DNA of 64,000 nucleotides, taken from positions 1 to 64,000 of the forward strand of contig JACZVC010000012.1 of the NCBI GenBank assembly GCA_022572885.1. The letters are read 5' to 3'. Origin of the DNA: Pseudomonadota bacterium (GTDB taxonomy: Bacteria > Pseudomonadota > Gammaproteobacteria > Steroidobacterales > MnTg04). Position numbers and translations under genes: made by a program. Below the pieces are notes generated by a model. That model was given only the letters and a program-made list of their open reading frames with translations, ran no database searches and had not been told where the DNA came from. Shown one piece after another: positions 1 through 64,000 of this stretch (position 1 is its first letter; each line of letters begins with the position of its first letter).

Positions 1-218
1 ATTTCAACCCCGCAAAGGGCACCGAGCCCGGCAAGATCCGGCCTTGCCTGGTCATGCAGAGCGACCTGCTGAACGAAGCCGGGCATCCCAGCACGACGGT
101 GCTGCCGCTGACGACGCAGCTACTCGACGACACAGCCCCGCTGCGCTACCGCCTCAACGCGCACGATCAGCTGGCCGAGGTTGAAACCTGCTGGCGCATA
201 GTGATGGCGCTCGATTGA
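1..218 (+). CDS. MazF/PemK-like toxin, 3' part only
   Basis: The reading frame enters from the left edge (first full codon at 3) and ends with TGA at 216-218, giving 71 residues. The stretches NPAKGTEPGKIRPCLV and GHPSTTVLPLTTQL are typical of the PemK/MazF family of mRNA-cleaving toxins. The usual C-terminal segment (family form roughly DSDLLVDQIRAIDN) is badly eroded here: the frame reads ETCWRIVMALD and then stops where an Asn codon is expected. The C-terminal helix is therefore divergent, and the copy may be decaying. The N-terminus and any antitoxin partner lie outside the window. Confidence 0.75.
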   Translation, partial: FNPAKGTEPGKIRPCLVMQSDLLNEAGHPSTTVLPLTTQLLDDTAPLRYRLNAHDQLAEVETCWRIVMALD

Positions 219-325
219 ATCACCGAAAGATGGATTTTGATGGTGACGGCGAAAGGGTAGCCGGGCCTTCCATCTACGGTCATTCAGTGGAGCCAAAAAT
301 CACCGTGGTGGACCTGCCTGTAGGG

Positions 326-1759
326 CTACGGGACTACTAAGTCATTTGCTTGTGCCCGTTGCCAGGCGGCTTCCAGGTCCGTGCAGGATGGCCCGTCAAT
401 GGGGATTTCGTTACGCCCATGGCGGAAACTGGAAATGCTCCGGTAGACGTCGCGGCGCGCCCGGTTGAGGCTGCCCAGGGGCCTGTGTGCCTTTAGGCAA
501 TTCCAAGGTGAGAATGAAATGTGCTCACAAAGCCACATCATTTCGCTGGTGTCGAAGCGCTGTTTGGGTATCGTGAGGGTGCCTACCTTCACGGGCTCGG
601 ACAGCTTCTTCGACCAACTCACGGCCGCACGCTCCACTGGCATTTTGTATGGGTGCACCTGCCGTTGCACGTAAAAACCCAAGATCACGTCCCCTTGCTT
701 CAGTTGTTTCCGCAAGCCATGGCGCAGGAAGTCACGAGAACGGTCTTTTTCCACGGTCGGCGACGCAGACTTCAGCTCAACCTGAGCGGACTCCAGCTTG
801 AACGATTCGAACTTGACGATGAACTTGACGGCCAGCTTGTGGTTGCGCACACCGAACCGGTAAGCAGTAATGCTGTTCCAGGTGATTTCCGTCAGGATCC
901 TATGCCTTTTCACTGAAAGGAGGAGGTTGCGAATGACATACCATCGCCACGGTGCGATTAAGCAGTAGGCGAAGTAGATGAGTTTGAAGATACCGCCGCG
1001 TGTCACTGAGAAAGTCAGGTATTCGTACTGGCCGATATTATTCACAGGGAAAACATCGTGACTGACCAGGAGAAAGTCCTGCTCGTTTCGGGAAATACCA
1101 TCGTGTTCGAGTCGCTCGCCGGGTGGATGGCATATCTTGATCGCCATTCCACGCACATCTGGCTTGCCGTCCGGTTTAATGGATGGGCTGGAATTCGAGA
1201 AACGCACCCAGGCATCGTATTGGCCGTCTTTGGAATCTTTGGAAAACAGTCCCTGGCGCAGGTCTTTGGGTATGTCCGCAACAACCACCTTCAGCCGGGC
1301 CTTGACTAGGCCGTGGTGTTTTGGATGGGCATCGCGGCGTGTATCACCAGCCACGTAATCTGCCTTCAGCATGTTCAACAGGTTCCTCGCAATGCGGCCT
1401 GTGTGCTGAAACTGTGACGGTTGCGGGTATTCCTCTCCCAGCCTGAGGCTCTTGGCATAGCTCACCCAGGTTTCGATCTTTTCAGGTATGAAGGCCGACA
1501 GCGTAAACACCAGAGCCAAATAGGACATCAGGAATTTCCAGATCCCCCTTGATACGGGAGGGAGCCAGTACAAAAGGCATTTCACCATCACCCACAGCGC
1601 CGCCAGGACGACGGATAGGTATGCCATCGTCATGACGATGATGCGGAGCGCGACGATGATCAAGCCTGCCAAAAAATCAAACGTTCTCGACAGGAGTTTG
1701 CGCACCCAGTTGAATACGTCGCTCCCGATTTTCATGAGTGCAGCGAACAGGATTTTCAT
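326..1759 (-). CDS. catalase-fold haem protein with N-terminal membrane segments
   Basis: This is the last gene of a four-gene minus-strand operon. Residues about 25-100 are strongly hydrophobic (two or three membrane segments), so the protein is probably membrane-anchored. The rest resembles the minimal catalase-related family: HHGLVKARLKV with the distal His, then YDAWVRFSNSSPSIKPDGKPD and DVRGMAIK, and a C-terminal HRPLGSLNRARRDVYRS where the Tyr may be the haem ligand. Members of this fold act as catalases, peroxidases or fatty-acid hydroperoxide-converting enzymes, and the substrate cannot be read from sequence. I chose the ATG at 1759, 17 bp after the lipase stop; a TTG at 1813 would overlap the upstream gene. 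Confidence 0.8.
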   Translation of the reverse strand: MKILFAALMKIGSDVFNWVRKLLSRTFDFLAGLIIVALRIIVMTMAYLSVVLAALWVMVKCLLYWLPPVSRGIWKFLMSYLALVFTLSAFIPEKIETWVSYAKSLRLGEEYPQPSQFQHTGRIARNLLNMLKADYVAGDTRRDAHPKHHGLVKARLKVVVADIPKDLRQGLFSKDSKDGQYDAWVRFSNSSPSIKPDGKPDVRGMAIKICHPPGERLEHDGISRNEQDFLLVSHDVFPVNNIGQYEYLTFSVTRGGIFKLIYFAYCLIAPWRWYVIRNLLLSVKRHRILTEITWNSITAYRFGVRNHKLAVKFIVKFESFKLESAQVELKSASPTVEKDRSRDFLRHGLRKQLKQGDVILGFYVQRQVHPYKMPVERAAVSWSKKLSEPVKVGTLTIPKQRFDTSEMMWLCEHISFSPWNCLKAHRPLGSLNRARRDVYRSISSFRHGRNEIPIDGPSCTDLEAAWQRAQANDLVVP

Positions 1760-1775
1760 GAGACACCGAACATGG

Positions 1776-3131
1776 CTATGGCGTCGCCGATGCGGGGTAT
1801 ATCCGGCTGACAAAATCCGTGTACTTGGTCAAGCCGGTACCTTCGGCTGTACCTTCTGCGCGGATTTTCTCGATTGCGGCCAGGACCTCCGGATTGCCGA
1901 TCATATCGTCGTGCAGATCTTGGTTCTTGATGGCTTCCAGCGCCCAGATCTGATGGTCTGGATCTGGCAAAGGCAGGTAAGACGATTCAAACAGGATCAT
2001 GCCGTCGCCGTTGAACATCCGGCCGCGACCAGGCTTCGCCTGGCCGCTGATTTCCCAACCACTGCCTTTGTGCTGGCTGACAGACGACCAAGTCTCCTTT
2101 GAGCCGATACCAACAATGAGGAACATACGCTCTTTGAGGGCTTCATCGGCAAAGGAGAGCTCAAGATCCAGGTTTTGGTACCAAGCTTTTGCCCACTTCA
2201 GGCAGTCTTGGTTGGGGGCCCAAATTTCTTCAGCCTGGCCTTTCCGAGGTTTCTTATTTTTGAGCCGGCTTTTCCAGAGAGTTGGGTCATAGAGATCGCC
2301 GCCCTGTACTGGATATTTGAGATCGAGGGTGCCGCCATTCATCGGCAATTGTTTCAGCCATTGCTCGGCGGGTGCCAGCACCATCTGGTACATGCCAGGC
2401 ATGGTGGTTGCGATGTCCCTCAGTTTTTTATCGCTGAGGAAGAAATTCAATTTGGAAATGGTTGTCTTGCCGTCCTGGATGGTGCTGATGGCGCTCAAAA
2501 GCCCCCTGAAGGGCGGTGCGATGAAGATAATTTTGCCGATCTGGTCGTGGAGTTTTTTATTGTCCTGTAAAAACTTGAGCACGACGCAACCGCCCATGCT
2601 GTGCGTGACCAGGTCCACCGTCTCGATACTTTCTTCGGCGTCATAATCCAGCAAATCATTAAAAAACAGCTTAAGGCGCTTCGCTTCGGTCTCGATACGG
2701 TCGCGCCAGTCGTAGGAAAATACGCCCGGCCGCAGGCATTTCAGGAAATTCCGGTAGCCTGGGGATAGCACTAGCCAAGATCTCATCGGTGCCCTGGCCA
2801 TTATGTAGTTGTCCACCCGGTCGTAGGAGCTGTTTAGTCTGGGTTCCTTGAAGCCCAGCCGAACAAGCTTGCTCGGGAAAACGATGACGCGCGGGTCAAA
2901 CCAGAGGGTCTGTTGTCTGCGGGCATCCCAAAGCGTACTCATCATAAACCCGGGTACAAACAGCAACGGGCGTTTTTCTCTTTCCCGATCGACGGTCGGC
3001 ACTTCGCCAAGTATGCGCTGAAAACCCCACTTCAGCCCCGGCCGGGGGCCAACGGTCCTTTCGATCCAGTTCGGCCAAAGCCGTTGCTTGTAATACTTGT
3101 GCTTGTACAAGTCTTTTGCGCTGTCAGACAT
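1776..3131 (-). CDS. LCAT/PGAP1-like alpha/beta-hydrolase (putative lipase)
   Basis: A 451-residue alpha/beta-hydrolase. LLFVPGFMMSTLWD near residue 57 is the oxyanion region after the first strand. VDLVTHSMGGCVVLKFLQ carries the nucleophile elbow (HSMGG), and SYDWRD upstream of it is typical of lecithin:cholesterol acyltransferase-like and phospholipase-like hydrolases. There is no signal peptide. The gene starts 13 bp after the DyP stop and ends 17 bp before the catalase-fold gene, so the genes are cotranscribed. A lipid esterase between two haem-peroxidase-fold proteins suggests release of acyl chains that the neighbours then oxidise or detoxify; this is inferred from context. Confidence 0.8.
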   Translation of the reverse strand: MSDSAKDLYKHKYYKQRLWPNWIERTVGPRPGLKWGFQRILGEVPTVDREREKRPLLFVPGFMMSTLWDARRQQTLWFDPRVIVFPSKLVRLGFKEPRLNSSYDRVDNYIMARAPMRSWLVLSPGYRNFLKCLRPGVFSYDWRDRIETEAKRLKLFFNDLLDYDAEESIETVDLVTHSMGGCVVLKFLQDNKKLHDQIGKIIFIAPPFRGLLSAISTIQDGKTTISKLNFFLSDKKLRDIATTMPGMYQMVLAPAEQWLKQLPMNGGTLDLKYPVQGGDLYDPTLWKSRLKNKKPRKGQAEEIWAPNQDCLKWAKAWYQNLDLELSFADEALKERMFLIVGIGSKETWSSVSQHKGSGWEISGQAKPGRGRMFNGDGMILFESSYLPLPDPDHQIWALEAIKNQDLHDDMIGNPEVLAAIEKIRAEGTAEGTGLTKYTDFVSRIYPASATP

Positions 3132-3143
3132 TGCAGGCTACCT

Positions 3144-4766
3144 TTAGATACCGGCCAGGTAGCGCAGGGCGCGAATGCCGGGCATGAAGAAATAGGCACC
3201 GCCGCGGACATGAACGAAACGTTTCAGGCCGTCGAGTCGCCGCTGGACCGGCTCTTGCTGGATCGTGAAGTGGCCACTCGGCCATTTCGGGCGGAACGGA
3301 GAACCGGGCAAGGGATCGACGACATTTTTTGATGCGCTATGATCCCCCATGATCGGGTCCGGGTCCTCGGAAAGGCCGCCAAATTTCGGACTCATGATCC
3401 AGGCCGATTGAATGGACTCAAACTGCCGGGCGATATTGGCATTGAAGCACATGAAATGCAGTCCCCGGACCAGTTCACCTGGATTGTTGTCGACCACCGT
3501 GTCTTTGGCCCCCCATTTATTTCCCCACGCTTTTTCCGGACATATGGTAGTCCCGTTTCCCTTGATGAAATCCTGTCCCGCCAACGGCGGCCCATAGGCC
3601 CGGCCCCGGCGGATGATGCGGTGATGCCGGCCGTGTACCGAGGACTTTTCAGATGCACCAGGGAAAGAATCTCGGGGATTGGTACGGCGCATGTGTGACC
3701 CGAAGGGGCAACGGAAACCATAGCGGTCGATGTCATAGAACCCGAAGCCGTCTTCGTCTTGCAGTGCAGGATTGTCCGAAAACGGCGCCAGTACCATGGG
3801 GGCTCCACTCGGCCAGCGTCCGACCATCTTGGACGCCAGCCAAGTACCCTGCTGTACATCACCAGTGACTTGTTCGCGCACGAATTTCCAGAAACCGGGC
3901 ACATCCTGGGACAATTGCCGGAACACCAGGAAGCTGCCGTTGCGGCCGAAATGATTGTTATTCTTGGTCTTGGGTGGGATCGGGAAACGTTGGTATATGT
4001 TGGGGTAGCCGAACAGGAACTCGCCCGCATCGATGACATTATCCGGTCGGCCACTGACGCCAGATCCTTTTACCACAGGCTGAGCAATACCGTCGCGGAA
4101 TCCGAAATGTTCCTTACGCCCGGGTAATAACCGCGTCGAAAGTACCCGGACAACCTTCATGCCGTTTTCCTGGAAATCTTTACCCGATTCTTTTTCATCC
4201 CCAGATGCCTCGCCCCCAGGTGTTCCACCCCACGGGGAGGCCGTTTTGAAGCCGACATCCCCACCAGCGACTTTGTTGTACAGATTTGCCAATTGCGCCT
4301 CGTCCGGCGCATACAGCATCACTAACAGGTGGATCTCCTTTCCCAGATCGCCGCGCTCGAGTTCGTCGCTGTCATAGCCCCAGACCCATTTGTAAGGCGC
4401 GCTTTCACCAATATCGCCCAGCAATCTCTGGCGATGATGGATGTGGGGGGAATCCTCGGGATGCTCGCTCTTACCGTGATCCTCGGGTCCGACCATGCCC
4501 TCATGGAACTGCCGGGATACCTGTTCGAAAATGCCCTTGGTCTCGTCGAATTTGTCCAGTCCCGGGCGGGTGAAGGCGATATTCAGGCACCGGTCGCGAC
4601 GTAACTTGACGGGCTTTCGCGTGGCATTCGTAAAGCTGGTTCGCTTTAGCCATTCCCGCAATCGATCGACATCAGTGATTTGCAACAAGACCAGGCAGGC
4701 GGCATCCATTTCCTCGTAACCGCGGAGGATGATGCCCTGGATGTCTTCGCGTTCCAGTTCGCTCAT
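3144..4766 (-). CDS. DyP-type haem peroxidase
   Basis: A 540-residue dye-decolourising-type peroxidase. It has the GXXDG signature (FGFRDGIAQPVVKG), with the distal catalytic Asp, and the C-terminal GSHMRRTNPRD, in which the His is the expected proximal haem ligand. These enzymes use H2O2 to oxidise bulky or aromatic substrates. No Tat or Sec signal is visible, so it is probably cytoplasmic. It is longer than small encapsulated DyPs and resembles the large DyPs found beside catalase-fold and lipase genes. Its ATG overlaps the TGA of the upstream gene (ATGA), so the two are translationally coupled. Confidence 0.92.
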   Translation of the reverse strand: MSELEREDIQGIILRGYEEMDAACLVLLQITDVDRLREWLKRTSFTNATRKPVKLRRDRCLNIAFTRPGLDKFDETKGIFEQVSRQFHEGMVGPEDHGKSEHPEDSPHIHHRQRLLGDIGESAPYKWVWGYDSDELERGDLGKEIHLLVMLYAPDEAQLANLYNKVAGGDVGFKTASPWGGTPGGEASGDEKESGKDFQENGMKVVRVLSTRLLPGRKEHFGFRDGIAQPVVKGSGVSGRPDNVIDAGEFLFGYPNIYQRFPIPPKTKNNNHFGRNGSFLVFRQLSQDVPGFWKFVREQVTGDVQQGTWLASKMVGRWPSGAPMVLAPFSDNPALQDEDGFGFYDIDRYGFRCPFGSHMRRTNPRDSFPGASEKSSVHGRHHRIIRRGRAYGPPLAGQDFIKGNGTTICPEKAWGNKWGAKDTVVDNNPGELVRGLHFMCFNANIARQFESIQSAWIMSPKFGGLSEDPDPIMGDHSASKNVVDPLPGSPFRPKWPSGHFTIQQEPVQRRLDGLKRFVHVRGGAYFFMPGIRALRYLAGI

Positions 4767-6277
4767 AATGCTTCCGTGGTGCCGCCAAACAGCCGTAGCC
4801 AGTTCTTCGCCTCGTCCGCAGTCATTTTTTTTCTGTGCAGGGCTTGCCTGATTCTCGAGTTACGATTGATCTCGATGATGGACAGGTAGGGGTAGGCGCT
4901 GTACCAGAGGTGGGTCTCGATCATTGAATTGCGGGAATAGGCCTTGAAGGCTTGTTCGTCCTTGGCGCCCTTGGTGATCAGCCAGCGTGTACGGGGAAAA
5001 GCATGGGCGTGGGTCCAGATCAAGGTCAGCCCAGCCGCCGCATTTTCGACGAACTCGCTGAGGTAGTTCTCCCAACTGCTGTTGTAATTGCTCATGAACA
5101 GCAAAACGGGCGGCCTGCCAAAAATAGCCCAGCGGGCGAAATGGATCGAAGAAATACCACCCAGCTGGCCCTTTGTGTCACTGAACCTAGCCACCCAGCG
5201 GACAAACCACAGCACCAATTCCAGGCTAACAAGACGAAATAGCCCGGATTTGACCAGGATGGCGCTGGACATTGGGTTCTGTAGGATGTGCTCTTCGTTT
5301 TTGACGAACTTTACCGGATCGGGCTGAGTCAACTCGTCGTATTCGTCATTGATCTCGTGCCAGTTCAACACAACGACGAGGTAAAGTAGAGGGCCAAACA
5401 CGGCGAGCAGCGCCCAACCAGGATCGAACGCCCCGGTCCATGACCATGCAGCTGAAACCCCGAGCAGCGCAGCCAGCGCCGGCACCGCCGCGTAAACAAA
5501 AAAGGCAATTAGCGGCAGGCCCAGCAGGAAGCCGACGTAGGTGACCAAGAAACCGGACAGTCCGGCATCCGTGATTAATCGCGTCAGCCAGGGAAGTTGC
5601 GGTGGTGGTTCGTCTTCGGGTTTGAATCCTTTTTTGATCTCCTTCCAGACCGCAACCGGGTCGCGTTCCTGCCATTTTTTTCCGGTGAGATGGTCGGAAA
5701 TGTTCTGTCGAAGTTCTTTCTCGTACTTGATTTGTTTTACCGTTCGTCCGCGTGCGCCGACAAAAGGCGCATTGGCATAATCCCGGCCACGGTGCTTACT
5801 CATGAATTTGCGCAGATTCTCGCGGTCGCTGTCATCCAGGGGCAGGTTCGCGATTTCATAGTTTTCGCAAAACCCGAAAACAGAGTTGAACATCTCGTGT
5901 AGTTTGCGGAATCTGGCGGGATCATCCTCCTCTGAATGGGAGTCTTCGGCATTGGCCTCTTGATTACCGGTTTCTGGTGGTAATAAGTCCAGCAGATGAT
6001 CTTGACCGATCTCGTCGTACCAGGTTTCGAAAAGTAACTGTGGTCGAAAAACGCTCATATCGCTGCGCTTGACGTCGATGATGACAAGACGAGCGAAATG
6101 CACGTTCTTCACAGCTTTGAAAGGTGAGTCTGGCTTGGTGTTGCCCGCGGAGCTATACCAGTCGTGCCGCAGTTTGTATAAAGCTTCCTGGAGTTTGCCT
6201 TCCATGCCGTCCTTGATCGACACGATCACGGATAGGAAAGTCTGCTGGATCGGTCGTCTGTTTTTCCAATTATTCAT
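4763..6277 (-). CDS. conserved membrane protein of the DyP operon, with two similar ends
   Basis: First gene of the operon, about 504 residues, family not recognised by name. The two ends resemble each other: near residue 65 NVHFARLVIIDV leads to QLLFETWYD, and near residue 365 SIHFARWAIFG leads to VLLFMSNYNSSWENYL. This suggests a duplicated ferredoxin-like half-domain, a fold also used by DyP and Dabb-type proteins. Between the halves lie two or three membrane segments (about 230-310, for example GFLVTYVGFLLGLPLIAFFVY). An acidic linker follows the first half. The protein is perhaps a membrane partner of the peroxidase or lipase. Start: ATG at 6277 behind a GGGGA; a GTG at 6292 is also possible. 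Confidence 0.7.
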   Translation of the reverse strand: MNNWKNRRPIQQTFLSVIVSIKDGMEGKLQEALYKLRHDWYSSAGNTKPDSPFKAVKNVHFARLVIIDVKRSDMSVFRPQLLFETWYDEIGQDHLLDLLPPETGNQEANAEDSHSEEDDPARFRKLHEMFNSVFGFCENYEIANLPLDDSDRENLRKFMSKHRGRDYANAPFVGARGRTVKQIKYEKELRQNISDHLTGKKWQERDPVAVWKEIKKGFKPEDEPPPQLPWLTRLITDAGLSGFLVTYVGFLLGLPLIAFFVYAAVPALAALLGVSAAWSWTGAFDPGWALLAVFGPLLYLVVVLNWHEINDEYDELTQPDPVKFVKNEEHILQNPMSSAILVKSGLFRLVSLELVLWFVRWVARFSDTKGQLGGISSIHFARWAIFGRPPVLLFMSNYNSSWENYLSEFVENAAAGLTLIWTHAHAFPRTRWLITKGAKDEQAFKAYSRNSMIETHLWYSAYPYLSIIEINRNSRIRQALHRKKMTADEAKNWLRLFGGTTEAL

Positions 6278-6505
6278 GCATCCCCGACCCACCGACCAAT
6301 GCTTTTTCCCGGAATTGATCAGTTGTTTTTCGATGGTTTGAATGCTGTCTTGTTCTCCTTTAGTTTAGACTATGATTCGGGTCTTCGCTTCGCAAGCCGA
6401 AGAATGCGTGATATCTGTGAATGACCTTGCGAATCAAGCGATTCAGCGATTTCCGGGTTTTCTGCTAAGCTAAGCTGAATGTCCGCGTGATAAGAGAAGC
6501 GGAAA

Positions 6506-8263
6506 ATGGCCGACAACCCTCCCCGGGAAAAAGTCTCACTCTTGGCAGAGTTGCAGCGCCGCAAGGTGTTCCGGGTTGGTGCGGCCTACGCTTTTATCGG
6601 TTGGCTTTTTATCCAGGTCGGCGCAGATATTTTTCCGGCGTTAGAATTCCCGCACTGGGCGTTGCCACTACTGATCTGGCTGGTGCTACTGGGTTTCCCG
6701 GTTGCGCTGGTGGTGGCATGGGCCTATGAGCTCACATCCAGGGGAGTGGAATTCGATCAGCGCCCGATGAGTTTCCGGGTCGCCAGAATATCGAAGGTTA
6801 TTCTGGTGCTGATCATCGGCCTCACCGTAAGCATCATTGGTTTCTCCGTGTTCCGCTACCAGGCCGAGCGGTTGACGCAAATAAATTCCCTCGCTGTGTT
6901 GCCGTTCAAAAACCTGAGCTCTGACCCCGCCGGGGTGATTTTCGCGGAAGGCCTCGCGGAAGAGTTGCTGAGCCGTTTTTCCAGGATCAAGGCACTAAAG
7001 GTGCCGGGCCGACGCTCCACAAAATTGGTCGCCGAGCGAAGCCAGGACTTGGCAGAGATGGGCAAAACCCTGGGCGTTCAAGCAGTACTGGAAGGCGGCG
7101 TGCGTTGGAGTTCCGGTGGAGGCAACGAGGCCATCGTCAAGATTGACCTGCGGCTGCTCAAGGTGGCCGACGGGCTGACCATCTGGACCCGTTCCTATAC
7201 CCGCAGGCTGGATAATATCTTCGAATTACAGGAAGAGATCGCCACCGAGGTGGTGGGCGCCCTGCAGGTGGAGATGCTAACGGCAACCGGGAGCACTGTA
7301 AAACCGACATTCAGCGTTGAAGCATACGAACTTTATCTCAAGGGGCGCGCAGCCTATTACAAGCGGGAGTATGCGTCCATGATCCAATCCATCGCGTACT
7401 ACGAACAAGCCATTGCAGTCGATCCGGACTTCGCCAAAGCGTACAGCAGTCTGGCAGAGGCTTGGGTTCTGCTGGCCATGTGGGGTTACGTGGACGCTTC
7501 CGAGGCGATGAGAAACAGCCTGCGCGCCGCCCAGAGAGCGCTACAACTTGATGATAGCCTGCCGGGTACACAGGTTGTGCTGGGTTCGATTGCCCACTGG
7601 CATGAATGGAACAACGAGAAGGCCGAACCGCACTTTCGGCGCGCTATTAAACTGGATCCGAATTACCCGACCACGCGCAACTGGTATTCGGTGTTCCTGG
7701 CTCATACCGGCAGAGCAGAGGAGTCGCTGAGTGAACTGGAACTGGCGTTAAGGCTGGATCCGGTCAATCCCATCATCAATGCACAGGTCGCCTACACCTA
7801 TCTGCACGCCGGCCGTTTCGAAGAGGCTGTAACCAGTGCCCAGAACGCCGTCGAGCTGGATCCCGGCTATATTCCCGCGCGTTATTACCTTGGCTGGGGT
7901 TACCAGATGACTGGTCAGTTCGAGGATGCGATTAGGGAATACCTACAGGTAGCGCAGCCGCTTCCCTTGTTCCGGCAGGTGCTGGCACAGGCTTATGCCG
8001 CAGCCGGGCGCCGCGAAGAGGCGATGCCCATACTGGATGAACTCATGGAGACCCGCGAGCGGGGCGAATTCTATGTTCCGGCGTACTTCACCGGGGTAAT
8101 TTATACTCAGTTGGGGGACTTCGACCAGGCCTTCAAGTGGTTGGACCTGGCTGTTGAAGAACGCTCGGTTCAGCTGGCCAAGATCGAGTATGACCCCTAC
8201 CTGATCCCACTTCATGACGATCCTCGCTTCGACGCCCTCAAAGAAAAGATTTGGCCCGATTGA
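6506..8263 (+). CDS. membrane protein with TolB/FlgO-like domain and TPR repeats
   Basis: 585 residues, divergent from the DyP operon. The N-terminus (LLAELQRRKVFRVGAAYAFIGWLFIQV) is the usual start of a large proteobacterial family in which two or three membrane helices precede a TolB-like/FlgO-like domain. Here that domain starts at SLAVLPFKNLSSDP and continues through FAEGLAEELLSRFSRI to GVRWSSGG and TRSYTRRLDNIFELQEEIA. The C-terminal half is at least five TPR repeats (AIAVDPDFAKAYSSLAEA, AIKLDPNYPTTRNWY, ALRLDPVNPI, AVELDPGYIPARYYLGW). In many relatives a cyclase or winged-helix domain precedes this architecture; it is absent here. The role is probably a membrane scaffold or regulator. 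Confidence 0.85.
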   Translation: MADNPPREKVSLLAELQRRKVFRVGAAYAFIGWLFIQVGADIFPALEFPHWALPLLIWLVLLGFPVALVVAWAYELTSRGVEFDQRPMSFRVARISKVILVLIIGLTVSIIGFSVFRYQAERLTQINSLAVLPFKNLSSDPAGVIFAEGLAEELLSRFSRIKALKVPGRRSTKLVAERSQDLAEMGKTLGVQAVLEGGVRWSSGGGNEAIVKIDLRLLKVADGLTIWTRSYTRRLDNIFELQEEIATEVVGALQVEMLTATGSTVKPTFSVEAYELYLKGRAAYYKREYASMIQSIAYYEQAIAVDPDFAKAYSSLAEAWVLLAMWGYVDASEAMRNSLRAAQRALQLDDSLPGTQVVLGSIAHWHEWNNEKAEPHFRRAIKLDPNYPTTRNWYSVFLAHTGRAEESLSELELALRLDPVNPIINAQVAYTYLHAGRFEEAVTSAQNAVELDPGYIPARYYLGWGYQMTGQFEDAIREYLQVAQPLPLFRQVLAQAYAAAGRREEAMPILDELMETRERGEFYVPAYFTGVIYTQLGDFDQAFKWLDLAVEERSVQLAKIEYDPYLIPLHDDPRFDALKEKIWPD

Positions 8264-8415
8264 AGCGTCCACGATAGTAGAGTCAAGGTAAGGAACTCGG
8301 TAACCGGAAAGTGGGAAAATCGGCCGTTTCCTGCATCCCGTAAATCCTTTGCAACAATTGGTTTTTATTGGATTGAAAGGCAATACCAAAATCGGACAGT
8401 CGGAGAATCATAGCC

Positions 8416-8790
8416 ATGCATTACGAATATCAAGGCTGGATGCTTGCAGTTCTCATAGCGTTTGATCAGTTTGGCAATGCGATTGGTGGCGGCAACCCAG
8501 ATTCTACGATCTCCGCCCGAGTGGGCCATTTCTCGGAATTTACTTCTCGCAAAGATTTTCCTGTGAAATACTCCTATTGGAAGACACTCGAGTGGATAAT
8601 CGATCTTTCATTCTACCCAATCGATGGTGCAAGACATTGTTACCAAGCAGCGACAGCGGATATACACGGTCGTTACGAGCGTGGTAACGATATAACCCAG
8701 TTCGTGCTCAGCATGATTATTTTCATGGTATGTCCATTAATCGCTATCGTGCTATGGCTACTGTCGCCGTTCTTTCGGTCCTCCGGGTAA
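8416..8790 (+). CDS. small mobile-element membrane protein
   Basis: 124 residues. It resembles small proteins of phages and integrative elements with the pattern DQFGNAIGGGNPDSTISARVG, then a WKTLEWIIDLSFYPIDG segment and HCYQA. A C-terminal membrane helix (FVLSMIIFMVCPLIAIVLWLL) is clear here. Function unknown. Its stop codon lies at the left edge of a roughly 70-bp stretch that also occurs beside ssrA, so the gene abuts an attachment site and probably belongs to an inserted element. Confidence 0.65.
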   Translation: MHYEYQGWMLAVLIAFDQFGNAIGGGNPDSTISARVGHFSEFTSRKDFPVKYSYWKTLEWIIDLSFYPIDGARHCYQAATADIHGRYERGNDITQFVLSMIIFMVCPLIAIVLWLLSPFFRSSG

Positions 8791-8812
8791 CTAGCTGATA
8801 ACAGGCAGGAAA

Positions 8813-8834
8813 AAAGCCATCCTGGGACGGCTTT
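8813..8834 (-). terminator. ssrA-type terminator hairpin at the left attachment site
   Basis: AAAGCCATCCTGGGACGGCTTT is a near-perfect hairpin (one A-C mismatch) preceded on the plus strand by an A-run, which is a T-run on the minus strand. It is nearly identical to the ssrA terminator at 33349-33370 and sits the same distance from the core, so it is either the original chromosomal ssrA terminator or one carried by an older insertion. Confidence 0.7.
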
Positions 8835-8844
8835 AGACTTTGTG

Positions 8845-8859
8845 TTGGTGGAGGCGGCG
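8845..8859. repeat. attachment-site core, left copy
   Basis: TTGGTGGAGGCGGCG is identical to the last 14 nt of ssrA plus one base. To the right it diverges from ssrA and reads ACTACCGAATAATAGGTG, the element end, which is shared with the copy at 12651. A small palindrome (AATAG, 7 nt, CTATT) follows at 8870-8886. To the left, about 70 bp including the terminator resemble the ssrA flank at 33326-33380. Confidence 0.85.
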
Positions 8860-8921
8860 ACTACCGAATAATAGGTGTAAACTATTGGATATAAAGTGAA
8901 AGTGTAATTCTCGTGTTTGCA

Positions 8922-8942
8922 GTTGCCCCCAATGTTGCCCCC
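8922..8942. repeat. integrase arm-type direct repeat, left copy
   Basis: Two direct copies of the TTGCCCCC motif (GTTGCCCCCAATG, then TTGCCCCC) lie about 65 bp inside the element from the core. The same arrangement occurs at 12728-12748 and near the integrase start. Position and repetition suggest arm-binding sites for the island integrase. Confidence 0.6.
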
Positions 8943-9029
8943 GCCTGTTACATCTTGCTACCAGTCATCTCTGAATACTAATATGTCCGTTATCGATCCA
9001 GGTTATCGTGTGTCAAAGGGGACATAACG

Positions 9030-9287
9030 ATGTATAAGGTCGCATTTGCCTTGATTCAGTTATTCCGCTTTCTTGCTGTGCCGGTCGGTGCTTGGCAAGT
9101 CTTGGGCCTCTTGCCAGTCCTCAGTTGGTCCTCGGCGCCGGGCCAAGTTGCAGCTGGTATGTGGTTCATGGTCGGTATCAAAGTGTTCGTCTTGGCTATT
9201 TGTCTGCTCGTATTCTTTGGACTAAAGCGGGTAGCAACATCGCTCCGCACTCGTATTACGGAGCAAAGCGCAGGTGCTTCAACTTGA
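9030..9287 (+). CDS. small two-helix membrane protein, unknown
   Basis: 85 residues with two predicted membrane helices (ALIQLFRFLAVPVGAWQVLGLL and MWFMVGIKVFVLAICLLVFFGL) and a basic C-terminal tail (LKRVATSLRTRI). The start is supported by AAGGGGA 8 nt upstream of the ATG. I do not recognise the family. It is the first gene inside the left element and is followed by another orphan gene in the same direction. Confidence 0.55.
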   Translation: MYKVAFALIQLFRFLAVPVGAWQVLGLLPVLSWSSAPGQVAAGMWFMVGIKVFVLAICLLVFFGLKRVATSLRTRITEQSAGAST

Positions 9288-9409
9288 TTCCTTAATAGTT
9301 GGCTGGAGAAACGAATGTCAAGCTGGGCCAATTCTAGGTTTTTTTGATGTCTCCACGATAGGCCGTGTAGAACTCCCTAGAGCGAAGAAGTCATTGAGGA
9401 ACAAATGCT

Positions 9410-9937
9410 GTGGAACAATATAAGAAAATATTTTTTGGCCTATTATTTCTCTTGGCATTAATTATCATTGCGTGGCTTAGTGGGTCATCTTGGTCCCCTT
9501 TAAACCTCATTTTCGGTCCGCAGTCCTCTGTTCATACGGAGGCACCAAAAAGTAATTCCCGCGACCCTTTTCTGATGGAAATCGTGCCAAAGCGGTACCC
9601 TATTCTTGTCCAGTGCTTGCAGAAAGGATCAGAAACAATACAGTGGGTGGCGCAGTCCGGCGAGAAACAGCAGGAACTTCTAAGTTTCCAGGAACCCAAT
9701 AGTTTGGCTATCGAAACTACGATTTTCGTTGGTACCGCACCTAATTCATCTTCCTCCTCCACGCAGCAAGTTTTGGTAACGATGATCGATTCAACCGGCG
9801 ATGCGAAAATGGATCAAGTTGTCTATCTTCTTCCAGGAGGTCAGACGCACAAATATACAGAGCCATTTGACGAAGCATCTCAGTTCCTTTGGGATTCTGG
9901 ATTAGCGATGGCCTTCAAACTGAGTAAGTGTTTTTGA
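9410..9937 (+). CDS. signal-anchored protein of unknown function
   Basis: 175 residues starting with GTG, with GAGGA about 11 nt upstream. The N-terminus is a membrane anchor or uncleaved signal (KKIFFGLLFLLALIIIAWLSG), followed by a polar domain, probably periplasmic, with a DSTGDAKMDQVVYLLPGG segment reminiscent of short acidic D-x-D-x-D repeats. I see no catalytic motif. The start could differ by a few codons. Confidence 0.5.
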   Translation: MEQYKKIFFGLLFLLALIIIAWLSGSSWSPLNLIFGPQSSVHTEAPKSNSRDPFLMEIVPKRYPILVQCLQKGSETIQWVAQSGEKQQELLSFQEPNSLAIETTIFVGTAPNSSSSSTQQVLVTMIDSTGDAKMDQVVYLLPGGQTHKYTEPFDEASQFLWDSGLAMAFKLSKCF

Positions 9938-10114
9938 GAGTTTTGACAGCCACGTTATACAGACACCAATAATCGGTGCTTCCATTTACTTCGTTATTTG
10001 CCGGCGTCTTAGGACTTTTTTATAGGGCGGGGTTGGCTGCTTTATACTTGTGGTCGTTGATAACTTATGTGATTGATTGAGTCCGTGTCAGAACGATTGC
10101 TCTATTCTAGCTTC

Positions 10115-10813
10115 TCAAAAGCAGATATGCGTGGTCTCGACATCGAGCAATATGTGGCCTTCCGGGCAAACTAGCTGATCATAAAAACAACTGATACCGA
10201 CGTGGCTTTCCGTGATAATTAGGTCTTTCTTCCGGAGGGTGGATTTACACTCCAGACAGGTCACCTCCGCTTGGCCTTTTTGAACCAAAGCGATTGCCAC
10301 AAATTCAAATCTGTCCCATATATGTGGTACCTCTGTTGGTTCCCGAGTCTCTTTACTGCGTTTGCGTATCCAGTTAAAAATCACGCTGTCATCAGAGTTG
10401 GAAAGATATGGGTAGAAATTCAGATCGTCCTTAAGGATCTGTTCGATATCGGCTGCTTGAAAGAGAAACTCGCCACCGTTGTTTTCATCCGATCCGCAGG
10501 CCGGCCGATAAAGAATGAGTTCACCACAAGGCGGTAGATTGTGCCGAAGCCGGTCCCGTTCTCGCCTCCTGTTTATCATCCCAAACTCGTCATTGGCCAT
10601 GAACCGTTCGGGATGTATCAAAGATTGCGGTTTTAAGGCCAGGAGGGGCCATAGAAGCGTAGACAAGAAGAAATCGAACCAATGCTCGGCCTTTTTGAAG
10701 TGCCAGTCATAGGCATCGAGTTCATAGCGCATATGCCAGCCGAGGCGTATTGCCACATACAGCGCGCCGCCAATATATGCAAAAAGCAGTAGTTTCAATG
10801 GCTCGAACGTCAC
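10115..10813 (-). CDS. membrane protein with C-terminal zinc-ribbon-like cysteines
   Basis: 232 residues from a GTG. The N-terminus is hydrophobic (LKLLLFAYIGGALYVAIRLG), with a second hydrophobic stretch (FFLSTLLWPLLAL). The C-terminus has paired cysteines (CLECKS, then ISCFYDQLVCPEGH) that could bind a metal. No family is recognised. It is transcribed opposite to its neighbours and diverges from the RHH gene, with about 90 bp between them. Confidence 0.5.
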   Translation of the reverse strand: MTFEPLKLLLFAYIGGALYVAIRLGWHMRYELDAYDWHFKKAEHWFDFFLSTLLWPLLALKPQSLIHPERFMANDEFGMINRRRERDRLRHNLPPCGELILYRPACGSDENNGGEFLFQAADIEQILKDDLNFYPYLSNSDDSVIFNWIRKRSKETREPTEVPHIWDRFEFVAIALVQKGQAEVTCLECKSTLRKKDLIITESHVGISCFYDQLVCPEGHILLDVETTHICF

Positions 10814-10843
10814 AGGGTGTCGGTGAGGCCTCTATTCGTGTGT

Positions 10844-10878
10844 GTAACAATTCGTTACGATTACTGTACAATGTAACG
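10844..10878. promoter_or_regulatory. putative operator/promoter of the RHH gene
   Basis: GTAAC-AATTC-GTTAC is a perfect inverted repeat at 10844-10858. A third half-site (GTAACG) follows at 10873, and a possible -10 (TACAAT, 10867-10872) lies between them. Clustered half-sites in front of a ribbon-helix-helix gene suit autorepression by its product; this is inferred from position. Confidence 0.4.
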
Positions 10879-10902
10879 CACTTCACACCATAAGGGCAAT
10901 CA

Positions 10903-11097
10903 ATGGCCGGACTGAAAACAGCGACTCTCAACCTGCGCATCGACCCGGGGGTGAAGGAGGCTTTGCGGATAGCAGCGAAACAAGAGCATCGAAGCATTGC
11001 CAACATGATCGAAGTGATGATTCGAGCACACTGCAAAGAGGCGGGCATCCCGGTGCCGGAGCAAGCCGAACTTTTCCAGGAAGAGAGAAATGAATGA
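10903..11097 (+). CDS. ribbon-helix-helix DNA-binding protein (antitoxin-like)
   Basis: 64 residues. TATLNLRIDPGVKEALRIAA is the RHH strand-helix pattern, and HRSIANMIEVMIRAHC the second helix, as in CopG/Arc-type regulators. Its last codons overlap the start of the next gene by 8 bp, so the two are coupled. It likely binds the GTAAC palindromes upstream. Such RHH genes often pair with the ParC-like gene that follows on plasmids and islands. Confidence 0.75.
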   Translation: MAGLKTATLNLRIDPGVKEALRIAAKQEHRSIANMIEVMIRAHCKEAGIPVPEQAELFQEERNE

Positions 11098-11344
11098 AAA
11101 AGTCATCAGGGCGCTGGTTGAGGCGGGCGCTGTGCGGCAGGTACGGATAATCGCCAACCAATCAAGTTTCCACATAAGAATAGAAACAGCCAACGGCAGT
11201 AACGTCGCTGAAACATTGAAGGGCAAATTGAAGACCTGGGCCACATTAAACGCGGCGGCAAAATGGATACGCTCACTGGGGATCGGGGAGGCAAAACTGG
11301 AGCTTACCCATTGGAATCCGGACCAGAAGGCCATGCCGTTATGA
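11090..11344 (+). CDS. ParC-family (partition-associated)-like small protein
   Basis: 84 residues. The sequence RALVEAGAVRQVRIIA, then GKLKTWATLNAAAKWIRSLGIGEAKLEL, resembles a small protein family of plasmids and integrative elements sometimes labelled ParC-type partition-associated. I assign it from memory of that pattern. It overlaps the RHH gene by 8 bp. A toxin role is possible because of the two-gene architecture, but no catalytic motif is visible. Confidence 0.6.
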   Translation: MNEKVIRALVEAGAVRQVRIIANQSSFHIRIETANGSNVAETLKGKLKTWATLNAAAKWIRSLGIGEAKLELTHWNPDQKAMPL

Positions 11345-11394
11345 CGAGTATCTTGGACGGCCGCGGGTCACCCACCCGTACCCGATCTCGCCTT

Positions 11395-11944
11395 CGTGAG
11401 ACCTAGCCCTGCATACACCGATTCCGAATTCATACTGGGCAGAAACCGGCTCACTTCTGGCCGGCGAGTACCCGGGCATGCGTTCTGAGCACCTGTCAAA
11501 GTCGAAGCTGGCCAGGTTTCTTGATTCAGGTGTTACATACTTTATTGATCTCACCGAAGCGGGAGAACTACGCCCGTACGAACCGGACTTGGAAAGGCTT
11601 GCAGAAGATCGGACTATCGATGTCTGTTATCGGCGCTTTCCCATACGAGATGGGGGGGTACCTCCGCACCAGGATGACCTACAACAGCTCCTGAACACTA
11701 TTAAAGGCGCCTTGTGCGCGCGCCATGTCGTGTACATCCACTGCCTGGGTGGAGTAGGCCGTACAGGTCTGGTTGTCGGTTGTTATCTTGCAGAAAAACA
11801 TCGGAGCGGTCGGCAAGGACTCGCGAAATTGCAGGATTTCTGGACAGAATGCGAAAAATCAGCCTATCGGCCAACAACGCCGGAAACTGAAGAACAACGC
11901 CAGTGGATCCTGGCCTGGGGGAGTGTGTAAACCGCGCAATAGCG
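11395..11944 (+). repeat. 550-bp phosphatase block, copy 1
   Basis: The block from CGTGAG (11395) to AGCG (11944) recurs with the same length at 26866-27415. Sequence similarity starts and stops abruptly on both sides and covers the whole phosphatase gene plus about 80 bp upstream and 14 bp downstream. Confidence 0.85.
11478..11930 (+). CDS. protein tyrosine/dual-specificity phosphatase, copy 1
   Basis: The CX5R signature is HCLGGVGRTG, with Cys as nucleophile, preceded by FIDLTEAGE and CYRRFPIRDGGVP (general-acid loop with Asp). The product is 150 residues from the ATG. The frame stays open and protein-like upstream of it: IPNSYWAETGSLLAGEYPG is the usual N-terminus of this family. That extension would begin at a CTG (11409) where relatives have an ATG, so translation either starts at a non-canonical CTG or yields an N-truncated protein. 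The second copy (26949-27401) shows the same thing and differs at 15 of 150 residues by my count. Confidence 0.8.
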   Translation: MRSEHLSKSKLARFLDSGVTYFIDLTEAGELRPYEPDLERLAEDRTIDVCYRRFPIRDGGVPPHQDDLQQLLNTIKGALCARHVVYIHCLGGVGRTGLVVGCYLAEKHRSGRQGLAKLQDFWTECEKSAYRPTTPETEEQRQWILAWGSV

Positions 11945-12013
11945 GAGAAAACGAGCCCGATGACCACCGTGGGTGTTAGCCGCTGGACGTTTAACAGGTG
12001 GTAGTTTGCCCGT

Positions 12014-12040
12014 ATTTGTATATGATGGTAATATACAAAT
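12014..12040. promoter_or_regulatory. brnT operator palindrome abutting the start codon
   Basis: ATTTGTATAT, 7 nt, ATATACAAAT is a perfect 10-bp inverted repeat that ends at the base before the brnT ATG. BrnA-type antitoxins repress their own operon, so this is the likely operator. It leaves no room for a Shine-Dalgarno sequence. TATGAT at 12021 could serve as the -10, which would make the mRNA leaderless or nearly so. Confidence 0.65.
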
Positions 12041-12340
12041 ATGATTGCCTTGACGAAGATCACGGGCTTTGACTGGGATGAGGGAAATACTCGAAAGAAC
12101 GAGAAACACGGTGTCTCGATGGCGGAGGCGGAGCAGGTTTTTTTTAACGCGCCATTATTGTTGCTTGAGGATGTGAAACATAGCAACCGGGAGCCACGCT
12201 TCCACGCTTTGGGGAAAGCAGATGATAAACGTCTGCTGCACATTACTTTCGCCCTGCGCCACGAGGGGGAAAAAATTCGAGTGATCTCAGCCAGGGATAT
12301 GCATCGGAAGGAGCGAGCAATTTATGAAAAAGCGACGTAA
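12041..12340 (+). CDS. brnT: BrnT-family toxin
   Basis: 99 residues of the BrnT (DUF497) family, RelE-like RNases that inhibit translation. Motifs are GFDWDEGNTRKNEKHGVSMAEA at the N-terminus and RVISARDMHRKERAIYE at the C-terminus, both diagnostic. Length and gene order (toxin first) are as usual. It overlaps the antitoxin gene by 17 bp. The start sits directly against a palindrome without a ribosome-binding site, and TTG at 12053 is an alternative start. Confidence 0.88.
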   Translation: MIALTKITGFDWDEGNTRKNEKHGVSMAEAEQVFFNAPLLLLEDVKHSNREPRFHALGKADDKRLLHITFALRHEGEKIRVISARDMHRKERAIYEKAT

Positions 12341-12590
12341 AGCGGTACCGGAATTCGCCAACGAGGGCGACGAACGGCGTTTCTGGGAACAGTACGATTC
12401 CTCCGACTACCTCGACTGGACTCAGGCGCAGCAAGTCGTCATGCCCAGGCTAAAGCCGACGACCAAGACGATTTCGCTGCGTCTGCCTCAGCATCTTCTG
12501 GACTCCATCAAGATTGCGGCCAATGCTCGCGACGTACCCTATCAATCGCTGATCAAGGTGTGGCTGCAAGAGAAACTGCATAAGCACTGA
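12324..12590 (+). CDS. brnA: BrnA-like CopG-type antitoxin
   Basis: 88 residues. The N-terminal linker (PEFANEGDERRFWEQYDSSDY) binds the toxin in this family, and the C-terminal RHH (KTISLRLPQHLLDSIKIAA, then YQSLIKVWLQEKL) dimerises and binds DNA. The position immediately downstream of and overlapping brnT is canonical. It should neutralise BrnT and repress the operon through the palindrome at 12014. Confidence 0.88.
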   Translation: MKKRRKAVPEFANEGDERRFWEQYDSSDYLDWTQAQQVVMPRLKPTTKTISLRLPQHLLDSIKIAANARDVPYQSLIKVWLQEKLHKH

Positions 12591-12618
12591 CAATCTCCGG
12601 CAGACACTTCATTGCTGT

Positions 12619-12643
12619 AAAAAAGCCCGCCACAAGGGCGAGC
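12619..12643 (-). terminator. terminator carried by the 3.8-kb element
   Basis: On the minus strand GCTCGCC, CTTGTG, GCGGGC folds into a hairpin followed by six T. It lies 8 nt beyond the middle core copy, where the ssrA terminator would be. When this element was adjacent to ssrA it would have replaced the native terminator. It also terminates brnA on the plus strand weakly, if at all. Confidence 0.6.
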
Positions 12644-12650
12644 TATGTTG

Positions 12651-12665
12651 TTGGTGGAGGCGGCG
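12651..12665. repeat. attachment-site core, middle copy
   Basis: TTGGTGGAGGCGGCG is identical to the copies at 8845 and 33381. To the right it continues ACTACCGAAAAATAGGTG like the left copy, with the palindrome AATAGG-TGTAA-CCTATT at 12676-12692. It marks the joint between the two tandem elements. Confidence 0.85.
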
Positions 12666-12727
12666 ACTACCGAAAAATAGGTGTAACCTATTGAAAATAT
12701 AGAGAAAGATAAATTCGCATTACTTGA

Positions 12728-12748
12728 GTTGCCCCCAATGTTGCCCCT
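12728..12748. repeat. integrase arm-type direct repeat, middle copy
   Basis: GTTGCCCCCAATG followed by TTGCCCC, placed 62 bp inside the element from the middle core, matches the left copy. It marks the left end of the 20.7-kb element. Confidence 0.6.
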
Positions 12749-12815
12749 GATTATCGTGTGTTGCTGCCGATTTTTGCCGCGTATTTCTGGGTTTGCTAGC
12801 GATCCAAAGCGGACA

Positions 12816-13262
12816 TTATAGAGTCTCGACCTTCCGCTGTTCCTGATCGTATTCCCAGACTTCCACATCAAGTGGGATCAGATGTCGGTAGGTTCGGACG
12901 TAATACTCGGCAAGTGATTCACCCGTCTTCGCACGAATATCGCGTAAGACAAACAAAATTTTCCTATACTTCGTCGGCGCAGTCGCGAAGTAATACATAG
13001 CCTCATTCCAGACTGTCATTTTTGCGCTGGGCACGTTGTTCCCGCTGGTCCAGCAATGGGACTTACATTCGACAAGAATTGGAGGATTAACGGTCCCCAA
13101 GTCAAAGTTATGGGCCTTCTTTTTCTCACTAATACGGACATCTACCGAAAAATTCTTTTCGACAACGATACCTGCCTCAGCAAGAACCGAGGCAGCCACT
13201 TTTTCAAAGTCACTGCCAACACGGGCGTTGCTTATGGATCCTACTCTTTGAAAATTTGCCAA
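12816..13262 (-). CDS. PD-(D/E)XK-like nuclease domain protein
   Basis: 148 residues from a TTG with AGGAA upstream. NARVGSDFEKVAASVLAEAG is the helix that opens many restriction-endonuclease-like folds. HNFDLG, then ILVECKSH, gives the spaced D and E-x-K triad, and KMTVWNEAMYYFA fits the following helix. It is likely a small DNA endonuclease of a defence or mobile-element function. No methylase is adjacent. It is more A+T-rich than the core genes and is the first gene inside the larger element. Confidence 0.65.
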   Translation of the reverse strand: MANFQRVGSISNARVGSDFEKVAASVLAEAGIVVEKNFSVDVRISEKKKAHNFDLGTVNPPILVECKSHCWTSGNNVPSAKMTVWNEAMYYFATAPTKYRKILFVLRDIRAKTGESLAEYYVRTYRHLIPLDVEVWEYDQEQRKVETL

Positions 13263-13364
13263 GTCGTTACTTTCCTAAATTTTTCAGCCATAACCTATCG
13301 AGCACCAATTCGATGCAGTAGTCAAACATGCTTCTGGACCTTGTCAACTTAGGCCCCTAATTAT

Positions 13365-13769
13365 CTAGTCTTCATTTAGCAATGCCTGAAGCGACTTAAT
13401 ATCATCTACCAAGTTGTGGAATCGCCATGCAATGCCCCGTGTTTCTCCGTTCCACTCGAATACGCCAATTTCTTCCAAAACGACTCCAAGATAACTCGCG
13501 CCTTGCGCGTGCGTGGTATCGCCCGGCCGTAATTGATAAATTGTTGTGCCCAATCCCAACCTCTCAGTACCGGAATACATTGTTTCTACATTGTTGGCCA
13601 GTGGTATCCAGTTTTCATTGAATGCGGTATGAAGTGAATGGATGATTGTGAGAATTTCTTCCAACGAATAACTATGCCGCATTCCAGATTCGCTTTGGAT
13701 CAGTAATTGTCCATGTTTAACTGACCAGTCAAAGTTTCTAGCGCGGCCACCACCGTGAGTAACAGACAT
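13365..13769 (-). CDS. conserved hypothetical protein
   Basis: 134 residues, family not recognised. The pattern YSLEEILTIIHSL, WIPLANNVETMYSGTERLGLGTTIYQL, then ASYLGVVLEEIGVFEWN has the alternating strands and turns of a folded cytoplasmic domain, without signal or membrane segments. It is separated from the nuclease gene by about 100 bp and followed by a palindromic repeat and a miniature transposable element. Confidence 0.5.
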   Translation of the reverse strand: MSVTHGGGRARNFDWSVKHGQLLIQSESGMRHSYSLEEILTIIHSLHTAFNENWIPLANNVETMYSGTERLGLGTTIYQLRPGDTTHAQGASYLGVVLEEIGVFEWNGETRGIAWRFHNLVDDIKSLQALLNED

Positions 13770-13825
13770 TGGTAGTTTCCTTACAATCTGCTCGATCCCA
13801 ATAATAATCTATTTGAGCAACCGCT

Positions 13826-13935
13826 CCTGGCCGAAGGCGGACTGTCAAAAATCGGCTTTTGCTCAAATCGAACGTCCGCTATACACCCGGAAGCGGACAT
13901 TCAGCTAATATTGCCACGAAGGGCCGCTAACGACT
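13826..13935. repeat. AGCGGAC/GTCCGCT palindromic repeat, copy R1
   Basis: The pattern is CTGGCCGAAGGCGGAC, a spacer with TCAAAAATCGGCTTTTG, GTCCGCT (13874), 11 nt, AGCGGAC (13892), then a tail CTAATATTGCCACGAAGG. The inner pair forms a hairpin. Copies R2 to R5 share this plan. The tail and the adjoining miniature element are shared with R2. Confidence 0.75.
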
Positions 13936-14203
13936 GCGATTTCAATCGGTCGACGCAACACTTTAACTAAAACGCAGAAGATGGCGTGTATGCTGATGAA
14001 TCATAAGGAGACGTCGAGGTCTTCACGGGGCAGAGAAAGTGGAGCTGTGGGACCGCTGAAAGCGAGCAGGGGCGCTAAAGTCGATTGGGCGAGCGTTTGA
14101 CAAACCTTCATCGTCTGGTTATCACCAGTTGACGCCGCACAGGGGGATCGAAACCCCAGCAGAGAGGATTAACACAGGTGTTGCGTCGACCGGTTGAAAT
14201 CGC
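13936..14203. mobile_element. IS30-derived miniature element, copy 1
   Basis: 268 bp with 26-bp inverted ends (cores ATCGGTCGACGCAAC on the left, GTTGCGTCGACCGGT on the right, one mismatch). The inside encodes a broken version of the N-terminal region of IS30-family transposases, in which copy 2 still reads AAEKAELWNRWKR. The rest of the transposase is absent, so this is an internal-deletion derivative. Similarity between the ends extends some 14 bp further out in copy 3. Confidence 0.8.
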
Positions 14204-14424
14204 AACCCAAAGCCGACCTTCAACATTATGCCGTTTTGAGCTAGCGTCCCATGAAAGTGGTCGTGATTCGCGTCTTTCTCGCCTGCTGCGGTACGAAAGG
14301 ATACCGTGACTATTTTTCCATCCATGATGTTGTCGAAGACTTTGATGGCTTTGAAGTCCGTAGAGCCGGGATTGTCTTCCTCTATTCGAATTCGCGCTTT
14401 TTCCTTTATTTCGTCGAGATTCAT
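14122..14424 (-). CDS. hypothetical protein with a 3' end supplied by the miniature element
   Basis: 100 residues. Residues 1 to about 72 (MNLDEIKEKARIRIEED, then FKAIKVFDNIMDGKIVTVSF) look like a normal small cytoplasmic protein. From about residue 73 the frame runs into the right inverted repeat of the IS30-derived element (LRFQPVDATP) and stops inside it. The original 3' end has been lost, so the product is a fusion. Function unknown. Confidence 0.5.
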   Translation of the reverse strand: MNLDEIKEKARIRIEEDNPGSTDFKAIKVFDNIMDGKIVTVSFRTAAGEKDANHDHFHGTLAQNGIMLKVGFGLRFQPVDATPVLILSAGVSIPLCGVNW

Positions 14425-14570
14425 GTGTGTCTCCTTGAGCCGGTCGGGAATTGGTGGGCTTGAAAGATTAAACAGCAGGCAAAATGGAGCAGGAAGATTT
14501 TCTCATATAACCTAGTGAATAGCCGCTTTCAGCGCAGGTACACGGCGAACTGCTCCGTGATCGTCTACTG

Positions 14571-15713
14571 TCAGCGTCTTATGGTCGCATCCATGTCGAT
14601 CAGCCGATTCTTGAGGGCACCAAGCCGTTTAGCAGGTACATGGATCGCATTTGCGGCGCATTGTGCGCCGTGAGACAGGATCGCCAGCGCGTCGGCCCGC
14701 CCAATATAAGAGAGGGTCGTCGGGAATCCAGCCGAGTGCTTTGCTTCCTGGATCGTGTTGCCTTTGACCCACAGTTGTTCGTCGAGGTGCGAGACGGCGA
14801 TGTGCACACCGCATACATGGCAGCCGAGCCCAGATTCGACAATATCCATGATGAGTTCGTTCATTTTCGGCTGGGCGAGGTCGCCGGTCAGGCGGAACAC
14901 CTTGTCCGAAAAACGCAAGCGTTCGCCGTCGCGTACGACGCTCATTTCACGTCCGGCATTCGACAGGAACCATGTGTCGCCAGGGCCAAGTACGCGCTTG
15001 GCGTTTTTCTTGAGCAAAGGGTGAAAATTGTAAAGTGCTTGGTTGTCAACCAAACCGGCATCGATGAGCTGGAGTTCTGGTAATGACACCTTCGGGAAGA
15101 AGCCCGGGAAAGCCGTTGCCGATACGATACCGTGCGGCGCAGGAAGGTTTTCGACCCGCACGTCTTTCGGTATTCCGCGCTCGTAAAAATCTCTATCCGC
15201 CTCGAAGTATCTGCCTTCGTGAAAAGCAATGATGTGGCCGTCGTTGTAATTGAGCGACTGGAATATGAACACCGGATAGCATTGCGCGTCGCCGGGACTC
15301 ACATATTTGGCGAAGTTTTTGTCGAGCTTAAGCGGCTTTTCACGCAGTTCGAGGTTTCGCCACCAGGCATGAAGGTGCCGAAACCATGCTTCCTGTGCCC
15401 GAATGACGGCCCCACGCCAATGCCAGTTGAATTTGCCGAGGAACCGCGGACTGCCCTCGACGAGAGCGATCAAAGCTTCTTCGGGTGCGAAAGAGTCTTT
15501 ATCCTGGTCATACTCCTCCGATCGAAGGAACCGGTTCCAAATTTCTGCTGCGATTGCTCCACCTGAAACAGCATTTACAAGCACGTGAAGCCGGTCAGGT
15601 TCAAGGTTCGGTCGAAGAATGTCGGCTTCGTGCAGCGTGCGAAGAACACCGGCATTGAATAAGGCGGCGCGGTATCCGCCACCGGACAGCGAAATGAGGT
15701 AGCGATTGTTCAT
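14571..15713 (-). CDS. patatin-like phospholipase
   Basis: 380 residues from the ATG at 15713; a TTG at 15758 is less likely. ISLSGGGYRAALFNAG is the Gly-rich oxyanion hole, VNAVSGGAIAA the nucleophile elbow with catalytic Ser, and LIDAGLVDN carries the catalytic Asp of the dyad. The family cleaves membrane phospholipids. Stand-alone patatins occur in defence islands and as effectors of CBASS-type systems, but no cyclase is nearby. It sits between two repeat/miniature-element units, like a cassette. Confidence 0.88.
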   Translation of the reverse strand: MNNRYLISLSGGGYRAALFNAGVLRTLHEADILRPNLEPDRLHVLVNAVSGGAIAAEIWNRFLRSEEYDQDKDSFAPEEALIALVEGSPRFLGKFNWHWRGAVIRAQEAWFRHLHAWWRNLELREKPLKLDKNFAKYVSPGDAQCYPVFIFQSLNYNDGHIIAFHEGRYFEADRDFYERGIPKDVRVENLPAPHGIVSATAFPGFFPKVSLPELQLIDAGLVDNQALYNFHPLLKKNAKRVLGPGDTWFLSNAGREMSVVRDGERLRFSDKVFRLTGDLAQPKMNELIMDIVESGLGCHVCGVHIAVSHLDEQLWVKGNTIQEAKHSAGFPTTLSYIGRADALAILSHGAQCAANAIHVPAKRLGALKNRLIDMDATIRR

Positions 15714-15904
15714 GGCAAAGGCTCCAAGTGGCCTCGAGGGCAAGGGCCCCATAGCCAAGTATAGACGACGCGTAATCTTTGTCGCTGCACGAAACCGACA
15801 GTCAGTTCAACACCCTTGGGACGCTTGTTTCAGTCGGAGCCGTTGCAGTGGGTGATTTCCTCGTCGCCTTTCATATCGGTCGAGAGTAATCGATCTTGAC
15901 CGGC

Positions 15905-16018
15905 TGGTTCTGACCGAAAGCGACCCCTCAAAAATCGGCTTTTCGGCATTTTGACAGTCCGCTTTCCACCCAAAAGCGAACATTCAGCTAATATTGCCAC
16001 GAAGGGCCGCTAACGACT
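15905..16018. repeat. palindromic repeat, copy R2
   Basis: It has the same plan as R1 (CTGACCGAAAGCGA, TCAAAAATCGGCTTTT, GTCCGCT, AAGCGAACATT) and the same tail CTAATATTGCCACGAAGG, and runs directly into miniature element copy 2. The unit repeat-plus-element therefore occurs twice. Confidence 0.7.
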
Positions 16019-16284
16019 GCGATTCCAACCGGTCGACGCAACACTTTATCGAAAACGCAGAAGATGGCGTGTATGCCAATGAATCATAGGACTCGTCGAG
16101 GTTTCATGGCGGCAGAGAAAGCGGAGTTGTGGAACCGCTGGAAGCGAGTAGGGGCGCTGCGTCGATTGGGCGAGCATTTGGCGAACCTTCATCGTCTGTT
16201 GATCACCAGTTGGTCCCGCACGGGGGGATCGAAACCCCAGCAGAGACGATTAACGCATGTGTTGCATCGATCGGTTGAAACCGC
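16019..16284. mobile_element. IS30-derived miniature element, copy 2
   Basis: 266 bp with inverted ends as in copy 1 but more substitutions. The internal frame from 16064 still reads MNHRTRRGFMAAEKAELWNR, then LITSWSRTGGSKPQQRR, which matches the N-terminal helix-turn-helix region of IS30 transposases. The catalytic DDE domain is missing. Confidence 0.8.
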
Positions 16285-16351
16285 AGCCGAAAGCAGCCCG
16301 TCAGCACGTTGCTTTACTGGTCGATTGAATGTCCGCTTCTCTAATCGGGCG

Positions 16352-16580
16352 TTAATGTCAAGCTCCCAGTTTTTATGGCATGGTATTGGTCGCGTCTTGG
16401 CGTGGGTCAAGCTTCTCTTCGCAGTCGGTACTGGTGGTATCCAGCCGCTGCAGGCATCAGTCGGACGGTGTGGAGAGCCAGGCTTTTGGACGTGCTTTTA
16501 TGCACAGCAGACAGACACGGCTTCATCCAGACCACGTCCACGCCGGGACGCTCCTTTTGAGGTTGGAGTGAGCGGTTATT
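16352..16580 (-). ncRNA. candidate bridge RNA region of the IS1111-type element
   Basis: IS110-family elements encode a bridge RNA that pairs with donor and target DNA. In the IS1111 subgroup it lies in the non-coding end downstream of the transposase gene, which here is this 229-nt stretch. I did not fold it or find the guide loops. Location is the only evidence. Confidence 0.35.
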
Positions 16581-17615
16581 TCATGACCTTGCTCCCTCCG
16601 TACCCCAGCGGAACTGGGTGTCATCGAGCCACATGCGGTGGAGGATGACGGCAAGTTTTCTGGCGACCGCAACGACCGCTCGGCGATGACCGCGAGTCTT
16701 GGCGAGCTGCATCCCCCAGGCTTTCAGTGATGACCATTTTGCGCTGCGCGTTATCATGGCGTTGGCAGCGGTGTAGAGGGTGCGACGCACATCACGATCA
16801 CCGGATCTTGAGATGTGGCCTGAGTTATCTATCTCACCGGACTGGAAGCGCCTGGGGGTGAGGCCGAAGTGAGCGGCCACGGTTCGAGAGCGTTTGAAGC
16901 GGTGTGGATCGTCGACCGCGGCTTTGAAGGTCAGGGCAGTGACAAAGCCCACCCCCGGTGTACTCATCAGGCGCTGACAGACCGGATCACGCAGCGCCAT
17001 TTTGCGGGTACGGTTATCCAGCACACGGAAGGTGTGATACAGCACCAGTCTGGCCTCGAGCAGTGGCAGCAAGGCATGCGCCAGTGCGCTATCGGCCTCG
17101 ATGGTCTCGCGCACCGCTTTGTCAAAGCTCCCATGGCCGAGCTTCGGTGGCAACTTGATGCCGAACACCTTGAACAGGCCACGGATTTCATTTTCCAGAT
17201 CGACGCATTTACTGAGCACGGCCTTGCGACAAGACAGCAGTAAACGGATGTGATGACTTGCCAGGCTCTTCACATGCACCCGGCTGTACCAGCCTGAGCG
17301 CAAGACCTGTGCGATACCCCGGGCATCGTTTTTGTCGGTTTTGTTGCGCATCGCCGACAGTGCGGCTTTAACTTGCCGCGATTCCATGCAAATGACTTCG
17401 AAGCCAGCTGACTGAAGACCATAGGTCAGGTATTGGGTGAGCGTGCCGGCTTCCAAGCCGATCCTTGAGACTGGGTAGTCGAGACCGTGTAAATAACCGG
17501 CAATGTCTTCGACTTCCGAGTCCAGTTTCGCTTCAGCCTTGATCTTTCCGTGATCATCGATGATGCAGATGTTGGCTGATCGTAATGAGACGTCGAGTGC
17601 TGCATAGTAATTCAT
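16581..17615 (-). CDS. IS1111/IS110-family transposase
   Basis: 344 residues. The N-terminal DEDD RuvC-like domain shows YAALDVSLRSANICI, GLEAGTLTQYL and NKTDKNDARGIAQVLR. The C-terminal Tnp_20 domain shows LMSTPGVGFVTALTFKAAVDD, then RFKRSRTVAAHFGLTPRRFQSG with the conserved Ser context. Length is normal and the frame is open, so the element may be active. Orientation and subterminal repeats are consistent with IS1111. Confidence 0.93.
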   Translation of the reverse strand: MNYYAALDVSLRSANICIIDDHGKIKAEAKLDSEVEDIAGYLHGLDYPVSRIGLEAGTLTQYLTYGLQSAGFEVICMESRQVKAALSAMRNKTDKNDARGIAQVLRSGWYSRVHVKSLASHHIRLLLSCRKAVLSKCVDLENEIRGLFKVFGIKLPPKLGHGSFDKAVRETIEADSALAHALLPLLEARLVLYHTFRVLDNRTRKMALRDPVCQRLMSTPGVGFVTALTFKAAVDDPHRFKRSRTVAAHFGLTPRRFQSGEIDNSGHISRSGDRDVRRTLYTAANAMITRSAKWSSLKAWGMQLAKTRGHRRAVVAVARKLAVILHRMWLDDTQFRWGTEGARS

Positions 17616-17690
17616 GGTGTTCTCCCGCTTGGATGTGTGTGAACATCCTAATAGGAGCCAGGCTTCTATAGGCCCGCCCGATTACTAATG

Positions 17691-17775
17691 CTTCTGGCCG
17701 TAAGCGGCCCTTCATTTTCGTGGTTTTCGAGCAGTTCGAACGTCCGCTTTCCGGAAAAGCGGACATTCGCCATGC
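17691..17775. repeat. palindromic repeat, copy R3 (right part of the IS target)
   Basis: CTTCTGGCCGTAAGCGG, then GTTCGAACGTCCGCTTTCCGGAAAAGCGGAC. The inner GTCCGCTTTCCGGAAAAGCGGAC is a tight hairpin. The left half of this copy lies at 16327-16340, on the other side of the IS1111-type element. Confidence 0.75.
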
Positions 17776-17847
17776 TCCGCCAATTTCTGCACAGATAGCA
17801 GATTTTCTCAGGCTGAAACGAACTTATAGGCAGCCCATCCTCAGGCA

Positions 17848-17994
17848 ATGCTCATCGAAATCTACATCGAAGCCCTGCTGGTTGATGAGGAGCAAGCTGA
17901 TTTGGTTTGGGGGGCTTGGTTTGCTGGGGAGATTGACGACGACAAGGTACTGCTAGCGTGGTTTAGAATTGCAGCATATCGCGAATCCAGCTAA
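17848..17994 (+). CDS. 48-residue acidic mobile-element protein
   Basis: A short open frame reading MLIEIYIEALLVDEEQADLV, then WGAWFAGEIDDDKVLLAWFRIA. It resembles small acidic proteins with the pattern EALLVDEE-AD-VW-AW-AGEI that I associate with phages and integrative elements. There is no clear ribosome-binding site. Function unknown. It overlaps the converging gene 17963-18286 at its 3' end by 32 bp. Confidence 0.5.
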   Translation: MLIEIYIEALLVDEEQADLVWGAWFAGEIDDDKVLLAWFRIAAYRESS

Positions 17995-18286
17995 TGAACT
18001 GCTGTGCCGCCTCAACGATTGAGTCCTTGTTTCTTACAAGCTCTCTGAACGCGAAAACCAAGAACCCTCGCATGACCATGTTGGGTTCTACTGGCACATC
18101 TGGGGCGGGGGCTTCCTCTATTGCCGCCACCCCAGGAAACACAAAGCTTTGGGCCGCGACGAGTAGCGGGAGCGGCGTTCTCCGATTCGTCCAGTTCATC
18201 GACTGATTAGAGGGAAGCCCTTGCCATGCTGCTATGGGCACGCTTACTGCATTTTGGCCTGGGGGGAGTTGGTCAGTTTCATCCAT
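17963..18286 (-). CDS. hypothetical protein
   Basis: 107 residues with a proline-rich middle (EEAPAPDVPVEPN) and an amphipathic C-terminus (FAFRELVRNKDSIVEAAQQFISWIRDML). It matches no family I know. It is kept because its composition is more protein-like than the opposing frame, but it may be spurious or a remnant. Confidence 0.35.
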   Translation of the reverse strand: MDETDQLPPGQNAVSVPIAAWQGLPSNQSMNWTNRRTPLPLLVAAQSFVFPGVAAIEEAPAPDVPVEPNMVMRGFLVFAFRELVRNKDSIVEAAQQFISWIRDMLQF

Positions 18287-18864
18287 GCTCGAATAATACA
18301 GGAAGTTCCGTCAGTTCCCACAACTGCAAAATCGGGCCTGAATGCAGCCCTTCTTGCCGATCTGCGCGCCGACGAAATCGGCGTATTTCTGCACGGGATT
18401 TTACCTAAACAATACCTAAGTTCAACGAGTTTCGGTCACTTACCACATAACTCATTGAAAAATATGGCGTCCCCAGGGGGATCTGGACGTTGCGCTAACG
18501 CCAGATCTCGGTATCCCCCTCAGGATCGAGATCCGGCGTGCCCTGAAGTCTACCACCGCCACCCCAGTAGTGAGTGAGCGCAATAGATTGCGCTCTGGTC
18601 CATGACTGGGATTTGACTTGGTAGACAGTGTCAGAAGGCTAATGCCCGTTTAGGCTAATTGTGGGGCCATCTGACCAATCTTCTACTATACTTAGTGATA
18701 AACAACAAGGCCAAACCCGCCGAAAGACGGGGGCGAAAAGTTACGGGTCCTCGTTTCCTCCGAGAAGTTACGGACGACCTCCCGAAGGACCCAAAGACAA
18801 CCGGGCTGTCGAAGCTACAGCCGCATTGTCCGTGGAGCAGGCCCGAAGTTGAATGGAGGTACCC
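18287..18864. other. intergenic stretch before the TIR gene, with a long hairpin
   Basis: No convincing gene is seen. At 18476-18519 GGGGGAT and ATCCCCC enclose nested arms CTGG/CCAG and CGTT/AACG, giving a long interrupted hairpin without a T-run. A GGAGG (18855-18859) serves the TIR gene. The promoter of the TIR/SLOG genes is presumably here, but I cannot place it. Confidence 0.4.
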
Positions 18865-21018
18865 ATGGCCAGCTTGTCGGAAACGGGCGATCATCGATAC
18901 CAGGCCTTTATCAGCTACTGCCATCAGGATGAAAAATGGGGTGTCTGGCTTCATAGGGCGCTGGAGGGGTATCGCGTGCCCCGCTATTTGGTCGGCAAAA
19001 ACACCGCGCACACACTAATCCCCCGCCGCCTCACCCCGATTTTCCGCGATCGTGACGAACTGCCCACCGCAACTGACCTGGGTAAGGTCGTCAATGAAGC
19101 CTTACAGCGCTCAGCGTGTCTGATCGTCATCTGTTCGCCGCACGCTGCCCGCTCCCGCTGGGTCAATCAGGAGATTCTCAGCTTCAAGCGCTGGGGTCGT
19201 TCGGATCGCATCTTGTGCCTCATCGTCGAGGGCGAACCAAATGCAGCCGACAAACCAGAGCTGGAAGCCGAGGAGTGTTTTCCCGAAGCCTTGCGCTACG
19301 TTCTGGGCCCGGACGGGGCGCTGACTGACGCACGCACCGAACCGATTGCCGCCGATGTGCGGCCCCAGGGGGACGGCAAGGCCACCGCAAAGCTGAAGTT
19401 AATCGCCGGCCTGCTCGGTGTTGGTCTTGACGAGCTGAAGCATCGTGAACAGCATCGTCGCCATCAGCGCATGGCCGGTGTCACGGCGATGGCATTAGGC
19501 GTTATGGTAATTACAACTGTACTGGCAATAAAGGCGATCGTTGCTGAGCGCGAGGCACTACAACACCGTGCTCAAGCTGAAGGACTGATCAGTTTCATAT
19601 TGGGTGACCTGCGAGAAAAGCTGGAGCCTATCGGTAGGCTCGACGAGCTCGATAGCATCAGCGACAAAGCGTTGGAATATTTTGCCTCACTTACCGACAA
19701 GGACATTACGCAAGAGACATTGGCAATACGAAGCAAGGCACTGCGTCAAATTGGTGAGGTCCGCATGGCGCAGGGGCACCTCGGTCCAGCCATGGAAGCA
19801 TTCCAGCGGTCATTATCGGATGCAGAGCTGCTGGTACAACGCGAAGCTGAGAACAATGAAGCACTGTTCTTATTAGGTCAGGCTCATTTTTGGATCGGTT
19901 ACGTTCATAAGGAACAGGGCGATCTCGACCGCACGCTGCAACATCTTCAGAGGTACATGGACGTTTCGAAAATGCTGGTCGAAAGAGAGCCTGAGAATGA
20001 GAGGTGGCAGCGTGAACTTGGTTATGCGTATACGAATCTGGGTGCAGTTTATAGTGCACGCGGCGAAACCGATAATGCGCTCGAGCAATTTTTAGGTGAC
20101 CAGGCGATCGGGAAAGAACTGGTAGCCCGGAATCCCGATGACTTGAACATGCAGTTCGATCTGTCCGAAACAACATCGTGGGTAGGTTCGGCGCTAAGCG
20201 CGCTCGGCGATTTGGATGGTGCACTCGAACAGTTTCATGAGGAAGTCGCGATCAAAAACAGATTGGTTACCGCAGACTCTCAGAATACGGGGTGGAAACG
20301 GCGCTTGAGCCTCGGCCACCGGAGAGTCGGCGAAATTCTCGAGGCACAGGGTAAGTTGAACGAGGCGATCGATAGTTTTCGGACTGCGTTGAGAATCAGC
20401 GAAAACCTGGTTTCGCTGGACCCGAGCAACGCCAACTGGCGGCGGGACATCGGCGTGCTGCGGGCAGGCATGGGCCGCATTGCACTCGCACTCGATCATC
20501 CTGAAGAGGCCCTGATAAATTTCGGGAACTACATGCGGATCATCGAAACCCTGCTTGCCGAAGATGCCAGCAAAACCCGCTGGCAGAGAGACCTGGCTGA
20601 TGGCCGCATCCTCACCGGGAACGCCCTCAAGGTAAATGGCCACCTCGAAGACGCGGAATCTGCTGCAAAAAAAGCAGCTGAAGCTTTGCTAAGTCTTTTA
20701 TCTGAACATCCGGATGATCGTGAAGCTACACGCTTGCTCAGTGAAGCGTACCTGCTCGATGGTCAGTTGCTAGCGCTGTCAGGTAATGATGAACAGGCAC
20801 TTGCGGCCTGGTTAGAGTCACTCGAGCTCATTGAACCGCTGGCGCGAGCGACCAAAGATTATCGAATTCTGAATATAGAGGCACAAGTGCTTCTGCACCT
20901 GGATCGAATTGAAGAAGCGAGCCCCATTGTCGAGCAGCTTGCAGCGATGGGATTTGCGAATCCGGCTTTTGTCGGCCTGCGCGATAGCAAGGGCTTATCG
21001 GCAAGAGCCGTTCCATAG
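18865..21018 (+). CDS. TIR-domain membrane protein with TPR repeats
   Basis: 717 residues from the ATG behind GGAGG. TIR domain, residues about 10-130: YQAFISYCHQDEKWGVWL, PIFRDRDELPTATDLG and SRWVNQEIL, in which Glu103 matches the catalytic Glu of NAD-cleaving TIRs. One membrane helix (about 204-225) is followed by ISFILGDLREKLEPIGRLDEL, common in TIR- or kinase-TPR proteins, and then about eight TPR-like repeats to the C-terminus (for example YTNLGAVYSARGETDNALEQF). The TIR should face the cytoplasm. It is followed by an orphan gene and a SLOG-membrane gene on the same strand, suggesting a signalling or defence cassette. Confidence 0.88.
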   Translation: MASLSETGDHRYQAFISYCHQDEKWGVWLHRALEGYRVPRYLVGKNTAHTLIPRRLTPIFRDRDELPTATDLGKVVNEALQRSACLIVICSPHAARSRWVNQEILSFKRWGRSDRILCLIVEGEPNAADKPELEAEECFPEALRYVLGPDGALTDARTEPIAADVRPQGDGKATAKLKLIAGLLGVGLDELKHREQHRRHQRMAGVTAMALGVMVITTVLAIKAIVAEREALQHRAQAEGLISFILGDLREKLEPIGRLDELDSISDKALEYFASLTDKDITQETLAIRSKALRQIGEVRMAQGHLGPAMEAFQRSLSDAELLVQREAENNEALFLLGQAHFWIGYVHKEQGDLDRTLQHLQRYMDVSKMLVEREPENERWQRELGYAYTNLGAVYSARGETDNALEQFLGDQAIGKELVARNPDDLNMQFDLSETTSWVGSALSALGDLDGALEQFHEEVAIKNRLVTADSQNTGWKRRLSLGHRRVGEILEAQGKLNEAIDSFRTALRISENLVSLDPSNANWRRDIGVLRAGMGRIALALDHPEEALINFGNYMRIIETLLAEDASKTRWQRDLADGRILTGNALKVNGHLEDAESAAKKAAEALLSLLSEHPDDREATRLLSEAYLLDGQLLALSGNDEQALAAWLESLELIEPLARATKDYRILNIEAQVLLHLDRIEEASPIVEQLAAMGFANPAFVGLRDSKGLSARAVP

Positions 21019-21164
21019 CGGAATGTGATCGTGATGGAGCGCTAACATTTTGTATTTGAAAAAAACCGCCATCACGAAGCACACAAGGCGCTTCGGCCGG
21101 TTCGATAAACCATATTGTCGGGCTTTCCGAGCGAAAATTGAAATAAACAACAGGAGATACTCTG

Positions 21165-21479
21165 ATGAGAATGTTTAATGTATCGAACGATGGAACAAAA
21201 GTGACTTGTGTTCCAGAAAGAATGCATGCGCCACGCGGGTACGAGGAAATTGCGATTTGCCTTGACAAGAAATCGGAACGTAGGTACGAACTAATTGTGT
21301 CAATTGGAGAAGACCCAGATAATGCGCTCACGTTCCAGCCGCTAACTTCGTCGATGGTTGTGCTGCAAAACAATAATTGTTCGCCTAGTAAAGCGAAGTT
21401 TAATATTGGACTGAAGCCGTTGCCACGGTCCAAAGCACGTGCGCTCGCGCCACTTGATCCACATATTGTGAACGAATAA
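21165..21479 (+). CDS. small protein between the TIR and SLOG genes, unknown
   Basis: 104 residues behind AACAGGAGATACTCTG, a good ribosome-binding site. It reads MRMFNVSNDGTKVTCVPERM, then GYEEIAICLDKKSERRYELIVSIGED, probably a small beta-rich domain. No membrane segment or motif is recognised. Its position, 146 bp after the TIR gene and 203 bp before the SLOG gene, makes it a possible third component. Confidence 0.5.
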   Translation: MRMFNVSNDGTKVTCVPERMHAPRGYEEIAICLDKKSERRYELIVSIGEDPDNALTFQPLTSSMVVLQNNNCSPSKAKFNIGLKPLPRSKARALAPLDPHIVNE

Positions 21480-21521
21480 AAAAAAGGCGATTACTGGCCA
21501 ACCTCAGTTGACGTTGGATAA

Positions 21522-21647
21522 GGATTGCAGTTGATCGTGCCTCTGCCGATGCCGAAAGATCTGTATCGGCACGGCTTGGCGAGCGACGCGGACAGGTGGG
21601 AGTTCGACCGGCTGGTTAGCCAGGCAGAGGTGTTCGAACTTGGGTAA
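21522..21647 (+). pseudogene. remnant of a second SLOG-domain gene
   Basis: A 41-codon open stretch, without a start codon, reads GLQLIVPLPMPKDLY, then WEFDRLVSQAEVFELG. It aligns without gaps to residues 98-137 of the intact SLOG protein just downstream, with 20 of 40 residues identical by my count. Nothing similar is seen before or after it. It is a clipped remnant of a diverged paralogue, not a recent duplication. Confidence 0.75.
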
Positions 21648-21682
21648 AGTCGCTGCTCGCCCACCGGGAGATATAAGACACC

Positions 21683-23503
21683 GTGCAAGAGATCATCGCC
21701 ACGGAGGCGGGACGACCAATCAGGCCGGACGCCGCGGCCCCGGGCCGCGGCGAAAGGGTGATATCGGATCTCGAACTCATTGAACCGGTGTCGTTGGTCG
21801 TCGGCGTCACCGGCCACCGCGACCTGGTCGAAACCGAAATCCCAGGCTTGAGTGACCGGATTCAGAAGTTCTTTGAAGAGATTCAAGAACTCTGCCCGCA
21901 TACGCCGGTCGGCATCCTCACCCTGTTGGCTGAAGGCGGCGACCTTTTGGTTGCCAAGGTGGCCCGGGCGCTCGGGCTGCGGCTTGTCGTGCCCTTGCCC
22001 GTGCCAAGGGACCTCTACCTGCGAGATTTTGGTAGCGAGCAAGCGAGGAAAGCGTTCGAAGATCTTTGCCAATATGCGAACGTATTCGAGCTGCCCCTGG
22101 TTGACGGCAATACCTTGGCGGCCGTGTCTCGCGATGGCGAAGCGCGCAATAAGCAGTACGCGCAAGCCGGCGTTTATGTGGCCAGTCACTGTCAGATATT
22201 GCTGGCACTTTGGGATGGCAAACCATCCGAGGAACTGGGTGGCACAGCGCAGGCCGTGCAATACCACATCACCGACCAAATGCCCGAATTCCTCGAGGAT
22301 CGGAAGACGGCACAACAGTTATTGGCCGAGGACGAAAACGATCTCGTCCTGCACCTCGTCTGCTCACGGGATCAGGCGAACGGTCAACCGGCAGAGCCGC
22401 TGCAGCCCCTCCAGACCCGCTGGTTGAGCTCTGATGCCGACCAGCCGAGCTCTGATCAACTCCCCCGCCGCTACCAGCGAATCTTTGCGAGAACTGATGA
22501 GTTCAATCAGGACGCGCTCAAATACAGCGCCAGGATCGCCTGCGAGAAAACCGATCTGATCTCGCCCGATGAATACCACAAGCTGAATGCCAATGATCGG
22601 CGCGTGAATCAACTTTTCTACGCCGCGGATTGGCTCGCCGATCACTATCAACACCGCTTGAACATGGCACTGCGGGGAACTTATCTCATCGCGGTGCTGA
22701 TGGGACTGTCGTTTATTCTGTACGCTGATCTGCCGAACTACGACTATATGGTCTATGTGTTTCTGCTCTTTTTCGGCGTTGGTTTCGCTTTGTATCTGTT
22801 AGGGGAAAAACGTGACTGGCATCGCAAGTATTTGGATTATCGGGTGCTGGCGGAGGGTTTGCGGGTGCAATTTTTCTGGCAGATCGCCGGTGTCAGCGCT
22901 GGTTCTGGCACCGAGTTCGCACACGATAATTTTCTCCAGAAACAGGACATCGAATTGGAATGGATCCGCAATGTTATGCGGGTTGCCAGTCTCCACCGCA
23001 GGGCCCGCGTCGGTCCGAGCATCGAATGCGGCCTGGATGAAGCGATCAAGCGCTGGATTGGCGATCCTCAAAATGAAACCAACAGCAGTCAAATCGGTTA
23101 CTACGCGCATAAGGTCACGGAACGTACGCGTCTACACATGATCACGCAGGTGATCGGCAGGGCCTGTCTGTGGGCCGGCATTGCAGTCGCGGTGGCACTC
23201 GCCTTGTTTCAACACGTGCTCGAGGATGAGGCGCGCAATGCCTTGATTGTGCTGATGGGAATCTTGCCGCTGATCGCCGGTGTGCGAGAAGCCTATGCGC
23301 ATACGAAAGCGGACAAAGAGGTGATCAAACAATACCATTTCATGCACAGAATATTTGGCAGCGCGGCGCGTCAACTGGCTCGTGCCGAAACGACCCAGGA
23401 CAAACTCAGCATTCTCAAGGCCCTCGGTAATGCCGCGCTCGACGAGCATGCGGAATGGATATTGATGCACCGTGAAAGGCCGCTGGAGCACGGGAAGTTG
23501 TGA
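21683..23503 (+). CDS. SLOG-like sensor domain fused to four membrane helices
   Basis: 606 residues from a GTG with GGGAG 12 nt upstream. Residues about 36-200 look like a SLOG (LOG/DprA-like Rossmann) nucleotide-binding domain: VVGVTGHRDL, ILTLLAEGGDLLVAKVA, LRLVVPLPVPRDLY, and CQILLALWDGKPSEELGGTA. Two hydrophobic helix pairs follow (331-350 and 354-373; about 493-540), with RKYLDYRVLAEGLRVQFFW between them, like the SLATT-type effector modules described with SLOG sensors. It is expected in the inner membrane, possibly permeabilising it when the SLOG domain binds a nucleotide signal. The neighbouring TIR protein is the obvious signal source (inference). Confidence 0.8.
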   Translation: MQEIIATEAGRPIRPDAAAPGRGERVISDLELIEPVSLVVGVTGHRDLVETEIPGLSDRIQKFFEEIQELCPHTPVGILTLLAEGGDLLVAKVARALGLRLVVPLPVPRDLYLRDFGSEQARKAFEDLCQYANVFELPLVDGNTLAAVSRDGEARNKQYAQAGVYVASHCQILLALWDGKPSEELGGTAQAVQYHITDQMPEFLEDRKTAQQLLAEDENDLVLHLVCSRDQANGQPAEPLQPLQTRWLSSDADQPSSDQLPRRYQRIFARTDEFNQDALKYSARIACEKTDLISPDEYHKLNANDRRVNQLFYAADWLADHYQHRLNMALRGTYLIAVLMGLSFILYADLPNYDYMVYVFLLFFGVGFALYLLGEKRDWHRKYLDYRVLAEGLRVQFFWQIAGVSAGSGTEFAHDNFLQKQDIELEWIRNVMRVASLHRRARVGPSIECGLDEAIKRWIGDPQNETNSSQIGYYAHKVTERTRLHMITQVIGRACLWAGIAVAVALALFQHVLEDEARNALIVLMGILPLIAGVREAYAHTKADKEVIKQYHFMHRIFGSAARQLARAETTQDKLSILKALGNAALDEHAEWILMHRERPLEHGKL

Positions 23504-23616
23504 AACGACAGACTCTATTGCGCGTTGAGCGTCTGGCCTCAAAAAGGTGATGCGGCAGCTGGAAATGGAGTCGCTTACACACGAAACATGAGCGGCCATA
23601 ACGTCCGCTTTTGGCT

Positions 23617-23884
23617 GCGATTTCAACCGGTCGACGCAACACTTTAACTAAAACGCAGAAGATGGCGTGTATGCTGATGAATCAAAGGAGACGTCGAGGT
23701 CTTCACGGGGACAGAGAAAGTGGAGCTGTGGGACCGCTGAAAGCGAGGAGGGGCGCTGAAGTCGATTGGGCGAGCGTTTGGCGAACCCTCATCGTCTGTT
23801 TATCACCAGTTGACGCCGCACAGGGGGATCGAAACCCCAGCAGAGAGGATTAACACAGGTGTTGCGTCGACCGGTTGAAATCGC
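23617..23884. mobile_element. IS30-derived miniature element, copy 3
   Basis: 268 bp with perfect 26-bp inverted ends around ACCGGTCGACGCAAC. The ends remain similar for about 14 bp further out (GTCCGCTTTTGGCT on the left, AACCCAAAGCCGAC on the right), so the full element is nearer 296 bp (23603-23898). The internal sequence is almost identical to copy 1. It ends 45 bp upstream of the kinase start and may provide promoter sequence. Confidence 0.85.
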
Positions 23885-23942
23885 AACCCAAAGCCGACAC
23901 TGGCATTGATTAAATCTGGCATGATTTTGAAACACTGATTTT

Positions 23943-25466
23943 ATGCAAACCATTAAACTAATCCACGAGATATGGGAGATAGATACGAAAAAAGCCCTAG
24001 GTTCACCTGGGGGCTTCGGTGAAGTTTTCCTAGGCAAAGGCAGCAGTGGGGAAGTAGCAATCAAGCAACTTAAACTAACCGCCACTCAAGCAGCGCATCG
24101 TGAGTTACAAATAGGACAATCTCTTTTCGAGCGTTCGCTACAACACGTCGTACCTATCCTAGATTATGGTCAGGATGCTGACTCTGATCGTTATTATATC
24201 GTCATGCCAGTCTGCGATCGGAGTTTACAAGATTACATCGATGACAAAGGCGTTGGTTCTCCAGCCGATTGCATCGAGATTCTATTAGCTATTCTTTGCG
24301 GGCTTAAAGAAGCGAAAGACATTACCCATAGGGATATAAAACCATTAAACATATTGATGCACGAGGCAAAATGGAAAATTGCAGATTTTGGCATTGCCAA
24401 GTTTGTGGAAGACTCTACATCCCTGGAGACTCTGAGAAACAGTCTCACACCGGCATATGCTGCTCCGGAGCAATGGTTATTGCAACGCCCTACTAGTGCA
24501 ACAGATATATATGCTGTTGGATGTATCGCACATGGTCTATCAACAGGTGCTCCGCCGTTTTCTGGTGATGTAGATTCACTGCGCGAACAACACCTAAAAG
24601 AGACCCCGGAATCTCTAGACAGCTTGCCTGCAAGCGTACGCGGTTTGGTGTCTCAGATGATGCGAAAAAATCCTGATATTCGGCCGAGTTTAGAGCGCTG
24701 TATAACTGTGCTTGAAAATGCAAGAGGCGGCGAACCGCAGAATGTTAGAGGGGTCGAAAAAAGACTTGCTAAAGCAGTTAGTGAACTTGCAGTTACACAA
24801 GCTAGAAAGGAAGCTGACCAGCAGGCAAGAGACGAGCGAAGACGTAATAGAGAGGCCGTTTTTGATGAAGCTGCGAGTGAGTTGGCCCAAATAAAAAAGA
24901 GACTATTTGGCGAAATAAATCATCACGCTCAAGATGTAAGGGAAAACACCTCCAACGACTCCGTTCTCCGAATTGGAAATGCTACTCTAGCTTTTGATAC
25001 AGCAGAAAGCGCATCGAGTGTCAGAGGATTGATAAGGAGTGATCTCGAACAGATTGGAGGAAGTGCAGGCTGGGGAGTGCATAAACAACAATCGAAATGG
25101 GACATAGTTGCCTTTACTAATATCTCAATTGAGCAAATAGGTGATCATAACTTCTATAAACGTTGTGCAAATATCGTTTTTGGCAGGCCCAGCAATGATT
25201 CTGATTACCGGTGGTATGAAATGGCATTCTGGTCCTTATCTTCGTCGCCAGTCGGATGGGCCGACAGTTACCCATTTTGCCTAGACTATGTATGGGAGAT
25301 TGATGAAGCTCTTTCCAGTGTAATGGCCGTGAATAATCTAGCCTATGATCCTGTGCCCATAGACGCTGAAGACGCAGATTCCTTTATAGAATATTGGATG
25401 GATATCGTGACCCAAGCAATTGTCGGCAAACTTGTGAAACCCTCACATATGCCAATGAATCGATAA
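23943..25466 (+). CDS. Hanks-type Ser/Thr protein kinase with unique C-terminal domain
   Basis: 507 residues. Kinase domain 1 to about 260: Gly loop GSPGGFGEVF, Lys in EVAIKQL, catalytic loop HRDIKPLNIL, DFGIAKF and APEQW, all intact. A charged coiled coil follows (about 270-330, KAVSELAVTQARKEADQQAR), then a roughly 170-residue domain I do not recognise, rich in Trp and Tyr (GWGVHKQQSKWDIVAF, YRWYEMAFWSLSSSPVGW). There is no membrane helix, so it is cytoplasmic. Base composition is A+T-rich against the core genes. Solitary kinases of this type occur in phage-defence islands. Two tyrosine-phosphatase genes lie nearby, but they are not cotranscribed with it. Confidence 0.85.
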   Translation: MQTIKLIHEIWEIDTKKALGSPGGFGEVFLGKGSSGEVAIKQLKLTATQAAHRELQIGQSLFERSLQHVVPILDYGQDADSDRYYIVMPVCDRSLQDYIDDKGVGSPADCIEILLAILCGLKEAKDITHRDIKPLNILMHEAKWKIADFGIAKFVEDSTSLETLRNSLTPAYAAPEQWLLQRPTSATDIYAVGCIAHGLSTGAPPFSGDVDSLREQHLKETPESLDSLPASVRGLVSQMMRKNPDIRPSLERCITVLENARGGEPQNVRGVEKRLAKAVSELAVTQARKEADQQARDERRRNREAVFDEAASELAQIKKRLFGEINHHAQDVRENTSNDSVLRIGNATLAFDTAESASSVRGLIRSDLEQIGGSAGWGVHKQQSKWDIVAFTNISIEQIGDHNFYKRCANIVFGRPSNDSDYRWYEMAFWSLSSSPVGWADSYPFCLDYVWEIDEALSSVMAVNNLAYDPVPIDAEDADSFIEYWMDIVTQAIVGKLVKPSHMPMNR

Positions 25467-25493
25467 TCAATAGTGTATTTGAGTGTCGCCATT

Positions 25494-25606
25494 TGGCCGA
25501 AAGCGGACTGTCAAAAATCGGCCTTTGCTCAAATCGAGCGTCCGCTATACACCCGAAAGCGGCCATTGGGATGGTAGAGTCCTGAGCGGCCGCTAACGGC
25601 CAGAAG
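25494..25606. repeat. palindromic repeat, copy R4
   Basis: TGGCCGAAAGCGGACTG, TCAAAAATCGGCC, GTCCGCT, 11 nt, AAGCGGCCATT, then GAGCGGCCGCTAACGGCC. It is nearly identical to R1 in the first 70 bp. It lies between the kinase gene and the UDG-like gene. Confidence 0.7.
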
Positions 25607-25636
25607 TGGACTTTATTTTTGTTCGCAATAGGTTTT

Positions 25637-26368
25637 CTATATCTGCAAATTTATTCTTGCTTCTTCGGACATTCTTGACCAATCGTCCGACACGCTACCA
25701 ATGCGATTACGATTATTAGTTCCTTGCTGACTTGGGTGAGATTGCGCCCAGATTCTGACTTCACCATGGCTAAATGGCGAATCGATTGCTTGAGTTAAGT
25801 AATCGACTCTATCCATACCAATGCCTTTGCGGATGGCATTAATTACGTCTTTGCCAAGGCATATTACAACTTTGGGCGACACCACTTCTATCTGAGGAAT
25901 GGCGAACTCAACGGCGGCGGCAGTCAAATCTCTCATCGGAATTGATGCATTCATTGCACCCTTCTTAATGAAAGGAAAAAGGTTGGTTCCAAAGGTGTCC
26001 TGCAAGGAGAGGCCAAAGTGGACCTTCAAAAGAGCCCTGAGATTCTTATTTGTCCGCACGCTCGGATCATATCCGAACTCAATGCTATCCCTGCCGTGCT
26101 CACCAACTGGGCCGCTGAGCTGTTCATCTGAGCTCCAATCTTTGAGAATGAACATCACTTCAGCGTCAACGTTACCGGCTGTTTTGGTATATGGCGATAC
26201 GTGATCGCACTCATACACACCGTCCCAGTAATCACCAATACCTGTATAGCCCTCATAGATTTTGGATTGACGCAATTTCGCGAGCGCAAGTAGTTGTTCA
26301 GACTTATTCACTTCATTATTGTCCCAAGTGGCGCCAATTGATACATTATGCTTGTGAGCAGCGATCAT
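25637..26368 (-). CDS. uracil-DNA glycosylase superfamily-like protein
   Basis: 243 residues. The pattern AEVMFILKDWSS, then TNLFPFIKKGAMN, PQIEVVSPKVVICLGKDVINAI and the C-terminal AQSHPSQQG resembles the UDG superfamily: strand plus motif after the first Asp region, the central VICLG strand, and HPS in the last motif. The usual catalytic motif GEAPG or GQDPY is replaced by LKDWSS, so uracil excision is doubtful. Relatives occur in restriction and defence contexts. Its start overlaps the divergent gene 26348-26836 by 21 bp. Confidence 0.65.
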   Translation of the reverse strand: MIAAHKHNVSIGATWDNNEVNKSEQLLALAKLRQSKIYEGYTGIGDYWDGVYECDHVSPYTKTAGNVDAEVMFILKDWSSDEQLSGPVGEHGRDSIEFGYDPSVRTNKNLRALLKVHFGLSLQDTFGTNLFPFIKKGAMNASIPMRDLTAAAVEFAIPQIEVVSPKVVICLGKDVINAIRKGIGMDRVDYLTQAIDSPFSHGEVRIWAQSHPSQQGTNNRNRIGSVSDDWSRMSEEARINLQI

Positions 26369-26836
26369 ACAACGAAGCTAGTATTCACCTGTTCAAGGCA
26401 ACGCCCAACGCATGAACCTGATGACGTGGAGGATCTTGGTCCGGTAAAATATCCAGAGTTCATTAATGTCTTCAGAAGCATTGACTGGCGGTATGAGGCG
26501 AACCAAGCAGAATGGGCCATGAAAGCGTCACCGACTATCGCGGTCACAAACCAAAATGATGGGTGTACGCTCTGGGTGTCCGCAATAATTGCAGGTTCTT
26601 GTATTGATGTAGACGCAGAGCCAGACGAGCGGTTCAAGGTAGATAAGTACGAACCTTGGTATTCAGTGGGGATGAAAGATCCACCAGAGTTCTCAAACAT
26701 CACAGTTCTTGATCCTCATGCCATTGGCGACGAGTTCGGTTTCACGGCGTGGGCGACTGAACGCGTCGAAGAGTGCTTCGAGTGGTTCTTCGAGGAAGAC
26801 TATCAGAGCCTGTACCAGTTATATCGCTGGGTATGA
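26348..26836 (+). CDS. hypothetical protein
   Basis: 162 residues, family not recognised. The first 30 or so residues (MLVSSDHTTKLVFTCSRQRP) are atypical and overlap the UDG-like gene on the other strand, so the true start may lie inside, near PVKYPEFINVFRSIDWRYEAN. The rest has the alternating pattern of a folded domain with many acidic and aromatic residues and no membrane segment. Confidence 0.45.
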   Translation: MLVSSDHTTKLVFTCSRQRPTHEPDDVEDLGPVKYPEFINVFRSIDWRYEANQAEWAMKASPTIAVTNQNDGCTLWVSAIIAGSCIDVDAEPDERFKVDKYEPWYSVGMKDPPEFSNITVLDPHAIGDEFGFTAWATERVEECFEWFFEEDYQSLYQLYRWV

Positions 26837-26850
26837 TCAGGCGGCTGCTC

Positions 26851-26866
26851 CTGGCCGAAAGCGGAC
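26851..26866. repeat. palindromic repeat, copy R5 (truncated)
   Basis: CTGGCCGAAAGCGGAC is identical to the start of R4-type repeats and then stops. The 550-bp phosphatase block begins at its last base, so this repeat is the left junction of that block. Confidence 0.65.
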
Positions 26867-27415
26867 GTGAGGCGCAGCCCTGCATACACCAATTCCGAAT
26901 TCATACTGGGTAGAATCTGGCTCACTTCTGGCCGGCGAATACCCGGGGATGCGTTCTGAGCACCTGTCAAAGTCCAAGCTGGTCAGGTTTCTTGAGTCAG
27001 GTGTCACATACTTTATTGATCTCACCGAAGCGGGAGAAATACGCCCGTACGAACCGGACTTGGAAGGGCTTGCAGAAGATCGGGCTATCGATGTCTGTTA
27101 TCGGCGCTTTCCCATACGAGACGGGGGGGTACCTCCGCACCAGGATGACCTACAACAGCTCCTGAACACCATTACAGAGGCTTTGTGTGCACGCCATGTC
27201 GTATACATCCACTGCCTGGGTGGAATAGGCCGTACAGGTCTGGTTGTCGGTTGTTATCTTGCAGAAAAACATGGGAGCGGTCCGCAAGGACTCGCTAAAT
27301 TGCAGGGATTTTGGACAAAATGCGAAAAATCCGCCTATCAGACAACAACGCCGGAAACTGAAGAACAACGCCAGTGGATCCTGGCCTGGGGGAGTGCGTA
27401 AACCGCGCCATAGCG
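26866..27415 (+). repeat. 550-bp phosphatase block, copy 2
   Basis: Equal in length to the copy at 11395-11944, with abrupt ends (CGTGAG, AGCG). The left end falls on a truncated palindromic repeat. The two copies lie in different tandem elements of the island. Confidence 0.85.
26949..27401 (+). CDS. protein tyrosine/dual-specificity phosphatase, copy 2
   Basis: 150 residues with an intact CX5R loop (HCLGGIGRTG) and the Asp loop FPIRDGGVP. The frame extends upstream through IPNSYWVESGSLLAGEYPG to a CTG at 26880, exactly as in copy 1, so the same non-canonical start question applies. Both copies keep open frames and catalytic residues, and they differ mainly at surface-type positions, which points to selection for function after duplication. 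Confidence 0.8.
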   Translation: MRSEHLSKSKLVRFLESGVTYFIDLTEAGEIRPYEPDLEGLAEDRAIDVCYRRFPIRDGGVPPHQDDLQQLLNTITEALCARHVVYIHCLGGIGRTGLVVGCYLAEKHGSGPQGLAKLQGFWTKCEKSAYQTTTPETEEQRQWILAWGSA

Positions 27416-27759
27416 TTGTTTCTGTGCCATTGGCTAGATTCGCTCAGAAGGCCGGGCCTTCGCTTGGCGGGCTTTTTGGCCGTGATGTGCCACATAGGAC
27501 TTTGACAACAAAAATTAGTGACAAGTGTGACTAGACGGACGTGACTCATCCGGGCAAAAAACACGCAAAGGACGGAATAATGGCCGGAATGGCTACAAAA
27601 AGGGCCTTAAAGTGCGCCATTTCCGCTGCGCGTTAGCTCCCGATTTTTAAGATAGTGACACCAGTCGCATTTTGGCGTAGTTAATCCCAAGCGATTTGAT
27701 GGTGATACATAGCCTTGACGATATAATCAACTGGTTTTTCAGTTAGAGCAGAATTTGAA
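27402..27759. other. intergenic stretch before the OLD-type gene
   Basis: No supportable gene is seen. A G+C-rich segment followed by a T-run (about 27450-27475) may end the phosphatase transcript. The last 100 bp are A+T-rich and probably contain the promoter of the downstream gene; GAGCAGA lies 14 nt before its ATG. Confidence 0.35.
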
Positions 27760-29391
27760 ATGCGCGATTTTCGGCTAACCCTTAAGAATTACCGGTGTTT
27801 CAGAAATGATGTACCCGTATCCATCGATTTACGAAGAGGTTTTACGGCATTAGTCGGGCCTAATAACTCTGGCAAGTCTACAATATTGAAGTTTACACAT
27901 GAGCTAAAAGACCTTTGGGGACAATTTGTCCCTCAAAGTGGGGCTATTGGGACCGCGCTAAGAGGTGAAATGATAGGGGTAACTTATCGTGATGTCAGTG
28001 ATCCGTTGGAGCTATTTTGCAATTCAAATTCAGATGGACTTTCATTCAAAATTGAACTATTAGAGACGGAACCAGTTGTGCCCGGCACACAACCGATCGT
28101 CGGTGTGTCGGGTTTTGCAGAGCGGGCAAGCCCAACCAATTGGAAAATGCAATTCTTGTATGGCGCTAAGCGTAAGCAAGTTGATTCTGCCTCATCCAAT
28201 AGAAAGCACCCAATATGGACCTCAGATCCAAACCAAGCTTTAGCCGTCTGGGGAAATACGCAATACGACTTTTCGTCGATATTAGAGTTACTGTCTCAGC
28301 TTAATCGATGTCTCTATATTCCGCCGTTCCGAAATGCAATCAACGAAGGATCAGGAACGTACTATGGAATAACCGTTGGTAGTAGTTTTATAGAAACGTG
28401 GAATACTTGGAAAGGAGGTGGAAGGATATCGCAAGCGAAGGTAATTGAAAATGTTACGGAGGACATAAAATCATTGTTCGCTTTTGAAAAATTTGAGGTA
28501 AACGCATCAAGCGATAGAAAAGAACTACGGGTAAATATCGACAGTCAACCATACAGACTGGCGGAGTTAGGGTCTGGATTGGCTCAATTCATAATAATAT
28601 TTGGGAATGCTGCGATATCGAAACCTCCTCTGATAATGATCGACGAGCCGGAATTAAATCTGCATCCGTCGCTTCAAATATCATTCCTTTCAGCTTTGGC
28701 GCGGTATGCAGATGGAAATATCATTTTTGCAACTCACTCCGTAGGACTGGCGAGGTCAACTGCTGAGAGTATTTATTCATTTCGATTAGGGCCAGGGCGA
28801 GTACCGATTGTTTCTAGTTTTGAACAAACGCCAAATTACGCGGAATTCGTCGGAGAGATGTCGTTCTCTGCATTCAAGGAACTGGGTTGTGAATCCATTC
28901 TGCTTGTAGAGGGAGTGACAGACGTAAAGACGTTCCAACAATTTCTTCGGAAACTCAAGAAAGAAGCAAGTGTTGTCGTGATACCTCTCGGCGGAGATGC
29001 AATGGTATGCGGTGGAAGAGAGATTGAATTGGGAGAATTAACGAGGATCACACCAAAGGTCTTCGCTATCGTCGACAGTGAGCGTAAAGGGAAAGGCAAG
29101 GCGCCATCGAAAAATCGGAACGAATTCAAAAAATCATGCGAGAACCTCAATATTACCGTCCATCTTACAGAGCGCAGAGCGACGGAGAACTACTTCACAG
29201 ACGAGGCAGTGAAGGCGGCTTGCGGTGAGAACTTTTCAGCGTTGGGAGATTTCGAGAATCTGAAATCTAGCTCAAATGCGTGGAACAAAACTCAACACAA
29301 TTGGCAGATTGCAAGTCGGATGACAAAGGAAAATCTTGAAGACACCGACGTAGGTCGATTTCTAATTAGTGTCTTAGACATACCGAAGTAA
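27760..29391 (+). CDS. OLD-family ATPase-TOPRIM nuclease
   Basis: 543 residues. An ABC/SMC-like ATPase occupies the first two thirds: FRLTLKNYRCFRN, Walker A GPNNSGKST, signature-like LAELGSGLAQ, Walker B PLIMIDEPELNLHPSLQ, and ATHS. A TOPRIM domain follows: ILLVEGVTDVKTFQQFL, VIPLGGD and FAIVDSERKGKG, with the acidic residues expected to bind Mg2+. This is the plan of OLD nucleases and of GajA-type defence proteins. No UvrD-like (GajB) or DUF4435 partner is adjacent, so it is a stand-alone class. A+T-rich composition suggests recent transfer. Confidence 0.9.
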   Translation: MRDFRLTLKNYRCFRNDVPVSIDLRRGFTALVGPNNSGKSTILKFTHELKDLWGQFVPQSGAIGTALRGEMIGVTYRDVSDPLELFCNSNSDGLSFKIELLETEPVVPGTQPIVGVSGFAERASPTNWKMQFLYGAKRKQVDSASSNRKHPIWTSDPNQALAVWGNTQYDFSSILELLSQLNRCLYIPPFRNAINEGSGTYYGITVGSSFIETWNTWKGGGRISQAKVIENVTEDIKSLFAFEKFEVNASSDRKELRVNIDSQPYRLAELGSGLAQFIIIFGNAAISKPPLIMIDEPELNLHPSLQISFLSALARYADGNIIFATHSVGLARSTAESIYSFRLGPGRVPIVSSFEQTPNYAEFVGEMSFSAFKELGCESILLVEGVTDVKTFQQFLRKLKKEASVVVIPLGGDAMVCGGREIELGELTRITPKVFAIVDSERKGKGKAPSKNRNEFKKSCENLNITVHLTERRATENYFTDEAVKAACGENFSALGDFENLKSSSNAWNKTQHNWQIASRMTKENLEDTDVGRFLISVLDIPK

Positions 29392-29570
29392 GGGCGAGAA
29401 GGTAAGGGCGACTTTTGCAATCGCTGTTCTAGCCATCCCTAACAGACTATGTTTGTACGGTTATTATTGTAGGTAAGAGATTAGGGGCCGTGGGTTTCAG
29501 GATGCCCATGCAATTGAGCTTCACATTTGAATGAATAATCCGGAGATTTGGAATAAGGAATAGAGCAATA

Positions 29571-29626
29571 CCCAACCCAACCTTGCCTAACCTTTCCTAT
29601 CCTAACCCCCCCTACTTAGGTAGGGG
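29571..29626. other. pyrimidine-rich tract followed by a perfect hairpin
   Basis: About 40 nt of nearly pure C/T with CCTAAC-like repeats leads into CCCCTAC-TTAG-GTAGGGG (29609-29626), a perfect 7-bp hairpin. It lies between the converging OLD-type gene and the alpA operon. It could terminate the alpA operon, though no T-run follows, or it could be a replication or packaging site of the element. Confidence 0.4.
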
Positions 29627-29680
29627 TGTACGTTATATACAGCAAGGTATACAGAGGATTCGCTTGGCAATTTATTTGGG

Positions 29681-30163
29681 TCACCAATCATCGTCTGGAA
29701 GAACTCGGACAAGCTTTGCAATTCGGCTGTATTGATTTTCTTCGGGTAGAGGATTGTTTTGGTAATCCCAGGTGACCACCTCTAATTCGCCCATGAGGCG
29801 TTTTCCTTTAAGCGTCTTGAAGGATATACGATCTCGCCGACTCGCCTCTCCGATTACTTGCCTGAATTCGCGAACTAGGTGACAGTTTCTACTAGCGACA
29901 TAGTTTCCATATTTGCGTGGCGGCCCAATTAATCGCTGGACGTTGTAAAAGCGATCGACGAGGAGACTGGCGCAGTCATCAGGCGCCACAATCGCACAAT
30001 GCACGATGACCTTGGGGTTACCAAAATACATAGCTGTTTCATAGTAGAGATATCGAAGCTCATATTCGCCATTAGGCACAGTAATACACCGTCCAGATAT
30101 CTCGCCACCACCATTAACAGGCTCCTCCGTAGGGGGAGGCGCCTCGTGGTCATCGCCCTTCAT
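29681..30163 (-). CDS. hypothetical protein of the alpA operon
   Basis: 160 residues. The sequence VPNGEYELRYLYYETAMYFGNPKVIVHCAIV, then RKYGNYVASRNCHLVREFRQVIGEASRRDRISF, resembles proteins I associate with P4-like islands, where a phage DNA-binding or plasmid-replication role is suspected. It overlaps the upstream gene by ATGA and is the last gene of a three-gene unit. Confidence 0.6.
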   Translation of the reverse strand: MKGDDHEAPPPTEEPVNGGGEISGRCITVPNGEYELRYLYYETAMYFGNPKVIVHCAIVAPDDCASLLVDRFYNVQRLIGPPRKYGNYVASRNCHLVREFRQVIGEASRRDRISFKTLKGKRLMGELEVVTWDYQNNPLPEENQYSRIAKLVRVLPDDDW

Positions 30164-30423
30164 TTTACTGGTCGAAAGCTAGATGAAATCAACTGTTCAT
30201 AGCGTTGGACAAGGCTGGATACGGCTTCAATAGCATTAGACAAGGTATTTGCCGGATGCAGCCTGATATCGCGGTGGACACCGTCCTCCAGCGCGTTGCC
30301 AAATGAATTGAACCATCGGTAAGGTTGCCAGGACTGCTCCCTATCACGCATTCGCGGTTTTTGCAGTTCCCAAACCCATTTCGTGCCAACAATTCGGGTT
30401 TTTGGGTCAAGTTGGATGATCAT
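30160..30423 (-). CDS. hypothetical protein of the alpA operon
   Basis: 87 residues (LDPKTRIVGTKWVWELQKPR, then WQPYRWFNSFGNALEDGVHRDIRLHPANTLSNAIEAVSSLV). It overlaps both neighbours by ATGA and is thus translationally coupled. Function unknown. A short Trp-rich protein in this position is common in integrase/alpA islands. Confidence 0.6.
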   Translation of the reverse strand: MIIQLDPKTRIVGTKWVWELQKPRMRDREQSWQPYRWFNSFGNALEDGVHRDIRLHPANTLSNAIEAVSSLVQRYEQLISSSFRPVK

Positions 30424-30623
30424 GACTCGTCACCTGGACGGGACGCGTCTATTTTGGATTGAATCCAAGCCTCCACACTATCGGAATCCCAACCGACCGC
30501 ACGGTCACCCAAACGGAATTGCCGTGGAAATTGTCCCAGAGACATTTTCTGATAAACAGACGACCTGGAAAGTCCTGTGTGAGATAAAACTTCGTGAAGT
30601 CGCCAAACAATTTTTCCAGACAT
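30420..30623 (-). CDS. alpA: AlpA-family transcriptional regulator
   Basis: 67 residues with the MerR-like winged helix of AlpA/excisionase proteins: VWRLHEVLSHTGLSRSSVYQKM, then GQFPRQFRLGDRAVGWDSDSVEAWI. AlpA activates or steers excision in P4/CP4-57-type islands. It is first in the operon with two coupled small genes. A palindrome overlaps its own ribosome-binding site, suggesting autoregulation. Confidence 0.85.
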   Translation of the reverse strand: MSGKIVWRLHEVLSHTGLSRSSVYQKMSLGQFPRQFRLGDRAVGWDSDSVEAWIQSKIDASRPGDES

Positions 30624-30629
30624 GATCGT

Positions 30630-30664
30630 ATCCTATTAAGCGAAAAATGATCCTTAACAGGACC
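30630..30664. promoter_or_regulatory. imperfect palindrome over the alpA ribosome-binding site
   Basis: ATCCTATTAAG, 11 nt, CCTTAACAGGAC forms an imperfect inverted repeat just upstream of alpA. On the minus strand its proximal arm contains AGGAT, 7 nt before the ATG. It is a probable operator for AlpA or another island regulator. Confidence 0.45.
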
Positions 30665-30757
30665 TGGTGCGGATCAAATCGTCAAGTTATTGAGTAAAAT
30701 AGAAACTTAGATAAAACAGTATGTTGCGTGGGTCTTAAACGACAGCATGGGGTCAAA

Positions 30758-30805
30758 TCTCACCATCTCACCATCTCACCATCTCACCATCTCACCACCT
30801 CACTA
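30758..30805. repeat. tandem 8-bp repeat
   Basis: TCTCACCA occurs five times in a row, followed by a degenerate sixth unit (CCTCACTA). It lies between alpA and the downstream end of the 292-residue gene, about 25 bp before that gene's stop codon. It could be an iteron-like binding site or a slippage-prone microsatellite. Confidence 0.7.
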
Positions 30806-30829
30806 TTTCAGCTTAATCAAATGAACTTT

Positions 30830-31708
30830 TTATGGGTTGAATTGACCTTTTTTTGTTGGTTTCGCTTCCAGGAATGTTTTATCTGAGGTTGGTTTGTGCT
30901 TGCCTTTCAAGTAATGGCGCATGCCTTCGACCGTTGTCCATCTCGAAGTAAAGGAATCACCATTCGAGAATTTTCCGGACGCTAAGAGTTCTGAGCAAAT
31001 GCTTAAAACGGTCACATACTCTCGATCAATTCCGATATATCTACGGTGGATTGCTTCTTTTAACGCGGCTTCCCTCAACTCCAATACCTGCTCGCTTTTA
31101 GTTGCGCTGGACTCTTTCTTTGTCTTGGCCAAAGGAGTCTTTTCCGGTGGATTGGTCACAAAGTCATTGCTTTTCGCCCACTCAAGCCACGGAATATCAA
31201 TTCCCTTTAATGCTGCCCAGCTCAAAAAATACCGGGGCTCAAATTTATCGTTTGCTTCATGCTTCGGATTACTCATGAAAATGTCGTGAGCATGACGCAG
31301 TGCCATGAAAGCACAATGGCGATTCGACATACGCACCTGGACATCGTCGGAATGAATTTCTAGGTCGTCTCGCCCAAATTCTCTTTTGAGTGCTAACAGA
31401 CGCTTGATGTCAGCATCAACTTCAGAGGCACTCGGATCTCTTATAGGGCGGAGATGAAAGATCGGATCCTCGGATAATAGAGCCACGTAAACGAAATTTT
31501 CACAAAAAATCTGCTCCAAATCAGTGAGTGCGGTGCTATACCATAAATCTGAATAAGCGGAGTTTGTCTTATCAATATTGCAAATCAAAAGAAGTCCCAA
31601 TTGCCACGGCCATGTATCGTGACCAAGCCAATCGGAAAGGTTCGAATTTTCATACCAACACAACTCATCGCTTGAATCGAGACGCCCCCGGCTGTCTTTT
31701 CCGCCCAT
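30830..31708 (-). CDS. hypothetical island protein
   Basis: 292 residues, soluble, no family recognised. The N-terminal half is Trp-rich (LSDWLGHDTWPWQLGLLLIC), the middle is helical (HCAFMALRHAHDIFMSN), and a basic linker (LAKTKKESSATKSEQ) leads to a C-terminal region with RWTTVEGMRHYLKGK, possibly DNA-binding. The ATG at 31708 is the first available. It is probably an element-maintenance gene between alpA and the integrase. Confidence 0.55.
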   Translation of the reverse strand: MGGKDSRGRLDSSDELCWYENSNLSDWLGHDTWPWQLGLLLICNIDKTNSAYSDLWYSTALTDLEQIFCENFVYVALLSEDPIFHLRPIRDPSASEVDADIKRLLALKREFGRDDLEIHSDDVQVRMSNRHCAFMALRHAHDIFMSNPKHEANDKFEPRYFLSWAALKGIDIPWLEWAKSNDFVTNPPEKTPLAKTKKESSATKSEQVLELREAALKEAIHRRYIGIDREYVTVLSICSELLASGKFSNGDSFTSRWTTVEGMRHYLKGKHKPTSDKTFLEAKPTKKGQFNP

Positions 31709-31809
31709 TGTGTTTAAGCGTTCCTTCTAACGCCCTTCATAGAAAGCCTGGGCAGACCGGTGAAGGTTTCCGGCTTTTCGGTAGCTAACCTAGCCCTGGC
31801 TTAACTTAA

Positions 31810-31998
31810 CTATCCGGCTTGTGATGCCTTACCGAACCTTCCAACTGTTACGTTGCCGCCATCAGTCTGAGGGTCGAAGTAGTCCACCGAATGCTTGCGC
31901 GCCTTTTGGAACGGGACCAAACATAATGGATTAATGGTAGTGCTCATTAAAATTAGCTTCAAGGCTTCATCAAAGCTTGCCCACGGTGACTTAAACAT
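31810..31998 (-). CDS. small protein overlapping the integrase stop
   Basis: 62 residues starting with MFKSPWASFDEALKLILMST. Its ATG overlaps the last 8 bp of the integrase gene. Small frames in this place can be transcribed with the integrase, but nothing else supports it and the family is unknown. Confidence 0.35.
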   Translation of the reverse strand: MFKSPWASFDEALKLILMSTTINPLCLVPFQKARKHSVDYFDPQTDGGNVTVGRFGKASQAG

Positions 31999-33217
31999 TC
32001 TGTCCCCCTTTGTGTGCCTGCCCTTGTGAGGGAGCCGCGCCTGCTTTCAGCTTGTCCAGGTGATCTGCCCAATCCTGCATCATTTCACGTCGTTGGGGCA
32101 GATGAATGGTGCGGTTGTAGGCTCGTCCGTTGGGGTCACGAACCGCATGGGCGAGTTGATGTTCAATGTAGTCAGGACGGAAGCCCAGCACTTCATCTAG
32201 GATGGTCCTGGCCATTGCCCGGAAGCCATGGCCGCTCATTTCTTGCTTGCTAATACCCATGCGTCGCATGGCAGCAAGGATCGCGTTCTCGCTCATGGGT
32301 CGCGCTGTGCTTCGTGCTCCGGGAAAGACATAGCGCCCAAGTCCGGTGAGAGGGTGCAGTTCGCACAGGATGCTAACGGCCTGGCGGGAGAGGGGAACGA
32401 TATGCTGGGTATCAGTCTTGGTGACAGTGAATCGCCATTCTGCCTCGTCCAGGTCGATGTCTGCCCATTCCGCATGGCGCAATTCGCCGGGCCGCACAAA
32501 GACCAAAGGAGCAAGACGGAGGGCGCAGCGCACGGTAAGGGTACCTTCGTAGCCGTCCAGTGCTCGGAGCACCTCAGCGACCTGTTTTGGCTCGGTAACG
32601 GATGCAAAGTGTTTACCCTTAGTCGGTGGAAGTGCACCACGAAGGTCCCCAGATGGGTCTCGTTCGGCACGTCCGGTGGCGATGGCATAGCGAAATACCT
32701 GGCCACAGTTGCCCAAGCCCCGATGGGCGGTTTCCAGTGCACCACGTTGCTCAATTCGCTGAATAACCTCCAGTAATTGAGGCGCGGTGATATCGGCAAT
32801 GGGCTTGCCCCCTATCCAGGGAAATATGTCCCGCTCAAGTCGGCGAATGATCCGGTCCGCATGACTCGCTGACCAGTTGGGGGAGTGCTTGGCGAACCAT
32901 TCCCGAGCAACTACCTCGAAGCTGTTTGCTGCCCGTTGTCCTTTCGCGGCCTTCTGGGCCTTGCGATGCTCGCTAGGATCGACATCATTGGCCAGCAGTT
33001 TCCGCGCCTCGTCACGCCGCCCACGAGCGTCTTTCAACGACACCTCGGGGTAAACGCCAAGCGACAGTCGCTTTTCCTTGCCCCCAAAACGGTACTTTAG
33101 CCGCCACCATTTGCCTCCGCTAGGAGAAACTTCCAGATATAACCCGCCACTGTCATACATCCTTTTGATCTTAGTGCCGGGTTTTGCGTTACGGATAGCG
33201 GTATCTGTCAACGACAT
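31991..33217 (-). CDS. int: P4-type tyrosine integrase
   Basis: 408 residues from the ATG at 33217. The N-terminal DUF4102 domain (MSLTDTAIRNAKPG, GLYLEVSPSGGKWWRLKYRF) and SAM-like core-binding domain are followed by the catalytic domain with Arg in RLAPLVFVRPGEL, HGFRAMARTIL (H-x-x-R), IEHQLAHAV (His) and the nucleophile Tyr in NGRAYNRTIHL. It should recombine the island at the 3' end of ssrA, which lies 165 bp upstream of its start. One GTTGCCCCCAATG motif overlaps its start codon, so integrase binding there could repress its own expression. Confidence 0.95.
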   Translation of the reverse strand: MSLTDTAIRNAKPGTKIKRMYDSGGLYLEVSPSGGKWWRLKYRFGGKEKRLSLGVYPEVSLKDARGRRDEARKLLANDVDPSEHRKAQKAAKGQRAANSFEVVAREWFAKHSPNWSASHADRIIRRLERDIFPWIGGKPIADITAPQLLEVIQRIEQRGALETAHRGLGNCGQVFRYAIATGRAERDPSGDLRGALPPTKGKHFASVTEPKQVAEVLRALDGYEGTLTVRCALRLAPLVFVRPGELRHAEWADIDLDEAEWRFTVTKTDTQHIVPLSRQAVSILCELHPLTGLGRYVFPGARSTARPMSENAILAAMRRMGISKQEMSGHGFRAMARTILDEVLGFRPDYIEHQLAHAVRDPNGRAYNRTIHLPQRREMMQDWADHLDKLKAGAAPSQGQAHKGGQNV

Positions 33218-33247
33218 TGGGGGCAACTCATTAAGGTGATAGCATAC

Positions 33248-33277
33248 TTGCCCCTAATGTTGCCCCCAGTTGCCCCC
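33248..33277. repeat. integrase arm-type repeats, ssrA side
   Basis: CTTGCCCCTAATGTTGCCCC and one further TTGCCCCC follow one another upstream of the integrase gene, with an inverted copy over its start codon (33215-33229). These match the arm repeats at 8922 and 12728. Confidence 0.6.
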
Positions 33278-33343
33278 GGATGTCAACGGATGTTATTGGT
33301 ATTAGACGGACGAAAAATCCAGATAACTTACTGATAATAGATA

Positions 33344-33370
33344 AGAAAAAAGCCGTCCTGGGACGGCTTT
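33344..33370 (-). terminator. ssrA terminator
   Basis: On the minus strand AAAGCCGTCC and GGACGGCTTT form a perfect 10-bp stem followed by six T. It starts 11 nt beyond the ssrA 3' end. As it lies between the core and the integrase, it is the copy contributed by the inserted element. Confidence 0.85.
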
Positions 33371-33380
33371 GAATCTTTTA

Positions 33381-33395
33381 TTGGTGGAGGCGGCG
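33381..33395. repeat. attachment-site core, intact ssrA copy
   Basis: TTGGTGGAGGCGGCG at the 3' end of ssrA. Unlike the other two copies it continues into the rest of the tRNA-like domain (GGAATCGAACCCGC), so this is the junction that keeps the gene functional. Confidence 0.88.
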
Positions 33396-33737
33396 GGAAT
33401 CGAACCCGCGTCCGCAAGCACTCTGCTCAGGGATCTACATGCTTATCCAGTCTATTGATCTTATTGCCGGCTACCCGACGGGCAGGGAAAACCGGAAACC
33501 AGTTCAGAACTTGTTAACGCTGGAACCCTGAACAAATTCCAGTCGCGATCTTGTGTAAGGTGACGCCCGAAACATATCCACAAGAAAATATTGTCGCGGA
33601 CGCTAGCGGGATTTAAGCCGCTAGTGCGTAGTTGTTGTCGTTTGCAACTATACAGTTTGCAGTTGGATTAACGAGGAACCCTGCACCTCGGCATGCACCC
33701 GGAGGTTCGCTACCCACGTCGAAGCCAGGTCGCCCCC
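33382..33737 (-). ncRNA. ssrA: transfer-messenger RNA (tmRNA)
   Basis: The 5' end GGGGGCG pairs with CGCCTCC before ACCA at the 3' end, and GGTTCGATTCCCGCC is the T-arm region. The 5' part reads GACCTGGCTTCGACGTGGG as in other tmRNAs. The tag frame (33613-33645) encodes ANDNNYALAA and then TAA, close to other gammaproteobacterial tags. It rescues stalled ribosomes together with SmpB, encoded 65 bp downstream on the map. The 3' end is the integration site of the island. Confidence 0.95.
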
Positions 33738-33802
33738 AGAGTGTCTATACTACACCTTTGCCGTGCCTGAAATGGGGTCTGCGGCGCAAAATTTGAGATC
33801 GA

Positions 33803-34282
33803 TTAGCTGTGCTTCAGGATGCGTTCTTTTTGCCGCTTCCAGTCTCGGTCTTTGTCCGTGGCGCGCTTGTCGTGCTGTTTCTTGCCCTTGGCCAGGCCCA
33901 GGTCGAGCTTGGCGCGGCCTTTTTTCCAGTAGAGGCTCAGCGGGATCAGCGTATAGCCTTTGCGCTCGACCGAACCAATCAGGCGGTCGAGTTCGCGGCG
34001 GTGGAGCAGCAATTTCCGGTTCCGCGTCGGGTCGGCCTTGACGTGGGTCGATGCGGAACTCAACGGGGAAAAGTGCGCGCCCAGCAACCACGCCTCGGCA
34101 TCTTTGATGACCACGTAGCTTTCCTTGAGCTGGGCACGGCCGGCCCTGAGGCTTTTCGCCTCCCAGCCCTGTAGCGCCAGTCCGGCCTCGAGGTTCTCTT
34201 CGATAAAGAAATCGTGCCGCGCCTTGCGGTTGGTCACAATGACGTTCGAGGCCGTACCTCGCTTTTTTTTTCTTGCTGCCAT
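33803..34282 (-). CDS. smpB: SsrA-binding protein SmpB
   Basis: 159 residues: [33 protein letters not shown], then [31 protein letters not shown], the complete SmpB beta-barrel with its basic C-terminal tail. It binds the tRNA-like part of tmRNA in trans-translation. It is on the same strand as ssrA and upstream of it in transcription. Confidence 0.97.
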
Positions 34283-34435
34283 GATTTCGAAGTCCTGTTC
34301 GCGCGCATTCTACCGGGGAGTGGCCGGAAAATGTTGCTTTGCATGCAATTTGTCCAGTGGACAAAATCATCTGCCAGTTGTCTGTAGAATAAATTTCATC
34401 CAGAATCGCGGCTTTCGCGGTAGGTTGGATAAAAC

Positions 34436-35848
34436 ATGAATAATCAAATGGCTGCCACCGTAAAGCGTCAATCCCTGCAGGGCCAGTGGTCGACGCGCAT
34501 GGCCTTTATTCTCGCGGTTACCGGCTCGGCGGTCGGTCTGGGGAATATCTGGAAGTTTCCCTATATCGCCGGTGAAAACGGTGGTGGGGCCTTTGTCCTG
34601 ATTTACCTGCTCTGCGTTTTTATGGTCGGTCTGCCGATCATGATGTCCGAGATCCTGATCGGCCGGCGTGGCCGGCGCAACCCGGTCACGACGATGAGGA
34701 TAGTCGGCGAAGAGGAGGGCGGCAGCCGCAACTGGGCCCTGGTCGGCATCATGGGGATCATCGCAGGCGTGTTGATTCTTTCTTTTTACAGCGTCATTGC
34801 CGGTTGGGCGATGTCCTATGTTTTTTCGACGGCTGGCGGCACCTTTGTCGATGCCGATGCGAGTCAGGTCAAGTCGATATTCGAACAGCTATCGGGTAGC
34901 TGGAAACTCTCGGCTTTCTGGCACACGGTTTTTATTGTAATCACGGTAGCTGTCGTTGCGCAGGGTGTGCAAAGAGGTCTGGAGCGGCTGGTGAAAATCC
35001 TGATGCCGGCCTTGCTTGTTTTACTGCTGATATTGCTGGTGTTCAGCATGAACTCCGGTTACTTCGGTCAGGCCGTCGAGTTCATGTTCCGGCCGAATTT
35101 CAGCGCGCTGACACCTTCCGGCGTGCTGGTTGCACTGGGCCACGCCTTCTTCACGCTGAGCCTGGGGATGGGCGCGGTGATGGCCTATGGCGCTTATTTG
35201 CCGGAAGGTACATCGATCACCAGTACCTCGGTGATCGTGGTGCTGGCAGACACGGGGATCGCCTTGCTGGCAGGCCTGATTATTTTTCCGGTGGTTTTTG
35301 CGAACGGCCTCGAGTCGGATGCCGGGCCCGGGCTGATCTTCCAGACCCTCCCGCTGGCTTTTGGGCAGATGCCTGGCGGCGTGTTTTTCGGCACGCTGTT
35401 TTTCATATTGCTGAGTTTCGCCGCCTGGACCTCATCGATCGGCATGATCGAGCCGGCAGTCGCCTGGATGTCGGAGAGCAAGGGCATCAAAAGAGGCGTA
35501 GCTGCCGGCATACTCGGCGGATTTACCTGGGTAATCGGTTTTGGCACGGTGTTTTCGTGGAACCTGTGGCAAGACAAGACATTCTTTCAAGGGACTTTTT
35601 TCGACAACCTCGATTACCTGATCAGCAATGTTGCGCTGCCGCTCGGTGGTTTGATGATCACGATATTCGCCGGCTGGGTGATGTGCAGGAATTCGACCAG
35701 CGATGAACTGAACTGCGGGACCGGAGCGATGTACAAAGGCTGGCGCTTCCTGGCGCGCTATGTCGCGCCGGTTGCGGTGATCCTGGTGTTGATCGAGGCG
35801 GCGAGCGGCGGCATAGTTTCGGACTACCTGTCAAAGATCGGAGATTAG
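34436..35848 (+). CDS. SNF-family Na+-dependent transporter
   Basis: 470 residues with about 11-12 membrane helices of the LeuT fold. The N-terminal signature WSTRMAFILAVTGSAVGLGN and WKFPYIAGENGGGAFVLIYL includes the unwound first helix that binds Na+ and substrate. The substrate is probably an amino acid. It is divergent from smpB. The short C-terminal extension ends 7 bp before ratA. Confidence 0.93.
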   Translation: MNNQMAATVKRQSLQGQWSTRMAFILAVTGSAVGLGNIWKFPYIAGENGGGAFVLIYLLCVFMVGLPIMMSEILIGRRGRRNPVTTMRIVGEEEGGSRNWALVGIMGIIAGVLILSFYSVIAGWAMSYVFSTAGGTFVDADASQVKSIFEQLSGSWKLSAFWHTVFIVITVAVVAQGVQRGLERLVKILMPALLVLLLILLVFSMNSGYFGQAVEFMFRPNFSALTPSGVLVALGHAFFTLSLGMGAVMAYGAYLPEGTSITSTSVIVVLADTGIALLAGLIIFPVVFANGLESDAGPGLIFQTLPLAFGQMPGGVFFGTLFFILLSFAAWTSSIGMIEPAVAWMSESKGIKRGVAAGILGGFTWVIGFGTVFSWNLWQDKTFFQGTFFDNLDYLISNVALPLGGLMITIFAGWVMCRNSTSDELNCGTGAMYKGWRFLARYVAPVAVILVLIEAASGGIVSDYLSKIGD

Positions 35849-35855
35849 TCACGGC

Positions 35856-36287
35856 GTGAAACGAATCCGCCGAAGTGCGCTGGTGCCGTTTAGCGCCCGG
35901 CAAATGTTCTCGTTGGTGGACGATGTCCCGCGGTACCCGGAATTTTTGCCGTGGTGCAGCGATTCCGAAGTGCTGACTCGTGAGCCCGGCCGGGTGCTGG
36001 CCAGGCTGGAAGTCAGCAAGGGCACATTTCGCAAAAGTTTTACCACCACCAACCGGATAGAGCCTTACTCGGGTATTTATATGGTGCTGGAAGAAGGGCC
36101 ATTCAGCATGTTCGAAGGGAACTGGACCTTTGCGGAACTCCGCGACGATGCCTGCAAGGTCGAACTCGATCTCCAGTTTGAATTTACCAGCCCGCTGATG
36201 TCGATGATTCTGAGCCCGTTATTTGAAGATATCGGCAATACTCTGGTTGATGCCTTCTCAAGACGGGCTGAGTCTGTCTATGCCTGA
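35856..36287 (+). CDS. ratA: RatA/COQ10-like START-domain protein
   Basis: 143 residues from a GTG. RSALVPFSARQMFSLVDDV, YPEFLPWCSDSEV, then FTSPLMSMILSPLFEDI are typical of the RatA/COQ10 polyketide-cyclase-like family. E. coli RatA was described as an inhibitor of ribosome subunit association; homologues bind ubiquinone. It overlaps rnfH by 8 bp, the usual gammaproteobacterial arrangement next to smpB. Confidence 0.9.
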   Translation: MKRIRRSALVPFSARQMFSLVDDVPRYPEFLPWCSDSEVLTREPGRVLARLEVSKGTFRKSFTTTNRIEPYSGIYMVLEEGPFSMFEGNWTFAELRDDACKVELDLQFEFTSPLMSMILSPLFEDIGNTLVDAFSRRAESVYA

Positions 36288-36594
36288 ATACATCGATATC
36301 GAAGTTGCCTACGCGAGGCCGGGAAAGCAATTGATCGTGCCCCTCAACGTGCCCGTCGGCACGACTATCGAAAAGGCCATCGCGTTGTCCCGGATAGCGC
36401 AAAAATTCACGGAAATCGATCCTGGAAAGCTGGTCGTGGGGATTTTTGGCAAACGGGCGAAGCTGGATCACCGGCTCGCCGACGGTGAGCGCATCGAAAT
36501 TTACCGACCGTTGAAAGCGGACCCGCGGGAGATTCGGCGGCAACTGGCCGCGCAGGGCAAAACCATGGGCAAGGCCAGGAAAACCGATCAGTAG
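36280..36594 (+). CDS. rnfH: RnfH/RatB family ubiquitin-like protein
   Basis: 104 residues starting MPEYIDIEVAYARPGKQLIV. DHRLADGERIEIYRPLKADPREIRRQLA is the family signature. It has a beta-grasp fold of unclear function. It overlaps ratA and converges with bamE, the two stops overlapping by a few bases. Confidence 0.92.
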   Translation: MPEYIDIEVAYARPGKQLIVPLNVPVGTTIEKAIALSRIAQKFTEIDPGKLVVGIFGKRAKLDHRLADGERIEIYRPLKADPREIRRQLAAQGKTMGKARKTDQ

Positions 36595-36968
36595 CCTGAT
36601 GCTTCGTCGGTCGAAGGCTCCCCGGCAATCCTGTCAAAACGGCTAACCTGGTCGCCATCAAAGAAAACCACAAAATGATGGGTGGTTTTTTCGCGGGTTT
36701 TCCCCTCCTTGAAATAGTAATAATAATCCCAGCGATCCTTATCGAAAGGATTGTTGACCAGTGGCGTACCCAGCAAAAACCGGACTTGCAGGCGGGTCAT
36801 TCCGATTTCGACTTGTTCGATGAGATCCGCATCCAGCAGATTGCCCTGCTGAATGTTGATGCGATAGACGCAGCCGCCGGCCAAGGCGGCAGCGACCAGC
36901 ATCGCTGCAACCAGGTTCAATCGGCGAACCAGTGGACTATAATTATATTGGTTTTTTGGCGCATTCAT
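36588..36968 (-). CDS. bamE: outer-membrane assembly lipoprotein BamE
   Basis: 126 residues. The lipoprotein signal has the lipobox LAGGC, followed by IQQGNLLDADLIEQVEIGMTRLQVRFLLGTP and DRWDYYYYFK, which is the SmpA/OmlA domain. It is a component of the BAM complex and is divergent from fur. Confidence 0.95.
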   Translation of the reverse strand: MNAPKNQYNYSPLVRRLNLVAAMLVAAALAGGCVYRINIQQGNLLDADLIEQVEIGMTRLQVRFLLGTPLVNNPFDKDRWDYYYYFKEGKTREKTTHHFVVFFDGDQVSRFDRIAGEPSTDEASGY

Positions 36969-37077
36969 GTACGGGTCGGCTCGTGTTTAGCGTACAATTT
37001 TTGTTGGCAGCAGCCTGCCGCAAGCCGGCAGGCGTGGCATCATAGCGTATCAGACAGGCTTGCCGGCGGGAAATTCG

Positions 37078-37509
37078 ATGGAACGCAGCGAACTGAGAAA
37101 AGCGGGACTCAAGGTAACGCAGCCGCGGATGCGGATATTGAACATCCTGGAAAGCAGCGACCAGCGCCATATGAGCGCCGAGGATATCTACAAGTCGCTG
37201 CTGGAGTCGGGCGAGGATATCGGCCTGGCGACAGTCTATCGGGTTCTCACCCAGTTCCAGACGGCCGGTCTTGTGTCGCGGCATAATTTCGATGGTGGTC
37301 ATTCTGTTTTTGAACTGGATACGGGCGTTCATCACGATCATATCGTGTGCAACGATTGTGGCCGCATCGAAGAATTCATGAACCCGGTTATCGAAAGCCG
37401 GCAGGAGGAGATCGCGAAGGAACACGGGTTCAGCCTGGTCGCGCACTCGATGATTCTTTACGGTCGCTGCCTGAACCCGGACTGCCCGCACCGGACCGAC
37501 GAGAATTAA
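37078..37509 (+). CDS. fur: ferric uptake regulator Fur
   Basis: 143 residues from the ATG at 37078. It has the winged helix (LRKAGLKVTQPRMRILNIL, GLATVYRVLTQF), metal-binding HHDHIVCNDCG, and a C-terminal CLNPDCPH that can hold a structural zinc. It represses iron-uptake genes with Fe2+ as co-repressor. The divergent bamE neighbour is the common arrangement. Confidence 0.95.
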   Translation: MERSELRKAGLKVTQPRMRILNILESSDQRHMSAEDIYKSLLESGEDIGLATVYRVLTQFQTAGLVSRHNFDGGHSVFELDTGVHHDHIVCNDCGRIEEFMNPVIESRQEEIAKEHGFSLVAHSMILYGRCLNPDCPHRTDEN

Positions 37510-37513
37510 TTGC

Positions 37514-39190
37514 TTATCTGCTTGCGGTCCGGGCAATCATTTCCCGCGCGTGTTCCCTGGTCTTGGTCGTGATATCCACGCCGCCGAGCATGCGTGCGAG
37601 TTCTTCGACTTTTTCTTCGCCTTCAAGATGGCTGAGCGCCGTTCGCGTGGTTTTGCCATCGGTAATTTTCATGATGCGCAGGTGCTGATGGGACTGGCTC
37701 GCAACCTGCGGGAGATGAGTTACGCACATCACCTGGTAACGCCCGCCGAGTTCGCGCAGGTGCCGCCCGACAATTTCCGCAACACCGCCCCCGATACCGC
37801 TATCGACCTCATCGAACACCAGGCTGGGGACCTGGCTGCTATCGGCAAGAATCACCTGGACGGCCAGGCTGATACGGGATAGCTCGCCGCCTGACGCTAC
37901 TTTGCCGATCGCTTGTTCCGGTTGTCCCGGGTTGGCGGCGACCAGGAACTCGATGTCATCCAGGCCTTTGGCCGAATAATTCGATTCAGCGACTTCCGTT
38001 ACCTGGCAAACAAAGCGTCCGCCGGGCATGCCGAGTTTTTGCATCACCGCGCTGACTTCGCTGCTGAGCCTGGTGGCGTTGCGAACCCTGATTGCGGAAA
38101 GCTTTTTGGCAAACTCCAGGTAATTGCTTTTCGCCCGGGTGACGTCTACGGTCAGTTTTTCAAGCCGGCTTTCGGCATTCTCCAGGTTTTCCAACTCGGT
38201 CTGCATCGTTGCCAGGTGCGCCAGTAGCCGATGGGGTTCCAGCTTGTGCTTGCGCGCCAGTTCATGCGCGCTGTCGAGCCTGGATTCCACCTGCCGCTGC
38301 CGCTCGGGGTCGATTTCCATGCCATCGAGATAACGGCGCAGGTCTTCGGCCGCTTCTGAAATCCGGATGTCCGCTTCGCCGATCATCTCCAGCGTCGCTT
38401 TGAGCGACGGATCGAGTTCCACCGCACCGCCGACCGCGCTGGCGGCCTGGGACACCAAAGACTGCGCAGATCCATTGTCGTTCTCGTACAGAAATTGCAG
38501 TGCCTGCTGGGCCCTTTCCATCAGCATGCCCGAATGCGCCAGTTTTTTTCGCTCAAGCTCGAGTTGCTCCAGTTCACCGTCTTGCAGCGCCAGCGCATCG
38601 AGTTCGCGGACCTGGTATCGCAACAGGTCCAGCCGCGCTTCACGGTCCTTTTGCTGATCCTGTACTGAGTTCAGGTCCGCCGCCAGTGACTGCCAGTTGC
38701 GGTGGGAGCGCTCGACATCCTGGCCAAGGTCCGCATGACCGCCATGGGTATCCAGCAGTTCCATCTGGGTCGGTTTGCGGAGCAGCGACTGATGCGCGTG
38801 CTGGCCATGAATATCGACCAGTTGCTCGCCGAGTTCGGTCAGCGAGCGCAGCGGGACCGATTGACCGTTGATAAAGGACTTCGAGCGGCCTTCACGGCTG
38901 ATGACCCGCCGCAATACGCATTCATCCTCTGAATCCAGGGCTTGCTCGCGCAGCCAGGCGAGCGCAGGCGAGTCAGGGTCGATTTCAAAACTTGCGGTAA
39001 TCTCGGCTCGCTCGGCGCCATGGCGAACCGTGGCGCTGTCTGCGCGGTCACCGAGCACCAGCCCCAACGCGCCGACCAGGATGGATTTCCCGGCGCCGGT
39101 CTCACCGGTCAGTACGGTCATTCCCGGACTCAGTTCCAGTTCTGCTTCGTCGATGATGGCGAAGTTGCGAATTCTGATATGGCTCAGCAT
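37514..39190 (-). CDS. recN: DNA repair ATPase RecN
   Basis: 558 residues, SMC-like: Walker A TGETGAGKSILVGAL near the N-terminus, a long coiled coil, then VASGGELSRISLAVQV and Walker B SLVFDEVDSGIGGGVAEIVG. It acts in double-strand-break repair. It is downstream of nadK on the same strand, 7 bp apart, so the two are cotranscribed. Confidence 0.97.
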   Translation of the reverse strand: MLSHIRIRNFAIIDEAELELSPGMTVLTGETGAGKSILVGALGLVLGDRADSATVRHGAERAEITASFEIDPDSPALAWLREQALDSEDECVLRRVISREGRSKSFINGQSVPLRSLTELGEQLVDIHGQHAHQSLLRKPTQMELLDTHGGHADLGQDVERSHRNWQSLAADLNSVQDQQKDREARLDLLRYQVRELDALALQDGELEQLELERKKLAHSGMLMERAQQALQFLYENDNGSAQSLVSQAASAVGGAVELDPSLKATLEMIGEADIRISEAAEDLRRYLDGMEIDPERQRQVESRLDSAHELARKHKLEPHRLLAHLATMQTELENLENAESRLEKLTVDVTRAKSNYLEFAKKLSAIRVRNATRLSSEVSAVMQKLGMPGGRFVCQVTEVAESNYSAKGLDDIEFLVAANPGQPEQAIGKVASGGELSRISLAVQVILADSSQVPSLVFDEVDSGIGGGVAEIVGRHLRELGGRYQVMCVTHLPQVASQSHQHLRIMKITDGKTTRTALSHLEGEEKVEELARMLGGVDITTKTREHAREMIARTASR

Positions 39191-39197
39191 GGCGCGG

Positions 39198-40097
39198 TCA
39201 GCTCGTTGGCTCGCGGTTGCTCCGACTGCTGTCTCCCCAGCGCAGCTTGGATCGCAACATGCGGTAATAATCGTAATCGGCGGGATGAATCAGCGTCAGG
39301 CGTTGCTTGCTGGCGCGGATCGACAGCGTCTGGTTCTCGTCCATATTCCCAAGCAGGTGGCCATCGCAAAAAATCGGCACGTTACCGCGCGGCGATCGCG
39401 CCAGCCGCAGGCTGATGGCGGAGTCCGCGGGGATCACTATCGGCCGGTCGCTGAGCGTATGCGGGCAAACAGGAACCAGCAACAAAGCGTCGAGAGACGG
39501 TTGAATGATGGGTCCGCCGCAGGAAAGCGCATAGGCGGTCGAGCCGGTTGCGGTCGCGACGATCAGCCCATCGCCGGTGTGGGTGTTGACGTACTGGCCA
39601 TCGACCATGGTCTCTATATCGACCATGCGGCCGGTCTCCGAACGCTGAATGACCACATCGTTGAGTGCGTTTAGCGTTTGCTCCTTTGCTCCGCTGCTCA
39701 AGGAGACCTCCAGGTACAGTCGCTGGTCCTCCTGGTAATTGCCGGCCAGCACTTCGTCTACCTTCGGCAGCATGTCGACCTGACCGATATCGGCCAGAAA
39801 GCCGAGCCGGCCGCGATTGATGCCAAGCACCGGCGTGGTACTGCCGGCGACCAGCGAAGCCGCGTCCAGCATGGTTCCATCACCACCAATGGCGATCAAA
39901 AGGTCGGCGGTGGCAGCAAGTTTTTCCGGGTCACACGCCTGCGCGCCGGGCAAATCGATTTTCCCGGCGGTCGCCGCCGGGAGCAGCACTTCGCGACCGG
40001 TCGCCAACAGGTGTGCACCCAGGGCTGCCATGGCCTGGGCTTCAGCGCTCTCCCGATGCTTGCCGACCAGCGCGATTTTTCGGAATTGCTTGTTCAT
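39198..40097 (-). CDS. nadK: NAD kinase
   Basis: 299 residues with the diagnostic GGDGTMLDAASL, GRLGFLADI, and TGSTAYALSCGGPI motifs. It phosphorylates NAD+ to NADP+. It forms an operon with recN and is divergent from hrcA. Confidence 0.97.
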   Translation of the reverse strand: MNKQFRKIALVGKHRESAEAQAMAALGAHLLATGREVLLPAATAGKIDLPGAQACDPEKLAATADLLIAIGGDGTMLDAASLVAGSTTPVLGINRGRLGFLADIGQVDMLPKVDEVLAGNYQEDQRLYLEVSLSSGAKEQTLNALNDVVIQRSETGRMVDIETMVDGQYVNTHTGDGLIVATATGSTAYALSCGGPIIQPSLDALLLVPVCPHTLSDRPIVIPADSAISLRLARSPRGNVPIFCDGHLLGNMDENQTLSIRASKQRLTLIHPADYDYYRMLRSKLRWGDSSRSNREPTS

Positions 40098-40172
40098 ATC
40101 GATTCCGCGCTTTGTAGCACGTTGCTGATTTTGTGGCCAGAGCCGGGTCTTTCACGGCCGGCCGGGTTTAGC

Positions 40173-40202
40173 TTGACAGCCTGTTCTGCGCATTGATAGG
40201 TT
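40173..40202 (+). promoter_or_regulatory. putative sigma-70 promoter of hrcA
   Basis: TTGACA at 40173-40178 and TAGGTT at 40197-40202, with an 18-bp spacer, lie about 50 bp before hrcA. The -35 is perfect and the -10 weak. No CIRCE inverted repeat is seen in the intergenic region. Confidence 0.4.
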
Positions 40203-40254
40203 CACCTGACAATCCCGCGTGGAGATTGCCTGTGCAACTGAGTCCAGACCGGTG

Positions 40255-41313
40255 ATGATTTCGGCAAAGCATGACGAATTGCCCAACGAACGCGCGCGCC
40301 AGCTTTTGAAGGCTCTGGTCGAGCGGTATATCGAAAAAGGTTTGCCGGTCGGTTCGCGAACGCTGGCCAAAGGATCGGGCATGGATCTCAGTCCGGCGAC
40401 GATTCGCAACGTCATGGCCGATCTAGAAGACCATGGATTCATCGCTGCGCCGCATACCTCGGCCGGCCGTGTGCCCACGCAGAAAGGTTACCGCCTGTTC
40501 GTGGATACCCTGGTCAAACTCAAGCCGCCAACCGGCAAGGAAATCCATAGCCTGGAAGAACAACTGTCCGGGCGTGGTGAAGACATCAAAAGCCTGGTGG
40601 AGTCAGCGAGTACCCTTTTGTCGAGCCTGACTCACCTGGCCGGCATCGTTACTGTGCCACGGCAACCTCATCCCGCTCTGAGCCAGATCGAGTTTCTGCC
40701 CTTGTCCGATCGACGGGTCCTCGCGATCATGGTGGTCAATAACGAGGAGGTCCAGAACCGCATTCTTCACCTGGAGCGGGATTTTTCGGCCGACGAATTG
40801 CGGCAGGCCGCCAATTACCTGAACCAGGAATTTGCCGGTCGCAAACTGGACGATGTGCGCCGGGGGATCCTGGAAAAGCTTCAGGAAACCCGTGCGAACA
40901 TGAACCAGCTAATGGCTGACGCGATCCAGATCGCCAGTGCGGCGCTGAGCCCGGAAGAGGGCGATCAAAACGCCTACGTCCTGGCGGGCCAGACCAACCT
41001 GATGGATATTGCGGATCTTTCCGACGTGGACAAGTTGCGTGAGCTGTTCGACGGATTCACGCGTCAGCGGGACATCCTGCATTTGCTGGATCAAAGCCTG
41101 GCGGCAGGCGGTGTACAGATTTTTATCGGTCAGGAGTCCGGTTACCGCATGCTTGACGAATGCAGCCTGGTAGCGGCGCCTTACGAAGTGAATCGTGAAG
41201 TGGTTGGCGTACTCGCCGTTATCGGTCCGACCCGTATGGCTTACGAGCGTATTATTCCGATCGTGGATGTAACCGCCAGATTGCTGGGTTCCGCCTTGAA
41301 CTCCAGGTTCTGA
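40255..41313 (+). CDS. hrcA: heat-shock repressor HrcA
   Basis: 352 residues from the ATG at 40255; GTG 40252 or 40219 are alternatives. The winged helix has RARQLLKALVERYIEKGLPVGSRTL and LSPATIRNVMADLED, followed by AAPHTSAGRVPTQKGYRLFVD and the GAF-like domain ending at VIGPTRMAYERIIPIVDVTARLL. It should repress chaperone genes through CIRCE sites, yet none is obvious here. It heads the grpE-dnaK-dnaJ cluster. Confidence 0.95.
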   Translation: MISAKHDELPNERARQLLKALVERYIEKGLPVGSRTLAKGSGMDLSPATIRNVMADLEDHGFIAAPHTSAGRVPTQKGYRLFVDTLVKLKPPTGKEIHSLEEQLSGRGEDIKSLVESASTLLSSLTHLAGIVTVPRQPHPALSQIEFLPLSDRRVLAIMVVNNEEVQNRILHLERDFSADELRQAANYLNQEFAGRKLDDVRRGILEKLQETRANMNQLMADAIQIASAALSPEEGDQNAYVLAGQTNLMDIADLSDVDKLRELFDGFTRQRDILHLLDQSLAAGGVQIFIGQESGYRMLDECSLVAAPYEVNREVVGVLAVIGPTRMAYERIIPIVDVTARLLGSALNSRF

Positions 41314-41387
41314 ACCCCATAATCGATTCGCAATCGGTGACGGGCCGGGATGCCTGTGACGCATTATTTAATCTGGAGCGGGAACAG

Positions 41388-41981
41388 ATGGGTACAGATC
41401 AGAAACAGCCTGATGACGCGGCGGATCCGGAAAACGCGGCTGCGGACAAGCAGGGTCCGAAGGAGGATGCGTCCGCGGAAACGCCCCCGTTGACCGAGTC
41501 GGAGCGCGAGCTGGTCGACGCCAAGCACAAGGCGGAAGAGAACTGGGAACTGTATCTGCGCACTGCGGCAGAGTTGGAAAATGTTCGCAAGCGCGGTCAG
41601 CGGGAATTAGAAAATGCACGCCGTTATGGAATTGACCGATTCGCACAGGAATTGCTTGCGGTAGGGGACAGCCTGGAAAAGGGGCTCGAAGCGGCCAGCG
41701 AGGAACCCAGCGTGGAGATCCTGATGGCGGGCAAGGAGGCCACGCTGAAGCAACTCAAACAGTTGATGGAAAGATTCAACATCGTTGAACTGAACCCGCT
41801 CGGCGAAGCATTCGACCCTGAATTGCACGAAGCGATGACCACCCAGCCCAGTGAAGAATACCAGCCGGGTCAGGTAATGGCGGTGGTCCAGAAGGGCTAC
41901 CGCATCCATGACCGGCTGCTCAGGCCGGCACGCGTCATTATTGCTGCAGAGGCCGAAAATCCGGAAGAGGGAAACTCTTGA
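41388..41981 (+). CDS. grpE: nucleotide exchange factor GrpE
   Basis: 197 residues starting [13 protein letters not shown] behind GAGCGGGA. An acidic disordered N-terminus, the long helix ([19 protein letters not shown]) and the beta-wing ([20 protein letters not shown]) are present. It releases ADP from DnaK. Confidence 0.96.
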
Positions 41982-42045
41982 AGTTTTACCGGTCGGCACC
42001 ATTTACAGCGGTAATCGGTTTTTAAGAATTTTTTGGAGACATCTA

Positions 42046-43986
42046 ATGGGCAAGGTAATTGGCATAGACCTGGGAACCACGAACTCGTGTGTGGCCGTCA
42101 TGGACGGCAACAACCCAAAGGTTATTGAAAACAGCGAGGGCGATCGCACGACCCCGTCGGTGGTTGCGTTTACCAAGGACGACGAAGTCCTGGTGGGTCA
42201 GGCGGCGAAACGGCAGGCGGTAACCAACCCGACCAACACCTTGTTTGCGGTCAAGCGGCTGATCGGCCGCAGGTTCAAGGACGAAGTGGTGGGGCGTGAT
42301 ATGGACATGGTGCCTTACAAGATTGTCGAAGCGGACAATGGCGATGCCTGGGTCGAAGCCAACGGCAAAAAGATGGCGGCGCCGGAAATATCCGCCAGGA
42401 TCCTGATGAAAATGAAGCAGACCGCCGAAGATTACCTGGGCGAGAAAGTGACCGAGGCGGTGATCACGGTCCCGGCCTATTTCAACGATTCGCAGCGTCA
42501 GGCGACTAAGGACGCCGGCAAAATCGCCGGCCTGGATGTCAAGCGCATCATCAACGAGCCAACCGCGGCCGCGCTTGCTTATGGCATGGATAAACAGCGT
42601 GGGGATCGCAAGATAGCGGTCTACGACCTCGGTGGCGGCACCTTCGATATCTCGATCATCGAGATCGCGGTCGTCGATGGCGAACACCAGTTTGAAGTAC
42701 TCGCCACCAACGGCGATACCTTTCTCGGGGGCGAGGATTTCGATCTTCGAGTGATCGAATACCTGGCAGACACGTTCAAAAAGGAAAGCGGTGTCGATGT
42801 GCGCCAGGATCCGCTGGCGATGCAGCGCCTCAAAGAGGCGGCCGAGAAAGCCAAGATCGAGTTGTCTTCAGCGCAGCAGACCGAAATCAATCTGCCGTAT
42901 ATCACGGCGGATGCCAGCGGGCCCAAGCATCTGAACATCAAGATGACGCGGGCGAAGCTCGAATCACTGGTCGGAGAATTGATCAAACGTACCGTTGGCC
43001 CGTGCAAGATCGCGCTCAAAGACGCCGGTTTGTCGGCCAAGGAGATTGACGACGTGATCCTGGTCGGTGGACAGACCCGCATGCCGAAGGTTCAGGAGGC
43101 AGTGAAAGCGTTCTTTGGCAAGGAGCCCCGCAAGGACGTCAACGCGGACGAGGCGGTAGCCGTGGGTGCCGCCATCCAGGCCGGTGTTCTGGCTGGCGAT
43201 GTCAAGGATGTCTTGCTGCTTGATGTGACGCCGCTGTCGCTGGGCATTGAAACGCTCGGTGGCGTGATGACGCGGTTGATCGACAAAAATACCACGATTC
43301 CGACCAAGGCCAACCAGGTGTTTTCGACTGCCGAGGATAATCAGACTGCGGTAACGATTCATGTCCTGCAGGGCGAGCGCGAGCGGGGGGTCGACAACAA
43401 ATCTCTGGGTCGTTTCGATTTGTCCGATATACCCCCATCGCGGCGCGGCCTGCCGCAGATCGATGTAACTTTTGACATCGACGCCAACGGTATTCTGAAT
43501 GTATCGGCCAAGGACAAGGCGACTGGCAAGGAGCAAAAGATTGTCATCAAGGCTTCGAGCGGTCTTGCCGAGGATGAAATCGAGAAAATGGTCTCAGATG
43601 CCGAAGCGCATGCCGAAGAAGACCGGAAATTCCGCGAACTGGTCAATGCCAGGAACCAGGCCGATGGCCTGGTGCATGCGACGGAAAAGTCTCTTGAGGA
43701 CCTGGAAGACAAGGTCGAGGCAGACGAGAAAGAAAAGATCGAAGCTGCGATCAAGGACCTCAAGGAGGTGCTCGACGGTGACGATTTGGAAGCCATCGAA
43801 AATGGCGCGAAGGCCCTGGCCGAAGCATCTTCTCCGTTGATGCAAAGAGTTTACGAGGAGCAGGTCAAGGAGGCGGCAGCCGAACAATCGCAGGCCGGTG
43901 ACGGCAGCGAAGCGACGGCGGATGAGGATGTCGTCGACGCCGAGTTTGAGGAAGTGAAGGACGAAGAGTCCAAAAAGGACGATTGA
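42046..43986 (+). CDS. dnaK: Hsp70 chaperone DnaK
   Basis: 646 residues starting [18 protein letters not shown] behind TTTTGGAGAC. It has the ATPase domain ([45 protein letters not shown]), the linker [19 protein letters not shown], the substrate domain and an acidic C-terminus ending in [12 protein letters not shown], the EEVD-like end being modified. Confidence 0.98.
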
Positions 43987-44114
43987 TTCATCGGTGACCG
44001 CGATGGTCGTTTGTGGTCTTGCAGGATCGACGGGCTGTCGGCTGGAAACGGTCGGCAGCCTTGTCTGTATTCGCCGGGCACGCAGGCATCGGCGAATGCT
44101 CCACGGGAAGCAGA

Positions 44115-45245
44115 ATGAGTAAACGGGATTATTACGAAACTCTTGCTGTCAAGCGGGGCGCGTCGGCGGCCGAGATCAAGAAGGCCTACCGCCGGCTCGC
44201 GATGAAACATCATCCCGATCGCAATCCGGGCAATGACGACGCCGAAGCGCATTTCAAGGAAGCCAAGGAAGCCTACGAAGTCCTCAGCAATGAACCCAAG
44301 CGGGCGGCCTATGACCAGTTTGGTCATGCCGGTCTGGATGGGGCCGCGGGCGCCGGCGGGTTCAATCCCGGCGTTGCCTTCAGCGATATTTTCGGCGATA
44401 TTTTCGGCGACATATTCGGCGGTGGGCGGCGCGGCGGCCGTCACCAGGTGTTTCGCGGCGCCGACCTTCGCTATCAACTCGACCTCGATTTAGAGCAGGC
44501 GGTTTTTGGCGACGATGTCGAAGTCAGTTACTCGACCCTGAGCGAGTGCGAGAGTTGTCATGGCAGTGGCGCGAGGGCGGGCTCGGAACCGCAGACCTGC
44601 CCGTCCTGTGGCGGCCATGGGCAAGTCCGCATGTCGCAGGGTATGTTTTCCATACAGCAGACCTGCCCGCGGTGTCGCGGCACCGGTCAGCAGATCGTCG
44701 ACCCCTGTGATGGGTGTGCTGGACGGGGGCGCATCAACAAACGCAGGACCTTATCCGTGAAAGTGCCTGCGGGCGTGGATACCGGGGATAGAATCAGGCT
44801 GTCCGGCGAAGGCGAAGCCGGGCGCAACGGCGGGCCCGCGGGCGATCTCTATGTCGAAATCAGGGTTCGCGCTCACGAGATTTTCCAGCGTGACGGCGCC
44901 CACCTGCATTGCGAGATACCGATCAGCATGGCGACCGCGTTGCTGGGAGACACGGTCGAGGTTCCCACGCTGGCTGGCGAAGTTTCCCTGAAGATTCCAG
45001 CCGGAACGCAATCCGCCAAGGTTTTCCGCTTGCGCGGCAAGGGCGCCGCCCCGGTCCGCGGTGGGCCGGCCGGTGATTTGTTCTGCAAGGTTAAACTGGA
45101 GACGCCGGTTAACCTGACCGATGAGCAGCAGGAACTGGTGCGCCAACTCGAAAAGAGCCTGAATGCCGGTGGCAAACGTCATCATCCCCATTCCCGTTCC
45201 TGGCTGGATACGGTAAAAAAGTTTTTTGACAAACTTGGAGCCTGA
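44115..45245 (+). CDS. dnaJ: co-chaperone DnaJ
   Basis: 376 residues. The J domain has HHPDRN (44205 region), then a Gly/Phe-rich linker ([16 protein letters not shown]), four zinc-finger CXXCXGXG units ([32 protein letters not shown]) and the C-terminal substrate domain. It stimulates DnaK. It ends one base before the dapB ATG. Confidence 0.98.
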
Positions 45246-45246
45246 A

Positions 45247-46062
45247 ATGGGTGGAACCCGCGCGAAAGTCGCAATACTTGGCGCAAGTGGCCGGATGGGC
45301 CAGGCTTTGCTTGGCGCCCTGCGCCAGTCGGCCGATCTGGAACTTAGCGGCGCGCTGGTCAGCCCGGACAATGGGCGGATAGGGCAGGACGCGGGCGCTG
45401 GTTTGGGTTGGTGCAGCGGGGTGAAATACAGCGCCGGGTTGGCGGAGGTCCTGTCGCCTGCCGAGGTCGCCATCGATGTAACTTTGCCGGTTGTCAGCAC
45501 AGATATTATCGCGGCATGCCGATCGTCGGGGTGCCCGCTGGTGATCGGGACCAGCGGCCTGAGCGTTGAACAACACGGCGCGTTAGCGGACGCAGCGAAT
45601 TCGATTGCGGTATTGCCGGCGGCGAATTTCAGTATTGCCATGACCTTGATGATGGGCATGGTGAGAGAAGCCGCCGCCAAGCTCGGTCCAGCCTGGCAGG
45701 TCGATATCCTGGAAACCCATCACCGGCATAAGATCGACCGGCCTTCGGGAACCGCGCTTGCTTTGGCTGAAGTGATCGCCGGCGAGCGGGGCAAAACACT
45801 GGCCGAGACACTCGAGTGCATCGAGACCGGCGGGGAACGCAAGGTTCCCGACAGCATCGCAATCCAGTCGGTGCGCAGCGGCGAAGTCGCTGGCGAGCAT
45901 GCGGTCACTTTTGGAGAGGGTTCAGAGACGCTCGAATTGGTGCACAGCGCGGGCAGCAGGGCGGCTTTTGCCCGCGGAGCCTTATTGGCCGCCGCCTGGC
46001 TGGCGACCCAAAACCCCGGTCTTTACCGGATGGAGCAGGTACTGGCGGACAAGCGCGGATAG
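45247..46062 (+). CDS. dapB: 4-hydroxy-tetrahydrodipicolinate reductase
   Basis: 271 residues. AILGASGRMGQALLGAL binds NAD(P)H; ETHHRHKIDRPSGTALAL is the catalytic His/Lys motif. It works in lysine and diaminopimelate synthesis. It follows dnaJ directly and precedes carA by about 230 bp, the common gammaproteobacterial order. Confidence 0.97.
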   Translation: MGGTRAKVAILGASGRMGQALLGALRQSADLELSGALVSPDNGRIGQDAGAGLGWCSGVKYSAGLAEVLSPAEVAIDVTLPVVSTDIIAACRSSGCPLVIGTSGLSVEQHGALADAANSIAVLPAANFSIAMTLMMGMVREAAAKLGPAWQVDILETHHRHKIDRPSGTALALAEVIAGERGKTLAETLECIETGGERKVPDSIAIQSVRSGEVAGEHAVTFGEGSETLELVHSAGSRAAFARGALLAAAWLATQNPGLYRMEQVLADKRG

Positions 46063-46296
46063 CATAGACACCCGGGAGCCGGCTGAGTACAATTTAGCTG
46101 CCAGGCAAGTTACGGGTGCCCGGTAAGCGGGAGGGGTCCGGTTCGGATTCAGCCCGCTTAACTTATGTGGAACTTTTATTTTCAAAAACAATTAGTTAGT
46201 GCAAATAATTAAAGTCTTTTCTCGACACCCGAACCCGGCCACCGGGGGACAAAGACACCATTTGTGGCTGCAGATCTGCGGCGGGGGAACCGGAAC

Positions 46297-47466
46297 GTGA
46301 ATATTCCGGCAATTCTGGCTCTCGCCGACGGCACTATTTTTCTCGGCAAATCGATAGGCGTCAGCGGGCAGACCGTTGGCGAAGTCGTATTCAATACCGC
46401 GATGACCGGCTACCAGGAGATTATCAGCGACCCGTCCTATGCCCGCCAGATCGTTACACTGACCTATCCGCATATCGGCAATACCGGTGTCAATGCGATG
46501 GATATGGAAGCGGATCGTCTCCATTGCGCCGGCCTGATAATCCGGGACCTGCCGATTCGGCCGAGTAGCTGGCGGATGGAAGAGAGTTTGCCGGATTTCC
46601 TGGTTCGTAATGGCCTGATCGCGCTGGCGGGCATCGATACCCGCAAACTGACCCGTATTATTCGCAAAAACGGCGCCCAGGCCGGTTGCATCATGAGCGG
46701 TGAAATCGACGAAGCCGCAGCGCTTGCAGCGGCCCGTGAGTTCCCGGGGCTGACCGGCATGGATCTGGCCAAAGTCGTCAGTACCGAGGAGCCGTATTCG
46801 TGGAACGAAGGCACGGTGTGGCGGGCCGAAGCAAGCAAGGAAACCACGGCTGATCGTTTCCGGGTCGTCGCATACGACTACGGGATCAAGCGCAACATCT
46901 TGCGCTTGTTGCACGGCGCCGGGTGCGACGTGACGGTGGTCGCGGCACAAGCGCCAGCCAGCGATGTCCTGGCGATGAATCCGGATGGCGTTTTTCTGTC
47001 AAATGGGCCGGGTGATCCGCAGCCATGCGGCTACGCGATCCGGGCGATCGGTGAAATCCTGGATGCCGGAATTCCGACCTTCGGAATCTGTCTGGGCTAT
47101 CAGCTGATGGCTCTGACCAGTGGCGCGCGCACGGTCAAGATGAAATTCGGTCACCACGGGGCGAATCATCCGGTGGTCGATATCGAATCGGGGCGAGTTT
47201 TTATCAGCAGCCAGAACCACGGTTTTGCGGTCGACGAAAAAAGCCTGCCGAGCAACCTGGTCGCCACCCATCGCTCTCTTTTTGATGGTTCGCTGCAGGG
47301 TATCCGCCGTACCGATTGCCCGGCATTTGGTTTTCAGGGTCATCCGGAAGCCAGCCCGGGGCCCCGCGAGCTAAGCCCGATGTTTGCAAATTTCATGGCG
47401 TTGATGGCAACAGGCAGAATCCAGGCGGGCGCTGAAAATGCCGGCACCAGAAGCGCTGCCGGCTGA
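46297..47466 (+). CDS. carA: carbamoyl-phosphate synthase small subunit
   Basis: 389 residues from the GTG at 46297 ([21 protein letters not shown]), preceded by a G-rich ribosome-binding site; a GTG at 46264 is less likely. The glutaminase triad is visible: Cys in [11 protein letters not shown], and His/Glu in GHPEASPGP. It supplies NH3 to CarB for arginine and pyrimidine synthesis. Confidence 0.96.
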
Positions 47467-47519
47467 GGCAACGATGAATAACCCGATATGGCTGGCCTGA
47501 GAGTCGGCGACAGATACTG

Positions 47520-50740
<3,221 letters not shown>

Positions 50741-50744
<4 letters not shown>

Positions 50745-51217
50745 GTAAAGTCCCGCTGACCGTAAAAGGCGCTGAAATGCTCCGCGCAGAGTTGAAAAAA
50801 CTGAAATCCGAAGATCGACCGAGGATTATCAAGGCGATCGCGGAGGCGCGGGCCCATGGCGATCTGAAAGAGAATGCCGAATATCACGCGGCCAAGGAGC
50901 AACAGGGTTTCACCGAGGGCCGGATCAAGGACATCGATGGCAAATTGTCGCATGCGCAAATTATCGATGTCACTGAACTCCCGGTCTCCGGCCGCGTTGT
51001 TTTTGGGGTCACAGTCGAGCTGACAGACGAAGATAATGGCGAAAAAAAGGTTTACCGGATTGTCGGCGAGGACGAGGCGAATATCCGTGCCGGTCTTCTG
51101 TCTTACACCTCACCCATCGCCAGGGCGCTGATAGGCAAGGAAGCCGGCGATATTGTCGAGGTGCGGACGCCGGGCGGCGATTGTTCCTACGAAATTGCAA
51201 AGGTGCGGTACATCTGA
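50741..51217 (+). CDS. greA: transcription elongation factor GreA
   Basis: 158 residues: [41 protein letters not shown] with the two acidic tip residues, then the C-terminal FKBP-like domain ([18 protein letters not shown]). It rescues backtracked RNA polymerase. It overlaps carB by ATGA, the usual coupling. Confidence 0.97.
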
Positions 51218-51684
51218 TTTTCCGTAGCCGCAATAGAAATGCTCTGAGCCAGGCAGGCTTTGGCGTTGCCAGCCGGGTCCTGTTGAGCCTGTGGGCAGGC
51301 AGCCTGTGGACAGTCGGTTACCTGGCTGCGCCCACGCTGTTTGCGGTGTTGGATGACCGCCGGCTTGCCGGTGAAATAGCCGGCCGGTTGTTTTACGCGG
51401 AAACCTGGCTCAGCTTGATCTGCGCCGCCCTGATTCTATTGCCTGAATTCATTGGCGGCCTTCGCCGCGCTATTTTCAAGCTGGACAATATTCTGGTGAT
51501 CCTTTGCGTGGTTTTGCTGGCGGGGACGGAATGGGGCGTGCGGCCGCTGATGGATGCGTCGCGGTTTGCGGATGGCGGCGCGGGGCCGGATTTCGCGATG
51601 TGGCACGGCGTCGCCGCGGGAATGTACCTGTCGGCCAGCATCGTGGCTTTGATTCTGCTGTGGCGATCGGCTTCAGGGAGGTAG
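51181..51684 (+). CDS. DUF4149-like four-helix membrane protein
   Basis: Up to 167 residues. The core [22 protein letters not shown], then [44 protein letters not shown] and [23 protein letters not shown] gives four membrane helices and matches the family often found after greA. The start is uncertain: a TTG at 51181 overlaps greA, while CTG 51214 or 51244 and TTG 51283 are alternatives; no ATG is available. Confidence 0.8.
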
Positions 51685-51966
51685 GATCATGCCGGTCAGA
51701 TCCGGGTTGGCCCGGTAGAAAACCGCGGTGTTGCCAATACGCTGAACCAGTTCCGCGTTGCGATCCCGGCAGATTCGCTGAATGATTTCGTTTCGTGAAT
51801 CGCGATCGCCGACCCTGATCCGCGTCTTTAGCAGTTCATGGCTGGCCAGTGCCTGTTCGATTTCCGTGGCAACCGTCTTGCTTAGACCGCTGCCGCCGAT
51901 CCATACCACCGGTTTGAGGCTGTGGGCGCGGCCGCGAAGAAATTTTTTCTGTGCTTCATTTAACAT
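51673..51966 (-). CDS. yhbY: CRM-domain RNA-binding protein YhbY
   Basis: 97 residues: LNEAQKKFLRGRAHSLKPVVWIGGSGLS, then IEQALASHELLKTRIRVGDR is the CRM domain. It associates with pre-50S ribosomal particles. It is divergent from rlmE, with the two start codons 22 bp apart, as in many gammaproteobacteria. Its 3' end overlaps the DUF4149-like gene by 12 bp. Confidence 0.95.
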   Translation of the reverse strand: MLNEAQKKFLRGRAHSLKPVVWIGGSGLSKTVATEIEQALASHELLKTRIRVGDRDSRNEIIQRICRDRNAELVQRIGNTAVFYRANPDLTGMILPP

Positions 51967-51987
51967 GTGGAGATTATAGGGGCGAGG

Positions 51988-52611
51988 ATGGCAAAACGCA
52001 GCAAAAGCAGTTCCCGCTGGATGCAGGAACACCTGAAGGACGAATACGTCCTGCGGGCGCAGAAAGAAGGCTGGCGATCACGCGCAGTCTACAAGCTCAG
52101 CGAAATCCATGAACGGGAGAAACTGATCCGGCCAGGAATGACGCTGATCGACCTCGGGGCGGCGCCCGGCAGCTGGAGCCAGTATGCGACCAGCCTGCTG
52201 GATGGACGCGGGTCGATTTTGGCGCTGGACCTGCTGGCCATGGATTCTTTGCCGGATGTCGAGTTTATCCAAGGCGATTTCACCGAGCCGGCCGTTCTCG
52301 AAGAGTTGCTGGGGCGTCTCGGGGATCGTAAAGCCGACCTTGTAATGGCGGATATGGCCCCAAATATGAGCGGTATGAGCGCTGTCGATCAGCCCCGTGT
52401 GATTTATCTTGCGGAGTTGACGCTTGAACTGGCCCACAAGGTACTGAAACCGGGTGGATTCATGCTGGTCAAACTGTTCCACGGCCAGGGATTCGATGAA
52501 TACGTGGCCGCGGTGAAACCCTGTTTTGGCAAGGTGAAAGTCAGGAAACCCAAGGCCTCCAGACCGCGTAGCCGTGAGACTTATCTGCTGGCGGGACAAT
52601 ATGGCTTATAG
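51988..52611 (+). CDS. rlmE: 23S rRNA 2'-O-ribose methyltransferase RlmE
   Basis: 207 residues. It opens with WMQEHLKDEYVLRAQKEGWRSRAVYKL, then the SAM site LIDLGAAPGSWSQYA, catalytic Asp in DLVMADMAPNMSG, and Lys in FMLVKLFHG. It methylates U2552 of 23S rRNA and lies upstream of ftsH as usual. Confidence 0.97.
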   Translation: MAKRSKSSSRWMQEHLKDEYVLRAQKEGWRSRAVYKLSEIHEREKLIRPGMTLIDLGAAPGSWSQYATSLLDGRGSILALDLLAMDSLPDVEFIQGDFTEPAVLEELLGRLGDRKADLVMADMAPNMSGMSAVDQPRVIYLAELTLELAHKVLKPGGFMLVKLFHGQGFDEYVAAVKPCFGKVKVRKPKASRPRSRETYLLAGQYGL

Positions 52612-52632
52612 TAGGGTCTAATTAACTGGAAA

Positions 52633-52667
52633 GCGGCCCGGAAAGGCCGCAGCGGGCCGGGAGGCCC
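52633..52667 (+). terminator. paired GC hairpins between rlmE and ftsH
   Basis: GCGGCC-CGGAAA-GGCCGC is followed directly by GGGCC-GGGA-GGCCC and then AGGGGTTTGTTTT. The second stem with the T-rich tail could be a weak terminator or attenuator. The tail also contains the ftsH ribosome-binding site. Confidence 0.4.
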
Positions 52668-52678
52668 AGGGGTTTGTT

Positions 52679-54598
52679 TTGAGCGATTTTACCAAACAGT
52701 TATTGCTTTGGGTCAGCATTGCCATGGTGCTGGTCATGGTGTTCAACAGCTTCAGCACGAACCAGCAGCAGGCTGTCGAAGTCGGTTACTCGGAATTCCT
52801 CGACGATGTCGAGGCTGGCAATGTGTTCGAGGTCGTCATTGACGGCAAGATAATCAGCGGGACCTACCGGGACGGCCAGCGCGAGTTCTGGAGCAGTAAT
52901 CCGGAAACGGAGACCACCGAGCTGATCGAAGTGCTGCGTAGCAACAACGTCAAGATCAAGGGTGCGCCACCCGAGCGCAAGTCCCTGTTGATGGAATTAT
53001 TCCTCTCCAGTTTCCCGATCCTCCTGCTGATTGGCGTCTGGGTCTACTTCATGCGCCAGATGCAAGGCGGCGCCGGTGGCCGTGGCGCGATGTCATTTGG
53101 CAAGAGCCGCGCTCGGTTGCTCAGCGAAGACCAGGTCGGCGTCACTTTTTCGGACGTAGCCGGTATCGAGGAAGCCAAGGAGGAGGTCGGCGAAATCGTG
53201 GATTTCCTGCGCGATCCGTCGAAATTCCAACGCCTTGGCGGGAAACTCCCCAAAGGTGTGTTGATGACTGGTGCGCCGGGCACTGGCAAGACACTGCTTG
53301 CGCGGGCCATTGCCGGCGAAGCCAAGGTCCCGTTTTTTACGATTTCCGGCTCTGATTTTGTCGAGATGTTTGTCGGAGTAGGCGCTTCGCGCGTTCGCGA
53401 CATGTTTGAACAGGCGAAAAAGACCGCGCCATGCATTATTTTTATTGATGAAATTGACGCCGTCGGCCGTCATCGTGGCGCGGGTCTGGGTGGTGGGCAC
53501 GATGAGCGCGAGCAGACTCTGAATCAGTTGCTGGTCGAAATGGACGGGTTCGAAGGTAATGAAGGCGTCATCGTTATTGCCGCGACCAACCGCCCCGATG
53601 TGCTCGATCCGGCATTGCTCCGGCCCGGCCGGTTTGATCGCCAGGTGGAGGTCCCGCTTCCCGATGTTCGCGGCCGCGAGCAGATCCTCAAGGTGCATAT
53701 GCGCAAAGTGCCGATAGACGATGACGTGCGTCCGAAAATCATCGCCAGGGGCACACCGGGCTTTTCGGGGGCCGATCTGGCGAACCTGATCAATGAAGCT
53801 GCGCTCATTGCCGCGCGGGCGAATCGCCGGACAGTCGACATGGAGCAGTTCGAGAAAGCCAAGGATAAAATCATGATGGGCGCCGAGCGGCGCTCGATGG
53901 TCATGAGCGAGGAAGAGCGCAAGCTCACCGCATACCACGAGTCCGGACACGCCATCGTGGGGTTGAGCGTGCCCGACCACGATCCAGTGTACAAAGTCAC
54001 GATTATCCCGCGTGGCCGGGCGCTGGGCGTGACCGTTTTTCTGCCGGAAGAAGATCGCTACAGTTTCAGCAGGCGTCGTCTTGAAAGCCAGATTTCCAGT
54101 TTGTTTGGCGGGCGCATTGCCGAGTCAATGATATTTGGCAAGGACGCGGTGACCACGGGTGCGGCTAACGACATAGAGCGGGCGACCGCCCTGGCCCGCA
54201 ACATGGTTACCAAGTGGGGTTTGTCGGATGGCATGGGTCCGCTGACCTATGCCGAAGACGATGGCGAGATTTTCCTTGGACGCAGCGTCACCCAGCACAA
54301 ACATGTATCCGATGAAACCGCACATGCCATTGACCGGGAAATCCGCGTGCTGATCGATCGGAACTATGCGCGCGCCGAAAAAATCCTGCAAAAGGAAACG
54401 AAAACGCTGCACAAGATGGCCGAGGCATTGATCAAGTACGAAACCATTGACGAGGAGCAGATCAAGGACATCATGGCGGGGCGCAAACCGAAACCCCCCG
54501 CGGACTGGGAAGACAGCGAAACCAGGGGTTCCGCGAAAGACAAGAAAGGCCGGAAAAAAGCCAAAGGGAAGATCGGCGGACCGGCTGAACAGCTTTAG
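52679..54598 (+). CDS. ftsH: ATP-dependent zinc metalloprotease FtsH
   Basis: 639 residues from a TTG behind AGGGG. Two N-terminal membrane helices ([32 protein letters not shown]), AAA domain with Walker A GAPGTGKT, Walker [12 protein letters not shown] and the second region of homology, then the protease motif HESGH. It degrades membrane and short-lived proteins. The TTG start is the only one in phase with the membrane helix. Confidence 0.97.
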
Positions 54599-54613
54599 TT
54601 TCCTGGCCCATCA

Positions 54614-55453
54614 TTGATCCCGAAGCATTTGCAATACCCGCGCCCGCTGGTCATGGGGGTGCTCAATGTAACGCCGGATTCATTTTCGGACGGGGGTTGC
54701 TTCATCGATCCGAGCCTGGCCATGGCCCGGGTGAAGGAGATGGTCGACGAGGGAGCCGATATCATCGATATCGGTGGAGAATCCACGCGGCCCGGCGCAG
54801 CGGCGGTCCCGGAGGCGGAAGAACTGGAGCGGGTGATCCCGTTGCTGTGCCAAATCCACGACACGCTCGAGGTCATGGTTTCTGTCGATACCAGCAAGCC
54901 GAAAGTCATGCAGGCTGCTATCTCAGCGGGCGCGGGAATGATCAACGACGTTTACGCATTGCGGGCGCCGGGGGCTATCGAGGCGGTTGCCGATTCATCG
55001 GCACAGGTTTGCCTGATGCACATGCAGGGTGAGCCCAGGACCATGCAGGACAATCCGCGTTACTCGAATGTCATCGTCGAAGTCGGCGATTTTTTGGCCG
55101 CGCGCGCTGAAGCCTGCCTGGCGGCGGGAATTGGCCGGGACCGGATTTTTCTTGATCCGGGCTTTGGTTTTGGAAAAACCCTGGCGCATAATCTTGAGTT
55201 GATGGCGGGCCTCGATAAACTGCTGGAACTGGGTTTTCCGCTGTTGGTCGGGGTCTCGAGAAAATCGATGTTTGGCGCCTTGCTTGAACGCGAGGTGGAC
55301 GAGAGACTGGCCGGGAGCGTTGCCATGGCAGCCATCGCGGTCTGGTCCGGCGCCAGCATTATTCGGGCGCACGATATTGCGGAAACCAGCGACGCAGTGC
55401 GGGTAGCCGCAGCCGTACGCGGCGCGCGCCAGGAAACAAGGAACGAGACATGA
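54614..55453 (+). CDS. folP: dihydropteroate synthase
   Basis: 279 residues. MGVLNVTPDSFSDGG, ADIIDIGGESTRPGA, VSVDTSKPKVMQAAISAGAGM, and DPGFGFGKT are the substrate-binding motifs. It joins pterin and p-aminobenzoate. The start is probably the TTG at 54614. The TGA overlaps the glmM ATG. Confidence 0.96.
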   Translation: MIPKHLQYPRPLVMGVLNVTPDSFSDGGCFIDPSLAMARVKEMVDEGADIIDIGGESTRPGAAAVPEAEELERVIPLLCQIHDTLEVMVSVDTSKPKVMQAAISAGAGMINDVYALRAPGAIEAVADSSAQVCLMHMQGEPRTMQDNPRYSNVIVEVGDFLAARAEACLAAGIGRDRIFLDPGFGFGKTLAHNLELMAGLDKLLELGFPLLVGVSRKSMFGALLEREVDERLAGSVAMAAIAVWSGASIIRAHDIAETSDAVRVAAAVRGARQETRNET

Positions 55454-56781
55454 AATATTTTGGGACCGATGGGTTGCGGGGAAGGGTTGGTGAGCCACCA
55501 ATGACCGTGGATTTTGCGCTGCGCCTGGCCAGCGCCGCCGCTCGCGTTCTGGTTCCGAATGGCGGCACCGTCGTAATCGGCAAGGATACCCGTGTTTCCG
55601 GCTACATGTTTGAATCGGCGCTGGAAGCCGGTTTTGTGGCCGCGGGTGTCGACGTCAAACTGCTCGGACCATTGCCGACACCGGCAATCGCGGTGTTGAC
55701 CAGGAAATTCGAAGCCGATCTTGGCGTGGTTATCAGTGCTTCACACAACCCCTATTTCGATAATGGCATCAAGTTTTTCAACGGCGAAGGCCAAAAGTTA
55801 TCGGATGAACTCGAGGTTGCTATAGAAGCCGAACTGGACAAAGCGGTTACCACCAGGGAATCGGCTTTGCTTGGCAAGGCCGAACAAGTCGTGACGGCAC
55901 GCCTGCAGTACCAGGAGTTTTGTTTGTCGACAGTCGAGCCAGGTCTCGATTTGGCGGGCCTGAAGATTATCCTCGATTCCGCACACGGCGCCGCGTACAA
56001 GGTCGCGCCGAGAGTGTTGTCCCAGTTGGGCGCAGAAGTCGTACCGATCGGCAGTTCGCCCAATGGCCGCAATATCAACGACCAGTGTGGTTCGACCCAT
56101 CCCGATCTCCTGCGCAAAGTGGTAAAGGCCGTCGGCGCGGATCTGGGGATCGCGCTGGATGGCGACGGCGACCGGGTCGTCATGGTCGATCACAACGGCG
56201 TATTGGTAGACGGCGATCAGCTGATTTTTATCATTGCGCGCGATCGAAAAAGCAGGGGTGAGTTGCGCGGGCCGGTTGTGGGCACTGTGATGAGTAACCT
56301 GGGTCTGGAAAACTCGCTGCACAGCCAGGGAATCGAATTTCTGCGCGCAGCGGTCGGCGATCGAAAAGTACTGGCCATGCTTCACGAGCACAATGGGATG
56401 CTCGGCGGTGAAACCTCCGGCCATATTATTTGCCTGGACAAAGTCACGACCGGTGACGGCTTGGTCGCCGCGCTGCAAATCCTGGAAGTCATAAAACGCA
56501 GTGGTGGCAATCTGGCGGAACTGGCCACAGAAATGCCCAGGTACCCACAAACGATCATCAATGTTCGGGTTGCCGGCAAGCCGAATCTGGACGATCTGCC
56601 GGCGATCAGCAAGGCCGTAGCCGGTGTCGAGGCGACGCTGGGGAGGGCCGGCCGCGTTGTTTTGCGGCCATCCGGAACTGAGCCTGTTATCCGCGTCATG
56701 GTGGAAGGTGAGGACGAGGCGCTGGTAAAGAACCTGGCCAGCGAGCTTGCCGAGTCAGTGGAGCAAGCTTGCTCGACCTGA
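55450..56781 (+). CDS. glmM: phosphoglucosamine mutase
   Basis: 443 residues. The phosphoserine loop is ISASHNPYFDNG, metal binding is DGDGDRVVMVD, and the sugar loop is GGETSGH. It makes glucosamine-1-phosphate for peptidoglycan and LPS. It is coupled to folP by ATGA overlap, the standard arrangement. Confidence 0.97.
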   Translation: MKYFGTDGLRGRVGEPPMTVDFALRLASAAARVLVPNGGTVVIGKDTRVSGYMFESALEAGFVAAGVDVKLLGPLPTPAIAVLTRKFEADLGVVISASHNPYFDNGIKFFNGEGQKLSDELEVAIEAELDKAVTTRESALLGKAEQVVTARLQYQEFCLSTVEPGLDLAGLKIILDSAHGAAYKVAPRVLSQLGAEVVPIGSSPNGRNINDQCGSTHPDLLRKVVKAVGADLGIALDGDGDRVVMVDHNGVLVDGDQLIFIIARDRKSRGELRGPVVGTVMSNLGLENSLHSQGIEFLRAAVGDRKVLAMLHEHNGMLGGETSGHIICLDKVTTGDGLVAALQILEVIKRSGGNLAELATEMPRYPQTIINVRVAGKPNLDDLPAISKAVAGVEATLGRAGRVVLRPSGTEPVIRVMVEGEDEALVKNLASELAESVEQACST

Positions 56782-56862
56782 CATTTATTGCTATCGAGTG
56801 GTCTCGCGTTTAAGATTGCGCGCGATTTTTGAGTACTGCGAGCACCATTCACGGATTAAGGT

Positions 56863-57615
56863 ATGAGAAAAGCATTTATTGCCGGGAACTGGAAATTGCA
56901 TGGTTTACGCCATGAAAATCAACAACTTGTCGCCGATCTGATCGATAAGCTGCCAGCCCGGTTCAACAGCGAAATCCTGGTTTGCGCGCCATTCGTGTAT
57001 TTGCAGGAAGTAGAGCGCCAGATTCGGGACAGCGGCATTCAACTGGGCGGACAGAGCGTTTGCGCCGACGCGGCGGGTGCGTTTACCGGTGAAATATCTG
57101 CCGAGATGCTGGCGGACGTGGGCTGCAGTCACGTCATTGTCGGTCATTCGGAAAGGCGCGCGCTGTACCATGAAGACGATGCCCTGGTCGCCAGAAAATT
57201 CGTTGCGGCCCAGCGGGGCAACCTCGTTCCGATACTTTGCGTCGGAGAACTTCTGGCGGAACGAGAGGCCGAGCAGACCTTTGCCGTTGTCGGCCGGCAG
57301 CTCGATGCGGTCCTGGATGTGGCAGGGATAGACGGATTTAAGAACGCGATTGTCGCTTATGAACCCGTGTGGGCCATCGGCACCGGTTTAACCGCGACAC
57401 CGCGGCAGGCGCAGGAAGTTCACGGGTTTATCCGTGAGCGGCTGGTCGCTCAGGATGCTACAATTGGCGGTTCCGTACGCCTGATTTACGGGGGCAGCGT
57501 CAAGGCCGCCAATGCGGCGGAACTGTTTGCTGAGGAGGACGTGGACGGCGGTCTCGTTGGTGGCGCATCGTTGAAGGGTGACGAGTTCGCGAAGATTTGT
57601 GTCGCGGCCGTTTGA
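56863..57615 (+). CDS. tpiA: triosephosphate isomerase
   Basis: 250 residues with catalytic Lys (FIAGNWKLHG), His (HVIVGHSERR) and Glu (VAYEPVWAIGTG), and the C-terminal LIYGGSVKAANA. A glycolytic enzyme, 21 bp upstream of secG. Confidence 0.98.
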   Translation: MRKAFIAGNWKLHGLRHENQQLVADLIDKLPARFNSEILVCAPFVYLQEVERQIRDSGIQLGGQSVCADAAGAFTGEISAEMLADVGCSHVIVGHSERRALYHEDDALVARKFVAAQRGNLVPILCVGELLAEREAEQTFAVVGRQLDAVLDVAGIDGFKNAIVAYEPVWAIGTGLTATPRQAQEVHGFIRERLVAQDATIGGSVRLIYGGSVKAANAAELFAEEDVDGGLVGGASLKGDEFAKICVAAV

Positions 57616-57636
57616 ATTTAAAAATAGAGAGACAAT

Positions 57637-58041
57637 ATGTTACAGACTGGAATATTGATACTTCATGTGTTCGTTGCGGCCAGCCTCATCAGCTTGGTCT
57701 TGCTGCAAAGAGGAAAAGGGGCGGAAGCGGGTGCGGCGTTCGGAGCCGGAGCGTCCGGCACTGTGTTTGGCGCGCAGGGCTCGGCCAATTTTCTGTCCCA
57801 CACGACAGCGGTCCTGGCGGCCGTGTTTTTCATGACCAGCCTGACACTTGCCTATTTCAGCAGTCAGAGGACTGAGCCGCTCAGCATCCTGGAGCAGGAA
57901 ATATCGTCCGAGCGAGCACTGTCTGATGAGCCGGTCGAAATGTTTCCGGTGGAGCAGGCTGGTGACAGCCTACCGGCGTTGCCGGCAATGGATGAAAGCG
58001 ACGATGCACCGGCGACTCCCGACCCGGAGGATACCGGTTAA
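57637..58041 (+). CDS. secG: preprotein translocase subunit SecG
   Basis: 134 residues. Two membrane helices (ILILHVFVAASLISLVLL; TAVLAAVFFMTSLTLAYF) flank RGKGAEAGAAFGAGASGTVFG, the SecG signature. The acidic C-terminal tail (about 50 residues) is long for SecG. It is a SecYEG subunit in the inner membrane. Confidence 0.95.
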   Translation: MLQTGILILHVFVAASLISLVLLQRGKGAEAGAAFGAGASGTVFGAQGSANFLSHTTAVLAAVFFMTSLTLAYFSSQRTEPLSILEQEISSERALSDEPVEMFPVEQAGDSLPALPAMDESDDAPATPDPEDTG

Positions 58042-58055
58042 GACACTACCCTGCT

Positions 58056-58140
58056 GCCGATGTGGTGGAACTGGTAGACACGCTGTCTTGAGGGGGCAGT
58101 GGCGAAAGCCGTGCCGGTTCGAGTCCGGCCATCGGCACCA
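58056..58140 (+). tRNA. tRNA-Leu (anticodon GAG)
   Basis: 85 nt. Acceptor GCCGATG pairs with CATCGGC before ACCA, the CCA being encoded. The anticodon stem CTGTC/GGCAG has loop TTGAGGG with GAG in the centre. A long variable arm (TGGCGAAAGCC) and T-arm GCCGGTTCGAGTCCGGC follow. Lying between secG and nuoA is typical. Confidence 0.97.
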
Positions 58141-58255
58141 AGCAGGGACTTGCCGAATTATCATTGCTTGAACGCTGTGGCCTGTTAAAATCTGACGGCC
58201 TGGACAGCCTTGGGCTTAAACGGCAAGTTTCATCACTGAAAAAGGACGTTCTCGC

Positions 58256-58612
58256 ATGCTGGCGAATTATCTTCCGGTTCTGATTTTTCTGGCGATAGCT
58301 GGCGGTCTGGGGATTGTGCTGCTGCTGCTGGGGTTCCTCCTCGGGCCGAACCGGCCGGATCCCGCAAAGCTGTCTCCATACGAATGCGGTTTCGAAGCGT
58401 TCGAAGATTCACGCATGAAGTTCGATGTTCGCTATTACCTGGTCGCCATTCTTTTTATCATTTTCGACTTGGAGATAGCTTTCTTTTTCCCATGGGCGGT
58501 AAGCCTGGATAAGGTCGGCTTGTTTGGCCTCGCGTCGATGGGCGTGTTCTTGTTTCTCCTGACCATCGGTTTCATCTACGAGTGGAAAAAAGGTGCGCTG
58601 GAATGGGATTAG
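58256..58612 (+). CDS. nuoA: NADH-quinone oxidoreductase subunit A
   Basis: 118 residues, three membrane helices. It has [33 protein letters not shown], the quinone-proximal loop signature. First gene of the complex I operon; it overlaps nuoB by 10 bp. Confidence 0.97.
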
Positions 58613-59109
58613 AATCTGGCGCCGTTGCCACAGACCTGGAACAAGACTTGCAAAGCCATGGCTGGGTTACCACCAGCCTTGACGCGGTCATAAACTGGGC
58701 ACGTACCGGTTCGCTGTGGCCGGTCACTTTCGGCCTGGCGTGCTGCGCGATTGAAATGATGCATGCCGGGGCCGCACGATACGATCTGGACCGTTTTGGC
58801 GTCATATTTCGCGGCAGCCCCCGTCAGGCCGATCTGATGATTGTTGCCGGGACCCTGGTCAACAAGATGGCGCCGGCCCTGCGCAAGGTTTACGACCAGA
58901 TGGCTGAGCCGCGCTGGGTGATTTCCATGGGCTCGTGCGCGAATGGCGGTGGTTATTATCATTATTCCTATTCGGTCGTCAGGGGTTGCGACCGAATCAT
59001 TCCCGTTGATGTTTATGTGCCGGGCTGCCCGCCGACAGCCGAGGCGCTGATTTATGGAATTCTGCAACTTCAGAACAAAATCAGACGTACGAATACCATT
59101 GCCCGGTAA
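58603..59109 (+). CDS. nuoB: NADH-quinone oxidoreductase subunit B
   Basis: 168 residues from the ATG at 58603. The N2 cluster ligands are in [19 protein letters not shown] and [11 protein letters not shown]. It carries the last iron-sulphur cluster before the quinone. Confidence 0.97.
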
Positions 59110-59123
59110 GGCCAGCAACAAGA

Positions 59124-59837
59124 ATGAACAGGAAAACCGCCTCTCTCATTGATAATGCTGAGCAAAAATTCGGTGATCGGATTTTACGGGTCGAATCGTC
59201 GACCGGGGAAGCGGTGTTCGAGGTCGAGCCTGAAAATCTCCTGGCTGTCTGCCAGGTCCTGCGCGATGAGGATCCGTTTTCTTTTGACACCTTGATCGAT
59301 GTCTGTGGCGTGGATTACCTGGATTACGGAAGCGTCGAATGGCAAACGAACGAAGCGACCGGGTCCGGGTTCAGCCGGGGGGTTGCAAGCAACGCTAGTG
59401 CGGAGCTGCGCAAGGTAAAAACCCGGTATCAGCCGCCGAGGCGGTTCGCCGTGGTTTACCACCTGTTATCGGTGGAACGCAACCACCGGTTCCGTCTAAG
59501 GGCTTTTCCTCGCGATGAGATCACTCCGGTTATTGATTCGGTGTACGAAATCTGGAATTCCGCCGATTGGTTTGAGCGCGAGGCTTTCGACTTGTTCGGG
59601 ATTTTGTTCGACGGGCATCCGGATCTGCGGCGGATTCTCACCGATTACGGCTTTATCGGCCACCCCTTCAGGAAGGATTTTCCGCTGATCGGCAATGTCG
59701 AGGTTCGTTACGATCCCGAGCTTGGCCGAGTTGCGTACGAGCCGGTGACTATAGAACCACGCACGCTGGTACCGAAGGTCATCCGCCATGACGACCGGTT
59801 TGCGTCGCTCCGGGAAAAAGAGCAAGGCAATGACTGA
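59124..59837 (+). CDS. nuoC: NADH-quinone oxidoreductase subunit C
   Basis: 237 residues. It has [16 protein letters not shown], then [20 protein letters not shown] and WYEREAF-like [24 protein letters not shown] with GHPFRKDFP. It is separate from nuoD, unlike the fused NuoCD of enterobacteria and pseudomonads. An inserted segment after YGSVEW is longer than usual. Confidence 0.96.
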
Positions 59838-61086
59838 TCTCCAGAATTTCACGCTGAATTTCGGGCCGCAGCACCCGGCCGCCCATGGCGTGCTTCGCCT
59901 GGTCCTGGAAATGGATGGAGAGGTCATACTGAAGGCCGATCCGCATATAGGTCTGTTGCACCGGGCCACCGAAAAACTCGCCGAAAGCAAGCCGTACAAC
60001 CAGACCATCGGTTATATGGACCGCCTGGACTATGTATCGATGATGTGCAACGAGCACGGTTACGTACTGGCGATCGAAAAACTGATGGGCATCACGCCGC
60101 CGATACGTGCGCAATATATCCGCGTGATGTTCGATGAAGTTACCCGCCTGCTGAATCATCTGATGTGGCTGGGGACGCACGGGCTCGATATTGGGGCGAT
60201 GACCATATTCCTGTATTGCTTCCGCGAACGCGAAGACTTGATGGATTGTTATGAAGCGGTCTCGGGTACCCGGATGCACGCGAACTACTATCGTCCCGGT
60301 GGCGTCTATCGCGATTTGCCGGAGGAAATGCCCCGTTTCTCGCGCGTTGAAAAAATAAGAAACGCAAAAGAAGTCAAACGCCTGAATATGAACCGCGAAG
60401 GTTCGATGCTCGATTTCCTCGAATCTTTTTGCGACCGGTTTCCGGCTTGCGTCGATGAATACGAGACTTTGCTGACCGATAACAGGATCTGGAAACAGCG
60501 GACCGTCAACATCGGCGTGGTGACGCCTGAGCGGGCCAAGCAACTGGGTTTCACCGGCCCCATGCTCAGAGGCTCGGGTGTGGAATGGGACCTGCGCAAG
60601 AAACAGCCGTATGAAGTTTACGATCGTGTCGATTTTGATATACCGGTCGGCGTCAATGGCGATTGTTACGACCGCTACCTGGTCCGGGTCGAGGAAATGC
60701 GTCAGTCCAACCAGATCATCAGGCAATGTATCGACTGGCTGCGGGAAAACCCCGGCCCGGTCATGATTAGCGACCAAAAGGTCGTCCCGCCGACCCGCGT
60801 GGAAATGAAGGACGACATGGAATCGCTGATCCACCATTTCAAACTGTTTACTGAGGGTTATTGCGTGCCCGAAGGTGAAGCCTATGCGGCGATCGAACAT
60901 CCGAAAGGGGAGTTCGGCGTGTACCTGATTTCCGATGGCGCGAACAAGCCGTATCGAGTCAAAATCAGGGCGGCGGGATTTGCCCATCTGGCGTCGATGA
61001 GCGAGATGGTAACCGGCCATATGCTGGCGGATGTTGTCGCCATCATCGGTACCCAGGACATCGTATTTGGCGAGATCGACCGTTAA
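59830..61086 (+). CDS. nuoD: NADH-quinone oxidoreductase subunit D
   Basis: 418 residues from the ATG at 59830. It has [38 protein letters not shown] and [11 protein letters not shown], and ends in [16 protein letters not shown]. With NuoB it forms the quinone site. It overlaps nuoC by 8 bp, and its TAA shares a base with the nuoE ATG. Confidence 0.98.
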
Positions 61087-61589
61087 TGGGCGCTAACAAC
61101 AACCATGTCGGGAATTTGTCGGCGCACGTGTGCGCGGAAATCGATCGTTGGGTGGCAAAATTTCCCGAGGGCAAGCAGCGCTCCGCGCTGATCGGAGCCT
61201 TGCAGGCCGCACAGCATGAAAACCATGGCTTTCTTAGCGATGGGCTGATGACGGCGGTGGCCGATTATCTGGATCTGCCGGTGGTCCAGGTCTATGAGGT
61301 GGCGACTTTTTACTCCATGTTTGAGACCAAACCGGTTGGCCGCCACAGCATTTCGGTATGCACCAATATTTCCTGCATGCTGAACGGTTGCGATCGCATC
61401 GTCGATCACCTGGAGAAAAAGCTCGGAATCAAGACCGGTGAGAGCACCGCCGATGGCAAGTTCTACCTGAAACAGGAAGAAGAATGTCTTGCCGCTTGCG
61501 ATGGCGCACCAATGATGATGATCGATCACGTTTACTACGAAAATCTGTCCACCGAAAAAGTGGACGGCATCCTGGATGGATTGGAGTAG
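61086..61589 (+). CDS. nuoE: NADH-quinone oxidoreductase subunit E
   Basis: 167 residues, thioredoxin-like. The 2Fe-2S ligands are in [12 protein letters not shown] and [12 protein letters not shown]. It forms part of the NADH dehydrogenase module with NuoF and NuoG. Confidence 0.96.
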
Positions 61590-61594
61590 TGGCG

Positions 61595-62893
61595 ATGGAA
61601 TCTAACCAGGTCTGTTTTACCACGCTGCAATTCGACCAGCCGTGGACCTATGAGAACTATCTCAAGGTGGGCGGATACGAGGCCTGGAAAAAAATTCTTG
61701 CCGAGAAAATCCCGCCGCAAGACCTGATCGAGATTATCAAGGCTTCGGGTTTGCGAGGGCGCGGCGGCGCCGGGTTCCCGACCGGTCTGAAATGGAGCTT
61801 CATGCCGAGGAACGCACCCGGCCAGAACTATGTCGTGTGCAATTCGGACGAAAGCGAGCCGGGTACCTGTCACGACCGCGATATCCTGCGTTACAACCCG
61901 CACTCGGTAATCGAGGGCATGGCGATTGGCGGCTATTGCATGGGCGCCAGCATCGGCTACAACTATATTCGCGGCGAATTCATGGCCGAACCGGTGCCGC
62001 GTTTTGAAACGGCGGTGGTCGAGGCAGAAGCGGCCGGCCTGCTGGGAGCAAACATTCTCGGTTCAGGTTTCGATTACACGATTCATACCTTCATCGGCGC
62101 CGGTGCTTATATTTGTGGCGAAGAAACGGCGATGCTGGAATCGCTGGAAGGAAAACAGGGAAAGCCTCGCTTCAAGCCTCCGTTCCCGGCCAATTACGGT
62201 ATCTATGGCCGCCCCAGCAATATCAACAACACGCAAAGCTATGCTTCGGTACCGAGCATTATTCGCAACGGCGCAACATGGTTTGCCGATCTGGGCAGCG
62301 AAGGCTCGGGCGGCCCGTGTGTTTTTTCAGTTTCCGGGCATGTCAACAAACCGGGCAATTTCGAAGTCGGTCTGGGCATGCCGTTTAAAGAATTGCTCGA
62401 ACTTGCGGGCGGCGTACGCGACGGCAACAAACTGAAGGCGGTGATTCCGGGTGGATCATCGGTAAAGGTACTGCCGGCGGAAATCATTCTCGAGTGCAAT
62501 ATGGACCACAACTCGTTGCAGGGAGCGGGTTCATCGCTGGGCTCCGCCGGCGTGATTGTGATGGATGAAACCACTTGCATGGTCAGTGTACTCGAGCGCT
62601 TGTCGCGATTTTATTTTGTCGAGCAGTGCGGCCAGTGCACGCCATGCCGTGAAGGTACCGGCTGGATGAACCGGGTGATACGTCGGATCATGAGCGGCAA
62701 GGGGCGGCAGGGTGACCTGGAGATGCTGATCGATGTCGCTGGCCGCATCGAAGGGCACACCATATGCGCGCTGGGCGATGCAGCAGCCTGGCCGGTGCAG
62801 AGTTTTATCGAACATTTCGGTCACGAATTCAGGTACATGCTGGAGCATCGCGGACGAAGCATCGTTGAGCAAGACGCTAAAGTTGCAGCCTGA
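61595..62893 (+). CDS. nuoF: NADH-quinone oxidoreductase subunit F
   Basis: 432 residues from the ATG at 61595. It has the NADH and FMN sites ([47 protein letters not shown]) and the 4Fe-4S ligands ESCGxC-like [12 protein letters not shown] plus the distal Cys in TICALGDA. It accepts electrons from NADH. Confidence 0.97.
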
Positions 62894-62924
62894 AGCAGAG
62901 GCAAGAGAAGCGGAACAAAACTGA

Positions 62925-64000
62925 ATGAGCGAAGATTTTGTCAACATTGAGATAGACGGCGTACCGACGACGGCACGCAAGGGGCAAATGATCATCGAGG
63001 TGACCGATGCGCAGCGCGTCTATGTGCCGAGGTTTTGTTACCACGAGAAACTGACCATTGCCGCGAACTGCCGGATGTGCCTGGTCGAAGTCGAGAACGC
63101 GCCCAAGCCTTTGCCGGCCTGTGCGACCCCGGTCGCCGATGGCATGAAAGTGTTTACCCGCTCGGCGTACGCCCGGGGCGCGCAGAAAGCGGTCATGGAG
63201 TTTTTGCTGATTAATCACCCGCTGGATTGCCCCATCTGCGACCAGGGCGGCGAATGCGAACTCCAGGACCTGGCGATGGGCTATGGCAAGGATGCGTCGC
63301 GGTATACCGAGCGCAAAAGAGTGGTCAAGGACAAGAACATCGGCCCGCTCATTTCAACCGATATGACGCGCTGTATTCAATGCACACGTTGTACCCGATT
63401 TACCGAGGAGATCGCCGGATTCCAGGAACTCGGCACGATCGGCCGTGGCGAGACCATGGAGATCAGTACCTACATCGGCAAGACGGTCGATCATGAACTG
63501 TCGGGCAATGTCATCGATCTGTGCCCGGTCGGCGCGCTCAACAACAAACCATTCAGATTCCGGGCGCGAAGCTGGGAGATGCTGCAGGTGCCGATGGTGT
63601 CACCGCACGATTGCACTGGCACTAATTTGTTTGGCCACGTACTCAGAGGAAAGCTGTTGCGGCTGGTGCCGCGAATGAACGAAGAAATCAACGAAACCTG
63701 GATTTCCGACCGCGATCGTTATGCATGTTATGGCATTTACACCAGTGACCGCGTCGAACAGCCGATGGTCAAGAGCAAAGGCGAGTGGCGCGAGACCAGC
63801 TGGGAGGATGCGCTCGCACGGGCCGCGACCGGCCTGAGGAAAATCTCGACGGAAAAGGGCGCTGAGCAGATCGGCATGCTGGCGTCGCCAAACAGCACGC
63901 TCGAGGAGTTTCACCTGTTATCGCGCCTGGCCGATGGTTTGGGCACGAAGAATATTGATCACCGATTGCGGCAGATTGATTTTTCGGATCAGGATGCGGA
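62925..64000 (+). CDS. nuoG: NADH-quinone oxidoreductase subunit G, 5' part
   Basis: The frame from the ATG at 62925 is open to the window edge (358 codons). It has the N-terminal 2Fe-2S domain (VPRFCYHEKLTIAANCRMCLVE), the His/Cys cluster motif HPLDCPICDQGGECELQD, CIQCTRCTRF, and the start of the molybdopterin-like domain. Its 3' end and the rest of the nuo operon lie beyond the window. Confidence 0.96.
   Translation, partial: MSEDFVNIEIDGVPTTARKGQMIIEVTDAQRVYVPRFCYHEKLTIAANCRMCLVEVENAPKPLPACATPVADGMKVFTRSAYARGAQKAVMEFLLINHPLDCPICDQGGECELQDLAMGYGKDASRYTERKRVVKDKNIGPLISTDMTRCIQCTRCTRFTEEIAGFQELGTIGRGETMEISTYIGKTVDHELSGNVIDLCPVGALNNKPFRFRARSWEMLQVPMVSPHDCTGTNLFGHVLRGKLLRLVPRMNEEINETWISDRDRYACYGIYTSDRVEQPMVKSKGEWRETSWEDALARAATGLRKISTEKGAEQIGMLASPNSTLEEFHLLSRLADGLGTKNIDHRLRQIDFSDQDA

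Follow-up and report, generated by a model that had tools for sequence, protein, structure and literature searches.

Catalase-related proteins of corals act on fatty-acid hydroperoxides. In Nostoc punctiforme, a linoleate 10S-dioxygenase works with a catalase-related hydroperoxide lyase (PMC13049297). DyP peroxidases, for their part, are described as having an unclear physiological role and unclear substrates; the Deinococcus DyP is called class V, and DR_A0145 is reported to be inactive at physiological pH, with questions about its substrate still open (PMC10820274). Among the open PMC papers searched, which included searches that paired DyP with P450s, with catalase, with oleate hydratase or with hydroperoxides of fatty acids, no description was found of the DyP-HFAR core discussed here.

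The locus considered here lies at positions 326-6277 of the window, that is, the whole stretch of 64,000 nucleotides analysed, which begins at base 1 of its contig (C12) in a 2.76-Mb genome. It comprises four tightly coupled minus-strand genes, whose ORFs are all present at that place, in the order HFAR protein, DyP, LCAT-like hydrolase and catalase-like protein. The features are listed below by coordinates and strand.

326..1759, minus: haem protein resembling catalases, 477 aa when counted from the ATG, with proximal Tyr439 and, on the distal side, HPKHHG (His145)
1487..1696, minus: hydrophobic segment near the N-terminus of the catalase-like protein, residues ~22-91 (hydropathy up to 2.44; long helices in the model)
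1776..3131, minus: LCAT-like alpha/beta hydrolase (lipase/acyltransferase family; PF02450) with a THSMGG nucleophile motif
3144..4766, minus: DyP-type peroxidase, 540 aa, with GxxDG (Asp225), His358 and a conserved Arg
4763..6277, minus: HFAR protein, 504 aa, two ABM-type ferredoxin-like halves plus a transmembrane hairpin (sequence, AlphaFold model)
4778..5305, minus: C-terminal ABM-type half of HFAR, residues ~325-500, with IHFARW (His379) and LLFMSNYxxSWENYL (hhalign, model, conservation)
5351..5566, minus: transmembrane hairpin of HFAR, residues ~238-309 (hydropathy; model helices 240-281 and 286-310)
5678..6256, minus: N-terminal ABM-type half of HFAR, residues ~8-200, HFAR motif with His60 (hhalign; strands and helices of the model)
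6506..8263, plus: divergent TPR protein of the membrane; cyclase/TPR proteins related to it are encoded ahead of the P450-HFAR-DyP genes of 23 loci

The HFAR gene (6277-4763) overlaps the DyP gene (4766-3144) by 4 bp, a gap of 12 bp separates DyP from LCAT and one of 16 bp separates LCAT from the catalase-like ATG at 1759, for which a TTG at 1813, overlapping LCAT, is an alternative start. This is the layout of one putative transcription unit, and the divergent TPR protein is a possible regulator. The initial annotation had proposed four coupled genes that join an LCAT-like lipase with two unrelated haem-peroxidase folds, and all of this is confirmed: the coupling by the ORFs, overlap and gaps, the lipase by its PF02450 match (E 3.7e-10, 40 bits against a cut-off of 21), which places it in the LCAT family, and the two folds by the DyP and catalase assignments given below.

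The HFAR protein has no sequence match in Pfam, NCBIfam or PDB. Its two halves are homologous, as their profiles align by hhalign over 145 columns (99.3% probability, E 2.5e-20), pairing HFAR with HFAR and LLFE with LLFMSNY, which bears out the internal repeat around membrane helices that had been noticed in these patterns. The structure prediction that had been suggested for this protein gave an AlphaFold model (pLDDT 84, pTM 0.86) in which two long hydrophobic helices, the transmembrane hairpin, lie between two ferredoxin-like domains that form a barrel, as in ABM or dimeric alpha-beta barrel proteins. On this model, the hairpin would place both halves on the same side of the membrane, in one pseudodimer barrel, and HFAR is probably the membrane platform of the system. 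The window HFAR is divergent, with at most 34% identity to the other HFARs in the tree and a long branch.

Foldseek alone returned no structural match of HFAR below 1e-3, and the best structural matches are WhiE-ORFI (9lmn, Z 13.0 over 227 residues of both halves) and AbxO (9ltx, Z 9.7). As both are polyketide ABM enzymes, HFAR might be an ABM-type oxygenase, cyclase or decarboxylase that helps to make a specialised metabolite, polyketide or aromatic, with the P450, DyP and catalase-like proteins tailoring the product, and the catalase-like model also resembles the catalase-fold chanoclavine synthase. However, the neighbours scanned included no recognisable polyketide synthase or scaffold enzyme of another kind, it is fatty-acid enzymes that recur near these loci and HFAR carries a membrane hairpin, so that this explanation seems quite unlikely. 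The ABM fold could also suggest a haem-binding or haem-handling protein of the IsdG/HmoB kind. In that case HFAR would load or regulate DyP, and the presence of the lipid genes would be incidental. Such a role would agree with the histidines, His379 being invariant and His60 near-invariant among HFAR relatives, with the weak similarity of IsdG, IsdI and HmoB to the model (Z 3.3-3.8) and with the presence of hemA beside one HFAR-half-DyP pair. Nevertheless, these Z scores are low and no explanation would follow for the neighbouring genes of alpha-dioxygenase, oleate hydratase and lipase, which makes haem handling very unlikely.

With regard to the DyP, its match to TIGR01413 (E 2.9e-28, 99.1 bits) falls just below the cut-off of 100.5, and its closest solved chain is the Deinococcus DyP (PDB 8re3, E 1.5e-37), with D-type DyPs also among the nearest PDB chains. 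The catalytic positions are kept, namely Asp225 in GFRDG, His358 and Arg residues that are conserved across 91 DyPs, and the GxxDG motif, proximal His and distal Arg suggest a class-V-like enzyme. In Deinococcus radiodurans, the DyP gene, the sequence of which matches the 8re2/8re3 chain, has an HFAR-half gene on one side and a catalase-like one on the other.

A genome scan with the single HFAR sequence gave no match; relatives emerged when an alignment was used as the query. The profile search of ~85,000 species genomes then yielded 338 relatives, of which the best 80 were taken with their flanks and completed with plasmid and genome matches to 94 loci. DyP is adjacent or fused to HFAR in 94 of these 94 loci. 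The counts refer to loci and not to independent events, Mesorhizobium and Streptomyces being over-represented among the 80. Conversely, starting from the best 20 plasmid DyP relatives, an HFAR-type neighbour was found in 20/20, including Streptomyces NBC_01340 and NBC_01562, where the neighbour clearly matches the half-HFAR profile only. The pair occurs as separate genes, as a single HFAR-DyP chain (Rhizobium) and as a P450-HFAR-DyP chain of ~1,400-1,600 residues in Mesorhizobium, Novosphingobium, Sulfitobacter and others. Half-size HFAR proteins stand beside DyP in Granulicella, Deinococcus, Roseomonas, Agrobacterium, Acinetobacter, cyanobacteria and Streptomyces. No other HFAR was present in the 20 near relatives of the window's genome that were searched. 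The DyP-HFAR core represents a widespread bacterial partnership, apparently undescribed so far.

A third haem protein frequently accompanies this core. Among the best 80 of the 338 relatives, 41 loci have a P450, encoded by an operon gene or as part of the chain, 20 have a catalase-like gene, and 0/80 have both together in one operon. This exclusivity rests on few independent events, since the HFAR tree needs just two partner changes, and repeated swapping between P450 and catalase-like partners is therefore not supported. In three Amycolatopsis loci, the other strand has a P450 ORF with a weak match; the P450s of loci L024, L034 and L044, of opposite strand and with 26-52 bits, were not counted as operon partners. 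In gammaproteobacterial genomes, HFAR and the catalase-like protein co-occur (5/6 versus 9/363, p 2e-7 uncorrected for relatedness). With regard to the P450s, oxygen-activating members of the family have an acid-alcohol pair at a given I-helix position. The HFAR-fused P450s have PTN or similar there, several unfused ones keep DTT, and across P450-type loci the canonical acid-Thr pair is kept by several P450s and missing in others.

The two types of loci also differ in their neighbours. An alpha-dioxygenase homologue lies within 9 kb in 17/20 catalase-type versus 0/41 P450-type loci (Fisher p 2e-12, uncorrected for relatedness); it matches PF03098 (E 2.2e-103) and rice alpha-DOX (4kvj, E 6.7e-115) and retains the VYRMH segment with its Tyr and His. 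Two more catalase-type loci contain di-haem cytochrome-c-peroxidase-like proteins with CxxCH motifs, a type that includes the subfamily of the Pseudomonas oleate 10S-dioxygenase (PMC4496055). In 18 of the 20 catalase-type loci, HFAR has a member of a 146-residue protein family, termed c3, in its vicinity, and Amycolatopsis is among the organisms in which the two are fused. What had looked there like a fusion of alpha-dioxygenase to HFAR turned out to be an out-of-frame overlap, the real fusion being that of c3 to HFAR. Fusions of the catalase-like protein with the alpha-dioxygenase occur in Rhizobium phaseoli and one gammaproteobacterium, and patatin-like membrane proteins, with weak Pfam support, in 8 loci. 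Two gammaproteobacteria illustrate the arrangement, with a minus-strand run of dioxygenase-CAT2-c3-HFAR-DyP-CAT in G371 and HFAR-DyP-CAT in G149. Roseomonas mucosa, Agrobacterium pusense and A. tumefaciens have plasmids on which a catalase-HFARhalf-DyP set adjoins oleate hydratase and 3-hydroxyacyl-CoA dehydrogenase, and in D. radiodurans and Acinetobacter lwoffii the catalase/HFAR-half/DyP set adjoins 3-hydroxyacyl-CoA dehydrogenase. At least two of these sets are near copies of one mobile cluster and they should be counted as few events. Together, these gene contexts appear to favour fatty-acid hydroperoxide chemistry.

The catalase-like protein of the window matches none of the Pfam profiles, that for catalase included, with an E value of 1 or below, and has only a weak sequence match in PDB (3e4w). 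Nonetheless, its AlphaFold model (mean pLDDT 66.9) shows a catalase fold of the MAP-2744c or coral allene oxide synthase type, with matches to the catalase-related 3e4y (Z 20.2) and to the coral enzyme (3dy5, Z 19.3; 1u5u, Z 19.1). The ~70 hydrophobic residues at its N-terminus are a probable membrane anchor, as judged from hydropathy and the model. The window protein has both the proximal Tyr (Tyr439) and the distal His (His145), whereas in the 20 other HFAR-linked catalase-like proteins the Tyr is kept and Asn replaces the distal His (RDAHPKHHG in the window versus RAGNTKTYG), and thus a single reaction may not fit all. In the catalase-like tree, proteins linked to double HFARs and those linked to half HFARs form well separated groups, so that at least two lineages have probably evolved, or retained, a catalase fold linked to HFAR-DyP. 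An independent recruitment of the window protein is unsupported (AU p 0.227), its placement in the tree being unsure.

These haem proteins could also be read as a general peroxide defence, in which they would remove H2O2 or organic peroxides and the lipase damaged lipids, with no specific product. Both the catalase fold and DyP are peroxide users, the window protein keeps its distal His and the half-HFAR, DyP and catalase set is present in Deinococcus radiodurans. On the other hand, the distal His of catalase chemistry is missing in most HFAR-linked catalase-like proteins, the partner is often a P450, and what lies near most catalase-type loci is a homologue of a fatty-acid dioxygenase and no detoxifier; moreover, the DyP of Deinococcus reportedly shows no activity at physiological pH (PMC10820274). 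A general defence of this kind is accordingly unlikely.

The LCAT-like lipase was rejected as a conserved member of the system, since elsewhere just weaker alpha/beta hydrolase matches were found; among the loci examined, a lipase in such a role, and likewise the complete four-gene set, was seen in the window only. There is no dioxygenase among the window genes on record, the contig ending 326 bp beyond the operon, and searches of the window's genome with An_peroxidase and lipoxygenase gave no match, in runs without a positive control. With a lipase, without a dioxygenase and with a divergent HFAR, the locus is best described as a divergent member of the catalase-type HFAR-DyP operons that carries a lipase. 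The initial annotation had staked its reading on the four families clustering in other genomes, and here the outcome is divided: the HFAR-DyP core does so throughout and the catalase-like gene in the 20 of 80 loci given above, but the lipase is not conserved. Likewise, the proposed processing of oxidised membrane lipids gains from the recurrence of fatty-acid enzymes near relatives and loses from the window-only lipase and from the genome searches, which found no dioxygenase. The interpretation as a whole is partly supported, with oxidised membrane lipids as the presumed substrate.

The first 33 kb of the window are island-like, at ssrA, with defence-like genes. In such a setting the operon could be defence-island cargo, an anti-phage system acting through membrane damage. 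None of the four proteins matched a PADLOC family, however, and the relatives are mostly in metabolic settings, which makes this extremely improbable. PHROGs gave no match for any of the four proteins either.

On the reading preferred here, which has about an even chance of being right, the four genes specify a membrane-associated assembly of haem enzymes for the processing of fatty-acyl hydroperoxides or of oxidised acyl chains related to them. HFAR, with its two ABM-type halves on the hairpin, would dock a dedicated DyP at the membrane, as their pairing across genomes suggests. The LCAT-like hydrolase, judging by its family, may free acyl chains from membrane lipid, and the membrane-anchored catalase-like protein would rearrange, cleave or reduce the acyl hydroperoxide, as its catalase-fold relatives from corals and Nostoc do with theirs. 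A further peroxidatic step could then fall to DyP, which HFAR would assist by binding the substrate or by activating the enzyme. In relatives, a P450 stands in place of the catalase-like protein, and in those of the catalase type the alpha-dioxygenase homologue probably makes the hydroperoxide, which in the window would have to stem from autoxidation, reactive oxygen or some other enzyme. The grounds for proposing acyl hydroperoxides as substrates are the neighbouring genes of dioxygenase, oleate hydratase, 3-hydroxyacyl-CoA dehydrogenase and lipase, together with the coral and Nostoc precedent. Against this reading count the window operon without a dioxygenase, the LCAT not conserved with the core, the variation of the distal His and of the P450 acid-Thr pair, and the few partner changes behind the exclusivity.

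A broader proposal, put forward tentatively as a possibility, is that DyP-HFAR forms the core of an unrecognised bacterial class of haem multi-enzymes that act at the membrane in oxylipin-type chemistry. In this class, the class V DyPs would be dedicated partners of ABM-fold proteins, not dye or H2O2 peroxidases, and P450 or catalase-like modules would alternate. A near-invariant, unnamed DyP partner, the P450 or catalase-like alternatives and the fatty-acid dioxygenase neighbours together offer a concrete hypothesis on the role of DyP, that of membrane lipid hydroperoxide or oxylipin chemistry, with HFAR as the candidate missing component of DyP assays. D. radiodurans would be a natural test case, as it carries the pair and its solved DyP is reported as inactive alone at physiological pH.

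Compared with known systems, the Nostoc tandem also combines an animal-haem-peroxidase-type dioxygenase with a catalase-related protein acting on its hydroperoxide, as suggested for catalase-type HFAR loci; however, no DyP or HFAR partner is mentioned in the corresponding passage (PMC13049297), and the window has a lipase instead of a dioxygenase gene adjoining its catalase-like gene. Linoleate diol and allene oxide synthases of fungi, which are fusions of a dioxygenase with a P450, likewise unite a haem peroxidase-family enzyme and a P450 in one chain, as do the relatives with P450-HFAR-DyP, but their peroxidase domain is COX-like, not DyP, and the window lacks a P450 (PMC13049297). In the coral allene oxide synthase-lipoxygenase fusion (3dy5, 1u5u), a lipoxygenase partner shares the chain, in contrast to the separate DyP, HFAR and lipase genes of the window, and the likeness lies in a catalase fold acting on a fatty-acid hydroperoxide, which the window protein matches at Z 19. 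The ABM/SchA-like WhiE-ORFI (9lmn) and AbxO (9ltx) are polyketide enzymes with ~9-10% identity to HFAR and no transmembrane hairpin, but they too have two ferredoxin-like domains per chain and the alignment spans both HFAR halves. Finally, in D. radiodurans the HFAR partner of DR_A0145 (8re2, 8re3) is a single half without a hairpin and the set adjoins a 3-hydroxyacyl-CoA dehydrogenase and no lipase, yet this protein provides the nearest solved structure to the window DyP, and its gene lies between those of an HFAR half and a catalase-like protein.

The first 33 kb of the window, across which the G+C content is reduced, appear to be an island inserted at ssrA. The following features were located in the window:

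11478-11930 and 26949-27401, pair of dual-specificity phosphatase genes
14571-15758, patatin-like phospholipase (PF01734, E 8.4e-8)
18853-21018, defence-like TIR-TPR protein
23943-25466, defence-like PD-T4-6/mad6-like kinase
25637-26368, UDG-like gene, listed among the defence-like genes
27760-29391, defence-like AriA/OLD-like ATPase
31991-33737, integrase, tmRNA (33382-33737) and smpB, side by side

The group of defence-like genes spans 18853-29391, and the two phosphatase genes of the island are nearly identical and separated by 15 kb.

Loci from other genomes and plasmids, given in locus-internal coordinates, carry the following genes:

L069, 6547-6984, member of the c3 family, which, with its relatives, adjoins or is fused to HFAR in catalase-type loci
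L139, 4926-7754, and L145, 6357-9620, catalase-like/alpha-dioxygenase fusion proteins (Rhizobium phaseoli and one gammaproteobacterium)
L151, 3594-8965, Sinorhizobium chiapasense plasmid, consecutive genes for hemA, an HFAR-half, DyP, a NIPSNAP protein and a second HFAR-half

Comparison of the unnamed, 146-residue c3 family with Pfam and NCBIfam returned no match. With regard to the patatin-like phospholipase gene of the window, it lies 8 kb from the operon, and the HFAR loci of Streptomyces likewise contain patatin-like genes.

What the first reader, a model, noticed from the sequence alone, without database searches (positions are those of the whole stretch)
18865..23503. Possible Thoeris-like system: TIR-TM-TPR protein with a SLOG-4TM membrane protein
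Seen: a TIR domain with the catalytic-type Glu (SRWVNQEIL), one membrane helix and TPR repeats; then a 104-residue orphan; then a SLOG-like Rossmann domain (VVGVTGHRDL, LLAEGGDLLVA, LALWDGKPSEELGGTA) fused to two pairs of membrane helices, all on one strand inside a defence-like island. Known: in Thoeris, a TIR enzyme makes a NAD-derived signal that a SLOG domain senses, and SLOG domains with SLATT-like 2TM effectors have been predicted in conflict systems. Inference: the same logic with a membrane-permeabilising effector, with TPRs as the trigger-sensing part.
Basis: partly seen in the sequence, partly recalled or inferred. Interest (0 to 1): 0.85.

Follow-up and report, generated by a model that had tools for sequence, protein, structure and literature searches.

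The report
Three-gene TIR–SLOG membrane alarm system
A bacterial gene set probably sounds a chemical alarm when a virus attacks (a TIR enzyme) and reads it with a SLOG domain built into a membrane protein that may leak the cell to death; the small gene between them, first taken for an orphan, belongs to a conserved family whose bodies differ widely while the last few residues hardly change.

Summary
The window encodes a TIR–membrane helix–TPR protein (18853-21018) and a SLOG protein with two membrane-helix pairs (21683-23503). A confident AlphaFold2 model supports the SLOG fold (pLDDT 87.7; YpsA Z 15.7). The pair is conserved: 39 of 47 relatives with 5-kb flanks carry a TIR gene within 5 kb, and in 396 genomes the SLOG protein occurs in 35 of 51 with TIR-TPR against 50 of 345 without. 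The 104-residue 'orphan' is the likely third component: a small, divergent protein follows most TIR-TPR genes (41 of 61 by a strict rule, 50 with variants; control 0 of 75) and ends in [D/N]-P-x-I-x-N. Its profile matches the DP-EP protein SO1698, weakly once the tail is removed; SO1698 is, by recall, self-cleaving at that Asp-Pro. I read it as Thoeris-like signalling with a SLOG-gated membrane effector and a variable partner of the TIR sensor. It is not Thoeris proper: no SIR2 or macro effector. No activity, signal or phage defence was tested. New variant of a known kind.

The parts
18853..21018 (+). TIR – one membrane helix – TPR protein (721 aa): predicted NAD-cleaving signal maker and sensor. 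TIR residues 19-135, E107 in WVNQE, helix 212-230, TPR about 290-700.
   Evidence: ORF; TIR_2 and ThsB_TIR; helix and charge bias; conservation
21165..21479 (+). Small tail protein (104 aa; the 'orphan'): predicted Ig-like beta sandwich ending ...LDPHIVNE.
   Evidence: ORF; same-position relatives with the shared tail; model pLDDT 77.7, pTM 0.64
21683..23503 (+). SLOG – two 2TM helical units (SLATT-like) protein (606 aa): predicted ligand-gated membrane effector. SLOG about 36-250, helix pairs about 303-402 and 470-567.
   Evidence: ORF; weak SLATT hits; structure; fold matches
23943..25466 (+). Neighbouring Ser/Thr protein kinase (507 aa), probably another island defence gene, not part of the trio.
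   Evidence: Pkinase 1.3e-36; PADLOC mad6 4.5e-47 and PD-T4-6 4.5e-38
31991..33226 (-). Tyrosine integrase of the island, next to the tmRNA gene (context).
   Evidence: NCBIfam PRK09692 domain 1.2e-79, below its curated cut-off (267.9 versus 434 bits); tmRNA
33318..33395 (.). Probable right attachment site at the tmRNA 3' end.
   Evidence: 82% identical over 79 bp to 8782-8859
8782..8859 (.). Probable left attachment site; the integrated island would be about 8.8-33.4 kb.

Best explanation
A three-component, Thoeris-like nucleotide-signalling immune system. (1) The membrane-anchored TIR-TPR protein is the sensor and signal maker: on activation the TIR domain cleaves NAD+ to an ADP-ribose-type signal (inferred). 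(2) The small tail protein encoded right after it is its cognate partner. Its variable body, or its processing, sets what the TPR part responds to, and its constant C-terminal tail [D/N]PxIxN is the element passed to, or held by, the conserved machinery (inferred). (3) The SLOG domain of the third protein binds the signal and opens or clusters its two 2TM units, permeabilising the inner membrane and stopping the infected cell (inferred). Shown here: gene linkage and order, SLOG fold (model), TIR glutamate, shared tail, and that tail-protein bodies and TPR regions diverge more than TIR domains.
For: Linkage: of 81 loci found by the SLOG protein alone, 60 have a TIR gene within 5 kb, 56 of them of the TIR-TPR family, 44 upstream on the same strand; of 47 with at least 5 kb on both sides 39 have a TIR, 34 on the same strand. 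In 36 of the 40 genomes with SLOG hits (four with short partial hits left out), 16 have a TIR within about 5 kb of the SLOG gene against about 0.3 expected (106 TIR places in 126 Mb). Same 396 genomes: SLOG protein in 35 of 51 TIR-TPR genomes and 50 of the other 345, Fisher 3.5e-15. Eight of 81 loci have more than one TIR gene, L081 seven and L086 five, recalling several ThsB per ThsA in Thoeris (recalled). Tail protein behind 41 of 61 TIR-TPR genes, 9 more with variant tails read by eye, against 0 of 75 behind SLOG genes. Window versus L071, its nearest relative: TIR 89%, SLOG protein 75%, TPR region 42%, tail body 14% identity; tail body and TPR co-vary after allowing for TIR and SLOG (partial r 0.16, reached by 2 of 2000 permutations). 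Phylum sample found by the TIR-TM domain: tail protein right behind TIR-TPR in 6 of 16 fetched loci, SLOG hit (E < 1e-3) within 1 kb downstream in 5 of 16. A few SLOG loci have an nSTAND-TPR gene with a DUF4062-like N-terminus (below Pfam's cut-off) instead of TIR; DUF4062 is reported as a TIR-like NADase (PMC13174449, preprint, passages read).
Against: Nothing biochemical. Eight of the 47 full-flank loci showed no TIR by my profile; one of them, L107, has a TIR by Pfam (contig of G116), the other seven (L078, L079, L131, L137, L139, L141, L143) showed neither TIR nor the nSTAND partner. Sixteen of 51 TIR-TPR genomes lack the SLOG protein. Of 18 fetched TIR-TPR genes not linked to SLOG only 5 have a strict tail protein behind them. 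Ten of 16 phylum loci lack the strict tail and 11 lack a SLOG hit within 1 kb. Tail bodies are not fast-changing everywhere: close pairs keep 70-87% (L091/L106, L101/L108, L094/L117). The partial correlation is small, and the one with SLOG given TPR and TIR is 0.10. SLATT assignment is under NCBI's cut-off for the window and just under for L177 (38.4 versus 41 bits). Localisation is unclear: charge bias (66 of 69 proteins) suggests the TPR part faces the periplasm and 12 of 42 tail proteins have a hydrophobic, signal-peptide-like start by a simple rule, but the other 30, the window's included, do not.
Confidence: 0.64

Rival explanations
1. Self-cleaving peptide switch: the tail protein is a DP-EP-like protein that cuts itself at Asp(Asn)-Pro near its C-terminus and frees a short peptide (PxIxN...). 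The TPR part of TIR-TPR reads the peptide, or its absence, like the TPR peptide receptors of the RRNPP kind (recalled), and switches the TIR on.
For: Profile A3 matches PDB 3njh (SO1698, DP-EP family) E 7.5e-5 over most of the chain, with its C-terminus SPDPQIINRPQN aligned to the tail. PDB also holds 119-residue chains of this protein; if numbered alike they end at the Asp of that DP. DP-EP is the Pfam family matched by most members (4 of 42, best E 0.011). In the window Lys78 precedes Phe79, where by my reading of the alignment SO1698 has a lysine that by recall is linked to the cut Asp. Short ORFs of 49-66 residues with low-complexity bodies keep the tail (seven complete ones).
Against: Without the tail the DP-EP match falls to E 0.086-0.12, below two unrelated chains. 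24 of 62 tails have Asn instead of Asp before Pro. The lysine is not conserved across the family, and the catalytic Asp of SO1698 (recalled) was not matched. No DP-EP entry is among the 50 rows shown of either fold search, which settles nothing. A single pNTSase1-type tail protein did not match it either.
Confidence: 0.25
2. The middle protein is a nucleotide synthetase, as the Pfam name pNTSase1 (PF20301, predicted novel nucleotide synthetase) suggests. It would make or modify the signal together with TIR.
For: The tail protein of L178 is PF20301 (E 5.2e-43, 147 bits) and that of L180 is at the cut-off (25.2 versus 25 bits). L180 also weakly fits the profile of the window's family (E 0.011 in a small set).
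Against: No PF20301 match in any of 42 tail proteins of the window's family at E up to 1, filters allowing. The model is an Ig-like beta sandwich of moderate confidence. Bodies are hardly conserved (mean column identity 17%), some ORFs are only 49-66 residues, and some have signal-peptide-like starts, none of which fits an enzyme well.
Confidence: 0.1
3. The TIR acts as executioner by depleting NAD+, and the SLOG membrane protein is a regulator or antidote rather than the effector.
For: Defence TIR and TIR-like NADases that act without a SLOG partner are reported (PMC12847820, start of abstract in a listing; PMC13174449, passages read). TIR-TPR occurs without the SLOG protein in 16 of 51 genomes.
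Against: SLOG is kept while the rest of the third protein changes (membrane helices, or a cyclase-like domain in L180 and L188), as expected of a signal receptor driving exchangeable outputs.
Confidence: 0.13
4. A housekeeping envelope-stress or contact-signalling pathway rather than phage defence.
For: Large secreted-looking proteins at the middle position in some loci, one with a lectin domain over cut-off; signal-peptide-like starts on 12 of 42 tail proteins.
Against: Patchy distribution (85 of 396 genomes), a probable integrative island with a kinase, an OLD-like ATPase, a phosphatase and a UDG-like gene, and the most change in the presumed recognition parts.
Confidence: 0.13

Closest known systems
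Thoeris type I (ThsB TIR + ThsA SIR2-SLOG)
   Same: TIR gene next to a SLOG-domain gene; TIR with catalytic-type Glu; SLOG fold (ThsA 6lhx Z 7.5, 139 aligned, 4.1 A); several TIR genes beside one SLOG gene in some loci.
   Different: No SIR2 domain; membrane helices instead; TIR fused to a membrane helix and TPRs; an extra tail protein.
Thoeris with TM-macro ThsA (PMC11204291, abstract and outline read)
   Same: TIR enzyme with a membrane effector gated by a nucleotide-binding domain.
   Different: Macro domain in place of SLOG; TPR and tail protein are not mentioned in the abstract.
SLATT 2TM effectors of conflict systems (PMC9503650, PMC7159879, passages read)
   Same: 2TM units predicted as nucleotide-gated membrane effectors, reported beside TIR genes.
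   Different: Here two units fused behind a SLOG domain; sequence scores under NCBI's SLATT cut-offs.
TRPM channels
   Same: An N-terminal SLOG-type domain before a channel (TRPM8 8e4q: Z 7.2, 155 aligned, 3.6 A on residues 34-264); TRPM2 is gated by ADP-ribose (recalled).
   Different: No sequence kinship shown; Z is in the range of common arrangements; whole-length TRPM2 alignments have rmsd near 30 A and mean nothing.
DP-EP family (SO1698, PDB 3njh; Osipiuk et al. 2012, only its reference entry seen)
   Same: Small beta protein ending in DPxIxN; profile match E 7.5e-5.
   Different: Match weak without the tail; catalytic residues not shown; no link of SO1698 to TIR is known to me.
pNTSase1 / TPR-S proteins of predicted NAD-signal systems (Pfam PF20301, PF20308; I recall J Bacteriol 2020 e00365-20 as source, not held)
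   Same: Some middle and third genes of relatives in other classes hit these families.
   Different: The window's own three proteins hit neither; the third gene here ends in membrane helices.

Membership tests
Thoeris | TIR-domain signal maker with catalytic Glu (ThsB) | tested here: met
   TIR_2 1.7e-11, ThsB_TIR 2.1e-8; E107 at the WVNEE consensus
Thoeris | Adjacent effector with a ligand-binding SLOG (or macro) domain | tested here: met
   SLOG fold, YpsA Z 15.7, ThsA-SLOG Z 7.5; linkage; ligand binding itself not tested
Thoeris | Effector part SIR2 NADase or TM-macro | tested here: not met
   No SIR2 or macro match in the SLOG protein; SLOG + 4 helices in the model
Thoeris | Production of a cyclic ADP-ribose isomer or related signal | not testable with these tools
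   needs biochemistry
Thoeris | Anti-phage activity | not testable with these tools
   needs phage challenge
SLOG superfamily | Rossmann-like SLOG fold | tested here: met
   YpsA, DprA and LOG-type proteins top the lists
SLATT | 2TM unit scoring over the NCBIfam cut-off | tested here: inconclusive
   window SLATT_3 16.2 bits versus 45, SLATT_1 14.6 versus 41; relative L177 SLATT_1 38.4 versus 41; helix pairs in the model
DP-EP (PF08985) | Pfam score over cut-off | tested here: not met
   best E 0.011 in 4 of 42 members, none for the window; no match over cut-off in 59 and 274 genomes, two below it in the latter, with silent controls
DP-EP (PF08985) | DPxIxN C-terminus with Asp-Pro cleavage site | tested here: inconclusive
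   Motif shared, cleavage not testable; 24 of 62 have Asn-Pro
pNTSase1 (PF20301) | Pfam score over cut-off | tested here: not met
   window and 41 relatives no match; L178 147 bits and L180 25.2 bits at the same gene position

The most novel reading that the evidence does not exclude
A peptide-gated TIR immune receptor. Divergent small proteins, ranging from Ig-like sandwiches to low-complexity 50-residue carriers, share only a C-terminal 'password' [D/N]PxIxN. They self-cleave at the Asp(Asn)-Pro bond, or are stopped from doing so by a phage protein, and the tail or freed peptide controls the TPR part of the TIR enzyme. Its signal then opens a SLOG-gated bacterial membrane channel, an arrangement like that of TRPM2.
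Probability: 0.2. Interest if true: 0.9.

Novelty: new variant of a known kind. Interest (0 to 1): 0.7.

Why it matters
It would add a Thoeris-like class whose output is a SLOG-gated membrane effector. It would also give a bacterial counterpart to ADP-ribose-gated TRPM channels and add a third component that was read as an orphan. The constant tail on variable bodies makes a general question testable: how TIR sensors swap recognition parts while keeping one signalling core.

Tried and rejected
Plain chance or hitch-hiking in a defence island: rejected. The gene order TIR-TPR / tail / SLOG recurs across species and, less often, outside the class, with a negative control (0 of 75 behind SLOG genes).

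A fold other than SLOG: rejected. Whole-length matches to TRPM2 have rmsd near 30 A, so only the SLOG part counts. Z values under 8 (ThsA, TRPM) may mean only a common arrangement.

DP-EP homology: kept as suggestive only, because removing the tail drops the match to E 0.086-0.12. DP-EP entries are not among the rows shown of the fold searches; inconclusive. PF08985 in 59 and 274 genomes (two sub-cut-off hits in the latter, not pursued) and A3 in 274 genomes found nothing usable; controls were silent, and A3 did not even find the window's own protein at E 1e-4, so this shows nothing.

Plasmids and phages: no SLOG-protein match; one weak viral contig (L151). Of 14 plasmid records with TIR-TPR hits three regions were opened: Novosphingobium L174 has the trio; L175 has only a SLOG hit 2.1 kb downstream; L176 has no tail or SLOG hit.

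Literature searches. None of their listings showed this three-gene system. The Burroughs papers of 2015 and 2020 and Osipiuk 2012 are not held, so earlier prediction of parts of it cannot be excluded. One further paper (PMC12265719, outline) was opened and not used.

Rows left out: four of the 40 SLOG-hit genomes (short partial hits); tail proteins under 90 aa and those not right behind a TIR-TPR gene; one miscalled L101 ORF; one chance regex hit (L125). A2 used 40 of the 80 loci: 38 failed my start motif (many Dyella and Rhodanobacter with TSHR), two were left out by hand. A3 used 42 of the 52 tail sequences listed. In one search six of the 39 fetched loci (L046, L053, L056, L067-L069) gave no SLOG gene in my gene picking and L070 only a stub. 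Three of the 19 phylum genomes (G687, G690, G710) were not fetched.


Full report
What is there. Protein 1 is TIR–membrane helix–TPR. Protein 3 has no Pfam domain over cut-off, but with 40 relatives it gives a confident model (pLDDT 87.7, pTM 0.87): a Rossmann-like N-terminal domain followed by two helix-pair units. The domain is SLOG: best matches are YpsA (Z 15.7, 162 residues, 2.9 A), DprA (Z 11-12), LOG with AMP (Z 9.9) and, weaker, ThsA-SLOG (Z 7.5). SLATT similarity is weak in the window and clearer in relative L177 (38.4 bits, cut-off 41).

Conservation of the pair. The SLOG protein occurs in 40 of 196 (E up to 1e-5) and 85 of 396 (E up to 1e-20) related genomes. Of these 81, 60 have a TIR gene within 5 kb (my TIR profile, E up to 1e-4), 56 of the TIR-TPR family, 44 upstream on the same strand, 40 of these within 1 kb. 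Of the 47 with at least 5 kb on both sides 39 have a TIR, 34 on the same strand. In 36 SLOG-bearing genomes there are 106 TIR places; 16 genomes have one within about 5 kb of the SLOG gene, against about 0.3 expected by chance placement. In the same 396 genomes TIR-TPR (E up to 1e-40) and SLOG protein co-occur in 35; 16 have TIR-TPR only and 50 SLOG only (recounted; Fisher 3.5e-15). Genomes of one order are related, so this p value is too small. Linked pairs also occur with SLOG proteins only 26-29% identical to the window's (G105, G288, G370, G379).

The third gene. Between TIR-TPR and SLOG genes there is usually a small ORF. Sequences differ widely, but many end alike. In 62 tails the counts are D 35 or N 24, P 62, any residue, I 56 or V 6, K or R 40, N 61, with one further residue in 35 (the set was chosen with a regular expression, so part of this is by construction). 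The gene also follows TIR-TPR where that stands on the other strand or downstream of SLOG. Of 61 TIR-TPR genes (window included) 41 have such an ORF behind them, and 9 more show a variant tail that I read by eye; behind 75 SLOG genes the same rule finds 0 on the same strand and 3 on the antisense strand. Three loci with two TIR-TPR genes (L077, L081, L085) have two tail proteins. Tail ORFs range from 100-200 residues, 12 of 42 with a signal-peptide-like start by a simple rule, 4 of these with a lipobox, down to seven complete ORFs of 49-66 residues with low-complexity bodies. The window's member is modelled as an Ig-like sandwich with moderate confidence (pLDDT 77.7, pTM 0.64); adaptin-ear domains are the nearest folds, Z 8.3, a level that may mean only a common arrangement.

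Constant and variable parts. Window versus L071: TIR 89%, SLOG protein 75%, TPR region 42%, tail body 14%. Paralogues in one locus: TIR 75-85%, TPR 31-34%, tail body 23-26%. Some close pairs keep the tail body too (L091/L106 70%, L101/L108 78%, L094/L117 87%), and there the TPR region is also kept (71-85%). Over 38 units the tail body follows the TPR region after allowing for TIR and SLOG (partial r 0.16; 2 of 2000 permutations reach it); the partial values with TIR and SLOG are -0.03 and 0.10, the raw rank correlations 0.34 (TPR), 0.24 (TIR), 0.32 (SLOG). The effect is small. It fits a conserved signalling core with exchangeable recognition parts.

Possible link to self-cleavage. The tail-family profile matches PDB 3njh (DP-EP, SO1698) with E 7.5e-5, and that protein ends in DPQIINRPQN. 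PDB chains of 119 residues exist beside the 128-residue ones; residue 119 of the long form is the Asp of that DP. By recall this is a published self-cleavage site (Osipiuk 2012; reference entry seen, paper not held; PMC11655445, passages read, calls the Shewanella sequence a self-cleaving endopeptidase). Without the tail the match is marginal (E 0.086-0.12), and catalytic residues are not shown to be conserved. The peptide-switch reading is open, not shown.

Beyond the order. A plasmid of Novosphingobium (Alphaproteobacteria, L174) has TIR-TPR, then a tail protein ending IDPDIKNPPPQV, then a protein with a weak SLOG hit (E 8e-5 and 3.7e-4). Six have a tail protein right behind TIR-TPR (L177 with Thr-Pro, L178, L179, L180, L188, and L186, where 16 residues follow the motif), two more a variant (L182, L184). 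Five have a SLOG hit within 1 kb downstream (L177, L180, L181, L182, L188; E 9e-71 to 4e-4 in a small set). L177, L180 and L188 have both. Third proteins outside the class begin with TPR-S over Pfam's cut-off in L178, L180, L181, L182 and L187, and have a cyclase domain over cut-off in L180 and L188; by a simple rule L177 (same class) has four membrane helices, L182 three, L180, L181 and L188 none. The tail protein of L178 is Pfam pNTSase1, a predicted nucleotide synthetase; the family features above argue against an enzyme.

Other sensors. Four SLOG-membrane loci (L032, L033, L038, L048), and by similarity L110 and a fragment in L076, carry instead of TIR-TPR an nSTAND-TPR protein whose N-terminus matches DUF4062 below Pfam's cut-off (17.5 and 15.2 versus 24.7 bits in L032 and L033); L036 has TIR and DUF4062, both over cut-off. 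DUF4062 is reported to be a TIR-like NADase (PMC13174449, preprint, passages read). Several of these loci have a secreted-looking protein of 486-774 residues at the middle position. Seven of 47 full-flank loci have no recognised partner.

Setting. The genes lie in a probable integrative island of about 8.8-33.4 kb: integrase beside tmRNA and a tmRNA-end repeat of 79 bp at 82%. Neighbours are a protein kinase, a UDG-like protein, a dual-specificity phosphatase and an OLD-like ATPase.

Mechanism and confidence. Most likely: TIR-TPR with its tail protein senses infection, TIR makes an ADP-ribose-type signal, SLOG reads it and the 2TM units permeabilise the membrane. Shown: genes, modelled folds, linkage, tail, divergence pattern. 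Inferred: every biochemical step. It works like Thoeris but fails the effector criterion, so I do not file it as Thoeris.

Noticed in passing
window 13827-14217, 15910-16294, 23615-23898, part at 25494-25567: A repeat of about 285-390 bp (86-97% identity), one copy with 40-bp inverted ends (92.5%), MITE-like; two copies flank the IS110 transposase and the three-gene module.
   Followed up: partly
window 26866-27415 and 11395-11944: A 551-bp duplication, 93% identical, that carries the dual-specificity phosphatase gene (ORFs).
   Followed up: no
window 12649-12747 and 8843-8941: A second att-like copy (85% over 100 bp), suggesting two successive insertions at the tmRNA gene.
   Followed up: no
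L081 about 11.8-20 kb, L086, L089: Runs of about 600-residue TIR proteins of another kind on the opposite strand beside the SLOG gene; the one scanned in L081 has TIR_2 and TPR.
   Followed up: partly
L044, L045 (open frames of 850 and 838 aa): SLOG proteins with a second SLOG domain in front.
   Followed up: no
L037, L038, L043, L045, L127, middle position; L090 behind TIR-TPR: Large secreted-looking proteins (480-782 aa) in place of the small tail protein; Lectin_C over cut-off only in L037.
   Followed up: partly
window 27760-29391: OLD-like AAA ATPase with a weak TOPRIM match, probably a separate defence gene.
   Followed up: no
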